Part shown: piece by piece, positions 1 to 64,000 of the stretch | How the letters are laid out: every line of letters starts with the position of its first letter | How positions within the stretch are numbered: the first letter of the stretch is position 1 | From: Aedes albopictus | Taxonomy: Eukaryota; Arthropoda; Insecta; Diptera; Culicidae | Assembly (NCBI RefSeq): GCF_035046485.1 | Contig: NC_085137.1 | Span: 501,104,536-501,168,535 of the forward strand | Direction of reading: 5' to 3' | Length of the DNA stretch: 64,000 bases | Made by a program: the position numbers and the translations under genes | The notes under the pieces: generated by a model | What the model saw: the letters and a program-made list of their open reading frames with translations, nothing else | Databases searched by the model: none | What the model was told of the DNA's origin: nothing

Positions 1-1640
1 GATACCGTCCTTACCAGCCGCTTTGTTGTTTTTGAGCTGGTGGATGGCATCCTTAACTTCCCTCAGCGTGGGAGTTGGTTCGTTCCCGTCCTCCGCTGCA
101 CCAACATAGTCATTTCCTCCGCTGCCTTGGTCCTCCGTGCCTACATTCTCTTCGCCATTCAGGTGCTCGTCGAAGTGCTGCTTCCACCTTTCGATCACCT
201 CACGTTTGTCCGTCAGGAGGCTCCCGTCCTTATCCCTGCAGATTTCGGCTTGCGGCACGTAGCCTTTGCGGGATGCGTTGAGCTTCTGGTAGAACTTGCG
301 TGTTTCCTGTGAACGGCACAGCAGTTCCATTTCCTCGCACTCCGCTTCTTCCAGGCGGCGCTTTTTCTCCCGGAAGAGACGGGTCTGCTGCTTCCGCTTC
401 TGTCTGTATCGCTCCACATTCTGTCGGATTCCATGCTGCAGCATTACCGCCCGCGCTGCATCCTTCTCCTCCAGAACCGCTCTGCACTCCTCGTCGAACC
501 AATCGTTTCGTCGACTCCGTTCTACGTACCCGATAGTGCTCTCAGCTGCGTTGTTGATGGCTGCTTTGATTGTACTCCAGCAGTCCTGTAGAGGGGCCAC
601 ATCGAGCACACCCTCGTCCGGCAACGCTGCCTCGAGATTCTGCGCGTATGCGGTGGCGACATTCGGTTGCTTCAGTCGCTCTAGATCGTACCGGGGCGGC
701 CGCCGGTAATGTACGTTGTTAATAACGGAGAGTTTTGGGCGCAGTTTAACCATCACCAGGTAGTGATCAGAGTCGATATTAGCGCCACGATAGGTCCTGA
801 CGTCGATAATGTCGGAGAAGTGCCGTCCATCAATCAGAACGTGGTCGATTTGCGATTCCGTTTGTTGTGGTGATCTCCAAGTGTAACGATAAGGGAGGCT
901 GTGCTGGAAGAAGGTGCTACGAATGACCATGTTCTTGGAGGCGGCGAAATCGATGAGGCGTAGGCCATTTTCGTTCGTCAGCTGGTGGGCGCTGAACTTT
1001 CCAATCGTCGGTCTGAATTCCTCCTCCTGGCCTACCTGAGCGTTTAGATCCCCTATGATGATCTTGACGTCGTAGTTTGGGCAGCGGTCGTACTCGCGTT
1101 CGAGCTGCGCGTAAAATGCGTCTTTGTCATCATCAGTGCTTCCGGAGTGAGGGCTGTGCACGTTTATTATGCTAATGTTGAAGAATCGGCCCTTGATCCT
1201 CAACCTGCACATTCTTTCGTCGATCGGCCACCAACCGATCACGCGCCTCTGCATGTCGCCCATCACTATAAAAGCTGTTCCCAGCTCACGTGTGTTGCCG
1301 CAACTCTGGTAGATGGTATGATTACCTCTAAACGTTCGCACCATAGATCCTGTCCAACACACCTCCTGCAGCGCTACGATTCCGAACCCGCGGTCCTTCA
1401 GTATATCGGCGAGTATGCGGGTGCTCCCGATGAAGTTGAGAGATCTGCAGTTCCACGTACCGAGCTTCCAATCGCAAGTCCCTTTTCGTCGCTGTGGTCG
1501 TCGCCATTGGTATCGGTTCGCATTCTTCTCTTGTTGATTTTCCGGTGCTAGTCTTTTTTACGGCTGGCTCGCAGGGCCTGACACCAACCCACTAACCCAG
1601 GGAGCTGGGCTTACCTTCCCGGAAGCTACGGGTTCTGCAT
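1..1640 (-). mobile_element. RTE-like non-LTR retrotransposon: endonuclease and start of reverse transcriptase
   Basis: Read on the minus strand, a long open frame runs off the window at base 1. It encodes an APE-type endonuclease with LGTWNCRSL near 1,470-1,445, ALQEVCW, the catalytic-region motif GDLNAQVG near 1,050, and SDHYLVMVKLRP near 760. This is followed by a charged linker and NNKAAGKDGI at about 33-1, the usual entry into the RT domain. The style (ALQEVCWTGS, NNKAAGKDG) is that of RTE-clade elements often mis-annotated as craniofacial development protein 2; clade assignment is from memory of the family. The upstream GC-rich segment, including ggcctgacaccaaccc near 1,575, recurs at 31,380-31,440 and is probably the element's 5' leader. 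The endonuclease frame looks unbroken, so this copy may be young. The RT and 3' end lie outside the window. Confidence 0.85.
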
Positions 1641-2290
1641 TGGCATTTCCTCCAACTACAGTGCTAAATAGCTAGGCTCGAGCGCCAGTCTTCGCCGGGG
1701 GTGGTGTTTTTAATGGGCGCCCAGGAGATAATATTTTACCTGAGCTTCCACCCCCTTTTGTATCATTATATGAATCGTTGTTTACATTCGTGGTGTTTTT
1801 TTTTAAACAGTTTGCCGGATCTGAGGCAGGATCGGGAATAGAACCGTGTTATTGATACACTTGCTCCTTCTCGCGCGGTGTCTCCGTACTAGACCAAATT
1901 AAATCGTCGGTCGCGAGTGATTAAAAGTGGTAATAGTTCTAAAAGTGGAAACCCTGTCGAATTCGAGGAACATCTTCCTTGATCACTGGTATTGACCGCA
2001 TCGGAAGGTAAGTTTTCAAGTGACCTGCAGTGATTAGCTGGATGCAACTGCTCGCTGGAAACGTTAAGGCAGAAGTCACCACCCGTCGTAACAAGAGCCG
2101 GAAGAAGGTCTACACTACAGTTGAGTTTTTTGTGCTTATAAATGCCGGATTTCATTCCCCAATGCCTCGCCCAACGCTTTAAAATACTTTGCAAGTGGCA
2201 TTTAGTTCGAAAGTAACTGGATCATGCGACCGCAGGGGCTTTTGTTTTGAGGTTCCGCTCGTGGTCGGTGGTGGTACATGCACTCAAGCG
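1641..2290. other. Unassigned intergenic sequence
   Basis: No gene or repeat was recognised. A 101-codon minus-strand frame (1,889-2,194) has no recognisable domain. The tract near 1,690-1,760 (cgccgggggtggtg, ccacccccttttg) may be part of the leader of the adjacent LINE. Confidence 0.4.
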
Positions 2291-2303
2291 TGGTAGATGC
2301 AAA

Positions 2304-2556
2304 GTTTTTTTTTATCTGTATTAACGAGATTTTTAGCCCTAGGCTAGTTCATCTCGAGATGCAAAGTGTTAAACCCATATTTTTGTGCCAAATTTTATTT
2401 TTTTTATCTGTATTAACGAGATTTTTAGCCCTGGGCTAGTTCATCTCGGGACCCACGTTTTACTTCCCTTCCGAAGGAAGAACTCACATTTTGCGAGTTT
2501 GTCGGGAGTGGGATTCGATCCCAGGTCCTCGGCGTGATAGTCAAGTGTTCTAACCT
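2304..2556 (-). mobile_element. tRNA-derived SINE, with a duplicated tail fragment
   Basis: On the minus strand the element reads gttagaacacttgactatca, then a pol III B-box-like ggatcgaatccc (2,511-2,522), a body with gaagggaagtaaaac, and the tail gatgaactagcccagggct followed by aaaaatctcgttaatac and an A-rich end. The tail is present twice, at about 2,396-2,450 and again at about 2,304-2,362. This suggests a second 5'-truncated copy. It resembles mosquito Feilai-class SINEs; the family name is not certain. The head is cut at about 2,555 by the next element. Confidence 0.7.
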
Positions 2557-2932
2557 AGGTGCTGCGGATAGAAACGGTTTTATTTTTCAAGCTAGCCAAC
2601 ACACACCAACACACTCCCGGCACACAGCTTGTAAACACGCACGAGCGTTAAATTTTCTTGCAAACACCTCTCTCAGCGCAGTTGTCAAACATGCCGTCGC
2701 GACGCTGTTCGGAAATGGTAAACATGATCAATCCACCATTATTCCAATTTTGTTGTCGTGTTCAAAGTTTATTATTTTCCATTCGTGATGGAAATTTGGA
2801 AGGATAGTTGTTACAAAATTAGCTAAAATGGACTCAAAACAATGTTTATTCTTCTCCTCGCTTTCCAACGGATTGATAGCGGCAAATGGAGATATCGTGA
2901 CAACAGTTTTGATTATATCCGCAGCACCTAGA
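2555..2932. mobile_element. MITE with inverted ends, inserted in the SINE head
   Basis: The left end reads ctaggtgctgcggatagaaa and the right end, reversed, reads ctaggtgctgcggatataat. Possible 4-bp flanks taac occur at 2,551-2,554 and 2,933-2,936. No transposase frame is present. It interrupts the SINE on its left. Confidence 0.55.
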
Positions 2933-2936
2933 TAAC

Positions 2937-3440
2937 AATACTCTTCAATCAAGCACACAGGTACAACAAGGTTTAACATAACCTCTATCTTCAATGTTTG
3001 GCTCCCGCTGAGAGAGCATATTGAGTCAGTCCGCGACACTCAGGTTCTAACCATCCAACCAGATCCGCTCCACAGTGTGCCAAAAATGCCAAACAACGGC
3101 ATTGAAAATCAGACAACAACTATTTCGCTTTTCTATTTTTAACTGCAAAAACTTTTTCTTGCGACAGAATGTCGATAACGCGATCCGCTCCATGACCCGT
3201 GTTTGAGGAACACTACTCATTGAAAACTTTCTTTGTTTCATTCTCCTCATGTTTTTTCGATCGCCGTCGCTTGTGTGTTACCACATTAAGTGTAGTACGC
3301 AGCTCAAAAGTACTGTGGAGAAGGATAGGACAAGAAATGGTCAAGAAATGATTTCACTGTTAAAATTTCTTGAGCGATCCGCAGCTGGAAAGAAATGAAA
3401 ATTGTGTAACGCTCGTAACGCCTGCCGAGCAAATCAAATG
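2937..3440. other. Unassigned intergenic sequence
   Basis: Nothing recognisable. Short frames (for example 3,047-3,250 minus) have no domain. The end (3,400-3,440) leads into the next inverted-repeat element. Confidence 0.4.
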
Positions 3441-3444
3441 GAGC

Positions 3445-3719
3445 TGTCACTTTTCCTTGCGGAAAAATATTCCGTTCAATTATTGTATGTTGCTTTCATA
3501 ACAAAACGCGCTGCCAACTTCCAGTCGGCATTTCTCAATCATCGCAACGAATCATGCACCACCTCTGCTGCTGTTTGTGTTAGTGAGATCGGAGAAACGT
3601 CAGACTCCCGCCTGCTGATTGGCTGCGACGACTCTGGCGACGGTTTCATCCGCGACGGATTCTAATCGTCGCGTTCGATAAGGGGGAAAACCGTCAATAT
3701 TCCTCAAGGAAAAGTGACA
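3445..3719. mobile_element. Short TIR element, copy 1 of a family also at 35.9 kb
   Basis: The ends are inverted copies: tgtcacttttccttg at 3,445 and caaggaaaagtgaca at the right end. The interior (gttgctttcataacaaaacg, gattggctgcgacgactctg, cggtttcatccgcgacgga) is shared with 35,924-36,375. That copy has an extra insertion exactly within gctgcgac. Non-autonomous, no transposase. Confidence 0.7.
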
Positions 3720-4270
3720 TTTCTTCCCATGCTAATCAGATGTCAAAATTCCTTTGGTAATTAGAGGGATTTTTTCTGGAGTGCTTTTCTTACCAGGTGC
3801 GTACAAGACTTTATAGTCCGCCGATGAGTTCGATTCATTGTCATCAACAGGGATAGGGTGCGACTCAAAACTCTTTGCGTGCCGCACACTCTGCTACGAG
3901 ACAGCACAACAAACTAGAAGGAGACGAGTACGCGCAATCGGTTGTGTGTTGCTCGCTTACTTTACCGCGCGCTGGAGCTCTCCTGTCTCTCACGCTCTGT
4001 CGTATGCACTCTCTCGGTGCTTGTCTCCGTGCTTAGCACGGCTTGATACTACATGATTGGAAAAATTTCGATTCGAATCAAACGACCCATCACTTGCCAG
4101 CCCTTGACAAGCTTAACAACTTTGCCGAAAACACAAACTCTTCAATTAATTTATAAATTGATTTTTTCTGTTTGGAGACGAGCACAGTCCCAAGCACCGC
4201 GCATTACTCCCTGCGCCGTAGAGCTAGTGCTGCGATTGTCTCTCGCACAATTACGAAAGCTCTCACTCAT
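3720..4270. other. Unassigned intergenic sequence
   Basis: Contains short frames (3,838-4,056; 4,053-4,370) without domains. No repeat partner was recognised within the window. Confidence 0.35.
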
Positions 4271-4271
4271 A

Positions 4272-4515
4272 CACTGGGAAAAAATCTTCATTTCTTCTAT
4301 GTGTCCGGGACATGGATTTTTGCAATGGGGGTTAACAAATGTTTTTCATCAGTGCGACTCATACTTTTGATGAGGCACCATACAGCAGCGACTCATACAA
4401 TTTAGAGCACATACTATTCATGTGCTAATTTGCCTGCGTAATCGGGTATTGGTTGCATATACTTTAGATGTGGTTTGGCACATGGATATTTGCCATTAAG
4501 TATGAGGCAATTTTC
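4272..4515. mobile_element. Larger part of a MITE cut by the 3.8-kb transposon (other part at 19,587-19,602)
   Basis: The outer end, cactgggaaaaaatc after TA at 4,270-4,271, is of the CACT(C/G)AGgaaaa type. Its inner end stops at the transposon boundary with gcaattttc. The matching start, cactcaggaaaattgc preceded by TA, is 15 kb away at 19,587. Joining the reverse complement of this piece to that start at the shared 9 bp gives one TA-flanked element. This is one of two breakpoint reconstructions supporting the inversion. Confidence 0.65.
4507..4515 (+). repeat. 9-bp half TSD gcaattttc (partner at 19,594-19,602, reverse complement)
   Basis: This abuts the left TIR of transposon copy A. The expected direct repeat is not at the right end of this copy (which has gattgaacc). 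Its reverse complement, gaaaattgc, abuts the left end of copy B. Confidence 0.9.
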
Positions 4516-5639
4516 AAATATACTATATTAACAATATAGGTCACTCTTACGATTTTTTGGCGACACCTTTTTAGTGAATGTGGCGCCACCATGCGTCAGA
4601 AGAGGTACTACTACACACTAAATGCATGCGTGCTATCCGAATGACGTTTATTCTGTCGAACTGTCATTGCATGGTGGGGATGCCCATTTCTTCTGAAATA
4701 ATCGATTAAACATAGATCGATTTTTTTTTTCAACTACTCAAATTAGAACAAATTTTATTCTCTCTTGAACAATTTCTGGCATATATTACACTAGTTTACA
4801 GCATTTTTGAACTCGGTAAGCTGATGATCGTTTTTGGTGTAGAATCATGCCCTGAGTTCGAAAACGCGAAGGAAAAAAATTACAGTAGAGCAGAAATTTT
4901 TTCGACTTTCCATACAAGGTTGATGATTTGAAATCGACTTTTGTTCTATTTTCAAGCAATGTCGCTCATTTCACACATCCTCATTCTCCGTAGTCAATGC
5001 TCTGATTGAGCTGAATTTTTTACTGTAACTTGCTTTCATATGATATGTCAAATAAACGTTGAGAAAGAATTTTCAAATTGTTTTTTTCTTATTGAAAAAA
5101 ATACATTTCTTCAAAAATTTTAGAAAATTTTGCTAAAATTTAAGGAGATCGTCCTCAAAACTCACCAATATCTTGAATTTCATCAATCTGACGCAAAATC
5201 TGCATTAAAATGATCGAAAGGTATTATATTCAGCTTTTAATTTATGGAAAAAGATTTAAAATTGGTTAAACAAAACGCAAGATATTTGAATTTTATTAAA
5301 TTCCATATTTTAAAAATTTGTAAAACTCGATATTGAGCTAAAACTCAAAAACTGTTCTACTTTAATTTTTTTGAAGCACGGTTTCGAAATCAGCACTAAA
5401 TTATGCTTCAAAAATTTTGGTCGTTGACAGAAGTTCACGACTTTCGTTTTATTTTGTAAACTAGTGTTATTGTCGCAGCACCAAATCGAAGTTGCGACTC
5501 GTGCGACATGCGAAGTTGCAGATGAGAAGTAAATTTGAACCGATAAACGTTCATAACAGACTAAAACACAGACGACCCAAATCGAACTTTCCGTTAGCGA
5601 GTGATGAACGGTATTTTCTCCGGAAATTAAACAAGAATT

Positions 5640-6970
5640 TCATTGTGGGATCCCTTTAAGAATTGCACCCTGGATTTTTTTTCTCCAAGATTCCTCCTGA
5701 ATCTCTTGAGGGATTCCTCCTAGAAATTATTCTGGAATTATTTTAGGAACTCCTTTCGGGATTGCCCAGGGAAAGCGTTCCAGCGTTCCTCCTCCATCCT
5801 CCAACATTTTTTTTTATCTGGGATTACATATCTCCATGAATAAAACGCAATCTGTGAAGTACCAGATTTGTAGTATACTGATTTGTATAATGACAAATTA
5901 AATTCTCCGTTACTGCAATAAAATGGTAACTGCAATAATGGTAACAAAAAAGCAAGGGTTTATTACTGCTTGTGTGATTTGATGCTGTTTGAGCAAAACT
6001 TTGGGTAACTGTGTTGTTGTATTCTCATTTAATGCAACTTCAACAACATATTTCCCCAAAGTTTTGCTCAAGCAGCAAGCATCAAACTAGGCTAAGAATC
6101 ATAATACCCATGAGTTTGCGCCGTTTCAATGCAGAAACGGAGAGTTTAGCATCTCACCATACAAAAAACCAACTCATTACTACAAATCTAGTATTCACTT
6201 ATTCCTTCTGGGAATCCCGGGAAAAAGTACTTCTGAAGACATTCCAAATTTATAGAAATCTTGGAAGGAATCACAAAAATAATTCCTGGAGGATTTCTGA
6301 TACTTCAAAGAGGGAACTTCTGAAGGAATCCTGGAAAGATCCCTCGATAAATATTAATTAAATTGTTCATATAAAATCGCGTTGGTGATTTACATAGTCA
6401 CTTTGGAATTTCTCCGAAATTTTAAAAGAAATTCCTTGAAAAATCCCAGAAAACTCTGTGGAAATCGTTAAAGGACGGAGTGAATTCCAGAAGCAACTTT
6501 TGGAGGAAAATACTGGTAGAAATCCCGGTTGAAATTCCCAGAAGGAGGAATTTTTGAAGGAACTCTTGGATAAATCCATGAAACAACTCCTGGTCGTTCT
6601 TGGAAAATTTTGGAGGAATTCCAGAAGGAACTCCGGGAGGTATTCGTAAAAAAACTCCTGAGGGAATTGTTGAAGGAGCTGAGCTTCTGCAGGAATCCAA
6701 GAAAAACTCCAAGAAACTCCTATAAGGGAATCCTATAAGGAACTTCTTGACGAATACTTGAAGAGAATTCTTGAGGATTCCTAGAATTAATTCTTGAAGG
6801 AACATCAGAAGAAATTGCTGGAGTAATTTCAGTAGGAACTCCTGGGGGTTCCTCGAGGAAACCTCTGGAGAAATTTAAGAAACAAAAACTTTAAATCAAT
6901 CTCTCAATGCACTCCTGGAGGAATTTCAAAAAGAGCTCCTGAATGAATCTCAGAAAAAACTAGAAGGAAA
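5640..6970. repeat. Degenerate GGAATTCC/TCCTGGAGG minisatellite inside copy A
   Basis: Irregular repetition of ggaattcc, ctcctggagg and cttcaagaa words at roughly 12-15-bp spacing, interrupted at 5,850-6,205 by an unrelated inverted-repeat element. Same sequence type as the blocks at 17.6, 32.2-35.6, 44.6-46.5 and 47.8-48.5 kb. Frames here encode only leucine, glutamate, serine and arginine-rich low-complexity peptide. Confidence 0.75.
5848..6205. mobile_element. Inverted-repeat MITE nested in copy A
   Basis: The left arm has agatttgtagtatactga and the right arm ctcattactacaaatct. An inner pair, gagcaaaactttggg (about 5,990) and ccaaagttttgctc (about 6,057), can form a stem. The same unit is present in copy B at about 21,706-22,063. 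Confidence 0.6.
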
Positions 6971-6971
6971 C

Positions 6972-7140
6972 CAAGGGGAATGACATATCCTTTTCTAATC
7001 GGAAAATCCGCATATATCCGTTCCCAACCGTTGCTAACCGCTGGTAACTGAGCCGCAGGTGTTGTTAGACGCGATTAACGATGGTTAGCAACGGATAACC
7101 AAACAACGGATTTTTCCGGTTAGCAAAGGAAAAGAGAAAA
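6972..7140. mobile_element. Diverged CAAGGGGAATGAC-end MITE nested in copy A
   Basis: The left end caaggggaatgacatatcct at 6,972 and the core (gttgctaaccgctggtaac, gttagcaacggataacc) match the MITE at 18,618-18,792. The right end is degraded. The reverse copy lies near 20,770-20,940. Confidence 0.65.
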
Positions 7141-7837
7141 CTGAGAAGTAACTTCCGTTGGAAAATCAGAATAATTTTACTAACTGAAGTTTAAGAATAT
7201 GAAGGCTATTTTTACTAACTGAAGTTCACCCAGAAGCCCATGACTGTATATTTAAAAATAATGAGCTTTGCAAGGATTTCGCGAAGATCGTGTAAATGTT
7301 TAATCTTTGACAGCACAATGTTCACACATCCAACAACAAAGGAAACCGATTAGTTCGGAATAAAACAACCAGTATTCGAATAAACTCACAGTTCACTTCG
7401 GAAGAACAACGAAATTAATCAAAATTAAATTTGACGGGTTCTATTCTCAGGTCCGGTCCCGGAGCTCATTTTTTGTAAGCACGGAACGCTCAAACGTTGA
7501 AATTTCGTGCATCTGTCCATTAGCTTGTGCACCCTTGGATTCAATGTCTTACACTCTGCTACAAGAAATTTGACGTGCATTTGCTTGGTGATCTTCTGGA
7601 TTTTTGTAAGCTATCCAATCCGATGTATGTATGTCAGCGTGGACATTAAGAAAGATGATATTAAAAGCCATTGTCAAAGGAAAAGAACAACCACCAGGGC
7701 AAAATATAAGTTAATTTTGAGGGTGAAAATTTTAAATTTCGAAGTGAAACGATTTCGGTGACGTTACAATGAGGGAGCATTCAAATTCTTCTACCGATGT
7801 ATTCGTAGATGTCATTCAATGAAATATAGCGCATTTA

Positions 7838-8066
7838 GTTCACCACTGGACTATCGCACGAGTTTTCATGAGTGCGAAAACGTAAATAAAGTGCGCGATT
7901 GCAACAAATCAACTTGGTGTGTTCAGAGCACTTATTCAGCATAAATCAAAGAAATAGTGCGCTGAAGATATCAACTGGATTTGATGCAATCGCCCACTTT
8001 TATTAACGTTTTCGCACTTATAAAGTCCGAGTGCGCAGTCCAGTGTTGAACTAAATGCGCAATATT
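7838..8066. mobile_element. Hairpin MITE nested in copy A
   Basis: Two arms of about 100 bp: gcgcatttagttcaccactg at 7,838 and, reversed from 8,066, gcgcatttagttcaacactg. Internal words such as gtgcgaaaacgt and gcgattgca occur on both arms. The DNA can fold into one long hairpin. The reverse copy is at about 19,850-20,080. Confidence 0.75.
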
Positions 8067-8308
8067 ATTTTGTTTGTGTATATTATAAATCGATTATTTA
8101 TTATTCGATTATTTTGGAACAAAAAACTTTGACACCCCTAACATCTTTTTTTCAGAAATGTCACCTTGCACGGTAAACAAAAATTGATCAAAATACAATT
8201 ATTGACTTTTTCTGGCAGCAGGTGGTGCTGTAATCATTCGTAAACGGCGTCTCCATGTCGTTGTATGTGAAAACACGAAGTGACCTATATTGTTAATATA
8301 GTATATTT

Positions 8309-8398
8309 GATTGAACCCATGACCTTCTGCATACGAATCAGAAGCGGTATCCACTAGACCACCAAGCCCGTCACTTCACCCGGCAGGGATGGCATGTC
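8309..8398 (-). mobile_element. Head of a tRNA-derived SINE, split from its body by transposon and inversion
   Basis: On the minus strand: TSD gacatgccatccctgccggg + tgaa (8,375-8,398), then gcttggtggtctagtggata (A-box-like tggtctagtgg), then gaaggtcatgggttcaatc (B-box-like), stopping exactly at the TIR of copy A. The body resumes at 23,395 (ggttcaatccctggcc) on the other side of copy B and ends at 24,030. It is followed by the second copy of the same 24-bp TSD at 24,031-24,054. The head-body junction shares the 9 bp ggttcaatc. Confidence 0.85.
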
Positions 8399-8770
8399 AC
8401 GCAGAAACTGTGCCCATTTACGCTCATCTTTCACTGAACTTCTCACTTGCATTTTTCTTTCAAAAGAGAAAGAGAAAAAACGCACAATAAAATGTACATA
8501 ATTTCTCTCACGCAGAGTTTTTGTGCGGGTGATTAGAGTGCTGCGTGAGAGCAATGAGAGCCCGCAGATCATAATCCCAGTGCGCAATTTCTGCGCACAC
8601 GCAGAAAAAACAGAACTCAGTGCACACGCAGTGTCTTCAAAGGGGTCAGTGTTGTTTGAGCATTTGGTGAACCGGAAGCATGCCAGTGAGCCCAAAACCA
8701 GGGGTATCAAATCCTGTGATATCAGAGACAAGCATACGTCTTAAGCTGGTCAAGTACTTACAGTTGATGG

Positions 8771-8995
8771 ATGTTTTGGTTCCAAATTCCACCAAAAGGC
8801 TGTGCTAGTGAGCTAACAAACTTTGTTTTTCAAATATATCAGGAAAATTTGCAAAAAATTGCAACGAAATTTCAATCTCATATATCTCATGATCCTGATT
8901 ACTTAGAGAGTTGGTGTCTTCGACAAAGTTGTTTGGCTGGTCAAGGACTAACCGATAATAAAACTTAAGATTCAAAATTCCACCGCTAGGCGGTG
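8771..8995 (-). repeat. Copy of a ~170-bp dispersed unit (cgcctagcgg / gccgaagacacc)
   Basis: Read on minus, it has accgcctagcggtggaattt, gaccagccaaacaactttg, acaccaactctctaagtaat and caggatcatgagatat. It is nearly the same sequence as 10,876-11,010. See the cluster entry at 10,137. Confidence 0.75.
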
Positions 8996-8999
8996 CTAC

Positions 9000-10130
9000 C
9001 CGAATAGAAAATTATGGTTCATGGTATTGTGCATATTATAAGATATTCATTTGTGGAATAATTACGATAAATATAATAATATATTTATGATTGAATGATT
9101 CAAGTCTTAGAAATTAGATCATTCAATACCTTTCAATAACCGCAGTATTAATGATAACGATTCCTTCTATGATTCATGAATAATTTTCAATAATTGGATT
9201 TCCATGAGTTCGCTGACCGTAATCAATAGTTAATGCTTTTTGACTGCACTTAGACCGTATAGTCATAACCGAAACGCAAATATGGTCAATTATAACAAGC
9301 ATACCTTGTAATCCTAGTCAAATCCGTGGTCTAACTCGTCAGCAAGCCCGTCAGTGCTTGAAAAAAATATTCCTGATGACCGATTCCCAATCACCAATAC
9401 TCGAGCCAACACTATCACGCTACCACGATTTTGTGAAGAACATGGGAAACATTACATGCCACAGGTGGTAGATGTATTCCCGTGCACATCCTCCGTCCAT
9501 CCGTCGTCACTGCGCTGTGAATATCGGCTCCGGCATGGATTTTCTCTGGGGTTCAAGTTACTAAATCGATGGATCAAAGAATTTTCCTGCGTAGATTTTT
9601 TTGTCCTTCGCGCCTTCACAACATTACTGCATTTCGATCAACTGCGAGCACAGATTCTGTTTGGTGTCGTGCGTAAACACCACCGAGAAACTATCAACAC
9701 CGATTGATCAGGTTCGATTCCCGATCCTTCAAATAAAAAACGCCGTCGAAGTAAACAATGATTCACATAATCGTCACCAAACTTGACAGTGTCCGACAAC
9801 TGCCCGCAGGGGTGTGCTTTTTTCCTGTCGGTAAAGTAGATTTGGTGAAATATTTCTGTTTTGTTTTTATTATTTGTCGTATCGTAAAATAGATGATACA
9901 GTGATTATAACATGTTTGATTCTGCAAAATTTTTGTTCGAGAAATCGGGCATTTTTGAATGGTAACGATACTTAACAACCCATTCGGCCTATCATCAAAA
10001 CTCCCGGAATGATAAATGCTATCATCAAAACGATTGGTCTTATCATCGATGTATAATCCACTTTATGATAGCACAAACAATTACTAAGGCATACGCTGTA
10101 CAATTATTGTATCATACCATTTTATTCGGG
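9000..10130. other. Unassigned A+T-rich stretch within the hAT-like element
   Basis: Two short frames (9,354-9,707 plus; 9,763-9,978 minus) have no recognised domain. A B-box-like ggttcgattcccgatcc at about 9,709 hints at a tRNA-related SINE ending in the sequence after it, but no convincing A box or tail is seen. Near 10,010-10,110 are several atgatag/tatcat words of unknown meaning. Confidence 0.35.
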
Positions 10131-10136
10131 TAGTGA

Positions 10137-11045
10137 GTTAGCAAATTTTGTTTTTCATAAATATCAGGAAAATTTGCAAAAAATTGCAACTAGCGCCGCC
10201 TAGCTGCAGAAACTTGAACCAAACGGTAATTATTCTGAAAGCCCTTGATATACCAAACAATTTTGCCGAAGACACCATCATTCTAAAGAATCAGAGTACT
10301 GAGATATGTGAAATGTAAAATTTGTTTGCTCTCTTGCGCCGCCTAGCGCTGAAATCACGAATCATACGGCCCATATTGTGAAAGCCCATGACCAGCCAAA
10401 CAACTTTGCCGAAGAAACCAACTCTCTAAGTAATCAGGATCCTGAGATATATTGGATGGAAATTTTGTCAGTGTTGCATCTGCTTGTCTATGATATTATC
10501 ACATAAATCACAGACAAATAGATATGTGACACTAACGAAATTTCAATCTCATATATCTCATGATCCTGATTACTTAGAGAGTTGGTGTCTTCGGCAAAGT
10601 TGTTTGGCTGGTCAAGGACTAACCGATAATAAGGCTTGAGATTCAAAATTCTACCGCTAGGCGGCGCTAGAGAGCAAACAAATTTTAAATTTCGCATATC
10701 TCAGCATCCTGATTTTGTAGAAAGATGGTGTCTTCGGCAATATTGTTTAGTAGATCATGGGCTTTCAGAATAATTACCGTTTGGTTCAAGTTTCTGCAGC
10801 TAGGCGGCGCTAGTTGCAGTTTTTTTGCAAATTTTCCTGAAATTTATGAAAAACAAAATTTGTTAACTCACTAGCACCGCCTAGCGGTGGAATTTTGAAT
10901 CTTAAGTTTTATTATCGGTTAGTCCTTGACCAGCCAAACAACTTTGCCGAAGACACCAACTCTCTAAGTAATCAGGATCATGAGATATATGAGATTGAAA
11001 TTTCGTTAGTGTCACATATCTATTTGTCTGTGATTTATGTGATAT
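10137..11045. repeat. Inverted cluster of a ~170-bp unit
   Basis: Plus-oriented units (10,137-10,495) are followed by minus-oriented units (about 10,500-10,880) and another plus unit (10,876-11,045). Each has a (g)cgccgcctagcgg box, a gccaaacaactttgccgaag box and a tcaggatcctgagatat box. The centre near 10,497 is a symmetry point with aaatcacagacaaatagata. Function unknown; the layout suggests foldback duplication. Confidence 0.7.
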
Positions 11046-11049
11046 CTTA

Positions 11050-11219
11050 TGCCGTTTTTCTTTATTATCCAGTTCCAACCTGGGTTGGAACTGGATCAGA
11101 TCACAGTTTCAACCCCAACCCGACTTCGGTTTCGCTTGTACTAAAGTTTGTTTGACGTTGTTTGTTTACACATTTTCCGCCAATCCAGTTCCAACCCAGG
11201 TTAAAAAAGAAAAACGGCA
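11050..11219. mobile_element. Harbinger-type MITE, TTA duplication
   Basis: The ends tgccgtttttcttt and aaaagaaaaacggca are inverted. TTA occurs at 11,047-11,049 and 11,220-11,222. An inner pair ccagttccaacctgggttgg and ccagttccaacccaggtt gives more pairing. TTA duplication with terminal symmetry fits PIF/Harbinger-derived MITEs. Confidence 0.75.
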
Positions 11220-11573
11220 TTAGATAAGCAGATGCATTTGCTACTAGACGGCGTAATAGTACTTTCATACTCCCTGTGGTAGACACAGTATTGCACTGGA
11301 AGCACGACTGAGTGCGCACTCAACGAATTTTTGTGTGCACATTTTCTGTGCGCACAGAATGTGCACGCAGAAACTGAAAAACATGCTTGTTCTATCATTT
11401 GTATGAGCACTCATTTTGAGTGTGCCGCTGATGGATGCCAGAGAGTGAGCGGCTGGTTTGTGTGTGAAAAAAGTTGCGTAGTTCACCCTCGCTCTCGTTG
11501 GAAGTCGTGTGTAGAGTGTATGTTTTTTCTTCTCTCGTTTCGCACTGAGGAGCATGCCATCTCTGTCACCCGG

Positions 11574-11991
11574 TGTACGCCTTATTGTGAGTCTTTCTAA
11601 AATTTTCTTAGCGTGGGTTGGTCCCCCGAGTGAGTCCGTTGTTGACATCGTATCAAGGCTTGGCCGTTTTTGAGAGAGAGAATTCTCGCTCTCGGCGCTC
11701 GGGCCGAGAGCCGCTCCGAAAATTTTCGGTTGTCGGCCCTTTAAACGAGAGGACCAACAAATGAAAACAAAATTTTACCGTTGCTGGCCCATTTGGAGCA
11801 CGGGCTAATGAATGATTGGGAAAAAAAGCAATGATCGGCCGTTTTGAAGGTGGGGTTTATTCTGATAAGAGTAACGGTTAGGCGGGTGATGTTTGCACAG
11901 TATGTTACTGTTGGGGAATGCTATGGAAAGGTATCAAAATCGATTTGTTTACATTTTAGGGATAGGCCCTTTTCAAATGTAACGCGAGAGT
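11574..11991. other. Unassigned; start of a repeat also seen at 24.26 kb
   Basis: About 11,660-11,740 has short inverted words (ctcgctctcggcgctcgg, gggccgagagccg). The stretch gataggcccttttcaaatgt aacgcgagag near 11,960 matches 24,265-24,295, so an older repeat was present here before the hairpin MITEs entered it. Confidence 0.45.
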
Positions 11992-12041
11992 TGTGCTCAT
12001 TCTGCGAATGGAGTGACGTGAGAAAAGTCGGAGTCGTATAT
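11992..12041 (+). repeat. Single arm of the 190-bp hairpin MITE
   Basis: gtgctcattctgcgaatgga gtgacgtgagaaaagtcgga is one terminal arm without its partner, directly followed by a complete copy. Confidence 0.8.
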
Positions 12042-12231
12042 TTGTGCTCATTCTGCGAATGGAGTGACGTGAGAAAAGTCGGAGTCGTATATCGAGATGA
12101 GGAATCCACTCTCGAATAAAGTGACTCGCCGTGTAAATCAAATGGAGAGTCACCTCATTCGAGTCGAGATTTCTCACCTCGATATACGACTCCGACTTTT
12201 CTCACGTCACTCCATTCGCAGAATGAGCACA
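12042..12231. mobile_element. 190-bp hairpin MITE, complete copy 1
   Basis: Begins tgtgctcattctgcgaatgg and ends with its reverse complement at 12,231. The interior (gaatccactctcgaat, gtgactcgccgtgtaaatca, cctcattcgagtcgagattt) is also nearly self-complementary, so the whole unit is one hairpin. Confidence 0.85.
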
Positions 12232-12233
12232 AT

Positions 12234-12372
12234 TGAGATGAGGAATCCACTCTCGAATGAAGTGACTCGCCGTGTAAATCAAATAGAGAGTCACCTCATT
12301 CGAGTCGAGATTTCTCACCTCGATATACGACTCCGACTTTTCTCACGTCACTCCATTCGCAGAATGAGCACA
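12234..12372. mobile_element. 190-bp hairpin MITE, copy lacking its left arm
   Basis: Starts inside the unit (gagatgaggaatccactctc) and runs to the right terminal arm ending gaatgagcaca, immediately after the complete copy. Confidence 0.8.
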
Positions 12373-12373
12373 A

Positions 12374-13190
12374 GTGATGACGTCAGCGTGCAAGCGCTCA
12401 TGCAGTGAAAAATCATGATCGCGGAGGTGGATAAATCCGAGGAATCCGATCACGTGAGTGAGAAATTTGATGCCTGTAACACAATCAATGAAAAAATCGA
12501 GTTATCTTACGTTAATCGATTTTGTTTACTAGTTTCCATGACTACAATGCAAAAGAAAAGAAAATAACAAGTGTTTGACATCTTATGTTATGCAAGTACA
12601 CATTTTTGAAGATTTTCAGAAATAATTGGGTTACTTTGATAATTTTACATTTACATTTACATTTATCTACACAAAATTTGCTATAAAATAAGGGATTGCG
12701 AATTACAGGAAAAATTTCAAAATCCTTATAAATTGAGCATTTTTGAAAAATTTGGCGAAAAAAGGCGATATTTTAACCTTTGTCAAATATATAAAATCAG
12801 CTTTGATGACCTAAACTCCCTCCAAACTTTATTTGCGAGACCCAGAACTATGATTAACTTTGATTGATGACTTTTATTTCTTTTATTTTTCAACTCATAT
12901 TAGCATTTTTTAATAAAAATACCAAAAATCGTCCATTTTTCATAAAACCGATGCGTGAAACCTCTAAATATTTTTTGATTGAGTTTTCATGTATGGAATT
13001 ATTGTTGCTAGGACCGTAATCTATCATTCTAAAGGTGAACAAGTTAACTTTTTGACACTTTTTCTATTTTGGAACACCCTATTGTATATATAACCTTGGA
13101 ATAAAGCAGTAATTAACCCCTCTAGAGCTCTCTAGAGCATCATCGATTTTCGACGAACTTGAGACAAACGGAATGGGAGCTTGCACAGTT
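12374..13190. other. Unassigned A+T-rich sequence
   Basis: No coding frame of interest. The stretch near 12,430-12,490 (gatcacgtgagtgagaaatt tgatgcctgt) has a partner near 25,225-25,260, so part of it belongs to a dispersed repeat. Confidence 0.4.
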
Positions 13191-13379
13191 GAGCTCATTC
13201 TGCGAATGGAGTGACGTGAGAAAAGTCGGAGTCGTATATCGAGGTGAGAAATCTCGACTCGAATGAGGTGGCTCTCCATTTGATTTACACGGCGAGTCAC
13301 TTCATTCGAGAGTGGATTCCTCATCTCGATACACGACTCCGACTTTTCTCACGTCACTCCATTCGCAGAATGAGCACAA
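13191..13379. mobile_element. 190-bp hairpin MITE, complete copy 2
   Basis: Same structure as 12,042-12,231: left arm gagctcattctgcgaatgga, right arm ending gaatgagcaca, with a self-complementary centre. Confidence 0.85.
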
Positions 13380-13385
13380 GTGACG

Positions 13386-13545
13386 TCACTTTTTATCTCC
13401 TTCTCTTTCTCTCCTACGGCGTCGGCCCATATCCGAGTAAACATTGCCCTCAAAATTTTGAGGGCAATGTTTACTTTTTGTATGAGAATTTGCGAGGTTA
13501 TGTTTTTGGTGCAAGCCTCTATCAGATGAATATGATGCAATAGTT
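13386..13545. repeat. Fragment of a repeat shared with 24.3-24.65 kb, with a 38-bp perfect palindrome
   Basis: The segment from ctacggcgtcggcccat through gaggttatgtttttggtgca agcctct matches 24,315-24,640 in order. At 13,437-13,474 the DNA is a perfect 38-bp palindrome centred on caaaattttg. The related site at 24,565-24,595 is imperfect. Confidence 0.7.
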
Positions 13546-13553
13546 TTTAGAAT

Positions 13554-13742
13554 TGTGCTCATTCTGCGAATGGAGTGACGTGAGAAAAGTCGGAGTCGTA
13601 TATCGAAGTGAGGAATACCGTCTCGAATGAAGTGACTCCCCGTGTAAATCAAATGGAGAGTCACCTCATTCGAGTCGAGATTTCTCACCTCGATATACGA
13701 CTCCGACTTTTCTCACGTCACTCCATTCGCAGAATGAGCACA
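13554..13742. mobile_element. 190-bp hairpin MITE, complete copy 3
   Basis: Left arm tgtgctcattctgcgaatgg; right arm ends gaatgagcaca at 13,742. The sequence differs from the other copies by scattered substitutions (gaataccgtctcgaatga). Confidence 0.85.
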
Positions 13743-14405
13743 TATGACTGTAATCCTATTAGGTAAACCCAACTCCCAACTACTTGTTCCAATAGTGCAA
13801 CTATTGATAAACAATCAAAATACTATTGATTTACAACTAACATTTTTTCGTTGATTTCGAAAAATTTGACCAATTTGCAATAACTTTTTTTCAAGCACTT
13901 TTTTCGGAAACGCTTTCTTGGCATAGAAATAGTCGTTCAAAGTCGTGAAAAGGAAAGGGTTAACATAAGCATAGGTACATCACTTGATAACAGAGTTCTT
14001 GTGCGGCTTCAGAGTGAAAGTGTAGCTAATTGACTGTAGATCTCGTTGCGGAAATGTTGATTACCTACGGAAGTACGTTTGGAAAATATGCGACAAGTGA
14101 TACCTATTTTGATTTGCTTTGCTGTGAGGTGCCGGGAATCAACGTGGGTGCCCAAGTAGTTCGAAACCCTAAACCTCTAGCTCGTTGAGCACTGCCTTGG
14201 ATTAGAAACAAAATATCAGTGAAGCTTCAGAATAACAAGCGCAGCCAATGCCGAGCTTTTTAAGTTTGAGTTGTTCCATATAAAGTTGAAATACCCTAGT
14301 CTTGGCGTGTTCGGATCGATTGCAAAGTCCGATATAAATTATTCAAATATTACAGAACATATTATTAACCGCTCAACATAGAAACCTAACGACTTACCTG
14401 GTGTT
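13743..14405. other. Unassigned; probably holds the DDX54 3' UTR intron and end
   Basis: No separate gene is seen. On the minus strand a strong splice donor (cag|gtaagtc) lies at 14,398/14,397, eight bases past the DDX54 stop codon. This suggests a 3' UTR intron running into this stretch; the acceptor and poly(A) site were not identified. Confidence 0.4.
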
Positions 14406-17027
14406 CTACTTCTTCTTCGACTTGGCCATCTTCTTGCCGAGCGACTTCTTCTTCCGGGCCAAATTGCGCAACCGAGCGGTCTTCTCCTTCGCGAGCTTGG
14501 TCTCCTTCTGTATCCGCTGCTTGACGATCTGATCGGCCGACTTCAGACCCAGATCGCGCTGCTTCTTCTGATCCAGCTTGGCGTTGTGCCGTCCCCAGTG
14601 CGTATGCGGATAGTCGTTCTTCTGCACGGACACGGCGGCATCTTCGCCGTCGCTGGCATCACTGTCCTGCCGTTGGCGCGCCATCTGTTCGTCAACCTTG
14701 GTACGCTCCTTCCACTTGTCGTACCGACCGGTTTTGTACGAAGCCGCAATCCAGACGCCGTGTTCCGTGCGAATCTTGCCGGCCTTGGGATTGACCACGT
14801 TGACCATCTTCTTTTTCTTGCGATCCCACTTTTGCAACCGCTGATGGGACCGCTGATCTTCGGCCGTGTCTCCGATAACGGATAACTCGGCCGAATTGGC
14901 CTCCTTGGCGAAGCTGTTGATCGCATAACCGTCCTCCTCGACGTGATCCTTGGACTGATAGGCGATAAAGTTCTCATCATCTTTGATGGGTTTGCGTTTC
15001 TTTTTCCTCGGATGTTCTTCCTCGTCGTCTGGCACACTGGCTGCCGAGGCCTTTTTCTGCTCCTCCAGCTCCAGTTCCAGCAGTTTCTGTTTGTGTTTTT
15101 CGATTTTAATGGTATCTTTGCTGCGCTTCTCGGCCATCACCACCACCTCCTTGGCGTGGTTCTTGGGGTTCAGCTCGAAAATGGTCGACTGCGGCCGGTA
15201 GCTTTTCATCTGGGCGAGGAAACTACTGCGGAATTCATCCGGGTCCACAGTCGGTTGCTTTTTCTAGAAAAGATAATAAGGACGTAATTGTTAAATTGAC
15301 TCAGACAAATCATGCGTGGAATTATGAACTCAATTCTTACCTGATCAGCAGCAGCCTTTTTCCCTTTCTTCTTCAGCTTGACGACCTTCTTGTCCTCGTT
15401 CAGCTTCTCCATCACCTTGCCGAAATCTTCCAGCACTTGCAGCTCCCCTATCTTGAACTGCTTAGCCTTCTTGTTGGCGCTGGCTGAAGCCGCCGGCCGA
15501 GTCACAATGTACTGCTTATATGCGTTGTTACTGATGCGGAACGCCGTGGCCAGATCGATGTGCTTGACGTAATCTAGTATCAGCTGATGTTCCGCTTCGA
15601 CCATATCCGGTGGAGCCAATCCGATCCGGCGTGTGTCGTTCAGCACCAGCGGCCGCGTGAGGAACATGTGCAGGTCGATCATGTGCGCGATATCGTCGTT
15701 GGAGAAGATGTTGAAGGCGGTTCCACTGCGGCCAGCACGGGCACAACGACCCACCCGATGGACGAACAGCTTCGGTTTTCCCGGAAAGTGCACATTCACC
15801 ACGTAGTCCAGCGAAGGAATGTCCAGTCCACGGGCGGCAATGTCTGTGACAACCAGGACGTTCACCTTCTTCATGGTGAACTTGGCCGTGTTGATCTTAC
15901 GTGCCGAGGCGTCCAGACTCGAGAAGACGTAGGTGTTTGAAATTCCCGCTCGGGTCAGTATCTGAAAAGAAAAGATCATGTAAATTTACTAATGAGGCAG
16001 CGAGGCAGACCAACATTCCTAGGAACGGTAAAATAAATTCCTTGATTTCCTAGGACATATGTAGTACCTTCGTGCATGTCACACTATATTTATACATATG
16101 ACTAAAATTATGTTACCATAATGTTCAATGACGTACCAAAGAAATCAACTCGACGTGATGCTGTGTGCCGGCGAACAGCACGGTTTGGGCCCCTTTAGGA
16201 ATCACCTCCCGGAGCAAAATCAACAGGGTGGCATACCGTTCGTCCGGCCTACAGTAGATAAATTTCAAATCCAGCGCCTCCGGAATCTTCGATTCCACAT
16301 CCAGTCGAATCAGCGTGGGATCGCTCAGGCCCGCCTTGGCAAAGTCCACCATCAGCTTGGGCAGTGTGGCACTAAACAACACCATCTGCCGCGCCTCCGG
16401 CAATCTCCGCAGTGTCTCCGTCAGCTGCTCACCGAATCCCATCTCGAACAAGCGATCCGCCTCGTCAAACACGCAGTACTGCACCGCCGACAGCTTCAGA
16501 TCCATCTCCACACACAAGTGCAGGAACCGACCGGGTGTGGCCACAATTATATCCGGCAGCGTATGAATGGCCGCAAACTGCGAATCCATCGAGTCCCCTC
16601 CCAGCACCAGAATCGTCTTCAAGTCCGTGAACTTCCCGAGCTGCTTGATAAATTTAAACGTCTGAATGGCCAATTCTCTCGTCGGAGTCAAAATCAGCGC
16701 ACGAGCACCACCGGACTTGATCTCCCGCTGCTTCAGCTTCTCAAACAACGGAATCAAAAAACAACCCGTCTTTCCCGATCCTGTCTTAGCCATAGCAACC
16801 ACATCACGGCCCTCCAGAATCAGCGGCACGGTTTTACGCTGAATCGGTGTTGGCACCTTGTAGCCCATCTTCAGAATGGCCTTCAGGATCGGCATGCTCA
16901 GGCCCATGGCCTGAAATCCTCCGCCCTTCTTCTTCTTACCCTTCCGCGAGTCGTCATCGTCGTCGAAGTCCAGATCGGCATTTTCGATCGAAAACCCCGG
17001 AAGAACGTTCGGATCTTCCGTATCCAT
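14406..17027 (-). CDS. DDX54: DEAD-box ATP-dependent RNA helicase, DDX54/Dbp10 type
   Basis: A nucleolar helicase family that remodels pre-60S ribosomal RNA; that role is family knowledge. Coding exons on the minus strand are 17,027-16,137, 15,961-15,341 and 15,263-14,406, giving about 789 residues. All splice sites follow GT-AG (gtacgt/ttcag and gtaaga/tctag) and all introns are phase 0 (175 and 77 bp). The first exon holds the Q motif ([19 protein letters not shown]), [25 protein letters not shown] and SAT. The second holds [10 protein letters not shown] and [13 protein letters not shown]. The third is a lysine-rich basic tail ending KSKKK, with [16 protein letters not shown], the Dbp10 C-terminal domain signature that separates it from other DEAD-box proteins. 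The ATG at 17,025-17,027 starts [11 protein letters not shown] before an acidic run. The gene lies wholly in the segment flanked by inverted transposons. Confidence 0.95.
15264..15340 (-). other. DDX54 intron 2 (77 bp)
   Basis: Minus-strand donor gtaaga follows GCTGATCAG. The acceptor cttttctag precedes AAAAAGCAACCG. The frame is preserved (phase 0). Confidence 0.9.
15962..16136 (-). other. DDX54 intron 1 (175 bp)
   Basis: Minus-strand donor gtacgt follows ATTTCTTTG. The acceptor cttttcag precedes ATACTGACCCGA. It sits between helicase domains 1 and 2. Confidence 0.9.
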
Positions 17028-17312
17028 TACGTTTCGGATGGACCACTGCCACTAATGACACTTTATCAACTGGTTTTGGGAGTTTTTGCGGGAAAACTTG
17101 AAAAAAATTGCGAAAATTCCCAAAAACGTGAAGAAACGCGACCGCTCGCTTCACCGGTAAACAAAAACACGTGTGGAAAGCTGGCTGACGTTTCGTGCTG
17201 CGGATTTTGTTATGTCGACTGCGATGGGTGGTGTCTTTTAGGTCGAGTATGAAAGGGGAGTGACACACGGCTATTACGGAAATTATGCGAAAGATCCGAA
17301 AGATAAATAATT
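17028..17312 (-). promoter_or_regulatory. Probable DDX54 5' UTR and promoter region
   Basis: About 285 bp between the DDX54 start codon and a MITE. No TATA box is evident. Assigned by position only. Confidence 0.4.
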
Positions 17313-17544
17313 CTGCATCAACATGTCTAAAGGGTCTAACTCGTTTTGTAAACAAACATTGTTTCTGTCGCTGTAGGGTCTATCTCGTTCCACCCACGCA
17401 TCTGGGGGCTGTTATCAGAAAGATCAAACTTCGCTCTTTCTGATAACGACCCCCAGATGCGTGGGTGGATCGAGATGAGCCCTACAGCGACAGAAACAAT
17501 GTTTGTTTACAAAACGAGTTAGACCCTTTAGACATGTTGATGCA
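17313..17544. mobile_element. 232-bp full hairpin MITE upstream of DDX54
   Basis: Begins ctgcatcaacatgtctaaag and ends with its reverse complement. The arms are about 108 bp with few mismatches (gtaaacaaacattgtttctg, cccacgcatctggggg), around a short loop near gatcaaacttcgctc. No coding capacity. It lies about 285 bp from the DDX54 start codon, so it could affect the promoter. Confidence 0.85.
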
Positions 17545-17599
17545 GTATTGTTTGCCGTGATTCCTATGCGACCTATTCAAATCAAACGTCAGATTTATA

Positions 17600-17970
17600 G
17601 CCTAGGACATTGCTTTTTGGCTCTTTTGAAGTTTTTGATATTTCGTGGCCTTTAAGAAATTCTATGCCTCCCGGAGTTCCTTTTGGGATTTCTTCTGGAC
17701 TTTTGTCAGGAATTGCTTCTGAAATTTGTTCAGAAACTCCTTCGTGGATATCTTCGGAAACTTCTTCCAGGATTCCTCTTGGAATTTATTCCGGGGAGTT
17801 CTTCTGGAATTCTTTCAGAAACTGCTTCCAGGATTTCTTCAGTAATTCTTTCCAGGATTCATCTAGGAACTATTTAATGGTTTCCTCTAAGAGTTCCACT
17901 TGGAATTCCTGCAGATCTTTCTGGTATTCTTCTGCAAATTTATTCTGGAATTCTTTCAGATCCCGCATAG
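17600..17970. repeat. Small block of degenerate GAATTCC minisatellite
   Basis: Irregular repeats of ggaattctttc, gattcctctt and cttccaggatt. Plus-strand frames read as serine/leucine/phenylalanine-rich low-complexity peptide with no domain. Confidence 0.65.
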
Positions 17971-18311
17971 AAAAATACTATTCATAGCATCGTTCATATT
18001 ACACGATTTCCATTGGTGCAATAATAACTATACAAGGACTAATCATTTTAATATGATTGGAGTTGAAAAATTTCAACAATTCAGAATTGTTCAAGTATCA
18101 TTGAACATATAATAATGATACGTTTAATAATATTTGAATAATATTTAATAATAGGATATACCAAAATTGCAGCGACAAAAATCATGTTTTTAACTTTTTT
18201 TCACTATATTTAGTATTTAACGGTTAAAAAAAGTCACTATAATTAGTATTTAACGGTTGGACAGTCGCGCTTTTTTGATCTCTTGTCGAGTTTCTTGTTT
18301 TCGATCGCTGC
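17971..18311. other. Unassigned A+T-rich leader of the broken LINE ORF
   Basis: Includes a direct repeat of agtatttaacggttaaaaaa near 18,210 and 18,250 (tagtatttaacggtt). Probably the 5' UTR of the retrotransposon whose ORF1 follows. Confidence 0.4.
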
Positions 18312-18617
18312 ATGTGTAAAATGTACGGTGGACGAAAAAACACATTAGCGGTTGACTTCAGTGTTCTCCCAATTCGTCCTGAAATTGGGAAAGTTCAAGA
18401 TTTTTTGGAGAAGGAAATAAGTCTTAAATATGCCGATGTCAGGAGCATACAGCTCCATCACATACGGAACTGTGTGCTCATTGAAATGGTTTCCACCGAA
18501 GTCGTGTGTCGCTACCAGTCAGATCATAATCTGAAGAGAACAATGGTTTGTAGCGGCAAAGCGTTTCGAATTCCGGTGCACGAAGATGGCGACGCTGTAA
18601 CCGTAACCGTTCGAATA

Positions 18618-18792
18618 CAAGGGGAATGACATATCCTTTTCTAACCGGAATATCCGCATTTATCCGTTTCTAACCGTCGCTAACCGTGTCTAACCGTTGG
18701 TCACTTAGCAGCTCGCTTAGCAACGGTTAGCGACGGTTAGAAACGGATAAATGCGGATATTCCGGTTAGAAAAGGATATGTCATTCCCCTTG
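18618..18792. mobile_element. 175-bp hAT-type hairpin MITE inside the ORF1
   Basis: The ends caaggggaatgac and gtcattccccttg are inverted, and the arms continue inward (ttttctaaccggaatatccg). ttcgaata occurs on both sides (18,610-18,617 and 18,793-18,800), an 8-bp duplication. A 10-bp duplication gttcgaatac with shorter ends is an equivalent reading. Confidence 0.9.
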
Positions 18793-19200
18793 TTCGAATA
18801 CTGGATTTGTCTCCGTCGGTTAGTGACAAAGCCATAATCGACTCTATGCTGAAATTTGGGGAGGTAATCTCTATAAGGGAAGAAAAATGGAAGCATTATT
18901 TCCCCGGCATGTCGAACGGAGTACGGGTACTCCGTATGAACTTATTCCGCGATATTCCTCCAATCATTACGATACAAAATGAAACTACAATGGTCGTTTA
19001 CCCAAACCAACCCAAATCACGAGGTCCATCCCAGCCGACAGAGAAGCGCACGGATTCATACACCGTTGACAATATTCCATCAGCAGCATCACCATCATTA
19101 TCATCAGCCGATGGTTTGTTTGATCACACCGATTTCCCACAAATAAACCAGCAGCGCAAATCATCACCTACTCTACCGAGTGCACCATTACGCGTACCTA

Positions 19201-19436
19201 CACTCAGCGAAAAAACTAACGAAATTCATCAAAATAGCTTATGATTTTTTGCCATAAATGATTCTTATGGATGCCATAAGCATAACTTATGAAAACTAGT
19301 TTTCATAAGTTATCCTTATGGCATGACATAAGAAAATCTTATGAAAATGAATTTTCATAAGATTTCCCTCATGGCATTCATATAGCTCAATTATGGCAAG
19401 AATCTTATGAACTTCCTAAGATTTTTTATTTGCGTG
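19201..19436. mobile_element. TA-flanked MITE inside the ORF1
   Basis: Starts cactcagcgaaaaaac, ends ttttttatttgcgtg. TA at 19,199-19,200 and 19,437-19,438. Interior inverted pairs such as cttatggatgccataagc and gaaaactagttttc. No coding capacity. Confidence 0.8.
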
Positions 19437-19586
19437 TACGACTGAGGAAGGAAAACAGAACGACGACGGCTGGACCGACATTAATGACCAGGGATTGGCG
19501 GCATGCACCGTGCGGTGCGAAAAAAGCGTGTGTTTCACACAATCGCAAGTGCTCGTCTCCCGTTTTGCCGAGAGACAAGAGACGTA

Positions 19587-19602
19587 CACTCAGGAAAATT
19601 GC
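19587..19602. mobile_element. Start of the MITE cut by copy B (rest at 4,272-4,515)
   Basis: cactcaggaaaattgc, preceded by TA, runs straight into the transposon TIR. Its last nine bases (19,594-19,602) are the reverse complement of 4,507-4,515. Confidence 0.7.
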
Positions 19603-22600
19603 AAATATACTATATTAACAATATAGGTCACTTCGTGTTTTCACATACAACGACATGGAGACGCCGTTTACGAATGATTACAGCACCACCTGCTGCCAGA
19701 AAAAGTCAATAATTGTATTTTGATCAATTTTTGTTTACCGTGCAAGGTGACATTTCTGAAAAAAAGATGTTAGGGGTGTCAAAGTTTTTTGTTCCAAAAT
19801 AATCGAATAATAAATAATCGATTTATAATATACACAAACAAAATAATATTGCGCATTTAGTTCAACACTGGACTGCGCACTCGGAGTTTATAAGTGCGAA
19901 AACGTTAATAAAAGTGGGCGATTGCATCAAATCCAGTTGATATCTTCAGCGCACTATTTCTTTGATTTATGCTGAATAAGTGCTCTGAACACACCAAGTT
20001 GATTTGTTGCAATCGCGCACTTTATTTACGTTTTCGCACTCATGAAAACTCGTGCGATAGTCCAGTGGTGAACTAAATGCGCTATATTTCATTGAATGAC
20101 ATCTACGAATACATCGGTAGAAGAATTTGAATGCTCCCTCATTGTAACGTCACCGAAATCGTTTCACTTCGAAATTTAAAATTTTCACCCTCAAAATTAA
20201 CTTATATTTTGCCCTGGTGGTTGTTCTTTTCCTTTGACAATGGCTTTTAATATCATCTTTCTTAATGTCCACGCTGACATACATACATCGGATTGGATAG
20301 CTTACAAAAATCCAGAAGATCACCAAGCAAATGCACGTCAAATTTCTTGTAGCAGAGTGTAAGACATTGAATCCAAGGGTGCACAAGCTAATGGACAGAT
20401 GCACGAAATTTCAACGTTTGAGCGTTCCGTGCTTACAAAAAATGAGCTCCGGGACCGGACCTGAGAATAGAACCCGTCAAATTTAATTTTGATTAATTTC
20501 GTTGTTCTTCCGAAGTGAACTGTGAGTTTATTCGAATACTGGTTGTTTTATTCCGAACTAATCGGTTTCCTTTGTTGTTGGATGTGTGAACATTGTGCTG
20601 TCAAAGATTAAACATTTACACGATCTTCGCGAAATCCTTGCAAAGCTCATTATTTTTAAATATACAGTCATGGGCTTCTGGGTGAACTTCAGTTAGTAAA
20701 AATAGCCTTCATATTCTTAAACTTCAGTTAGTAAAATTATTCTGATTTTCCAACGGAAGTTACTTCTCAGTTTTCTCTTTTCCTTTGCTAACCGGAAAAA
20801 TCCGTTGTTTGGTTATCCGTTGCTAACCATCGTTAATCGCGTCTAACAACACCTGCGGCTCAGTTACCAGCGGTTAGCAACGGTTGGGAACGGATATATG
20901 CGGATTTTCCGATTAGAAAAGGATATGTCATTCCCCTTGGTTTCCTTCTAGTTTTTTCTGAGATTCATTCAGGAGCTCTTTTTGAAATTCCTCCAGGAGT
21001 GCATTGAGAGATTGATTTAAAGTTTTTGTTTCTTAAATTTCTCCAGAGGTTTCCTCGAGGAACCCCCAGGAGTTCCTACTGAAATTACTCCAGCAATTTC
21101 TTCTGATGTTCCTTCAAGAATTAATTCTAGGAATCCTCAAGAATTCTCTTCAAGTATTCGTCAAGAAGTTCCTTATAGGATTCCCTTATAGGAGTTTCTT
21201 GGAGTTTTTCTTGGATTCCTGCAGAAGCTCAGCTCCTTCAACAATTCCCTCAGGAGTTTTTTTACGAATACCTCCCGGAGTTCCTTCTGGAATTCCTCCA
21301 AAATTTTCCAAGAACGACCAGGAGTTGTTTCATGGATTTATCCAAGAGTTCCTTCAAAAATTCCTCCTTCTGGGAATTTCAACCGGGATTTCTACCAGTA
21401 TTTTCCTCCAAAAGTTGCTTCTGGAATTCACTCCGTCCTTTAACGATTTCCACAGAGTTTTCTGGGATTTTTCAAGGAATTTCTTTTAAAATTTCGGAGA
21501 AATTCCAAAGTGACTATGTAAATCACCAACGCGATTTTATATGAACAATTTAATTAATATTTATCGAGGGATCTTTCCAGGATTCCTTCAGAAGTTCCCT
21601 CTTTGAAGTATCAGAAATCCTCCAGGAATTATTTTTGTGATTCCTTCCAAGATTTCTATAAATTTGGAATGTCTTCAGAAGTACTTTTTCCCGGGATTCC
21701 CAGAAGGAATAAGTGAATACTAGATTTGTAGTAATGAGTTGGTTTTTTGTATGGTGAGATGCTAAACTCTCCGTTTCTGCATTGAAACGGCGCAAACTCA
21801 TGGGTATTATGATTCTTAGCCTAGTTTGATGCTTGCTGCTTGAGCAAAACTTTGGGGAAATATGTTGTTGAAGTTGCATTAAATGAGAATACAACAACAC
21901 AGTTACCCAAAGTTTTGCTCAAACAGCATCAAATCACACAAGCAGTAATAAACCCTTGCTTTTTTGTTACCATTATTGCAGTTACCATTTTATTGCAGTA
22001 ACGGAGAATTTAATTTGTCATTATACAAATCAGTATACTACAAATCTGGTACTTCACAGATTGCGTTTTATTCATGGAGATATGTAATCCCAGATAAAAA
22101 AAAATGTTGGAGGATGGAGGAGGAACGCTGGAACGCTTTCCCTGGGCAATCCCGAAAGGAGTTCCTAAAATAATTCCAGAATAATTTCTAGGAGGAATCC
22201 CTCAAGAGATTCAGGAGGAATCTTGGAGAAAAAAAATCCAGGGTGCAATTCTTAAAGGGATCCCACAATGAAATTCTTGTTTAATTTCCGGAGAAAATAC
22301 CGTTCATCACTCGCTAACGGAAAGTTCGATTTGGGTCGTCTGTGTTTTAGTCTGTTATGAACGTTTATCGGTTCAAATTTACTTCTCATCTGCAACTTCG
22401 CATGTCGCACGAGTCGCAACTTCGATTTGGTGCTGCGACAATAACACTAGTTTACAAAATAAAACGAAAGTCGTGAACTTCTGTCAACGACCAAAATTTT
22501 TGAAGCATAATTTAGTGCTGATTTCGAAACCGTGCTTCAAAAAAATTAAAGTAGAACAGTTTTTGAGTTTTAGCCCAATATCGAGTTTTACAAATTTTTA

Positions 22601-23394
22601 AAATATGGAATTTAATAAAATTCAAATATCTTGCGTTTTGTTTAACCAATTTTAAATCTTTTTCCATAAATTAAAAGCTGAATATAATACCTTTCGATCA
22701 TTTTAATGCAGATTTTGCGTCAGATTGATGAAATTCAAGATATTGGTGAGTTTTGAGGACGATCTCCTTAAATTTTAGCAAAATTTTCTAAAATTTTTGA
22801 AGAAATGTATTTTTTTCAATAAGAAAAAAACAATTTGAAAATTCTTTCTCAACGTTTATTTGACATATCATATGAAAGCAAGTTACAGTAAAAAATTCAG
22901 CTCAATCAGAGCATTGACTACGGAGAATGAGGATGTGTGAAATGAGCGACATTGCTTGAAAATAGAACAAAAGTCGATTTCAAATCATCAACCTTGTATG
23001 GAAAGTCGAAAAAATTTCTGCTCTACTGTAATTTTTTTCCTTCGCGTTTTCGAACTCAGGGCATGATTCTACACCAAAAACGATCATCAGCTTACCGAGT
23101 TCAAAAATGCTGTAAACTAGTGTAATATATGCCAGAAATTGTTCAAGAGAGAATAAAATTTGTTCTAATTTGAGTAGTTGAAAAAAAAATCGATCTATGT
23201 TTAATCGATTATTTCAGAAGAAATGGGCATCCCCACCATGCAATGACAGTTCGACAGAATAAACGTCATTCGGATAGCACGCATGCATTTAGTGTGTAGT
23301 AGTACCTCTTCTGACGCATGGTGGCGCCACATTCACTAAAAAGGTGTCGCCAAAAAATCGTAAGAGTGACCTATATTGTTAATATAGTATATTT
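19603..23394 (-). mobile_element. 3.79-kb non-autonomous TIR transposon, copy B (inverted relative to copy A)
   Basis: Same element as 4,516-8,308 read on the opposite strand, with the same 30-bp TIRs and the same nested passengers in reverse order: hairpin MITE ~19,850-20,080, CAAGGGGAATGAC MITE ~20,770-20,940, minisatellite ~20,940-22,230, inverted-repeat MITE ~21,706-22,063. Length differs by one base, from a homopolymer. The flanks are gaaaattgc (19,594-19,602) and ggttcaatc (23,395-23,403), which do not match each other but are the reverse complements of the two flanks of copy A. Confidence 0.9.
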
Positions 23395-24054
23395 GGTTCA
23401 ATCCCTGGCCCGTCCTTTTCATCCTACTTTGTATCTTTCTATCCACTTTCTCTCGCTCTCTCTTCTCTACATATACAACTCATGTATATTCATATGTTCA
23501 TAGCCATCGCTAGAACCAGAAACGAATTGAAAAAAGTCGTTTCTCTCCCTTTCAACTTCCACCCACAGCACAGTGTATATATAACGCCTATAAGTTATGC
23601 AACCAAAAGCGTGCTGTGCCGCTTGACCTTATCCACCTTATTCACCACACAATCTATCACGAACACTATAAATAACCCTATCCATGGATCGCATCACCGA
23701 CCCAACGGTGACTCCCAGATCTCCCATCCTTTCCGTCTAACAAATACCCCAGTCCGTGCTGGTTGTGGGGACGCAGAGTGCTCTCGGTCTCTAGTAGCAA
23801 CAACCAGTACACTCTAACATTCCTTTCCCTTCCCAGCTGACTATAAGGACTTGGCCGGCGCCGTTATTGATCAAATATGCATGAGCTGCTAAAATTGCAC
23901 TTTGAGAATAAGTGGAATGTCCCAGCCCCTTATTCAGTTGGATCTCAGTGCAACTGGTACCAGTTCAGATCAATCACGGAGGAGCAACCATTGACATGTA
24001 TAGTCAGAATTGATCGTTATGATCGTTATCGACATGCCATCCCTGCCGGGTGAA
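23395..24054 (+). mobile_element. Body of the split SINE-headed retroposon, ending in its 24-bp TSD
   Basis: Starts with the B-box half ggttcaatccctggcccgtc at the TIR and carries a body with ggacttggccggcgccgtta. It ends in a short tandem tail (gatcgttat twice) at 24,030, followed by gacatgccatccctgccggg tgaa (24,031-24,054), which is the exact 24-bp duplicate of 8,375-8,398 read on minus. With the head at 8,309 the unit was about 690 bp. The tandem-repeat tail and tRNA head recall the Gecko/MosquI 3'-end class of Aedes; this name is tentative. Confidence 0.8.
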
Positions 24055-24650
24055 ACTTTTCAAATTAGCTTAACATGTTTATCTATAATTTTTCATACTT
24101 TTTTGATAACTTTTAATGCAAAATTGATTATTGAAGCATAGATACATCTATTCTTGTGTCATTAAAACGAAAATCATGTTGAAAAATCCGAAAACTGTGA
24201 AATACGAATAGGAAATGTAATGGAAATTGTTTGCATCGATTTTTCTCAATGTTTACGTTCTGGGGATAGGCCATTTTCAAATGTAACGCGAGAACTGTCT
24301 CATTCTCTTTCTTTCCTTCGGCGTCGGTCCATCCACTTATCCGCGAGCGGTAATGGCGGCGGCGGGCACATCCAACCGGTTCAGATTTTGACGTTTCATG
24401 GGGGAAAGTCAAAACAGTTTCATTCTCCTCCTCACCCCTTCACCTACCGTTTGGTGCCGCCAACCGATTGCGATCCCCAAGAAACGTCAAAATTCGAATC
24501 GGTTAATTGTGCCCGCCGCCGCCATTACCGCTCGCGGATAAGTGGATAAAGCCGTCCTTGCCCTCAAAAAAAATTTGAGGGCAATGTTTACAAATCGTAT
24601 GAGAAATCGATGAGGTTATGTTTTTGGTGCAAGCCTCTATGGAAACGTTC
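24055..24650. repeat. Dispersed repeat with a strong hairpin
   Basis: Shares gataggccattttcaaatgt and gaggttatgtttttggtgca with 11,960-13,540. Near 24,333 ccacttatccgcgagcggta atggcggcggcgggcac is repeated in inverse near 24,509-24,545 as a perfect 37-bp pair, with atttt gacgtttc also inverted. So a MITE of about 213 bp lies in it. Confidence 0.65.
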
Positions 24651-24653
24651 AAA

Positions 24654-24800
24654 AATTACGTCCAACATTTGGGGGAGGGGGGGGGGTCTAGAAAAGTGTG
24701 ACAGTACGTGTATTGGGTATAGGACAATTGCGTGACAGAGGGGGGAGGGGGGGTCTGGGAAACCCGAAAAACGATGGACGTAATATTTGAATCTTCCCTA
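24654..24800. mobile_element. G-rich MITE-like repeat
   Basis: Inverted ends aaattacgtccaacattt (24,654) and aaaacgatggacgtaatatt (24,771-24,790), with two runs of 8-11 G or nearly so. On the other strand short frames encode proline-rich peptide only. Confidence 0.55.
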
Positions 24801-24815
24801 TGGGGTGAAAAATAA

Positions 24816-25960
24816 ATGTCTCTCACTCCTGCGCTCGCGATAATTCTCTTTCTCTCCATGTACAACTCACGGATAAACAACAAAGCATCAAATTTTTCAC
24901 TCCGTCTCCGAGTCACATACCGTCTCCACCGATGCACGTTTTGACGTTTAGTACTGCCGTGTTTACATTAATTGTTCTTGTTTTCATGGCCATCTAGATA
25001 ACACGGAACCGCTCAGACGTCAACCGGGTGGAAACATGGGTTGGTGCAGACTTAGCAACCATTTTCTCCTGCGAGAACAAACGAATTGTGAGCGAGCGCT
25101 AGTTGGAGAGAGCATACTTTTATCACGCCAAGGAACCGGAGTGAGAGCCTTTGCAATCGTCTATGGGTGCAAGGAAAATATCACAGGCTGCTTTATCCGG
25201 ATAATATCGCTGTGTGATAGATCGTTACTCGCGTGAGTGAGGGAAAAATTTGGTGCCTGTTGTGTTATCATTATTATACCGATATCTCAGCTCATGAAAG
25301 AGATAGCTCAAAACTGTCTTCAGCCGAAATAATCTAATACGTGGATTTTAATATACCGTACATTGTATGGTACACGTATGGTTTCAATACGTCAATATAT
25401 TGTTTTTAATTGTAATTTCACTACTGGGTATACATTTAATTAAATGGTTTTGGAATGGTTATCTTTTGTTATGTTGTATTGTTTTACATTACATAAACCA
25501 TATAATGTTATATTATCTTGTCATTTTCCTCCTGTTAATGGCATCTTAGGCTTACTAACATTATGAGAATGCGCTTTTGGAATTCTCCAGAGCGTTTTGG
25601 ATAATCCTTCATATATTGGATCGCCCACGTCTTAAGTCTGAGTAGTCTCTGATTGCATCAACAGTTGAAGCTTAGGCTCACATGCCCCACTAGCCAGATA
25701 ACCGGGTTTCGCAAACTATAAGCATTATTTGTGGCAACACTTTGAGCGGCATGATGGAACTATGCCGAGTGCGCTAAGTATTATTAAACCACTAATGTAG
25801 TTGCATGAATTGAGTGACGAGGTACATAAGTATCATTACAGCGTGCTTAACCGTCATTGCAATATTGAGGCTCCAGTTTGACTAAAGTTTGAAATATATA
25901 ACAACTCATGAGAAAACTGTCAGTTTCGATTCAAATATAAATATAAATAACTAGCTGAAT
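24816..25960. other. Unassigned sequence
   Basis: No gene recognised. The stretch 25,200-25,265 matches part of 12,430-12,490. Frames (25,036-25,236; 25,367-25,549) have no domain. Confidence 0.35.
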
Positions 25961-28320
25961 GACCCGGCTTTGCTCGGGTTTATTTATTGAGGAGGATTGA
26001 AGCAAATGCGAAGTCCCATTTAGCCAATAGACATATATTAGACTTTCAATGGCGCTTCAACCCTTGTGACTAACATCTAGTACACTCAGAAAAAATAACA
26101 CATTAAATTGAAAAGTTCTGCACTTAGATTGTGACCAATTGCTTTTGCACTTGAAAAATGTGTGCAGCGCTATCAAATTTTTGTCGATTCAATCATGATA
26201 GAATTTAAGTGCGTCACTTTTGGTTTTTAATTGTTCAGCGCATAGTTTACATTGGAAAGAATAATAAGCCTATTTACACGTGGGATTAACTTTTAAATAG
26301 AAATAAATGCCAAATTTGAATAATCAGTGATCGTGCTGGTTTTATTTGTTAAACAAATCAATGCTAAAGCTGTTATTGGGGAAGAGCATAAAGTGCCTCG
26401 TCGTGCGCTCCGCCAGTTCCTTCAGCGGTTGGGATAATCGCCTCGTGATCCACTATGGGGCCGTCTCGGTGGCCGGATGGTTGTGTTGGCATGACGGAAC
26501 TTGCGTTGGCGATCACCAGGGATGAACTCACAGACTGTAATCCGGTCATGCAATCCGTTCCAGTCTTAACTTCAGATGGATGTTCGAGAATACCTCAGTT
26601 CTTCTTTCATTGTGGTTCTGAAGCGATGGATTCCAATTCTTAAAAATAAATCAATCACTGTTTTAATCACTTAATATTATAATGAACGTAATGTGTTATA
26701 ATTACCTCTGAAAACTTCCAATTTTCCGATTATTGAATTAGCAACACGTTTTCGAGCAAAACATTCACGCGCCATTGTGTTTTCTTATGGTCATTCTATC
26801 TTTTAAATTTTATGTGCGCAAGATTGTGTGTTATGCTGCTACACTTGAAATGTATTTCAGTGATAATAAAAATCATTTATCTTACTTATAGATTTTATTA
26901 CTTGCACATAAACGGGCGATTCTCTCTCTCGCCGGCAATCTATGTGGTTAGCGCACATATAATCTATCAGTCAATTAATTTGAGTGTAGGTGTGTGTCTT
27001 GGCTGTGGTACTCAAAGTGTCAAATTTACATGATTTTGATCATAGCAATCTTAAATGAAAATCAAAACAAAGCCGTTTGTATTTCTCTCCGGCAATTGAT
27101 TACTTTTGGTTTTGTGTGGCCGATGGCCAGCAGTCCCCCAGACGGCCCTCTGCTCTACAATGGGTGTGCAGAAATGAAAGTTGTAAGAGACAGTGTGACT
27201 GATTTATTCCAACTACCGCCAAGAATCGGCTTGTGAACTGGTAAGAAACTGAGGAATGCGATCGTTTGCAGTGGTCTGGAGACGTCAGTATCCGAGACTC
27301 TCACAAATGTTCATTTACTGGGGAAAATTTCAGTTGGTTTGGCATAAAAAAATCTAGCTAAAAACCTATGCAATGATGCTCAAATGCCTACAGTTACATA
27401 TCAGAACTACTGGGGAATATTCGACTGGAATAAGTTGGCGAATTCGGCTTACACAGTCTCGGAGGGTTTGCCTGAATTCCCTTGATTGAGGAAAACAGAC
27501 TATTCAAGTATCATATGGTTTTGTGCACTCGAATAAAATTGGATCCTTCCAACAGCACTCCAATTTATTTCTCACGGTGGTGCGTTGGCGACGATCCTGG
27601 TTATTTAACTTTCATTATGCGCTTTTGAATGAGACAGTTAAGTTGAAAGCATTTAATAGGTCCTGGTAAACACGAATTGGCCTTGCAAATACTGATTGGC
27701 AGCTCAATTTCACATATATGTTGAGTAAGGTCAGCTTCTTACCGGTGTGCTCTCGCTGAATGTTTACCTCAACATATGCAAAGTTGAAAAATACGATTTG
27801 ACACTTTAAGTACCATCGAGCCACATCTTTCGAAAATCAAGGCTACTATGGATGAAACATCCTAGTCACAACCACAGTATGGGGAAACAGCGCCTCTAGC
27901 GTTCTATACTTGTACTTCTATTATTTAGCCCAATGGGTGCCGGTTTTCCGCAAGACCATGATGAAGATGAAGAGATTCCGGGTGACATAAAAGCCATGTG
28001 AAAAACTGTCAAAAACCTAGAATTCCAAAGCATACTAAGTATACTAAACTTTAAATCTACTGATACGATTCTACGGCATAGTGTGCCATTGTGTTGGCCG
28101 CACAATATACAAATTGATGGAATGAAAATTAAAGAAGCCATTCAATTAAAACAATAGCTGTGTTCAAAAGATAAACAATAAGCTGAAAAGAGATAGGCCA
28201 AGTTCAATACCATAACTTGAATTTTATTTTCGTTTGTGCCAACAGTGCACTGTAACCGTGTTACATGATTTGAAGATTTTTAAAATGTGCTATATGTTTA
28301 TTTTGATACTGTCACGTCTC
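25961..28320. other. Unassigned sequence with transposon ends
   Basis: At 25,961 ctagctgaatgacccggctt tgctcggg looks like the boundary of a widespread insect retroposon. At 26,094 cactcagaaaaaataacaca resembles the CACTCAG-type MITE end. The stretch 26,400-26,640 has a short frame (MGPSRWPDGCVGM...) without domain. Nothing else could be assigned. Confidence 0.35.
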
Positions 28321-28323
28321 TTA

Positions 28324-28471
28324 GGGTCTGTTCCAATTGGCGAATTAAAATTAATTTTTACTTAAATTTGACAGTTCGACACTTAAACTTGACAGTTCTC
28401 CTATGGAAATAATTATCGAACTGTCAAGTTTAAGTGAAAATTAATTTTAATTCTCCAATTGAAACAGACCC
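28324..28471. mobile_element. 148-bp Harbinger-type MITE, TTA duplication
   Basis: Ends gggtctgttccaattgg and caattgaaacagaccc, inner inverted arms gaattaaaattaattttta and aaaattaattttaattc, TTA at 28,321-28,323 and 28,472-28,474. Contains cttaaacttgacagttc repeated in inverse. Confidence 0.85.
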
Positions 28472-28474
28472 TTA

Positions 28475-28925
28475 GGTTATTAGGTGTTGGGTTAGTAGGG
28501 TTATTAAACTAAAATGTATAAAAATTGTATGTTTGTTAGTAGGGTTAGCTAGATTTAAATTCGAATGATGTAAAACATTACAACGGTACAGAGTGGGTAC
28601 AAGAAGCAGACATGTTGGGATACACATAGTGGGTACAACATGATAAGGCGGGCGTAGATCCTATACAAAAGGGGTGGTGGAACAATAACTGTCTCGATGG
28701 AGAAGGGATTGTAAGGTTTAAGGCGTAAAAAGAATCCGCCATTCCTCATTAAGTATCTGGCGTTCGTGTGCTTCGTTATTGTTATAAAGTGTCCTAGTTA
28801 CAATATCGATGAGTGGCTTGAACGATTTGGGAGAAGATACGAAGTTCATTCAGGTATGCTTCTACTTATATAGTGGTCTTAAAACTAACTTAAACCTACG
28901 TTAAAGCTAGTGACTAAATTGTGTA
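28475..28925. other. Unassigned sequence
   Basis: No domain in the short frames and no repeat partner noticed. Confidence 0.35.
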
Positions 28926-29700
28926 GTACGGTTTGTAAAAATTCCTCACCATTGCCCTCACAGGACCTTTTGTGGTACCTTACGGTACTCCACCGCCATT
29001 TTGTACACCAACTCGTAGAGTTGGTGAAGCACACGACTCGGCCTAGTGGTCCCTAGTTGGCCGCTACGCCTAAAGCGTAAAAGAGAGTAACCCCGCTCTG
29101 GTCTTGCGAGGCCATAATCGTTAAGGAGCGAATTCCTCGGGCCCCGAAAGGCGCCCTAACCGCCAAAGAGGACCCCTCTCGGCAGAGTCAATCCGGCCTT
29201 GTCCTGGGCTCTGTCGATCTTCGACAAAGAGGGAAGACGCCAGTGAGACAGACAGATCGCACCGTCAAGCCAAGACGATCTGTTCGCACGATCCACCAAG
29301 CTATTACGACCACCAAACCACCACCACAAGCCGTTAATCCGCCGGCGGACAGGCAGTCCAGCCCACTACAGCATCGGCGAGCGCTCGTCCACCGACCAAT
29401 ACACCAGGCCAAGCACAACCAACAGCAGCAGTACAGGTACGTCCTCAATTTCTCAATAAAACACCCACTCTACACCCACAATCTACAATAGTTTCCAATA
29501 AATACCACCCACACCATTAAAGTAGTAAATTTGCAATAAAACCAATAGTTTCAATTCCATAGTTCCATATTTGTAATACCATAACCCAACCTGTCACCTT
29601 ACAGTGTCTGCACGTTGGTCGTGAAGCCCCTCCGATTGCCCAGTAGTAAGCCAACCTTGTGTTTTGCCCGGGTAACAGCGCATGGCATTTGCTAGATTTA
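28926..29700 (+). mobile_element. Possible solo LTR
   Basis: A more G+C-rich stretch begins near tgtagtacggtttg (28,922) and ends near gcccgggtaaca (29,680). Downstream of a GC-rich part with short duplications (gtggtaccttacggtac) it has several AATAAA signals (for example near 29,455 and 29,497) and donor-like caggtacgtc. Such a layout is seen in mosquito LTRs, but I found no second LTR and no clear 5-bp duplication, so the call is weak. Confidence 0.3.
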
Positions 29701-30190
29701 TTAGTTTCATAGCTTTCAATATAAATTATGATTCTTCATGTTTGGCTCTGTCAACAAACAGTTCAAAATAAATTAAAGCTAAATCATGTACTCTAACCAT
29801 TTTTCCACGGCACTTTGAGAAAGTGCTAAAGAGTTATATACATTTCAGGTTCCATAGAGAAATGTAACGAAAATAAAAAATGGGCGTTTCAGATAAGTTT
29901 TCGTTGCGTGCTCTGCGTCCTATAAAATTGCGGAGCCGTGGTTTCAAATCTCAATCAGTAGACACATGATTGCGTAACAACGTGTAAACGCTTGCTAAAA
30001 AAGGGAAAACACCTCTGTTCGCATTCTACCGGGCAAATGCATAGATATGCTGTTCGCCTAGAAGTGAGTCGACGCAAACACGGCGCATCGGACTTTCGGA
30101 ACATCGGCGGTTTTCTGCCGCCGATGTTCCTCAGTCCTCCATACATTTCCAACGCAAAACGTTGCCAGAGGCTGTTAAATATTTAATGGT
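29701..30190. other. Unassigned sequence with a short perfect hairpin
   Basis: At 30,098-30,130 ggaacatcggcgg and its reverse complement flank a 7-base loop. No gene recognised. The tRNA-like phrase ggtttcaaatctc at ~29,940 lacks a believable A box. Confidence 0.4.
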
Positions 30191-30194
30191 ATAC

Positions 30195-31151
30195 GAATGT
30201 TTTACGGTCCGCTATCTTGATTTCCAAAATGGCGTTCGATATCGATTTGAAATTTCTATTCATCAAACCCGATCGATTGAAACCCATAATGGCAAGGTCT
30301 CATGGTTCAAACCACCATTCCATGGCCGCTATCTTGGATTATGGTCCACTATCTGAGATTTATAGTGCGGCATCTTCGAATCCAAAAATGGCGTCGAATA
30401 TCGATTTTTGACTTCTACTCCTCAAGCCCGATCGATTGATACCCATACTGCCAGGAATCATAGCACAAACCACCATTCCATGGCCGCCATCTTGGATTAT
30501 GTTCGCCATCTTGGATTTCAAGATGTCGTTACATATAGATTTTCGACTTTTACTCATCAAGTTTGATCGATAGATATCCATATTACATGGTACCATGGCA
30601 CAAACCACCATTACATGCCCGCCATCTTGCATTATGGTCCACCATCTTGGATTTATAGTTCGGCATCTTGGATAAAATATCAATTTTTGACTTCTACTCT
30701 TCAAGCCCGATCGTAAGATACGCATATTGCATGGTGTCATAGCTCAAACTACCAATCCATGGCCGCCATCTTGGAATATGGTCCGCCATCTTGGATTATA
30801 GTCCGCCATCTTGGATTATAGTCCGCCATCTTGGATTCCAAAATGGCGTCGGATATTGATTTTTTAATTCTATTCATCAAGCCCGATCGATAGATACCCA
30901 TCTTGCATGGTATCTTAGCTCAGTATACCATTCCATGGCCGCCATCTTGGATTATGGTCCGCCATGTTGGATTCTAAAATTACGTCGGGTATTGATTTTT
31001 CACTTCTACTCATGAAGCCCGATCGATAGATACCCATATTGCATGGTGTCATAGCTCAAACCACCATTCCACGACCGCCATCTTGGAATATGGTCCGCCA
31101 ACTTGGATTCCAAAATGGCGTCAGATATTGATTTTTGACTTCTACTCATGA
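30195..31151. repeat. Satellite of ~150-bp units rich in CCGCCATCTTGG
   Basis: About six units, marked by ccatggccgc-like words near 30,321, 30,478, 30,611, 30,759, 30,934 and 31,070. Each has gatattgatttttgacttct, caagcccgatcgatagatac and one to four copies of ccgccatcttgg. Unit length varies (about 133-175 bp) because the ccatcttgga word is itself multiplied. The end is cut by the LINE fragment at about 31,152. Confidence 0.85.
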
Positions 31152-31952
31152 AGCCCAGCAACTCCTATCCTTACCTCCACGCGGTACCGGCCGGAAACTA
31201 TGAGCAACCTTAGGGAAGATCGGGTAACCAACCCCGGTGGGAACTTTGGTCGTAGGCTGACAGGGAAGGGGGGGTTTGCTTCGGCAAACCTGAGCGTCTG
31301 TTCTCCAGGAGGAGCGGCTCACAACAGCGTCTGATCCCCATGTTAGGGGCGGCTGATCTACGTCCGAGTGCCAGGGAAGGACTCTAAGCTCAACTGTGCA
31401 CTATGGTCCTCCGGAAAGTAGGGGGTTGGTGTCAGGCCCTACGAGCCAGCCGTAAAAAACCATTGTAACGGAAAATTAGCAACAGAATAATACGAACCGA
31501 GACCAACGGCAACGACCCCAGCGAACAAAAAGGACTTGCGATTGGAAACTCGGTACGTGGAACTGCCGATCTCTTACTGAAGGACCGCGGGTTCGGCATC
31601 GTAGCGCTGCAGGAGGTGTGTTGGACAGGATCCATGGTGCGAACGTTTAGAGGTAATCATACCATCTACCAGAGCTGCGGCAACACACGCGAGCTGGGAA
31701 CAGTTTTCATCGTTATGGGTGATATGCAGATGCGCGAGATCGGTTGGTGGCTCGACGATCGACGAAAGAATGTGCAGGTTGAGGATCAAGGGCCGATTCT
31801 TCAACTTCAGCATAATAAACGTGCACATCCCACACTCTGGAATCACTGATGATGACAAGGACGCATTTTATGCGCAGCTCGAACGCGAGTACAATCGCTG
31901 CCCAAGTCACGACGTCAAGATCATCATAGGAGATTTAAACGCTCAGGTAGGC
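31152..31952 (+). mobile_element. RTE-like LINE, 5' fragment (second copy)
   Basis: Leader with accccggtgggaactttggt, then the same endonuclease as at 1-1,640: ggaggtgtgttggacaggat (ALQEVCWTG), GWWLDDRR, KGRFFNFSIINV, and stops at GDLNAQVG (31,952). About 33 bases present in the first copy after CRSL are deleted (31,570), and a few substitutions break the frame. Truncated 3' of the endonuclease. Confidence 0.85.
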
Positions 31953-32240
31953 TAGGAGGAGTCGAGTCAAGTACAAGACACTGAAGACGACCTTACAGTT
32001 GAGGTCGAAATACGTATCTGTCAAAGGATGCACATTCTTAGTGGAATTCAAAGGAGCAGTATACGCGATTTTCTTTTTACTTACAGATATTCCCCTAACA
32101 AGCCCAGGTTAATCATCATCAAAAGAAAGTCCTTGTGGAATCCAAACAGGAATAAAGATAATAATGAAATGTTTAAGCATTTCCAGCTCAATTTGCAAAT
32201 TCTTAGTGGAATTCAAAGGAACAGTACTTAACGCGACTTT
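31953..32240. mobile_element. Retroelement fragments related to 41,437-41,730
   Basis: gtcgagtcaagtacaagaca ctgaagacgaccttacag and cttagtggaattcaaagga match one half of the palindromic element at 41.5 kb. After ttttctttttacttacagat the sequence matches the outer flank of that element in reverse (cccctaacaagcccaggtt). A second cttagtggaattcaaagga occurs at ~32,204. Confidence 0.6.
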
Positions 32241-32249
32241 CTTTTGTTA

Positions 32250-35200
32250 TTCCTGCTTCAATAGTTTCTTCTGGGATTCCTCAAGTTTTTTTGTGATTCC
32301 TCATGGAGCTTCCCAAGAATTTACTCAGTTCACCGGGAAGTCCTCCTCAATTTCGCAAGAATTGGTCTAAGTGTTCTTCAGACATTACTACCGGAATACC
32401 TCGGGAATTGCTTCCGAAGTTTAGCTATAGGGCCCATATAGCCGAGGCGGTAAACGCACGGGTATTCAGCATGACCATGCTGAGGGTGACGGGTTCGATT
32501 CCCGGTCGGTCCAGGATCTTTTCGTAATGGAAATTTCCTTGACTTCCTTGGGCATAGAGTATCTTTGTGCCTGCCACACGATATACACATGCAAAATGGT
32601 CATTGGCAGAGGAAGCTCTCAGTTAAAAACTGTGGAAGTGCTCATTGAACACTAAGCTGAGAAGCAGGCTTTGTCCCAGTGAGGACGTTACGCCAAGAAG
32701 AAGAAGAAGAAGTTTCCAGGTAATTTTCTCCAGGAGTCTCCGAGTATTTCTCCAGGAGTTTCCGGGAATCCCTCCATGGCTTCCCCACGAATTCCATGGA
32801 AATTCCTTAAGAAGCTTTCGAAGAATTCCTGCAGCATTTGTGGTAGAATTCCTACAGGATTACCCAGGGAATTTCTCCATGATTTGACTGGAAATAACTG
32901 CATAAATTATCCAAAAATGCCCTCCAGAGCATTCATGATATTTACTACAAGAGTTCCCTATAAGATGTCCTCCAGCAATGATGCATGGTTCTCTCAGGAA
33001 TTCGATCGAATTTTTCTTGGATTTCCCTCAAGAAGTATCTCGAATTTATTTCCAAGAGTTTCACAAAAAAATCCTGAAAAAATCCACAAAAAAGGAATTT
33101 TCAGAAAATTCTCGGGAATTCATCCTGGAATTCCTTGAAAACTCTTCCAATGGTTCCGTGGGAATTCCTCCAGAAGATAGTCGGGAATTCCACCAGTAGT
33201 TCCTTGGGAATTGCTCCAGGAGATCCTCAAAACTTCCTTGTAGAGATCCTCGGGAATACCTACAAGAGATCGACGGGAATTTCTCTAGCAGTTCTTTAGG
33301 AATTCCTGCAGGACTTCCTCGGGAATTTCTTCAGAAGTTCCTCGGGAATTTCTCAAGAAGTCCCTCGGAAATTCCTCCAGGAAATCCTCGGGAATTTCTC
33401 TTAGAGGTCTTTGGGAATTCCTTCATTAGTTCTTTAGAAATTCCTGCAGGAGTTTCCAGGCAATTTCTACAGAAGTCGCCGCGAGTGTATCTTGAAGCTC
33501 CCAAGAAATTGCTTAAGCAGAATTTCTCCAGGAATTTCCCTCCATGGATTCCCCACGAATACCATGGGAATTTCTGAAGAAGCAACCGAAGAATTCCTGC
33601 GGTAATTGTGCTAGAATCCCTCCAGGTTTTCCCAGGGAATTCATCAATGATTTTTTTTTTAATTAACTACATACATTATCCTGAAATTCCATCCAGAGTT
33701 TCCACACAATTTACTTTAAAAGCCTACCAAGAACTCCTCCAGCAATAATGCATGGCTCCTCGGATTTATTTCCAAAAGCTCCACAAAAAAAATCCGGAAA
33801 TTTCTCTAGAAGATACTCGGGAATTCATCCTGCAGTTCCTAGGAAATTTCTCAGAGTATTTCGGGAATTCCTCCAGAAGAATCTCGGGAATTCTGCAGGA
33901 GATCCTCGCGAATTCTTTCAGTAGTTCTTCGGGAACTCTTCCAGAAGTTTTTCCGGAATTCCTCCTAGAGATCCTCGGGAGGTGATCCACGAAGATTCCT
34001 CAAGCAGTTCCTCAGGAAATCCTCTAAAAGTTCATCAGGAATTCCTCCAGGGGCTCCTCGGACATTCCTTCTGGAGTTCTTCGGGAATTCCTCTAGGATC
34101 CTTGAGAATTCCTCAGAAATTCCTCCATCAGTTCTTCAGGAATTCCTGCACGAGCTTTCAGGCAATTGATATAGAAATCCCCGAGAGTTTATCTTGGAGC
34201 AATCAGAAAATTGCTGTAGGAGTTTCATGAAAACTTATCCACGAATCCCCGAGAACTTTTCCAGGAATTTCCCGAGAAATTCCATTCAGAATTTTCATGA
34301 AATTTACTTCAGAAGTTCACCAAGAACTCCTACAGCAATAACGCATGATTCTCTCCAGGTTTTCTCTAGTATTTTTCATGTATTTTTTCTCGATGATTCC
34401 TTAAGAAGTTCCTCGTATTTATTCCCACAAGTCCACAAAGAAATCCGAAAGTTCCTCCGGAAATACCTCTAGAATATCCTCGCGAAGTCGCCCTGGAGTT
34501 TTTCGGAAATTCCTCTAGGAGTTCCTCGGGAATTCCTTCAGGAGTTCCTCGGAATTTCCTCCAGAAGATCCTCGGGTAATTCTCTAGAAGATCGTCGGGA
34601 GTTCCTCAGAAATTTCTCCAGAAGTTCTTCGAGAACTACACCAAAAGTTTCTCGGGAATTCCTCCATAAGTTTCCCAAAAATTCCTCCAGGAGTTCCTCA
34701 CTTATTTCTTCAGGAGGTATCCATAGGAACATCGAGTTGAACTTTTGATAAACTACTGAAGGATTTCTTGAGAATCTCGTGGAATTATTCAAAAGAAAAT
34801 GCTAGAGGGATTCTTGAGGATCTCCTGGAAAAATTTCCAAGCATTCCCTAGAGAAATTCCCAAGGATCTCCTTTAGGGATACCCGTGAAACTCCTGGAGA
34901 GATTCTCGAGGACTCCTGGATGAAATTCCGAGGGACTTGTGGAGAAATTTCCGAGGAACTCCTGGAAGAATTCCAGAGCAGACCCTGGGAGAATTTCCGA
35001 GGAACTCCTGGAGGAATTCTTGAGGAACTCCTGGAGGAACTCCCGACGATCTCATGAAAAAAATCTCGAAAAAACTCTTGGAAGAATTCCCAAAAGGAAC
35101 CTCTAAAGAAATTCCTGAGGAACTCCTGAAGCACTTCTTGAGGATCTCCTGGAGAAATTCCCGAGGAACTCCAGGAAAAACTCCTGGAGGAACTCCAGGA

Positions 35201-35590
35201 GGAATTCCCGAGAAAACCTTGGATGAATTTCCGAGGATCATCTGTAAGAGTTCTCAAGAAATTCCTGGAGGAATTCCGAGGAACTCCTAGAGGAATTGCC
35301 AATGAACTCTCAAAGGAATTCCCGATGGTCATCTGAAGAAATTCTCGGAAAGCTTCTGGAGGAATTCCCGAGGAAATCTTGGCGGGATTTGCGAGGAGCT
35401 TCTGGAGGAAGAGGACACCTGGAAGAATTCCCGAGAAACTAATGAATTTCTGGAGGAATTCCTGATGAAATCCTGAAGGAATTCCCGTTGAACTTCTGGA
35501 GGGACTCTTCGGAAAAATCTGTTGAAAATTCTGGACGTAGCTCTGTTTCAAACGAAGTTCTTGAGAGAATTTCCGGAAGAAAAACATCGG
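32250..35590. repeat. Large block of degenerate GGAATTCCTCCAGG minisatellite
   Basis: For about 3 kb, interrupted only by the SINE at 32,419-32,704, the DNA repeats ggaattcctc, caggagttcctcggg and ctggaggaattcccgagga with a loose 12-, 15- or 24-base period. The word order favours ggaattcctcc on the plus strand up to about 34.7 kb and its complement gaggaattcc after that, as if two arms were inverted. Frames up to 261 codons (34,802-35,587 minus) arise because the repeat rarely makes stops; they show only SSRNSS/EFLQEF-like low complexity and are not called as genes. Confidence 0.8.
32419..32704 (+). mobile_element. tRNA-derived SINE with (aag)n tail, Feilai-like
   Basis: Head with A-box-like tagccgaggcggta and B box gggttcgattcccggtcgg, then a body with gcctgccacacgatatacac and gctctcagttaaaaactgtg, then aagctgagaagcaggctttg and a run of aag triplets. 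This is a very common Aedes sequence; I call it Feilai-like from memory. It sits within the minisatellite. Confidence 0.8.
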
Positions 35591-35920
35591 TAATACTAAC
35601 CTTAGAAAGAACCTCTGTTTTTAGATATGTTTGAAAAACTAGAGGAGAATAGCCAGATGAATTCCACTCAAAAAAAACTAGATATAACGTTAACGTCTTT
35701 CAGAATGATTTGATGACATTAAAAAAGTCCTTGTACGAAATTAAAAATAATAAATATGACCATACATTTCATTTTTCTGGAAAATACCTTGAAGCATTAA
35801 TGGAATATGTTGGTTGTTTCCTTAAAATTTTGCTTTCTTTATATAATTGCTGATCTAAAATTAATTTAATCAATCAGCATATATCCTAAAATTCCCAAGA
35901 AATTGTGGTCGTCATATTTG
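35591..35920. other. Unassigned A+T-rich sequence
   Basis: No frame or repeat of note between the minisatellite and the next element. Confidence 0.4.
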
Positions 35921-35923
35921 ATA

Positions 35924-36385
35924 CGTTGCTTTCATAACAAAACGCGCTGCCAACTTCCAGTCGGCATTTCTGAATCATCGCAACGAATCAAACACCACTT
36001 CTGCTGCTGTTTGTGTTAGTGAGATCGGAGACACGTGACACGTCACACTCCCGCCTGCTGATTGGCTGCGACCAGGGAGGGTGCAGGCACGTCAAACTCG
36101 AACAAACTACGCCTACCTAACATGCATCGAGCGGGCCTTCCCAAACAACACACTGCGATTTCGCGGGCCACCCCCATCGGCAAAACAAAGCGATATCCAA
36201 GCAGGATTCGACCAGGCTTCAGGTCGCGTTGCCAGTCGACACTAACACACTCGCAAAAGATCAGCGGTAGGCCTACCTTGCCGCTTGCGGGTCTCCTGGC
36301 TGCGACGACTCTGGCGATGGTTTCATCCGCGACGGATTCAAATCGTCGCGTTCGATAAGGGGGGAAACCGTCAATATGTCTTCAC
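35924..36385. mobile_element. Copy 2 of the element at 3,445-3,719, carrying a hAT-type insertion
   Basis: gttgctttcataacaaaacg through gattggctgcgac, then after an insertion gactctggcgatggtttcat to gggaaaccgtcaatat, matches copy 1 closely. The left end differs from copy 1, so this copy is truncated there. Confidence 0.75.
36073..36298. mobile_element. 226-bp hAT-type insertion with 8-bp TSD gctgcgac
   Basis: Starts cagggagggtgcagg and ends cgggtctcctg. gctgcgac is present at 36,065-36,072 and 36,299-36,306, whereas the uninterrupted copy at 3.6 kb has it once. This empty-site comparison fixes the borders. The TIR is weak (CAGG(G/A)). Confidence 0.85.
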
Positions 36386-36460
36386 AAAAAAATGTCTTCA
36401 AATTGAAGACATGTCTTCACATCTGGCATCCCTGTGCAAGAGTCATCCTTATTCTCGGAT

Positions 36461-36950
36461 TTAAGGTTGAAGGATTCGTCATTGACAACACCGCCATCAT
36501 TGAAATTTCGAAAGCAGTTTTCTCGTTCAAAACATAAATCACAGACAAACAGACGTGTCACTTGGAAGAAAATGTGATAAAAATCATCGTCACGAAGACA
36601 TAATCGCCCAATGCTAATTATGCTGTGGTACGCAAATCTACTGAGTAGATGGCGGTAGTGAGCAAACGTCAAACAGGAGCAAAAACGATGCGAGCGCCAT
36701 GAGCGAGCGATTTGCGAACTACGGAATATTTGAATAATCCGTTAAAAAGTGAAACGATGGGAAGTGAGTAGAGTGAGACGTCTGTTTGTGCATAAATGTT
36801 CGTTATGAAAATGTATTCACTGTATTCCATTCTCCATCTGAAATACAGTGAATACATTTTCATTACGAACATTTGTGTTTTGAACGAGAAAACTGCTTTT
36901 GAAATTTCAATGATGACGATGTTGTCAATGACGAATCCTTCAACCTTAAA
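36461..36950. mobile_element. Long hairpin MITE interrupted by another MITE
   Basis: The arms ttaaggttgaaggattcgtc attgacaac ... and their reverse complement ending gaatccttcaaccttaa form a stem of about 135 bp once the inner insertion at 36,540-36,790 is removed. The tip is gttcgttatgaaaatgtatt cactgtatt paired with its complement around ccattctccatctg. Confidence 0.8.
36540..36790. mobile_element. CACAGACAAACAGAC-end MITE, 7-bp TSD cataaat
   Basis: Ends cacagacaaacagacg and cgtctgtttgtg. cataaat at 36,533-36,539 and 36,791-36,797. Interior: cgcccaatgctaa, gtagatggcggtagtgagca aacgtcaaac, gatgggaagtgag. The same interior is in 53,683-53,935. Confidence 0.85.
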
Positions 36951-36968
36951 CCAAAAGCATACATTATT

Positions 36969-37307
36969 ATGACGCCAACACCAAACCAAATAGTGACGTT
37001 TTGACTAGCGACACTTTTTTTCAGTACCGGGTGGGGTGCGCTGTGTGCGTTCAATGATGCACTATCACATAGTCACTTCCGATGTATGTTTAGTAAGCAA
37101 CCTAAAATTAGCAAACATATTATTTTTCTCAGATTTTTTTTTTTTTGATTTCCATTTGATTATCGTCCAATTGGGGACTACGAAGGTGATGATTTTGTTT
37201 GCGGTTTTCTGTGAGAAAGTGAAGGAGGGAAGACTTTTTGCTTTTTTTTCACTCATACTCCCATAAGAAACCCCGTAGGAAGAAAGAGTGTTTCCCGGCT
37301 CATCAAC
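36969..37307. other. Unassigned sequence before a MITE
   Basis: attggggactacgaaggtga at ~37,170 pairs with caccttcgtagtccccaat-type sequence rejoined across the 37,315-37,695 MITE (37,303-37,314 plus 37,696-37,712). So the MITE probably landed in one arm of an older inverted repeat. Confidence 0.4.
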
Positions 37308-37314
37308 CTTCGTA

Positions 37315-37695
37315 CACAGACAAACAGACATACCATTTAGAAGGAATTTGTTTCAAAAACATCGTTAGGCATCACAATAGCACCCTCTATAATGCACAAT
37401 CCGAAGCATTCGTTTGCAGGTGTATTATCCCTCGGCTCGATGTAATAATTAAGCAGATGACGACTCCCCCGTGGCGTTACCCATTCATGAAAAATGAATA
37501 AAGGTTCATGATTGGGTCATTTTATGTAAACATTGATCGGCGTCGCGTTCATTTCTCTCCAAAAGTGAGACGTTATGTAGAAACAGCAGCGCCACCATGA
37601 CACATGCGAACACAGTCCGAACCACACTGCATTTTCAAAATGACCGTTAAATCGTGCGACGATTGAGATTTGAGTGGTATGTCTGTTTGTCTGTG
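37315..37695. mobile_element. CACAGACAAACAGAC-end element, 381 bp, 7-bp TSD cttcgta
   Basis: Ends cacagacaaacagacatacc and ggtatgtctgtttgtctgtg (20 bp inverted). cttcgta at 37,308-37,314 and 37,696-37,702. The interior is unlike that of 36,540-36,790, so the two share only their termini. Confidence 0.85.
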
Positions 37696-37702
37696 CTTCG
37701 TA

Positions 37703-37995
37703 GTCCCCAATACGATCTTTAGATTGTTTTTTCGGGTCGTCGATCCTGTTTCAATTTGTTCCCCAAGTTTGTGGTTAAAATCGCCCAATGCGGCATGTTT
37801 GACAACCGAACCGAACCGAGTGTTTTTATTTTGCATTTTTTTTTGTTTACAAGTGCATCTGCGGTCACACTCACAAACGACGCAAGCGAAAGACGCGACG
37901 CGCATAAGTGCAACACCCCCTCCAAAATTTACAGTGCAAAGTGTTTAGGTACCGAGATCCGGGTCTTCTCCGTTAAAGTTTTTGCATCGTACGTT
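37703..37995 (+). promoter_or_regulatory. SAAL1 5' UTR and promoter region
   Basis: The stretch 37,940-37,995 (ttctccgttaaagtttttgc atcgtacgtt) also aligns with the DNA before the paralogue at ~62,940-62,975, so it is ancestral upstream sequence. The open frame continues upstream to 37,756, but no homology supports that longer start. Confidence 0.5.
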
Positions 37996-39444
37996 ATGGA
38001 CAGTTCCAGCTTGGAAACACCACTAGCGTTGAACCAGGAGGAATCTATCGAGCAAGAAGCAACTACAGCTGCAATTACCGATCCGGAACGGGAATCCACC
38101 GGCGCCGGTGGTGACGACGAAGACGAAGAGGGTGAGGTGTTGGAAAAGCTGAATGGCGATCGGATCGGCGAAACGATGTACAGCGAGCGGTTCGTGTTGA
38201 CGACGATTCTGAAGCTTCCGCAGCTGGAAGGGAACTTGGCCGAGGACGAAGATTATGAGAAGGATTTGTGTAGCCTGTGGGACATGACCATAGAAAAGGA
38301 TGTGGTGCTGTTCCTGTTGAAGCACGACGTGGTGGAGCTGTTTGTGGGAATATCGGAGGCCTCGGAGGATAATCGGCTGGTGGAGATTCTGCTGGGCATT
38401 GTGGGGAATATGTGCTGCGTGGAAGAGACGCATCGAGTGCTGTATGAGAACAAGTCACTGTTGGTGAGTTTGTGCGGATTCTTGAGTTCGAGTGACACAT
38501 TGATTCTAGTACAGCTGATGAGGATTTTAACGACGATTTTGGAGCGTTCGGATGATGAGGAGTACTGTTGGTTCAAGGTGATCCGTGAGGTTGAGGACAT
38601 CACGGAAACGATAGCATTTATATTGGGCAGTACAACCAATAGGGAGCTGATTGAGCATACATTGGAGGCGGTGCATGCGATGGTCAACCGCTTTACGGAG
38701 GCAGAAGTTGATTACGCTCAGCTGAATGAGTTCTACCGGATGTTTGCGAAAACATGCTTGATCGAGGGATTGATGGAGGGATTCAAACAGATGTTCCCCG
38801 AAACGTCGTCTGATAATCAGTTCGAGGAGGACTTCTTGTCTAACAAAGATCTGAAAACAATTCAGAAATTTTTGGAAATCCATGAAAATTTCATCATCAA
38901 CGCCAACGAAGTGTACGAGGATCAGATCGAGAAGATTGTTTACTGCGTCTACAGGGTGTTGGTGCCGATGAGCACAGAAGGTTGTCTGATACCACTGTCC
39001 AAGGCACACGTTCGGATTCTTGTTTGCATCAACAGCATTTACAGCGCGATCGTGTATCATTTCCACGCCGGAACATTCCTAGCCATGTTGAAGATTTTCA
39101 CGATTCTAGCCAAGGAGCAAGAGACCTTGCAAAATCCAGGGCAAGAACAAAAGCCCCATCAACCGATGGACGAGGAAAACGATGAAAATGACGGAGAGTT
39201 CGAAATCCAAACGGCACTCGGGGAGATTTTGGAGACCCTGTACTTTATGGCCGAACCGATGCCCAGCCTAACGATTGCCAACGCTCTGAAACTCAGCAGT
39301 TCATTCAACGAGGAAACCATTGAGCGGCTTTGTGCGGCAATAAAGGAAACTATGGCCGGAGATCCACTGCTAAAAAGGACCTGTGATTTGCTGATGGAGA
39401 GTGCCCGGGTTGCGTGGAATGTCGAGGATAAAAGTCGATCTTAA
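37996..39444 (+). CDS. SAAL1: SAAL1-like protein (serum amyloid A-like 1 family)
   Basis: Single-exon gene of 482 residues starting MDSSSLETPLALNQEE. Family members are armadillo/HEAT-like helical proteins; in vertebrates SAAL1 is linked to cell proliferation, with no established reaction. Family features seen: an acidic N-terminus (GGDDEDEEGEV, residues ~35-45), an ETMYSERFVLTTILKLPQ segment, the acidic EDEDYEKDLCSLWDMTIEKDV block, and GIVGNMCCVEETH corresponding to GILGNMACFQE in vertebrate SAAL1. The C-terminus GDPLLKRTCDLLMESAR is shared with the paralogue at 61.6 kb. I chose the ATG at 37,996 because the paralogue aligns to exactly this point, where its codon is CTG. Stops of this gene and the BTB gene are 48 bp apart. 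An ATTAAA at 39,479-39,484 may be its poly(A) signal. Confidence 0.9.
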   Translation: MDSSSLETPLALNQEESIEQEATTAAITDPERESTGAGGDDEDEEGEVLEKLNGDRIGETMYSERFVLTTILKLPQLEGNLAEDEDYEKDLCSLWDMTIEKDVVLFLLKHDVVELFVGISEASEDNRLVEILLGIVGNMCCVEETHRVLYENKSLLVSLCGFLSSSDTLILVQLMRILTTILERSDDEEYCWFKVIREVEDITETIAFILGSTTNRELIEHTLEAVHAMVNRFTEAEVDYAQLNEFYRMFAKTCLIEGLMEGFKQMFPETSSDNQFEEDFLSNKDLKTIQKFLEIHENFIINANEVYEDQIEKIVYCVYRVLVPMSTEGCLIPLSKAHVRILVCINSIYSAIVYHFHAGTFLAMLKIFTILAKEQETLQNPGQEQKPHQPMDEENDENDGEFEIQTALGEILETLYFMAEPMPSLTIANALKLSSSFNEETIERLCAAIKETMAGDPLLKRTCDLLMESARVAWNVEDKSRS

Positions 39445-39492
39445 GAATTGCGTGTAGGTTTTATTTCATGAAATCGATATTAAATGTAAAGA

Positions 39493-40665
39493 TTAAATTG
39501 AATCATTAAAGTCTTTTGTTTGATAGAGAATGTAAGCGATAGCTGTATGCTCATAGTTACGATCGTCCTCCACTTTTAGAACCGAGTTGTCTCCGGTCCA
39601 CGTGAAGCCTCGATTCCAGAAGGTAAATTTCTTCAGAGGGCCTTCCGTCTTTCGTGGCCCATCGCAAATTATCGTCACCTTGGCATTGGCACAAAGCGAG
39701 ACTCTTTCAAACATACAGTCATACACGTAGATATCTTCCTTGATCGGAACGTTTGCTTGCCACCTTCTGATCATCTTGTCGCCACTCATGACCAGGATGG
39801 AAATTGCAACTGGCATTTCGTTGTCGTGGCAGCCCACATAGATTCCGACTCCGTAGAGACCAACATTCTTTACGGCTGTCACGTGGAATGTACCCTTGCA
39901 TGCATCGACCGTGTAGCAGATGGGTCCGAAGAACAGCCATTTTCTGCACTGATAGTCCCTGTTGAGTTCTTGCTGTTTCTGAACCTGCTGTTTCAACCTA
40001 GCAAGCGCTTCCTGTCGATTGGCCATCCCGTCTTGATGTTGGGTCCACCTCTTCAACGCATCCATCAGCTGATCATCGTTACATCGCAACTTTCTTTGAC
40101 TAGCAATTCTCTCCACCAATTCCAGCGGCAGTTCCAAAAAGTCCGAACTTCTGAATATCACCAACGGATTGGCACAGATCGTCTTCAGACATACCTTGTT
40201 CAGTTCTTCGAACCCATGCTTCACATTGGCCGTAAAAACTTTCACCACCGAAGCTTCCTCTTGGCACACAAACCTCTGGCAGCGACTCCTCAGTCCACTC
40301 AAGTTATACTTAACGGCGGCATAGTACAGTTCCACCAGATTGTCCTCCCTCAAAGTGGGATTGTCGTAGTACACAAACTTGAGCATCTCCAAAAACGTAT
40401 CCGGTTCCATATCGGGCACCCCAATCGGTTCCCCATTCCCTCCGTTTTCCCGTGTGAACATCTCGTAGAAGACATCGCTAGCCGCGGCCAGTGGGAACCG
40501 ATGACCGTAGATTAGGGTACCACCACCGCCGCTCTGGCCGACCGAAAACGTGACATCCGAAAGGAGCTCACTGTTGACCAGGAACTTGACCCGCTGATCG
40601 CCGGGTGTGCCCGTCTGGTTGGGCATTGTGGCGGGAGATTGTAGCGAGACACTGTTATCCGACAT
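39493..40665 (-). CDS. BTB-BACK-PHR protein, BTBD3/BTBD6 type
   Basis: Single-exon gene of 390 residues. The BTB/POZ domain covers about residues 30-130 (LLSDVTFSVG, YGHRFPLAAASDVFYEMF, MLKFVYYDNPTL). A BACK-like helical region follows (NPLVIFRSSDFLELPLELVERI at ~165-190, DQLMDALKRW). The C-terminal PHR domain is at ~240-385 (FHVTAVKNVGLYGVGIYVG, CDGPRKTEGPLKKFTFWNRGF). Such proteins act as cullin-3 substrate adaptors in family knowledge; the Drosophila relative is lute. This copy is shorter and intronless, so it may be a derived paralogue rather than the lute orthologue. AATAAA on the minus strand at 39,460-39,465, 28 bp past the stop, is a likely poly(A) signal. It lies between the two stop codons, so the 3' UTRs of the convergent pair probably overlap. 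Confidence 0.9.
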   Translation of the reverse strand: MSDNSVSLQSPATMPNQTGTPGDQRVKFLVNSELLSDVTFSVGQSGGGGTLIYGHRFPLAAASDVFYEMFTRENGGNGEPIGVPDMEPDTFLEMLKFVYYDNPTLREDNLVELYYAAVKYNLSGLRSRCQRFVCQEEASVVKVFTANVKHGFEELNKVCLKTICANPLVIFRSSDFLELPLELVERIASQRKLRCNDDQLMDALKRWTQHQDGMANRQEALARLKQQVQKQQELNRDYQCRKWLFFGPICYTVDACKGTFHVTAVKNVGLYGVGIYVGCHDNEMPVAISILVMSGDKMIRRWQANVPIKEDIYVYDCMFERVSLCANAKVTIICDGPRKTEGPLKKFTFWNRGFTWTGDNSVLKVEDDRNYEHTAIAYILYQTKDFNDSI

Positions 40666-40819
40666 GATGGAAATCGGGAAACTGGAGCAGCAGTTCTCAA
40701 ACTCGGAGTCCGAGAAAATACTATTGCTTAAGATTTAGATTCTAGCAAACATGTATGAAACAATTGAAATCTCTAACTTGTGAATGTGAATTAATGTCGG
40801 CCTATTTTCAGCGAGAATT

Positions 40820-42071
40820 AGGGTAAGAAATCAAGCTTTGAACTAGTCAAATTGTAATCTTAATTTGAACCATTTCAAAATTCATTAAAACGACGTACTA
40901 TTCAGGAAAATATTGTCCCGAAAAAGATGTTAAACAGCTTTCCGTAATATAACCTGATAACATGGGCTTTAAAAGCATTGAAAAAAGCGGTTTTGTCATG
41001 GAAAACAGGCAATTGAAAAATCACTGTGATTTCACCCATTTCCCCAAAGAGAAAGCACATTATTGGTGCACTCGTACAGCTCATGCATTGTATCACACGC
41101 AATATGTGAACACGTCAAATGAAGGCTTATTTATCGTAGAATCGACCAACCGAATAATATTCCGCATTATTTGTCATAAAATTATCAAATTTAAGTGATT
41201 CTTACTTGGAGAATGTTATCTTAAGTTGAACCATTTGTAATCTAAATTTGAACTAGTAAACGGGGGTGAGCTTCTAGTGTTGGCCTGTAGATTGCGCTAG
41301 TGGTTGCTTTGTTTACTCTTGGGAGATGAAAAAATCCAAATTTAGTTTCCAAATTCCTAAAGAATTACGAACATTCTGAGTTGAGATTCCACTGCCTAAT
41401 GGAAAATAGGTATGCGAATTAGCAGATTCATGTGATGATGATTAACCTGGGCTTGTTAGGGGAATATCTGTAAATAAAAAGAAAATCGGGTTAAGTACGG
41501 TTCCTTTGAATTCCACTAAGAATTTGCATCCTTTGACAGATACGTATTTCGACCTCAACTGTAAGGTCGTCTTCAGTGTCTTGTACTTGACTCGACTTGA
41601 GTCGACTGAGTCGAGTCAAGTACAAGACACTGAAGACGACCTTACAGTTGAGGTCGAAATACGTATCTGTCAAAGGATGCAAATTCTTAGTGGAATTCAA
41701 AGGAACCGTACTTAACCCGATTTTCTTTTTAGATTCATGTGATTTTTCATTGTTTAGCATGGAATTGGCTGTTTTGTGAGTTGCTCGAGCTGCTGCCGCC
41801 AGTAGTTCAAATTAAGATTAAAATTGGTTCAAATTATGATTACGATGGTTCAAATTAAGATTAAAATCATTGTTGATGAAAAATCAAATATTTCAATGAA
41901 ATTCGGTGCAAATACAAACTTTTTACCATTTAACAGAAAGCTTATACCCGTGGCTTTCATGTACATACGATTTTGCCGTAGTAAATTATTTCCATGTGGG
42001 AGAAAAAATCACTTAAAATTTGCACTGCTTCAGAAAGCCGCAATTTGGTTCAAATTTTGATTACCTACCCT
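40820..42071. mobile_element. 1.25-kb TIR element with repeated subterminal motif
   Basis: Ends agggtaagaaatcaa (40,820) and ttgattacctaccct (42,071). The motif ggttcaaattaagatta or its complement occurs at about 40,845, 41,220-41,255, 41,805-41,870 and 42,045. No transposase frame. A retroelement is nested in its centre. Confidence 0.65.
41437..41730. mobile_element. Palindromic element with 13-bp TSD agattcatgtgat
   Basis: agattcatgtgat at 41,424-41,436 and 41,731-41,743. The inside (about 41,479-41,730) is a nearly perfect inverted repeat: aaaagaaaatcgggttaagt acggttcctttgaattccac to tacaagacactgaagacgac mirrored around gactcgacttgagtcgactg (~41,588-41,612). The 13-bp duplication points to LINE-type insertion of a head-to-head dimer. 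Confidence 0.75.
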
Positions 42072-42117
42072 TTTCGGAAAAAATATTTCCACACAATGTT
42101 CCACAATTCTAAGGTTA

Positions 42118-42287
42118 GGGGCTGTTCATAAACCACGTAGACCAAAATTTGGCCATGTCAGACCCCCCTCCCCTTTTTTCAGACTTTTTTTTCCATACAA
42201 AAATTTGAAAAATTGTATGGGGCGTAGACTTTGGTCAGAAACCCCTCCCCCTCCCCCAAAAAGTCGACGTGGTTTATGAACGGCCCC
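42118..42287. mobile_element. 170-bp Harbinger-type MITE, TTA duplication
   Basis: Ends ggggctgttcataaaccacg and cgtggtttatgaacggcccc; TTA at 42,115-42,117 and 42,288-42,290; a C-rich and polyT/A core. A common family in mosquito DNA. Confidence 0.85.
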
Positions 42288-42295
42288 TTATAAGT

Positions 42296-43030
42296 ACACA
42301 GGGTTAAATAGTCGACAAGCAAAGAACTCAAGGAACAACATCTGTTTGACACTAATGAAAATTCGATCGAGTCAAACGGTGGAGTTTTATCACTTAGGTA
42401 TTTGCCTACAGGCTTTTTCTGGTGCGAAATCCTAGAGAACAGAAACTTTTGCAAGTAAAAATTTTGCAAGCTGGAATTCCTTACCTTATGTTATAAGGAA
42501 CTCCTGGAAAAATTGGTAGGCAAAAATCTGTGGGCAAGTTCCCTCAGCAATCCTTCCAAATTCCAATCAGAAATCACTGGAGATTCTGAAGGTGCCTAAA
42601 TAAGAATAAATTCTTGTAGAAATCTTATCAAAAAGTAAACAGGGATATCTATGTAAAGTAAAACAGGGATATCTTTGTGAATCCTAGAAGGAATTCATGG
42701 GGCTGTTTCATCATACACTCCTGGAGGAATCCTAGCAAACAGTGCAAAAGTAGTCTATTTTAAAAGAAGGAAAAATCTCAGAATAATAATGCCGTTTGGT
42801 GGTTTGATTGCTAATCAATTCTTTATCAAAGTGACTTAAAGGGACAAATCGTATATGACCGTAACAGTTCAACTGCCATAAACTTACTCAACAGTGCCAC
42901 TCAAAAGAAAAACCTTCGATAATAAGAAGGAAACATTTAGATATGCAGTAAATTTTAGCAGTTGGTCCGTAAAGAAAGCGGGACTTGCAAGAACAGCCTG
43001 CTATTACTAAAAGAAGGAAAAACCTGTGAT
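42296..43030. other. Unassigned; includes a short GAATTCC-type patch
   Basis: 42,480-42,740 has ggaattcc/ctcctggagg words of the minisatellite type. The rest holds no recognisable gene. Confidence 0.4.
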
Positions 43031-43034
43031 GGAG

Positions 43035-43445
43035 TGAATGAACGTTCGGCCTGATGTCCGATGATGTTGAGCTATTCTTCATTCGACTCTATGAACTTTG
43101 GCCTAATAACCGTCGGCCGTACACTTTTTCCTAGTTATGCAAAATTTTATATTTAATTTGTATAAGAACCTCCTCCATCCTCTGGAAGCACTCACAATAT
43201 CTCAGACATTTCATGCCTTCAAAAATGTCCACATGCCAAATTTAGTTCGTTTTGCACATAATGTAGACAATTTTGTTTCATTAGGGTGGTGAGGAAGTAC
43301 ACCTGTGTGACAATGCGGGAATGATGATCATTTTGCCTGATGGCATTTTGGTTCAATGACCATTCTGGCTAATGTCCATTCGGGATATTGTTTATTCGGC
43401 TGCATGACGTTCGGCCTAATGATATTTTGCCCTTTAATAAATAGA
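43035..43445. repeat. Degenerate ttcggcctaatg repeat
   Basis: Words such as gaacgttcggcctgatg, gaactttggcctaataacc, gttcggcctaatgatatttt and attttgcctgatggcatttt recur at 43,035-43,130 and 43,315-43,440, split by an unrelated stretch. It looks like the inner repeat of a transposon end. Confidence 0.55.
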
Positions 43446-43689
43446 TGGAAGGGAACTCACAATATTTTTGACATTTCCAGCCTTCAAAAACACCATATGC
43501 CAAATTTAGTTCCTTTTGATTTTTTTCACTGTTTTGTAACCGTTTGGTTACAAATTATTGATGTTTGTTTTGTATTTTATGTTGAGCGTCGGACCCTTCA
43601 CGTTTCTTGTGTAAATAAAGTAAGAAAATATCACAGAAGTGAAAGGGTCAAGTATTACTGTAACTGTGGTGTCCCTACAAATTATATAA
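43446..43689. other. Unassigned sequence
   Basis: The phrase ctcacaatatttttgacatt tcatgcc near 43,460 resembles 43,190-43,215, so it is probably repeat-derived. Confidence 0.35.
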
Positions 43690-43697
43690 CATGGCTG

Positions 43698-44190
43698 CAG
43701 AGATGGCATGCTCCTCAGAGTTTTATGTGAGAAGATAAAAAAATACACAATACACACAGCCTGTCAGATGAGAAAGAGTGCGTGTAAAGAATAATCTTCT
43801 GTGTGGTCCGACTGCACGCGCTCGGCATCGTTGCCGCGTCGCACTCGAAGGTGAGCGCAGGAAAGCAAGAGAAAGTACAGTCCAACACACAGCTCACACC
43901 GCAGCGCTGCGCTACTCTGTACTGCTGAGAGCATACAACTTACAGCTCAGACAGCGCAGATGTGTAGCACATTCCTCGAAATGAGCGAAGCTCACGCAGA
44001 AGAAGTTTGAGTTCTGCGACATCTCACGTAGCTGGTGTGGCAACTTACACATTCGCACTCTCACGCAAAGTTTTACGGCTGCGCGATGTGTGTTTGTTGC
44101 CGGTTCACATTCGTAGCAAAACAAAGCTGCGCACATTTTATTGAAGATGTGTACGCAGAGCTGTTTATCAGTGTATCTATGCCATCTCTG
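43698..44190. mobile_element. 493-bp hAT-type element, 8-bp TSD catggctg
   Basis: Ends cagagatggcat and atgccatctctg (12-bp perfect TIR); catggctg at 43,690-43,697 and 44,191-44,198. The TIR and the following gctcctcag are shared with the right end of the 3.18-kb element at 8,384-11,565, so this is a deletion derivative or relative. Confidence 0.9.
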
Positions 44191-44198
44191 CATGGCTG

Positions 44199-44560
44199 TA
44201 GAAATGAGCGGTAACGAAATAGCATATGACGGGAAAGGGAGATATTTGGAACCGTCAAAGATTTTGCGATATTTTCTTATTTATATATTTGAACGTCACA
44301 TATCAACTTGAATGGAGTGCAGGTTTACACCTTCTCTGCACCAGGTTCGGCTTAGATCATGTTGGTCCTTTCAACCTACCTTGCTTTTGCTTTATTTAAA
44401 GGAATATAGGTATAAAATATTTCAAAGTTTAATCTTTTACTGATTTGCACCATTCCACAGAAATTCTTTTTTATGAAAGCTCAAATCATGCGTAAGAAAA
44501 TCCCTCATGTCTTACCTAAACAAATTGAGTGAAGGATATCTTTTTTCCATTGCTCTTTGA
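44199..44560. other. Unassigned sequence
   Basis: A+T-rich, with no gene or repeat recognised. Confidence 0.4.
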
Positions 44561-46560
44561 ATTCTCAATGATATCCTACCAGAAGGTTCTGCAGAAGTTT
44601 TGCGAGAAATTTCTCCTTCAGGTTTTTTTCTGAGAATTTTTTGTAGAACAAACTGTTCCAATAATTGCTAGAAAAACTCCCATTGAAGAATACAGAGTTT
44701 GTAGAGGCATCCCTGGAGCAACCTCCAGCATATCTCGTGAAATATTTTATTCAACTGATTCCGAATATCATTTCGCAAGCAACACAGCCACAAAGATTTC
44801 CGCTTAGTTTGCTCTTCCGCTCAAGTCTTGTTATTGAACAGTTGTTCCCGTAGCGCGGACGACCCAACTCTAACGGCAGCTACGTTAAACCTTCGTATCA
44901 GTCTGGAATCATAGTGCAGCAGGTCGACCGCTCTTATGTCGCTTCATCGATCACTGCAATGAGCTCTACAGTAATTTCATGAGGTATCTCTAGAGAATAC
45001 CTGGAGGAATCACTGGCGGAATTTCTCGAGGAATCCTTAAGAAATCTCCAGAGCAACTCCTTAAGGAATCCCTGTAGAAATTTTCATTAGAAATTTCCAG
45101 AGGAATTTCTGGAGGAATTCCTGGAAACATTCTTGGAGGAATATCTGGATGAATTATTGGAGAAATCATCGGAGGAATTTCTGGAGGAATCTCTGGAAGA
45201 ATCTTTAGAGGAATTTCTGGTAAATACCTGGACCAATTCCTGAAGAAACTCCTGGAGGAAATGCTGGTGGGATTCCTGGAGGGATCCCTTGAACCAATTC
45301 CTTGAGAAATCTCTGGAGGAATCCTTAGAGGAATACGTGGAGGAGAAACTTCTGGAAAAAATCTTCAAAGAAACCCTGGAAGAATTCCCGGAGAAATCCC
45401 TGGAAAAACTCCTGGAGGAATGACTGAAGAAATTCTTGAAAGAATTTCAAATGGAATCCCTGGAGGATTTTGTGGATCAATTCTTGGGGTAATTCTTAGA
45501 GGTGTTCTTGATGGCAATCCTGGAGGAAATGCCTGGATGAAATCCAGAATTCCTGAGGTAAATTCTGCATGAATTCCTGAGTTAATATCTGCAGGAATTC
45601 CTGGTGGAATTCTTAAAGGTATTCCTGGAGGAGTCCCTGGAGGAATCTCTACAATCCCTGGAGAAGAATTCGTGAAGGAATTCCTACAGCAATTCCTAGA
45701 GGAACTCCTGAAGAAATGTCTGAAGGAGCTTCTGAAGGAATTCCAGTAGACATACCTGAGAGAATATCTGGGAAAATCTCTAGAGAAATTTCTTGAACTA
45801 TCTTCTAAGGAACTCCTGGAGGAATCTCTAGAGCAATCCCTAGAGGAATTTCTGAAAGATTTTCTTGAAGAATCATTGGAGAACTTTCAGGATTCTGGAG
45901 GAATTCTTGGACAAATCCCTGAAAGATTTCCTGGAGGAGTTCCTGGATGAACCCCTGGTGGAATCTCTAGAGGAATTGCTTGAGGTATATCTAGAGGAAT
46001 ATCTGGAGTAATTTCTAGAGGAATCTCTAGCGGACTTTATATAGGAATTCCTGGACGATTCCGTGTAGGAATTTTTAGACGAATCCCTGAAGGAATTCAC
46101 AGAGGTATCTAGGAACAACTCCTGAAGGAATTTCTGGAAGAATCCCAAGAAAAGTGCTTGAAGTCATTTTTTAAATACTCCCGAAAGTTGTTCCTGAAAA
46201 AATCACAGAAGGAATTCCCGGGTGAATTTCTGAAGAAACCCCATGAGGAATTCCTTAGGAAATCACAGGAGATTTTTATTAGCGAATTTCTGGAAAAAAA
46301 TCTGTAGAAATCGCTGGATCAAAAAATCTGAATAAATCCATGTCTGCAATAATTTCTAGACGAATTATTGGAGGAACAATTGAATGGACTCCTAAAGTTT
46401 TTTTTTTCACAAAATGTTTAAGGAATTTCTGGATCTAAAGATATTTAAATCCCCTCTTTAGGACAAATCCCCAAAGAAATGTCTTGTGTAATCCCTAGAT
46501 GCATTCTTGAAGGAATCTCTGGGAGAATCCAGTCATTTTGATTCTTCAAAACTGCAATCC
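44561..46560. repeat. Block of degenerate GGAATTCCTGGAGGAATC minisatellite
   Basis: From about 44,990 to 46,500 the DNA repeats ctggaggaatccctg, gaggaattcctgg and caggaggaatt. Minus-strand frames (45,087-45,368; 45,873-46,148) encode SSRNSSRDSSRN-like peptide, a direct readout of the repeat. The interval 44,650-44,990 is unrelated and unassigned. Confidence 0.75.
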
Positions 46561-46599
46561 AGATTTGCATATTCACATATCGGGCGACTATGCCGCTTG

Positions 46600-47430
46600 A
46601 AAGTCATTTCAAATCAGGTCCCCTGGGCCCCCACCAGAAAAAAAAAAATCATCCGGTTTTTCCGTGTCGTAAATTATCCTCAGAAACCTGCCGGTTGGTA
46701 GCAGCCCTCTCAAGCCAATTGCCCAGTCCTTCCGGGCATGTTTTCTCGGGACAAAGTCGGCACAGCACGGGAGTCAGAAACCACGGCCTTTCCTCGGTGG
46801 CTCTCGACGCCAACCTTACCAGCCATCATCGTTGTCGGCCCGCCGTTGTCTCACCGCCGTTTTTCTCGACCCATGCTGCCCGCTGCCAAGCGCCCGGCCA
46901 TTCCGGGACTGGTTCTTGGGTAGCTTGGGTCAGAAACCCCCGGCCTTTCCTCTGTGGCTCTCGGGGTCCACCTGGTCAGCCACCGCCGTATTTGCTCCAA
47001 CAATTGTATTGGCAATTCAAATTTGTCCATTGTCACTGGACTGCGGTCACTGGAGCACCGCACTCTAGATTGGTTTTGTTTGTGACCGTGTTGACCTTCT
47101 CTCTCAGCTCATTTCCGGTTCATTTCTTTGGGAGTCCTCCTTCCCTAGGATAGGATGTGACACCTGCAACTTCTCTGTCTAATTTCACAGCTTGCTGTCT
47201 TGTTTTTCCGCGTTGCTAAGATTATTGGTCCCCAAATTGGTCTCTTTTGGGCTGACTAGTTGTCGTATCCTATCCTAGCTCCTTCCCTGCTACCGGAAGA
47301 GTCTCACACTATGCTAAGAACCTTCCTCGGCCCCAAAAGTACCCACATACAAAGTTTCACGCCGATTGGTTCAGTAGTTTCCGAACGCATAGCGGTCAGA
47401 CAGACAGAAATTCATTTATATATATACTAG
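46600..47430 (+). mobile_element. 3' part of a non-LTR element ending in a tatatata tail
   Basis: A G+C-rich stretch with two similar phrases (ccacggcctttcctcggtgg and cccccggcctttcctctgtg). It ends ctatgctaagaaccttcctc, then agcggtcagacagacagaaa ttcatttatatatata. The final ~130 bp match the ends of the elements at 47,432 and 54,474-54,650, so it carries the conserved 3' end of one retroposon family. Confidence 0.6.
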
Positions 47431-47431
47431 C

Positions 47432-47642
47432 TGTCCCGGCAAACGTCGCACTGCCTGCCTACTGTGTTTTTTGACATGCAGCTCCATAGGGACGTCCCCG
47501 GCGAAGTCATCTGTATGGGAGCCCCCCGTTCCAGAGACCGGAGAGGTCCCGCACCAAGCTAAGAACCTTCCCCGGCCCCAAAAATACCGACATACAAAAT
47601 TTCACACCGATCGGTCCAGTAGTTTTAGAATCCATAGCGGTC

Positions 47643-47693
<51 letters not shown>

Positions 47694-47740
47694 AATTCAT
47701 TTTTATATATATAGATAGATAGATAGATATACTAGCTGAC
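47432..47740 (+). mobile_element. ~300-bp retroposon of the same 3'-end family
   Basis: Starts ctagctgtcccggcaaacgt and carries gggacgtccccggcgaagtc atctgtatgggagcccccc, ctaagaaccttccccgg and cacaccgatcggtccagtag. It ends in the microsatellite and tatatata. It provides the empty site for the foldback insertion in the related copy at 54 kb. Another copy starts at 47,741 (ctagctgacccggcaaacct). Confidence 0.7.
47642..47735. repeat. (CAGA)n then (TAGA)n microsatellite
   Basis: About 48 bp of cagacaga, then aaattcatttttatatatat, then tagatagata. The shorter cagacagacaga run at 54,596-54,630 is in the same place of a related element, so the array grew at a fixed site within the retroposon tail. 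Confidence 0.9.
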
Positions 47741-47759
47741 CCGGCAAACCTTGTATTGC

Positions 47760-48480
47760 CCTTTTTTATTGCTCCAAGAATTAATATCTCCTGAGAATTT
47801 TCCAAGGAATCATCCAAGAACTCATTCCAGGACTCCACCGGGAGTTCCTCCATATGTTTCTCTAGGGATGCTTCCGTGTATACCTCCAAAAATTATTTGA
47901 GGAATTGCTCCGGAGACTTCTCCATGAATTCCTCCAAGAATAACTGCAGGGATCCTAAAGAAAATCTAAAAAAAAACTCCAGAATGTTCTCCAAAGATTC
48001 CTCTAGGAATACCTCCATGCTTTCTTCAAGAATTCTTATAGAGATTCTTCTAGGAATTTCTCTGTGATTGATCCTCGATTTTTTATATTCCTTCAGGAAT
48101 TCTTATGAGTCTTCGTCAGGGATTCTTTAGGGATTAATCGATGAACTCCTCCATTAATTACTGGGGATTCCTCCAGTTATTTCTCCAGGCATGCCTCCGG
48201 GGATTCGTGCTGATTTTTTTTCCACAAATTACTACAGAAATTCTTCCTTGGATTTCTTCAAACACTCCATTAATTTCTCCGGGGATTTATCCAGGAAATC
48301 ATCCATAGATTCCATCAGATATTCCTCCAGATAAACCTTCACGAAGAACTGTAAGGATTCCTCCAGAGATTCTTCCAAGAATTACTCTAGGAACTTTTGC
48401 AGAAATTCCTGGAGGAAGTCTTGAATGAATCTCAAAAGCATTTCTTGGAGGAATATCGGCAGAAATTGCGGGATACGGCT
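47760..48480. repeat. Degenerate GAATTCC-type minisatellite, third block
   Basis: aattcctccaagaataact, cttctccatgaattcctcc and similar. Frames are low complexity only. Confidence 0.65.
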
Positions 48481-48524
48481 TGATGCTGAGTTACTGTGGG
48501 TAGAGGGCAACCGGAAGTATAAGC

Positions 48525-48787
48525 ACCGATGAACCGACGTGACAGCTACAGCAAACAAATTCAAATGTCTTGTCCCCGACGCTATTATAAAAAATAGCCG
48601 AACACTACCGCCACCTCTATAACGGTTCGTGTTGGCTTGCTAGCTTGACCACAAACCCCCGTGTTTTATATAGGAAAAGGTTCGCGTTGGTGCTGATTTG
48701 ACAGAAGCGATCGCTCGCTTCGCTGGTTGGCCGTTAAATTTAGGGGGCACAGTTTTGACTCACCACTGTCACGTCGGTTCGTCTGTG
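48525..48787. mobile_element. MITE with gaaccgacgtgacag ends
   Basis: Ends accgatgaaccgacgtgaca and tgtcacgtcggttcgtctgt are inverted with one or two mismatches. The flanks gtataagc (48,517-48,524) and gtatgagc (48,788-48,795) look like an 8-bp duplication with one change. Confidence 0.7.
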
Positions 48788-48795
48788 GTATGAGC

Positions 48796-49414
48796 GTCTT
48801 AAATAGTGCGAATTTCATTTGCATTAGCAAGCTACGGTACCTACGCTGGTTACACTATCTGTAAAAAGCCCTATTCGCAGCTACAATACGCATTTTCACT
48901 TCACGGGAAACCTCATTGTCACATGCTACAAGGTTCCAAGATAAACAAATTCTTCAACACATCCCCATCAATCACTAACTCGGCACTAACACCACTTGGT
49001 TTGCCTCTGTCTCTACCCGCTCTCATGTAGAGTTAATCGTCAAGCCTATCCTCGCTGTCACTCTCTTCAGAGGAGCATAAGCCGCTTCCTCTACTGCCCT
49101 CGAAATTTATCTAGCATCATCCGCGTAAAATACAAAATTTAGTAAGCATTTGCAGAAGAGAGAGTCGATGAAGAGAACTCTCTCATGTTACTTTCGCCCT
49201 TATTTAAACTCAATCTAAAATTTTTTTTCTTCAAAAATACATTCATACAAATTTAGGGAACAAAAAAATATTGACTTCGATGAAATGAAAATAAAAATGC
49301 AGTTCGAAGTAGGTATGTCTGTAGATATTTCTCAACGAATGCCCTTTCCCCGAAAGTCAGTTTCTCGAGTACCCCTTTACTCCGCTAAAAATATGTTGAT
49401 TAGGTACAAGCATA
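48796..49414. other. Unassigned sequence
   Basis: A 74-codon frame (48,806-49,030) has no domain. Nothing else recognised. Confidence 0.35.
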
Positions 49415-49423
49415 GGGTAAATC

Positions 49424-49828
49424 GGTTGTGCTACTTTTCCCCGAACGCCGGTTCCCCGAATGTCGTTTCCCCGAACGCCGATACCCCGAATGCCGTTACC
49501 CCGAATGACACTTTTCCCCGAATGACCCATTTCCCCGAATCACACCTTTCTTTATTTTATAGGCGGTTCTTTCAAGTTCTCTTGCTCCTCAGACCTGCTG
49601 AAACACTTCTGAATGAAGAATGGTAATATGCGTCCTTCTTTCCATTGCTGCTCGTTCTTTCTAGAACCAAATTGACCCTAACGACTTGTCAAATTGCGAT
49701 CGGTTAACTTTTTGAGCAACCTAGTCAACAGGATCACGAACATTTGGTGACAAGTGATCATTTCGAACAAAAATGTAATGTATATTATTTTCGGAGAAAC
49801 GGGTCATTCGGGGAAAAGTAGCACAATC
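49424..49828. mobile_element. 405-bp TIR element with 9-bp TSD gggtaaatc and internal 14-bp repeats
   Basis: Ends ggttgtgctacttttccccg and cggggaaaagtagcacaatc. gggtaaatc at 49,415-49,423 and 49,829-49,837. Just inside the left TIR is a tandem array (about 49,438-49,552) of ttccccgaatgccg-like 14-base units. A 9-bp duplication suggests a Mutator-like origin. No transposase. Confidence 0.8.
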
Positions 49829-49837
49829 GGGTAAATC

Positions 49838-50190
49838 ATATTGTATTCGAATCCTTCAGAAGAAATAGATTGGAAACCCCTGGTCAAGTACACCCACCCA
49901 GGATGCACCGGTCGGATGCTGCCTTCCTAATAACGACGCACGCGCTGCACTTGCATATGGACTTCTTTCACCTGTATCGAATGGATGAGATTCCAAGTCA
50001 GGAACTGACACACGTCACAAAAGTCAGTCATTTATTGGCAGTCAAAATTGGTCACACAATAGGGAGTTACTGATGCAATGCAATAGGCAGTAGGTAAGTT
50101 AGTAAAAAAAATCCGGCATTAGTAAAATCACACTAACCTCATAAAGCTACTAGAAAAAAAAAAGTTATTTTTAAAATGCACGATGTCTCC
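49838..50190 (-). other. Probable CENP-A 3' UTR and flank
   Basis: A minus-strand AATAAA (50,031-50,036) lies about 155 bp past the stop codon and is a reasonable poly(A) signal. The rest is unassigned. Confidence 0.4.
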
Positions 50191-50763
50191 TTACGGGCGC
50201 CATTTCTCCCGCAGATACAGGGCTAGCTTCATGTCCGGCACTCCCAGAGTAACCCGGCTTCGGTGCAGACAGCACCGGTACGAGTCTTCAAACACCTGCA
50301 CCATGTACATTTCGGCCGCTTCCTGAATGGCGCACAGGCACTCCGGGGTGATGCGAAAGTCTCGGTACATGTATTGCATGAGCACTTCCCGGATGACCCG
50401 GGCAAAAGGCAACTTCGGAATCAGCAGCTGCGTGGTCGATTGCAATCGGTGAATGTCCTGCAGAATTTGCACATCCTGCCGGCTGCGGTCGAATCGCGAC
50501 TCGGAAGCATTTCGGACGCGAATCGATGGCTGGTAGTCGTCGTCGCTGCTGTTGCTGGAAATTCGCGACTCGGAACGGGATCGTCTAGTTGCTCGTGGTG
50601 GTACCGAAACTTTTTGTTGCTTGGGTAGGCTCGGCGCCTTTGCTGGTTTTGCTGGCGGCTCAGGCGCTGCTTCTGCTGCTTTTTCCGCTGCCGCTTTGGG
50701 CTTCAATGTTGAGAGTTTTGCTGCAGTCACGTGTCGTTGAGGCGGACGAACTCGGCGAGGCAT
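50191..50763 (-). CDS. CENP-A: Centromeric histone H3 variant (CENP-A / CID)
   Basis: 190 residues, single exon. It replaces H3 in centromeric nucleosomes and specifies the kinetochore (family knowledge). Residues 1-100 are a basic, proline/alanine/serine-rich tail with no H3 N-tail similarity. The histone fold follows: ILQDIHRLQSTTQLLIPKLPFARVIREV aligns with the H3 alpha-N/alpha-1 region. AIQEAAEMYMVQVFEDSYRCCLHRSRVT aligns with alpha-2 and loop 2 ([27 protein letters not shown] in H3). DMKLALYLREKW aligns with alpha-3, and the protein ends WRP. The divergent fold and tail rule out canonical H3, and H3.3 is excluded for the same reason. An in-frame ATG exists upstream at 50,913, but the added peptide is hydrophobic and unlike a histone tail. 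I prefer MPRRVRPPQRH at 50,763. The gene sits alone among transposons. Confidence 0.93.
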   Translation of the reverse strand: MPRRVRPPQRHVTAAKLSTLKPKAAAEKAAEAAPEPPAKPAKAPSLPKQQKVSVPPRATRRSRSESRISSNSSDDDYQPSIRVRNASESRFDRSRQDVQILQDIHRLQSTTQLLIPKLPFARVIREVLMQYMYRDFRITPECLCAIQEAAEMYMVQVFEDSYRCCLHRSRVTLGVPDMKLALYLREKWRP

Positions 50764-51420
50764 TACTTCACAGTCTAGAATTTTTATATGATGAAATTGT
50801 ATGTAAAAACTACAACTTTTTATAAAATAAACTTGGTTAGCCGATTGAAGCTCTTTAAAAGCCGTTACGAAAACAAAAACAAAATGCACCGATGCGATGC
50901 GCTTTTTTGACAATTCAAATCGATGCCCTCAAAGGGAACGAAGTGAAATGGGCCGCATCTTGAGCGATTCTTCGACAAAATGCATGTGACCACTGTGGGA
51001 TTTTGGATAGGACAAAAAATATCGTTTAATGAATTCCTTAAATAAACTATTCGATTATTTCCTGCAATCGGCTTTTTAAGTGATGTTGAGATAATTCCAT
51101 ATTCTGAATCTTCACGCCAAACTGAGCCAAAATGCAAATTTTCATGAATTTACCTATTTAATTTGGAATTTGGAACCTATTTAAAAATCAATTTGAAGTG
51201 TGTATTGACCGTCCAGTTCCAAACTGTTCACGACCGTTCGAAACAGTCGGCATTTCAAACGGTCGGTGAAACAGTCGGTGTCGGATTTGACAGCAGAAGT
51301 GAGCGAGAAAGATTTCGCGCGCAAACGTGTTTTCAAAAACATTCAATTGGTGGAACAAGGACAGCTAACCGGTCGTCCTGATCAGCTGTTGCCGGCAGCC
51401 AAGCCACCAGCTTTTTGGCG
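50764..51420. other. CENP-A upstream region and unassigned sequence
   Basis: 51,190-51,290 repeats aaacagtcgg/aaacggtcgg words. A 64-codon frame (51,266-51,460) includes DLTAEVSEKDFARKRVFKNIQ but matches nothing I know. It could be an exon or a repeat. Confidence 0.35.
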
Positions 51421-51423
51421 CGG

Positions 51424-51474
51424 AAGTCGGGGGGTGTTCAGATGTAAACATTGCATCTGAACACCCCCCGACTT
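51424..51474. repeat. Perfect 21-bp stem hairpin
   Basis: aagtcggggggtgttcagat g and its reverse complement flank the 9-base loop taaacattg. No flanking arms were found, so it may be the remnant core of a hairpin MITE. Confidence 0.8.
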
Positions 51475-52420
51475 TATGACACTCAACAAATTTATGAAAA
51501 TTTTTATTTTCGCAATAAATGTTTTAAATGTTTTAAAGTGAGGTTTAATAAATGCAATTTATATTATATCCAGGATAATTGCTAATATTTGTTATTCTGA
51601 AGACCTGAAGACGTTAGAAATAATGATGTGCTTGAACAAACTTGCTGATTAATTGGTTTCTGTAGAATACATCGAGAATCCCCTCGATATTCGACGACTG
51701 TTCTAAACAGTTTCGCAAACAGTCGGGATAATCCAACTTTGAACTGAATACACAATATGGGAGCGATTTGTCGGATCACCCCTCGTCGGATTTTGTACTG
51801 GACGGAGCTGTCAAGTAGTTGCCCAGCTGTCAAAAGGTGATTTGAATAAATCTTTTTGAAATTAATTTTAGGCATCAAAACAAAGTTCTCAAAATCTGAA
51901 AAATATAAAATCATTATTTTTTTCTGAATTAAAAAACCCAATTTAGATAATCACGAGTAAAGTTGAGTTCACATATATGAACATATGTGAGTGGTCAGAG
52001 GCATCAAGCCCCACACATTGACCTACCCCCCCTCTCTCTGACTATGTATGATCATGCAGAAAATTGATTACAATTTCCATCAGAAATTTTATAAAAAAAA
52101 TCATCAGAAATTCCAACAGATTGTAGCTGAAAGTTTTTCTGCAATTCTTTCAGGCTTTTTAACTACAAATGACACTTTATCAAACAAGATTGGTGGATTC
52201 CAACCGGATAGAAAAGTTCGATTTCCACTCAATCTCTCACAAAAAATTTACCTATTTTCATTGATTGCATCATTGGTGTTAGCAGAGATAAGCAAAATGC
52301 ACAGTTGAAAATAGTGACTGGTGAAAAGTCACAAAATAATGACTTTGTACCAGGGCTACACTTCTTTTGAATTCCAAATTGACGATTCATTGTAATGGGC
52401 CACGAAAGATGGATGAGTTT
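51475..52420. other. Unassigned sequence
   Basis: gacgactgttctaaacagtt tcgcaaacagtcgg near 51,690 echoes 51,230-51,290 in inverse. No gene recognised. Confidence 0.35.
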
Positions 52421-52424
52421 GTTA

Positions 52425-52650
52425 CTCTAAAGAAAGTTTCTTTCTTGAATCGAGAATGGACATCGGAACGACCGGAGACAATACGGTTCTGGCTTTAAGG
52501 GCGCTTTTGATTCAGTTTCCATAGGAATATTGTCAGAAAAACTGCACAATAGTGGACTACCAGGAATCTTAAATAATTTCTTGTATAATTTGTTGTCAGA
52601 AAAACATATGAGCTTCAACCTCGGACAACTGACAACTTCCAGAATTGGGT
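52425..52650 (+). mobile_element. I-clade LINE, piece 1: reverse transcriptase motif A region
   Basis: The frame GFKGAFDSVSIGILSEKLHNSGLP and KHMSFNLGQLTTSRI (52,474-52,640) is RT palm sequence of I-clade elements with DIKGAFDSVS at motif A; here the first residue is G. The following piece is at 53,943. Confidence 0.75.
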
Positions 52651-52944
52651 TGTTTAGTGTTTAATGCAGTGTCTTAATTTGTAAAATTACAGTCATCCTC
52701 ATCGACGCCCAGTAGCTCCTGCATCGTAGATTTATTTTTGTTTTGATTATCGTCTGAACAATCCGTGTGCCACTCTGAAGTTCAAGCGATGAAACATTCT
52801 GGGTCTCGCTGTCTGCTGAATTTCAACCACCCACTGGTTTAATGAATATAATATTGCTATTTTCTATATAGACACATTTCTATATATAGCCTAATCGAAA
52901 GAGCTCATTTTTTTAGTTTAACGTGATTTTATTAGATTTCAATA
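52651..52944. other. Inserted, unassigned sequence between LINE pieces 1 and 2
   Basis: A+T-rich, with no domain. Part of the material that split the LINE. Confidence 0.35.
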
Positions 52945-53202
52945 CAGTAGACGTTCGATAACTGCAACATGTTTACGTTTCACTTAGCGAACGAAAATTC
53001 GATAACTGCAACGCCTGACAGTGTCAACAAGCCGTCAATTGACGTAAAATGAACGAAAAATTCATTCGACTGTTCATTAGGGCTAACATGGCGCACCATT
53101 TTGACGTTTGGCGGTGCGATAACTGCAAATTAGTTGCACTTACCGGACTTGCAGTTAAAAAGCATTGCAGTTAAACCGTTTGCACCGACCGAACGTCTAC
53201 TG
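52945..53202. mobile_element. 258-bp pogo-like MITE, TA duplication, copy 1
   Basis: Starts cagtagacgttcgataactg, ends cgaacgtctactg, TA on both sides (52,943-52,944 and 53,203-53,204). Repeated gataactgcaa and ttgcagttaa words. The TIR resembles pogo/Tigger ends (CAGTA...TTCG), from memory. Confidence 0.85.
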
Positions 53203-53204
53203 TA

Positions 53205-53675
53205 CCTTTGTTTTGATGGTTAAATTAACAGAACAGTAATTTTCGTGGATATAATGATAGTTCTGTGAATATTACGCAACTCACTATAACAATCCGTTTC
53301 CGACATTCTTAGCAAACTGCAGTAGAACCACTTGGTATGATACGGGACCTCGCAATACAGGCGACTGGCTCCGCCAAAGCTCCACTACTCAATGAGACAG
53401 CAACACACTCACTGTCTCGTCATGATGATTGCTGTCACCGATGCTTACTAGGGGAAGGGCACGCAAGGGGAATATCACTAATCATTATTCATACCCCACA
53501 AGTTCAATCGATAAAGTGACAGTTCGACCCGAGCAAAACAATTTTCCAATACAAACTTTAAATGCATTTTAAGAATACATAGTTCCCGGACTCCAAAAAA
53601 TAAGAAATTTTGGATTTCGGCAAATTTTTGGGCAAAGAATGATATTATGAAATAATCGGGATACCCCTAAAGAAC
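53205..53675. other. Unassigned sequence
   Basis: A 60-codon frame (53,337-53,519) has no domain. No repeat partner recognised. Confidence 0.35.
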
Positions 53676-53682
53676 CCAATTA

Positions 53683-53935
53683 CACAGACAAACAGACGTA
53701 ACACTTCGAACACTTTTCGATTCAAATCATAGTCCCGGAAGCATGTTCGCCCAATGCTAAAAGGTCTAAGTTTGGCCAACCATCAACTAGATGGCGGTTA
53801 TGAGCAAACGTCAAACTCAAAGAAAAACGATGTGAGCGCATTGGGTGGGCAGTTGGCCAACTATCATATATTTAAATAGACCGTTAAATCGGTATACGAT
53901 GGGAAATATTAGAGTATTACGTCTGTTTGTCTGTG
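53683..53935. mobile_element. CACAGACAAACAGAC-end MITE, 7-bp TSD ccaatta
   Basis: Ends cacagacaaacagacgtaa and ttacgtctgtttgtctgtg. ccaatta at 53,676-53,682 and 53,936-53,942. The interior matches 36,540-36,790 (cgcccaatgctaa, agatggcggttatgagcaaa, gcgaaaa-like core). Confidence 0.9.
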
Positions 53936-53942
53936 CCAATTA

Positions 53943-53996
53943 GCTACATGGGCCTACCCCAAGGCTCATGTTTAAGTCTTTTGCTTTATAATTTAC
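53943..53996 (+). mobile_element. I-clade LINE, piece 2: RT catalytic region
   Basis: SYMGLPQGSCLSLLLYNL is the QGSxLSPxLYN motif of the RT. The next residues (YVKDIDSC) are at 58,787 after a 4.8-kb insertion. Confidence 0.8.
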
Positions 53997-54596
53997 TAGC
54001 TGTCCCGGCAAACGTCGTACTGCCTGCCTACTGTGTTTTTTGACGTACAGCTTCATAGGGACGTCCCCCGCAAAGTCATCTGTATTCGCCTTGACGGAGG
54101 CTCTCTGAGAGAATTGCGCTGTGCGTGAAAACAATTTTTTTTAACATGGGAAAGGATAGGAGCTGCATTTTCAAATGCTTCTAATTCTTTATAGAAATTT
54201 TTTTAAGCAAAACGTTCTTAATGTTATCGAATGAGATTTTGATACGCTATATTATAGACATAACATTGTGATTTAAAAACATTTTGTCTAAAACCAGTTA
54301 TAGTGTAGCTAATTGAAAGTATATTGCAAAACATTAACTCTTTTTTCAATCTGAAGTCCCTAAAATATTTTAGAAGCATTTGAAAATGCAGCTCCTATCC
54401 TTTCCCATGTTAAAAAAAAAATGTTTTCACGCACAGAGCAATTCTCTCAAAGAGTTCCGTCAAGGCGAATGGGAGCCCCCCGTTCCAAAGACCGGAGAGG
54501 TCCCGCACCAAGCTAAGAACCATCCCCGGTCCCAACAGCACCCACATACAAAATCCCACACCGATCGGTTCAGTAGTTTCCGAACCCATAGCGGTC

Positions 54597-54631
<35 letters not shown>

Positions 54632-54650
54632 AATTCATTTTTATATATAT
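53997..54650 (+). mobile_element. Retroposon of the ctagctgtcccggc family, with a foldback insertion
   Basis: Starts agctgtcccggcaaacgtcg and matches 47,432-47,740. It is interrupted at catctgtat by the foldback at 54,086-54,468, resumes gggagccccccgttcc, and ends with (cagacaga)n and tatatata. The TA-flanked Pack-type element entered its tail. Confidence 0.8.
54086..54468. mobile_element. 383-bp foldback element
   Basis: Ends tcgccttgacgga and tccgtcaaggcga, with arms continuing ctctctgagagaattgcgct gtgcgtgaaaacaa for about 100 bp. AT on both sides matches the single AT in the uninterrupted relative at 47,518. The same unit is at 63,089-63,471. Confidence 0.85.
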
Positions 54651-55165
54651 ACACGCTAAGACCAGTTTACTCATAAATAGGTAGTTCATTTACCCATATT
54701 TGAGTTATATATGCATTACCTAGATTGTGGGTAAAATGTACTGAGAAAAAGCTGTAAAATTTACTCATATTATGGGTAGTGCACAAAAACTCAAATATGG
54801 GTAAATGCTATTTACCCATATTTGGATGAAAAATAATTCTCGTCCATCGCGATGAAAACAACCATCAATCTCTGTTTGAGCTAGGTGCTGCTTTTGTAAT
54901 TTTCCCCGGAATCCCATTATTTCCCGTTGTGCAAATATCTCAGTAAGTAGGGTATGTGTTCCATCATTAATCTCACGCTCCCATATTCATCCTAATCGAA
55001 AACAAGCGATTACGGCACCGATTGATTCCGTTCTTTTTGTTTTCATGGGTGCTCACTTCTAACAAAAAATACAAAAATAAGAAACAAAACAAACAGCGCT
55101 TCAATCCTTTGTTTTTCGTAGGATGAAAATGGGAGCCACATGCACGAAAAAAAATTTCCTTATTA

Positions 55166-55453
55166 CAGTAGGCGTTCGATAAGTGCAACATGTTTACGTT
55201 TCAGTTACCGAATGAAATTCGCTAACTGCAACGACTGACAGCCGTCAAACAGTTGTCAAATGCTGTTGGACGCAGCCAGAATGCACTCAAAACATCGCAA
55301 TGCAGGTGTAGTGCATCCGAAAAACATCGCAACTCTGATGACGTTTTGTTTTTGACAGATAGCGGTGCGATAACTGCAAAATTGTTGCACTTAGCGGACT
55401 TGCAGTTAAAAAGCATTGCAATTAAACCGTTTGCACCGAGCGAACGTCTACTG
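55166..55453. mobile_element. pogo-like MITE, TA duplication, copy 2
   Basis: cagtaggcgttcgataagtg at the left and cgaacgtctactg at the right, TA-flanked. The interior aacatgtttacgtttcagtt matches copy 1. Confidence 0.85.
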
Positions 55454-55814
55454 TAAATGTATAAGAAAATATTATACATTTTTGCCATTTCGTTTACCCA
55501 ATGAAAAGTATTCAAAATGTTTATGAACCCTATTAGAAAAATGTTATGAAAAGTATAAGTTTATCTTATACCTTTCATCTTTCTTTTCTAATAATGATTA
55601 TTACATACCTTATAAAAGTTATACGAGTAAACTAATACAATATACTATGCTCTGTTTTGATTTCTTGCCCATACTTTTAGGCTAAAATTTAAAGTCACAA
55701 CTGATTATAAAATAAAACGATTATTATATATATATGCTTAAAATATACGTAAATGTTTATTTTCAAATGGTTTATGTATATATGTTTATATATAAACATT
55801 TCGTATAAAATACG

Positions 55815-56385
55815 AACACTCTTGCGGATGTGGAGAATTCTCATCCGGGCACATCTCAGCGGGGCTGCCAGGACTGATCACCAACAGGCAGATTTAGTTA
55901 CGACGACGGCTCAGGGCCAAAGGTTTGATGACCGATGTTGTTGGAGTCCAACAGCTTCAACATTTCCTTTGTCTCCGGATCGTCTTCGACAGAACGAACA
56001 CTTTCGACTCACCTTCCTCCTCCTGCAGCATGATGGAAGTTCCAAGAATTTGGGAGTGGCGCAGATACTTCATCAAATGAGTCATGGAAGCCTGCAGTTG
56101 CTGCGCAGGGCCAGCGGGAATCCCAGACGTGGGAATGATGACCACTTCCTAGACGATGTGCTTGTACTTGAGCACTTCCATATGGAACTACGGTTAACCG
56201 CCACAATTGCTGCCGACCTCTGAGAAGTTGTTCCAGACATATTTGCACATGCAAGCATAGTTCCAACGGTAAATATTTAATCTGGAAGCAAAAATATATA
56301 ACTGAATTAAGTAATTAAACAGTTTAATGATTATAACTTACCCGAAAATAGCACTAAGCTGGCCAACGAACTTGGTTTCTTGATT
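55815..56385 (-). pseudogene. Captured fragment of an unidentified gene, keeping splice signals
   Basis: On minus: a piece encoding QETKFVGQLSAIF (to ~56,343) is followed by gtaagttataatc. About 60 bp later ttgcttccag precedes a piece encoding GIPAGPAQQLQASMTHLMK and YLRHSQILGTSIMLQEEE (to ~56,010), then gtgagtcgaaag. Stops occur between, so it is a relic. I do not recognise the parent gene. Retained GT-AG sites show capture from genomic DNA and not from mRNA. Confidence 0.6.
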
Positions 56386-56689
56386 CTTCTGCTTCAAGTA
56401 CCATGTTGGAAATTTTCAATCCCAAACATTATCAATAGTATAAGTTTTGCCTAATAAATTTTCGCCATTAGGTAAAACTAATACTCTTCACTAGGACGTG
56501 TTATACGTTTCATGTAATTTTGTTTTAAATTGAATAAAGTGGCGTAATGTAGTTTATTTGCAGGAGTGGCATGAAATCTAAAACTTTAAACTAATAAATA
56601 AAATCATTACTTTTCTTTTCGTGTGCTTAAAAAGGGAACCAATACCCTATCATGATAATGTTCCATGAAAATAGTTTTCAATCTTTTGT

Positions 56690-58130
56690 TTCTCCCACAG
56701 CCAATACCAGAAATCTAAGGAAAGCCGCCGATGGATCAGTGAAGCAAATGATGAGACCTCGGGAGTTGATCATCCTTAAAAGCAAGGAGGCGCGGACCAC
56801 ACAGCGCTGCAACACCAGAAATCCATCAGCCACCTTGTTTCGTTTAATAAGGTTACTCGCAGCGAAAGCAAGAAATGGACTCGATCCCGGTCAACATGCA
56901 AATGAACTGGATTGATCCTTTGCCGGAGGAGGATACCCGTACACTGGCAGCGAATTCCGTGACGTTAAAGTGAATGCAGGATGTTCCGGAATGGAAGAAG
57001 GCCATCATCATCGGCGGTTAGAAATCATCGTACGGCAAAAATTCAGACATGAGTTTGGATGAACAGCGTCAATCGCTTCTAAAAGCTGAGAGACAATCTC
57101 ATTAAAGCTGTGACGGGTAATCTAATTTTGATTGTCATCGAAGAGACCGGTTCCGGTTAATCTACACAAATTACTTGGCCGAATGTGACTTCATTGTCCG
57201 GGGGAAGATTCCGCGTCGTATGGCCGCCATGTCCGTAGCAAAGCGAGTTGCCGAGGAGTACGTTTGCCGCCGTAGGCAGGAAGTCGGTTATACGAACCAT
57301 TTCGAGGCCTGCATCCCCTGCACCAGCCAGGAAACGGTCATCAAGTACATGACAGACGGTATGTTGCTGCTTGAATGTCTAGTAGATTTAGATTTGAAGT
57401 CATATTCGATTATTATCCAGCGAAGGCCGAAGCTGGAACTCACCATTACGTCCGCCACATTGGACACTGTCAAGTTTTTACAACATTTCTTTGAAGGAAG
57501 CTCCCATTTTCACCATTCCAGGTCGGAAAGTCTCGGAAATTTTGTGCCCGAAGGAATCAGACGAACTATTTGGAGGATGCGTCTCCCAATACAGTAAGTA
57601 TTATAATATTCTTTCTCGTTTAACAGTCCGTTAGAGTTAGACAAAATCTAACCTTGTTTTAGTAGTTTTCTAAACTGCTTTTTCTCTCTTTCGGTTGTTT
57701 CAGGACATGCAAATCCATCTTTGCGAACCTCCTGGCGGCATCCTGCTTTTTCTCACCGGTCAGATGGAGATTGACACTGCCTGTGAAATAATTCTGTACA
57801 TACGAATGGAAGCCCCTCGGGCCGGATGTTCCGGAACTGATTATCCTGCCGTTGGAAATGCAAACCCGTGTTTTTGATCCGGCACCACCTGGCAGTCGAA
57901 AAGTGGTGTATGCGACCAACATTGTCGAAACTTCCCTCACCATGGACGGTATTTACTACGTGGTAGATCCGGGATTCGATTAGCAGAAGGTGTCATATTC
58001 CAAGACCGGAATGGACGTCCTCGTCCTTACGTCGATTTCCCAGCCATTGCCAAACAGAGACCGAACTGAAAGAAGTTGTAAACGAGGTAAAGCCTACCGC
58101 TTGTACACGTAACGCGTGCCTCTAATACCG
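56690..58130 (+). pseudogene. DHX8: DHX8/Prp22-like DEAH-box helicase pseudogene, captured in the 4.1-kb element
   Basis: Prp22/DHX8 releases mRNA from the spliceosome. Recognisable pieces: [10 protein letters not shown] (degraded Walker A, ~57,130), [10 protein letters not shown] near the QYLAEC position, [15 protein letters not shown] (~57,225), [35 protein letters not shown]. After an intron of about 110 bp (gtaagt...tgtttcag, ~57,594-57,703) come [57 protein letters not shown] and GKAYRLYT. The DEAH box itself is deleted ([11 protein letters not shown]), and frameshifts and stops (for example GFD*QKV) break it. Not functional. The retained intron indicates DNA-level capture. Further unidentified coding-like material (RKQNVSPRELIIRKEGDAN) follows at 58,160-58,350. 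Confidence 0.8.
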
Positions 58131-58784
58131 GGAATCTAAGAAAAGATGTAGATAGATCAACATGAGGAAGCAAAATGTGAGCCCACGGGAGTTGATCATC
58201 CGGAAGGAAGGAGACGCGAACCGCAAAGTGCTGCAACATCGGAAAACTCTCAGCGATCTTGTTTCCGTAAACGTGGATCCGGCACATGTTGCAGCCCACC
58301 AAAAAATATCCGGCTCTCTGAAGAATTTCAACATTGCAGTGGACTTATGAACCTGTTCAGGATTCAGCACCCGATCCAGCCTTTTTTGATGTACCGTCGA
58401 CAACCGACGAAGGGGAAACAACCTGCTCAGCTGAAAACAGTCCGAAAGAATAATAAGACAGTTGGTTCCTTTTTTTCATTTTATTTTATATTTTTATACT
58501 ATTCGTTGAATAAACGTTATTATAGTTATTGTTTTTTTTTATTACATATTAATGTTCTTTCAGATTGCATAAAATAAAATTAAAAGAATTTACCCAAATA
58601 TGCGTCAAATTCACCCAAAATGGAATAACTTCAATATGGGTAAATATTACCTATATTCATGATATATCTATCTTACTCAAATATGAGTAAAGGGCCCTTA
58701 CCCATAAAATGAGGTTGTGTACTTTTCAGCGATTATGAGTAAAGGTTACCCATATTTGGGTAAACTGACCTAAGCGTGTAGATA

Positions 58785-59095
58785 TATATAGATATGTGAA
58801 AGACATTGACAGTTGTTTGGAAGGCCAATGCACGCTGAGACAACTTGCAGATGATGCTGTGGTTTCTTTAAAAGCCCACATGCAGAAATGTTGCAAAGAC
58901 CATTGCAAAATTCTCTAAATAATCTGTCCAGTTGGGGATCGAGTTTGCTCCGCAAAAAACTCAATTGGATGTTTTTTTTTCTAGAAAGCGAAATCCAGCC
59001 CAATTGAAACTTAAGCTTTTGGGAACAGAAATCGACCAGTCTTTAACTTCGAAATATCTGGTTTGATTCAAAAGGCACTTGAGTTACCCAAACTA
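58785..59095 (+). mobile_element. I-clade LINE, piece 3: RT palm to thumb
   Basis: YVKDIDSCLEGQCTLRQLADDAVVSLK contains the ADD box (ADDAVV) of the RT, followed by NLSSWG and a frameshifted stretch to LGTEIDQSLTSKYLVWFDSKGTW. Cut at 59,098 by a pogo-like MITE. Confidence 0.8.
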
Positions 59096-59099
59096 AGTA

Positions 59100-59400
59100 C
59101 AGTAGACGTTCGCTCGGTGCAAACGCATTTTAACTGCAAGTCCGCTAACTGCAACAATTTTGCAGTTATCGCACCGCTATCCGTCAAAATGAAATGTCAA
59201 CAGCGATGCGATGTTTTTCGCGTGCACGTTTGTTGCAATGCGATGTTTTTCGTATGCTACTACCAGGGGGATGACGAAGATCCAGAATCATCTACCCAGT
59301 ATTCAATTCAGCATGGCGTCCAATGTTTTGTTTTGATTGCTTTTCATGGAAAAAATGCGCTAGAAACATCGACACTGCTTTACTGCTACATATAATATCG
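59100..59400. mobile_element. pogo-like MITE, copy 3, one end missing
   Basis: cagtagacgttcgctcggtg caaacg, ttaactgcaagtccg and gcagttatcgcaccgcta match one arm of copies 1 and 2. The other terminus is not seen; the sequence becomes unrelated after ~59,250. Confidence 0.7.
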
Positions 59401-59702
59401 TCCAAAGTGATAAGGAAAGAGAAACAATCATCAAAAACAACGATTTCGTTTGAAATGTGTAATTTCTGAAATACGCACTAGCAACACACGAGCCACACAC
59501 ACGAAAATCAGGAGCAAGTTAGGGTAAACCGACCAGAAAGTGGGTACCAAAACGCGCCGTACCAAAAATTATGTTGGGTGGAGCGGCGATGTACCGAGTT
59601 TGACAGCCGTGTCACCCCACTGGCTACTACTGAATATTTGAATCAACCGTTAAAAAGATGATCGATGGGAAGCGATGAGAGTGTGACGTCTGTTTCTCTG
59701 TG
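59401..59702. other. Inserted sequence ending in a CACAGACA-type terminus
   Basis: The right part (59,637-59,702: gaatatttgaatcaaccgtt, gatgggaagcgatgagag, gacgtctgtttctctgtg) matches the right end of the 36,540 and 53,683 MITEs. The left end could not be placed. Confidence 0.5.
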
Positions 59703-61260
59703 GATCAATTGTCTACGCACAATTACCGGAACATGGTGGGGTACTTACCCGGAAGACCTCATTAAACTTTACAAAACGACTATTCGACTGTTCTCGAGTA
59801 TGGCTCTTTCTGTTTCCTCTCAGCAGCAAACTGCCACCTAATAAAGTTGGAACGAATTCAATACCGTTGTTTGCGTATTGCCCTCGGCTGTATGCACTTA
59901 ACGCATAATGCGAGCCTAGAGGTCCTGGCAGGGGTGAAACCTCTCGCTAAGGTTACTAATCAAGTGTGGAGTGAGCAACACACTTATAATTGAAAACTTC
60001 GAAGAAATGTTTATTCTGAACACTCAGTCAAAATTTATGAGAATTTATCTGTTCTACATGTCGTCTGACATAAGCCTACCAAGTTATAACCCTCCTCGTG
60101 TACACTTCACTAATGACAGTTGCTCCACGTTGCTCTGTTAAATACGATCTGTCCATGAGACAAGCTATTCATGGAATACCAGATCAACTTCGATGTATAT
60201 CTATTCCTCACATTTTTAACGAAAAGTACCAATATGTAAACTCCTGTAAGAGATTCTTCACTGATGGGTCTCGCATAAATGTATCCACTGGTTTCGGTGT
60301 CTTCAATGAAAATTTCACCGCCTTCCGCAACCTTGTTCGGTTTATGTTGCTGAGCTGGCAGCGATCAACTTCGCTTTGGGGATGATTTCCAACATGCCCG
60401 TAGACCATTTCTTCATGTCTTCTCGGATAGCCTTAGTTCGATTGAGGCACTCCGGTCGATAAAACCTGTAAAACATCCTTATTACTTTCTTACAAAAATA
60501 AGGGGGCAGATGGGTGCACTGGTCGAAAAATCATACAAGATTACCTTTGTATGGGTTCCCTCACATTGCTCAATTTATGGCAATGAGAAGGCGCACTCTC
60601 TCGCAAAGGAAGGTGAGATATATGATAGAAGAATTTCACATGATTAATTTTTCCATTTTGTTCGCCAGAGTTCTCTTCAATGTTGGCAAAATGATTGGCG
60701 AGATGGCCAGCTGGAACGGTGGTTACATTCCATTATTCCTAATGTTTCATTGCAAGTGTGGTGGTATGGTTTGGATGTAAGTCGCAATTTCATTCGCTTG
60801 ATGTCAAGACTTTTATGTCCAACCATTACTCGCTAGATGTGCATTTACACAGGATTAATCTCGCGTTGAGCAATGCTTGTACTAAGTGCGGTTCCTGTTA
60901 TGATGACATTGACCACGTAGTTTGGCAATGCCCGGATAATGACGCCTCCAGAGCACTACTTTTGGATACCCTTGAGGCCCGAGGTAGACAACCCTTTGTT
61001 CTTTTGAGAGATGTGTTGGGGATCCGCGATGTCACATACATGGGATGTATTTTCGACTTTCTTCGCTCTGCTGGTAAGTCCCACAACAAGTTGGTACCAA
61101 CACCACAAGGCACCGAATACGCTACCAATATGCGATTCACCCCCGGATGGGCTGCAGTGAAACCTTTGGCCCAATCCTTACCCCGTCCATCCCTCAAAAT
61201 GTGACCTTCTAACCTCGAGCTGCCACGAGTACCCTGGCTTCCACCCATTACTAACAGCAT
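59703..61260 (+). mobile_element. I-clade (MosquI-like) LINE, piece 4: RT end, RNase H and C-terminus
   Basis: INCLRTITGTWWGTYPEDLIKLYKTT, then ERIQYRCLRIALGCM and SLEVLAGVKPL. Next comes an RNase H domain with FTDGSRINVSTGFGVFNEN (60,254-60,310), SDSLSSIEALRSIKPVKH and WVPSHCSIYGNEKAHSLAKEG (~60,560-60,610). The C-terminal domain has SNHYSLDVHLHRINLALSNACTKC, DDIDHVVWQCPD and DVLGIRDVTYM, ending at 61,204. Several stops and frameshifts make it inactive. An RNase H in a non-LTR element with this C-terminus is characteristic of the I clade. Confidence 0.85.
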
Positions 61261-61554
61261 GAAAAAGTTATTACTCTATTATAAGTACGGATCCGCAAAG
61301 CGTTATTCGCGTTTGAGCCCCAAATAAATGAACTAGATAATAAAAAATACTGTTCTGAAAGTGAAAGAGGCGCGACTATATTCATATCACGTATCGCAAC
61401 AAAAGACAATCGTTTCGAAGACCATTGATGGACCATATTGTCGTCGCTTACATTCTCTATTAAACAAAAGACTATTAGTTGTTCCATTCATGCTGAACAT
61501 TTAATACCGATTCCGTGTAATAAAATTTCTACGCAATTTATAAGATCTACTGTT
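61261..61554. other. Spacer between LINE and SAAL1 paralogue
   Basis: Likely includes the 3' UTR of the paralogue. No other feature recognised. Confidence 0.4.
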
Positions 61555-62799
61555 TTACTCGGCATTCCACGCGGTCCAGGCACTCTCCATCAACAGGTTA
61601 CAGGTTTTTCCTAGCAGTGGATCTCCGTCCATAGTGTACTGCAGTGCCGCACAAAGCCGCCGGAGAATCTCCTCGTTGAATGGACTGCAGAGTTTCATAA
61701 CGTTGGCAAGCGTCCGGCTGGGTATCGGTTGGGCCACATGGTACAGGTATCCCAGCACAAATTGGAGTGTCTTTTGGTTTTCAACCGGACAGTAATCATC
61801 ATGGTCGTCCTCGTCCAAGTCCATCGCTTCATGGGGCCGTTGGTCTTGCTCAAAGTAGTCGTTCAAGTTGTACGAGAGAACCGTGAAAATCTTCAACATG
61901 GCCTGGTACATTCCGGCGTGGAACTGACGCACGTTGTCATCGCTGCAGAGTTCGTTGATGCGAACGATGATTCGGGCATGTGCATTGTACAGCGGTATCA
62001 GACAAGCTTCTGCGCTAATCGGCACTAGCACCCGGTAGAAGCATTCCAAGACGTTCTCGATTTGATCCTCGTACACGTCTTCGGCATTGATGATGAAGTT
62101 TTCGTGGATATCCAAGAATTTGTTAATTATTTTTAGATCTTCTTTGACCAATAAGTTATGATCGACGAACGTTGTTTCGGGATACAACTGTTTGAATCCT
62201 TCCATCAATCCCTCGATCAAGCAAGTTTTCCCAAACAACTCGTAGAACTCATCTAACTCGAAGTAATCCACTTCCGTCTCCGTAAAGCGCTCGGCCATCG
62301 CATGCACCGCCTCCATTGTACTTTCCAGCAAATCCCTGCTGGTCGAAATGCGCAATATATAAGCTAGCCTTTCCGCAATGCCATGAATCTCACAGATCAT
62401 TTGGAACCAGAAGTACTCATCATTTGATTGCTCCAAAATCGTCGTAATAATTTTCATCATCTGCTCCAAAACCAACGGGTCGTTTGAATTCAAGAATCCG
62501 CACAACCTCAACAGCAGCGTCTCGTTATCATACAGAAACCGATGAGTCTCCTCTACGCAGCACATATTCTGCACCATCCCCAGCAGAATTACCACCAGCT
62601 GATTATCCGCCGAGGTCTCGGTTATTCTCAGAATCAGCTCTACCACTTCGTGGCGGAGCAATAACAGCACAACATTCTTATCTATAGCCATATTACGCAA
62701 GTCAGTTAAATCCCTCCTAAAATCTTCATCGTCCGCCAAATTCCCTTGAAACAGCGGAAGCCTCATAAGCGTCGTCAGCACGAATCGCTGGTGGTACAT
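61555..62799 (-). CDS. SAAL1-like paralogue with degraded 5' end
   Basis: An uninterrupted 414-codon frame, from MYHQRFVLTTLMRLPLFQGN to MESAWTAWNAE, co-linear with the SAAL1-like protein at 37,996 (ETMYSERFVLTTILKLPQLEGN; MESARVAWNVE). Shared blocks include NMCCVEETHR, AKTCLIEGLMEGFKQ/GKTCLIEGLMEGFKQ, FLEIHENFIIN/FLDIHENFIIN and YRVLVPMS/YRVLVPIS. Going upstream, homology continues through about 45 more codons but with a nonsense codon (TAG, 62,893-62,895, where the other copy has GAG), a one-base insertion, and CTG (62,936-62,938) where the other copy has its ATG. So translation could start only at the downstream ATG 62,799, removing the acidic N-terminus. The intact long frame suggests either selection on a shortened protein or recent decay. 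Both copies are intronless. Confidence 0.8.
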   Translation of the reverse strand: MYHQRFVLTTLMRLPLFQGNLADDEDFRRDLTDLRNMAIDKNVVLLLLRHEVVELILRITETSADNQLVVILLGMVQNMCCVEETHRFLYDNETLLLRLCGFLNSNDPLVLEQMMKIITTILEQSNDEYFWFQMICEIHGIAERLAYILRISTSRDLLESTMEAVHAMAERFTETEVDYFELDEFYELFGKTCLIEGLMEGFKQLYPETTFVDHNLLVKEDLKIINKFLDIHENFIINAEDVYEDQIENVLECFYRVLVPISAEACLIPLYNAHARIIVRINELCSDDNVRQFHAGMYQAMLKIFTVLSYNLNDYFEQDQRPHEAMDLDEDDHDDYCPVENQKTLQFVLGYLYHVAQPIPSRTLANVMKLCSPFNEEILRRLCAALQYTMDGDPLLGKTCNLLMESAWTAWNAE

Positions 62800-62985
62800 C
62801 GTTTCGCAGCTCTGATCGTCGTCACCGGCTGCAATAGAGGAATCCCTTTCGCGATCGGTGCTCTCAGCTGTTGTCGTTTCCTCGGTGGATTCCTACTGGT
62901 TTAGCGCAAATGGTGCCTTGCAATCTGAAATTTTCCAGTACGTGTATAATGCACAAATTTTTACGGAGAAAGCACGGAATACTTT
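62800..62985 (-). pseudogene. Decayed N-terminus and 5' UTR of the SAAL1 paralogue
   Basis: Minus-strand sequence from ctttctccgtaaaaatttgt (62,975) to GAAACG before the ATG at 62,799 aligns with 37,966-38,178 of the intact gene. The lost start, the frameshift and the TAG are all here. Confidence 0.75.
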
Positions 62986-63088
62986 GAATTTTGAAAAAGA
63001 CTGCCACAGAAACACTGATAATACGCCTGTGATCGGGTGCGTTTGTTATCTAACAAAGAACATAAGAACAAAAGCACCTCAAAGTAAT

Positions 63089-63856
63089 TCGCCTTGACGG
63101 AGGCTCTCTGAGAGAATTGCGCTGTGCGTGAAAACAATTTTTTTTAACATGGGAAAGGATAGGAGCTGCATTTTCAAATGCTTCTAATTCTTTATAGAAA
63201 TTTTTTTAAGCAAAACGTTCTTAATGTTATCGAATGAGATTTTGATACGCTATATTATAGACATAACATTGTGATTTAAAAACATTTTGTCTAAAACCAG
63301 TTATAGTGTAGCTAATTGAAAGTATATTGCAAAACATTAACTCTTTTTTCAATCTGAAGTCCCTAAAATATTTTAGAAGCATTTGAAAATGCAGCTCCTA
63401 TCCTTTCCCATGTTAAAAAAAAAATGTTTTCACGCACAGAGCAATTCTCTCAAAGAGTTCCGTCAAGGCGAATAGGAGCTGCATTTTCAAATGCTTCTAA
63501 AATATTTTAGGGACTTCAGATTGAAAAAAGAGTTAATGTTTTGCAATATACTTTCAATTAGCTACACTATAACTGGTTTTAGACAAAATGTTTTTAAATC
63601 ACAATGTTATGTCTATAATATAGCGTATCAAAATCTCATTCGATAACATTAAGAACGTTTTGCTTAAAAAAATTTCTATAAAGAATTAGAAGCATTTGAA
63701 AATGCAGCTCCTATCCTTTCCCATGTTAAAAAAAATTGTTTTCACGCACAGCGCAATTCTCTCAGAGAGCCTCCGTCAAGGCGAATCCTTTCCCATGTTA
63801 AAAAAAAAATGTTTTCACGCACAGAGCAATTCTCTCAAAGAGTTCCGTCAAGGCGA
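63089..63856. mobile_element. Composite of foldback elements: one full, one inverted, one partial
   Basis: 63,089-63,471 appears identical to 54,086-54,468. It is followed by an inverted copy lacking one end (about 63,474-63,784) and then a third terminal fragment (about 63,787-63,856, cctttcccatgttaaaaa to gttccgtcaaggcga). The first two form a hairpin with arms of over 300 bp. Confidence 0.85.
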
Positions 63857-63858
63857 AT

Positions 63859-64000
63859 CTCGATCCGATCACCGGTTAGTACTCAACAAAAAATTTGAGT
63901 GATTTTGATCAGAAGGTGAGTTTAGAGAGACTTGAGTGACTGGAAGGGAGTGTGTTAAGGTACTCACATGAGTGCACCGCGCGCTGTGAGTTCACTCAAG
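63859..64000. other. Unassigned window end
   Basis: gagtgac/cactcaag-like words recur (63,890-64,000), perhaps a repeat that continues beyond the window. Confidence 0.3.

Follow-up and report, generated by a model that had tools for sequence, protein, structure and literature searches.

Exchanged target duplications and a split retroposon point to an 11.3-kb inversion between transposon copies in Aedes albopictus

Introduction

Inversion 2z3 of Drosophila buzzatii was made by the transposon Galileo, and the same source, as of 2009, calls evidence that transposons cause inversions in flies scarce (PMC2775673). The Aedes albopictus locus described here resembles 2z3 in having oppositely oriented copies of a DNA transposon at both breakpoints, in the exchange of 7-bp target duplications between them, and, as far as site 2 shows, in that nothing was lost or gained at the breakpoints (PMC2775673). 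It differs in scale (~11 kb here, ~11 Mb there) and in the state of the copies, which are nearly identical here, whereas in D. buzzatii a chimeric pattern proved that recombination had taken place (PMC2775673). The likeness is drawn from one assembly, and Galileo identity of the mosquito element is a candidate assignment. Inversions with a transposon copy at each end are also known from hybrid element insertion of P and from alternative transposition of Ac (PMC8225341, PMC2775673). According to the accessible parts of these sources, hybrid element insertion from a single site is expected to leave crossed duplications and identical copies; our locus has crossed duplications and near-identical copies.

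A small inversion is unremarkable in itself, since 23 of the 32 validated inversions of Aedes aegypti are shorter than 500 kb (PMC7068900). The inversion studied here shares its small size and its occurrence in an Aedes genome with these microinversions, and with 11.3 kb it lies below the 43-kb median of the Ae. aegypti inversions under 500 kb (PMC7068900). The available text of that study resolves no causal transposon pair, whereas a candidate pair is present here. In the open-licence literature, as far as it was accessible, we came across no inversion in an Aedes-type genome whose duplications had been exchanged, which is not proof of absence. We probably deal with a clean small-scale case, in a mosquito, of a Galileo-type inversion involving another transposon family, and not with a new kind of rearrangement.

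Results and Discussion

Inverted transposon copies and their target duplications

The stretch of DNA that we analyzed (64 kb, C2:501,104,536-501,168,535; hereafter the window) belongs to an assembly of 1.344 Gb in 1,494 contigs, three of them of chromosome size (338, 519 and 450 Mb). Two copies of a transposon, A and B, lie 11.3 kb apart in opposite orientations (Table 1). The terminal inverted repeats of copy A are perfect over 31 bp, and a search of the window with a 30-bp terminal repeat, allowing up to three mismatches, located four places, all at copies A and B (0.00 expected). No transposase domain scored above the cut-off in the eight stop-to-stop frames of the element, which gave two sub-threshold hits.

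Table 1. Positions of the features discussed in the text (window coordinates; strand "." where none applies).
Feature	Position	Strand	Remarks
Copy A, non-autonomous DNA transposon	4515..8309	+	3,795 bp, terminal C and G counted
Copy B, same transposon family	19602..23395	-	3,794 bp
Nested insertion, ~680 bp	4788..5466 (ends approximate)	.	inside copy A, also inside copy B
Target duplication 1 (CAATTTT), outer half	4508..4514	+	
Target duplication 1, inner half	19595..19601	-	reverse complement on + strand
Target duplication 2 (ATTGAAC), inner half	8310..8316	+	
Target duplication 2, outer half	23396..23402	-	reverse complement on + strand
Putative inverted segment, ~11.3 kb	8317..19594	.	from exchanged duplications and split retroposon
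tRNA-like retroposon head, 66 nt	8309..8374	-	contains TGGTCTAGTGG and GGTTCAATCC, which we take to be A-box-like and B-box-like, respectively
Retroposon body	23395..24030	+	ends in repeated GATCGTTAT tail
Retroposon 24-bp duplication, copy within inverted segment	8375..8398	-	
Retroposon 24-bp duplication, copy outside inverted segment	24031..24054	+	
DDX54/Dbp10-like RNA helicase gene	14406..17027	-	at least 3 open frames; wholly within inverted segment

A preliminary description of the locus had put the inverted copies at 4,516-8,308 and 19,603-23,394 and, from the parts compared, had rated them as more than 99.9% identical. The letters are as described there; comparison with the family moves each end one base outward, as the C start and G end lie one base beyond the first-read boundary in 14 of the 15 two-ended relatives (the exception is L035). 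The end-to-end alignment that the description had named as a possible refutation has now been run and upholds the identity, with three differences in 3,793 columns: one T of a T-run (around 4,721), A/G at 5,336 and G/C at 8,025. The two substitutions and the T-run indel are thus all that was seen, not many differences. The nested insertion shared by both copies has a stand-alone match (99%) at C3:61,221,346, and at a test position within it only A, B and one other family member, L031, have letters among the 22 aligned copies.

The same description had noticed that the flanks of the copies appear to be swapped, and this is borne out by all six pairings of the flanking 9-mers. The two left flanks, and likewise the two right flanks, are exact reverse complements of each other (0 mismatches), and the remaining four pairings have at least six mismatches, whether compared directly or as reverse complements. 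The proposed 9-bp target duplication, on the other hand, had to be shortened to 7 bp on the basis of a family control, for which we read 20 other genomic copies from 36 listed, 15 of the 20 being two-ended. A 7-bp direct duplication is perfect in 12 of these 15, and present in 13 when one mismatch is allowed, whereas copies A and B lack it, each mismatching at 7/7 positions of its own flanks. The two family members without matching 7-bp flanks are L035, which has a decayed 5' end, and L040. Nine letters match between A and B because the 7-bp duplication has the same neighbours at both targets, G before and C after (4507, 8317, 19594, 23403). Of the 13 other copies whose duplications match, none has this pair of neighbours, and we regard the additional G and C as an apparent coincidence. 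The mismatched flanks of L040 read TTTTTAG and GTTCTGA, and a further terminal repeat lies ~1.3 kb beyond (C1:27,965,013); L040 is perhaps a nested copy, or a longer one.

The transposon family

The genome contains 470 perfect 31-bp ends, 236 of them forward and 234 reverse, against 0 for the backwards control, suggesting recent mobility of the family. Judged by their sequences, A and B are sisters among the copies read, one a recent copy of the other, because they are 99.97% identical over 3,112 shared core positions, whereas L031, the next closest of the 20 read, reaches 98.3%. Among the copies read, identity exceeds 99% in one further pair, L043 and L044 (99.67%), which is located on different chromosomes. 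The two normal insertions of the preliminary description are therefore an incomplete account, since the two identity values speak for one copy having been made from the other. At element position 3,510, copy B has C, whereas A and 15 of the 20 read copies have G, two have T and three a gap; at position 821, the sole comparable copy, L031, agrees with A. At both positions it is apparently copy B that changed, as would follow from two later mutations in B whether the copies arose through recombination or hybrid element insertion.

The 7-bp duplication agrees with an assignment to the P superfamily, in its 1360/Hoppel or Galileo branch. The element 1360 has 31-bp terminal repeats and a 7-bp target duplication, and 1360/Hoppel-type membership is for us a lead only. 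The target duplication of Galileo likewise measures 7 bp (PMC2775673, PMC4168063). The original 9-bp figure had led us to consider a Mutator-like element (MULE), a superfamily for which the accessible text of PMC6446971 gives target duplications of 8-11 bp; the idea was dropped when the duplication of the family turned out to be 7 bp. Sites of the terminal repeat were listed on C1 up to 183.7 Mb, and below this position we checked by eye whether any listed repeat has a transposase domain within 10 kb. None was seen for the P-type domain (0/10; 55 matches in the whole genome) or for the MULE domains (0/6, the six being those on C1 below 183.7 Mb among 68 in the genome). No match to the terminal repeat turned up when viral contigs were scanned.

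A split retroposon as marker of the original order

Site 2, the target with duplication 2, is alone in marking the original order. Flipping 8,317-19,594 back rejoins the retroposon head with the body and yields a 693-bp tRNA-headed retroposon between 24-bp duplications. Even when three mismatches are allowed, the window contains these two occurrences of the 24-bp sequence and no other (0.00 expected in shuffles). Exact matches of at least 24 were also found in 7 of 285 random pairs (maximum 387, from a known repeat of the window), and what counts for the argument is therefore that the duplication lies at both ends of the retroposon, its length alone being insufficient. The corresponding repeat-based test of the site 1 halves found no significant similarity (best E 0.5; one shared 12-mer).

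Retroposons of this family are abundant, since at least 41 matches to the body, the window's own included, came from scoring 40 of 3,428 candidates. We read three relatives, the second, fourth and twelfth in the match list. Aligned with the flipped-back order, all three pass from the head across the junction into the body without interruption (98.3-98.6% identity); with the assembled order, their alignments begin only at the junction, one base ahead of it. As the retroposon halves and the 24-bp duplication line up only after flipping back, the segment is, as far as can be read from the sequence, reversed relative to the ancestral order, that is, the order when the retroposon inserted; the inversion proposed in the preliminary description is in this respect well supported. 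A scan of viral contigs for the junction gave no match. In the rejoined head, ARAGORN called no tRNA, and the folding energy of the head (-24.2, against a mean of -21.5 and a standard deviation of 3.3 in 500 mononucleotide shuffles) is not clearly better than that of the shuffles. The tRNA-like reading of the head is thus founded on the box motifs, not on folding.

The retroposon also bears on the idea that the two insertions are unrelated and that their flanks match crosswise by accident. The shortness of each duplication is the one point that speaks for such an accident. Two exact crossed matches would have to coincide with an independent 24-bp duplication and with retroposon continuity at the same junction, and the finding that 3/3 relatives cross the flipped-back junction is decisive, so that we consider a chance match extremely improbable.

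Origin of the inversion

Together, the data are best explained by homologous recombination between inverted sister copies of the transposon, which would have flipped the intervening DNA; we favor this reading slightly above an even chance. We infer that the flip occurred in the chromosome rather than in the assembly, and by recombination rather than by a single aberrant transposition. In the model, a non-autonomous transposon with 31-bp terminal repeats and a 7-bp target duplication would have entered the retroposon head, or the other site first. A sister copy would then have landed 11.3 kb away in opposite orientation, and homologous recombination between the near-identical 3.8-kb inverted copies would have turned the DNA between them round, exchanging the inner target duplications and parting the retroposon halves. 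Near-identity over 3.8 kb at a distance of 11 kb should make a favorable substrate for recombination. As it can proceed without any special transposase reaction, recombination is our first choice.

The order seen could also have been produced by the assembly procedure. Two normal insertions in inverted orientation, with the 11.3-kb unique segment set backwards between the 3.8-kb repeats, would give an identical sequence outcome, and repeats of this length with three differences are a possible source of assembly ambiguity. Transposon-related false inversion calls are indeed reported for Ae. aegypti, where 32 of more than 500 candidates were confirmed (PMC7068900). However, the 64-kb window contains no N and is located inside the chromosome-size contig of 519 Mb, and for this reason we rate an assembly flip as unlikely. 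The contiguity also points to a long-read assembly, the reads of which would normally cross 3.8 kb; the PacBio read N50 of 14,307 given in PMC7068900 belongs to another assembly, that of Ae. aegypti. The locus also serves as a warning that assemblies could contain flips between inverted repeats as long as these. The internal proof of the original order makes the inversion typable by PCR across strains, where it may turn out to be polymorphic or to toggle back and forth.

Hybrid element insertion is a possibility that we take seriously, although we hold it to be less probable than recombination. A single copy would have undergone one aberrant transposition, from which both the second copy and the inversion resulted; of the two target duplications that the copies now share crosswise, one would be old and the other new. 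The model predicts crossed duplications just like those observed (PMC2775673). It also needs copies that are identical at the time of the event, as A and B are apart from two substitutions and the T-run difference, and it accounts for their being closest kin among the copies read and for the 11-kb spacing. The recent mobility suggested by the perfect ends is in keeping with it as well. Because A and B are sisters, hybrid element insertion is well above a formality. At site 2 there is neither deletion nor duplication, as the retroposon is complete after flip-back. Against the model, an active transposase would have to act in trans, since the element has no transposase domain, and the check on C1 below 183.7 Mb found no autonomous partner for it. 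In the accessible literature, moreover, the process is described for P, with related ones in Ac and a small number of others; the present family is not among them. Finally, local transposition followed by recombination accounts for the same facts. If hybrid element insertion did take place, a non-autonomous mosquito transposon family would be able to make inversions directly, without two prior insertions.

The preliminary description held that two insertions followed by recombination give exactly the pattern observed. This is correct for recombination as a sufficient cause, but not as the unique one, given that hybrid element insertion predicts the same pattern. In the Galileo study, chimerism separated the two, with reference copies that differed by ~7% (PMC2775673). 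Between copies A and B no chimeric pattern was seen, a comparison that has no power here because the copies differ by two bases only.

We also considered transposition with reversed ends, acting on two separate insertions. According to the accessible text of PMC2775673 and PMC8225341, such events bring a deletion or duplication, and they would presumably leave one matched duplication pair only. The candidate was rejected because both duplication pairs match and the retroposon is complete.

Gene content and other features of the window

The inverted segment had been said to contain DDX54, and a DDX54/Dbp10-type helicase gene is indeed found there, with DEAD, Helicase_C and DBP10CT domains. Its frames keep a distance of ~2.6 kb from the breakpoint on the upstream side and of 6 kb on the downstream side. 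A search of the assembly with the helicase region gave 14 matches, of which one, the region itself, is full-length and 13 are short; there is neither a second full-length region nor an uninverted allele, and thus no alternative haplotype of the gene in the assembly. Among the 17 open reading frames of the window that were compared with Pfam, seven of them without a domain above the cut-off, we saw no gene cut by the breakpoints. The segment also carries a 1.13-kb repeat (9000-10131) with a 98% identical copy (L051) ~0.53 Mb away on the same chromosome; the similarity stops sharply on both sides.

Several features lie elsewhere in the window. Positions 54084-54470 and 63087-63473 are occupied by two copies, 100% identical and 9.0 kb apart, of a 387-bp repeat that has ATTCGCCTTGACGGA as its ends, and parts of it, one of them inverted, directly follow the second copy (63472-63858). 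Two uncharacterised genes, at 37756-39444 (+) and 61555-62799 (-), are related (75% DNA identity) and oppositely oriented. Pfam gave no domain for either, and two more relatives (70-71%) are located at C3:447.28 and 447.30 Mb. At 41475-41731, two 123-bp arms separated by an 11-bp spacer form a perfect inverted repeat, and at 31152-31269 there is a drz-agam-1 self-cleaving ribozyme (Rfam, 55.7 bits), a type that is usually linked to retrotransposons. The frame at 50191-50913 encodes a histone-fold protein (240 aa) whose N-terminal part is long; it may be a centromeric H3 variant.
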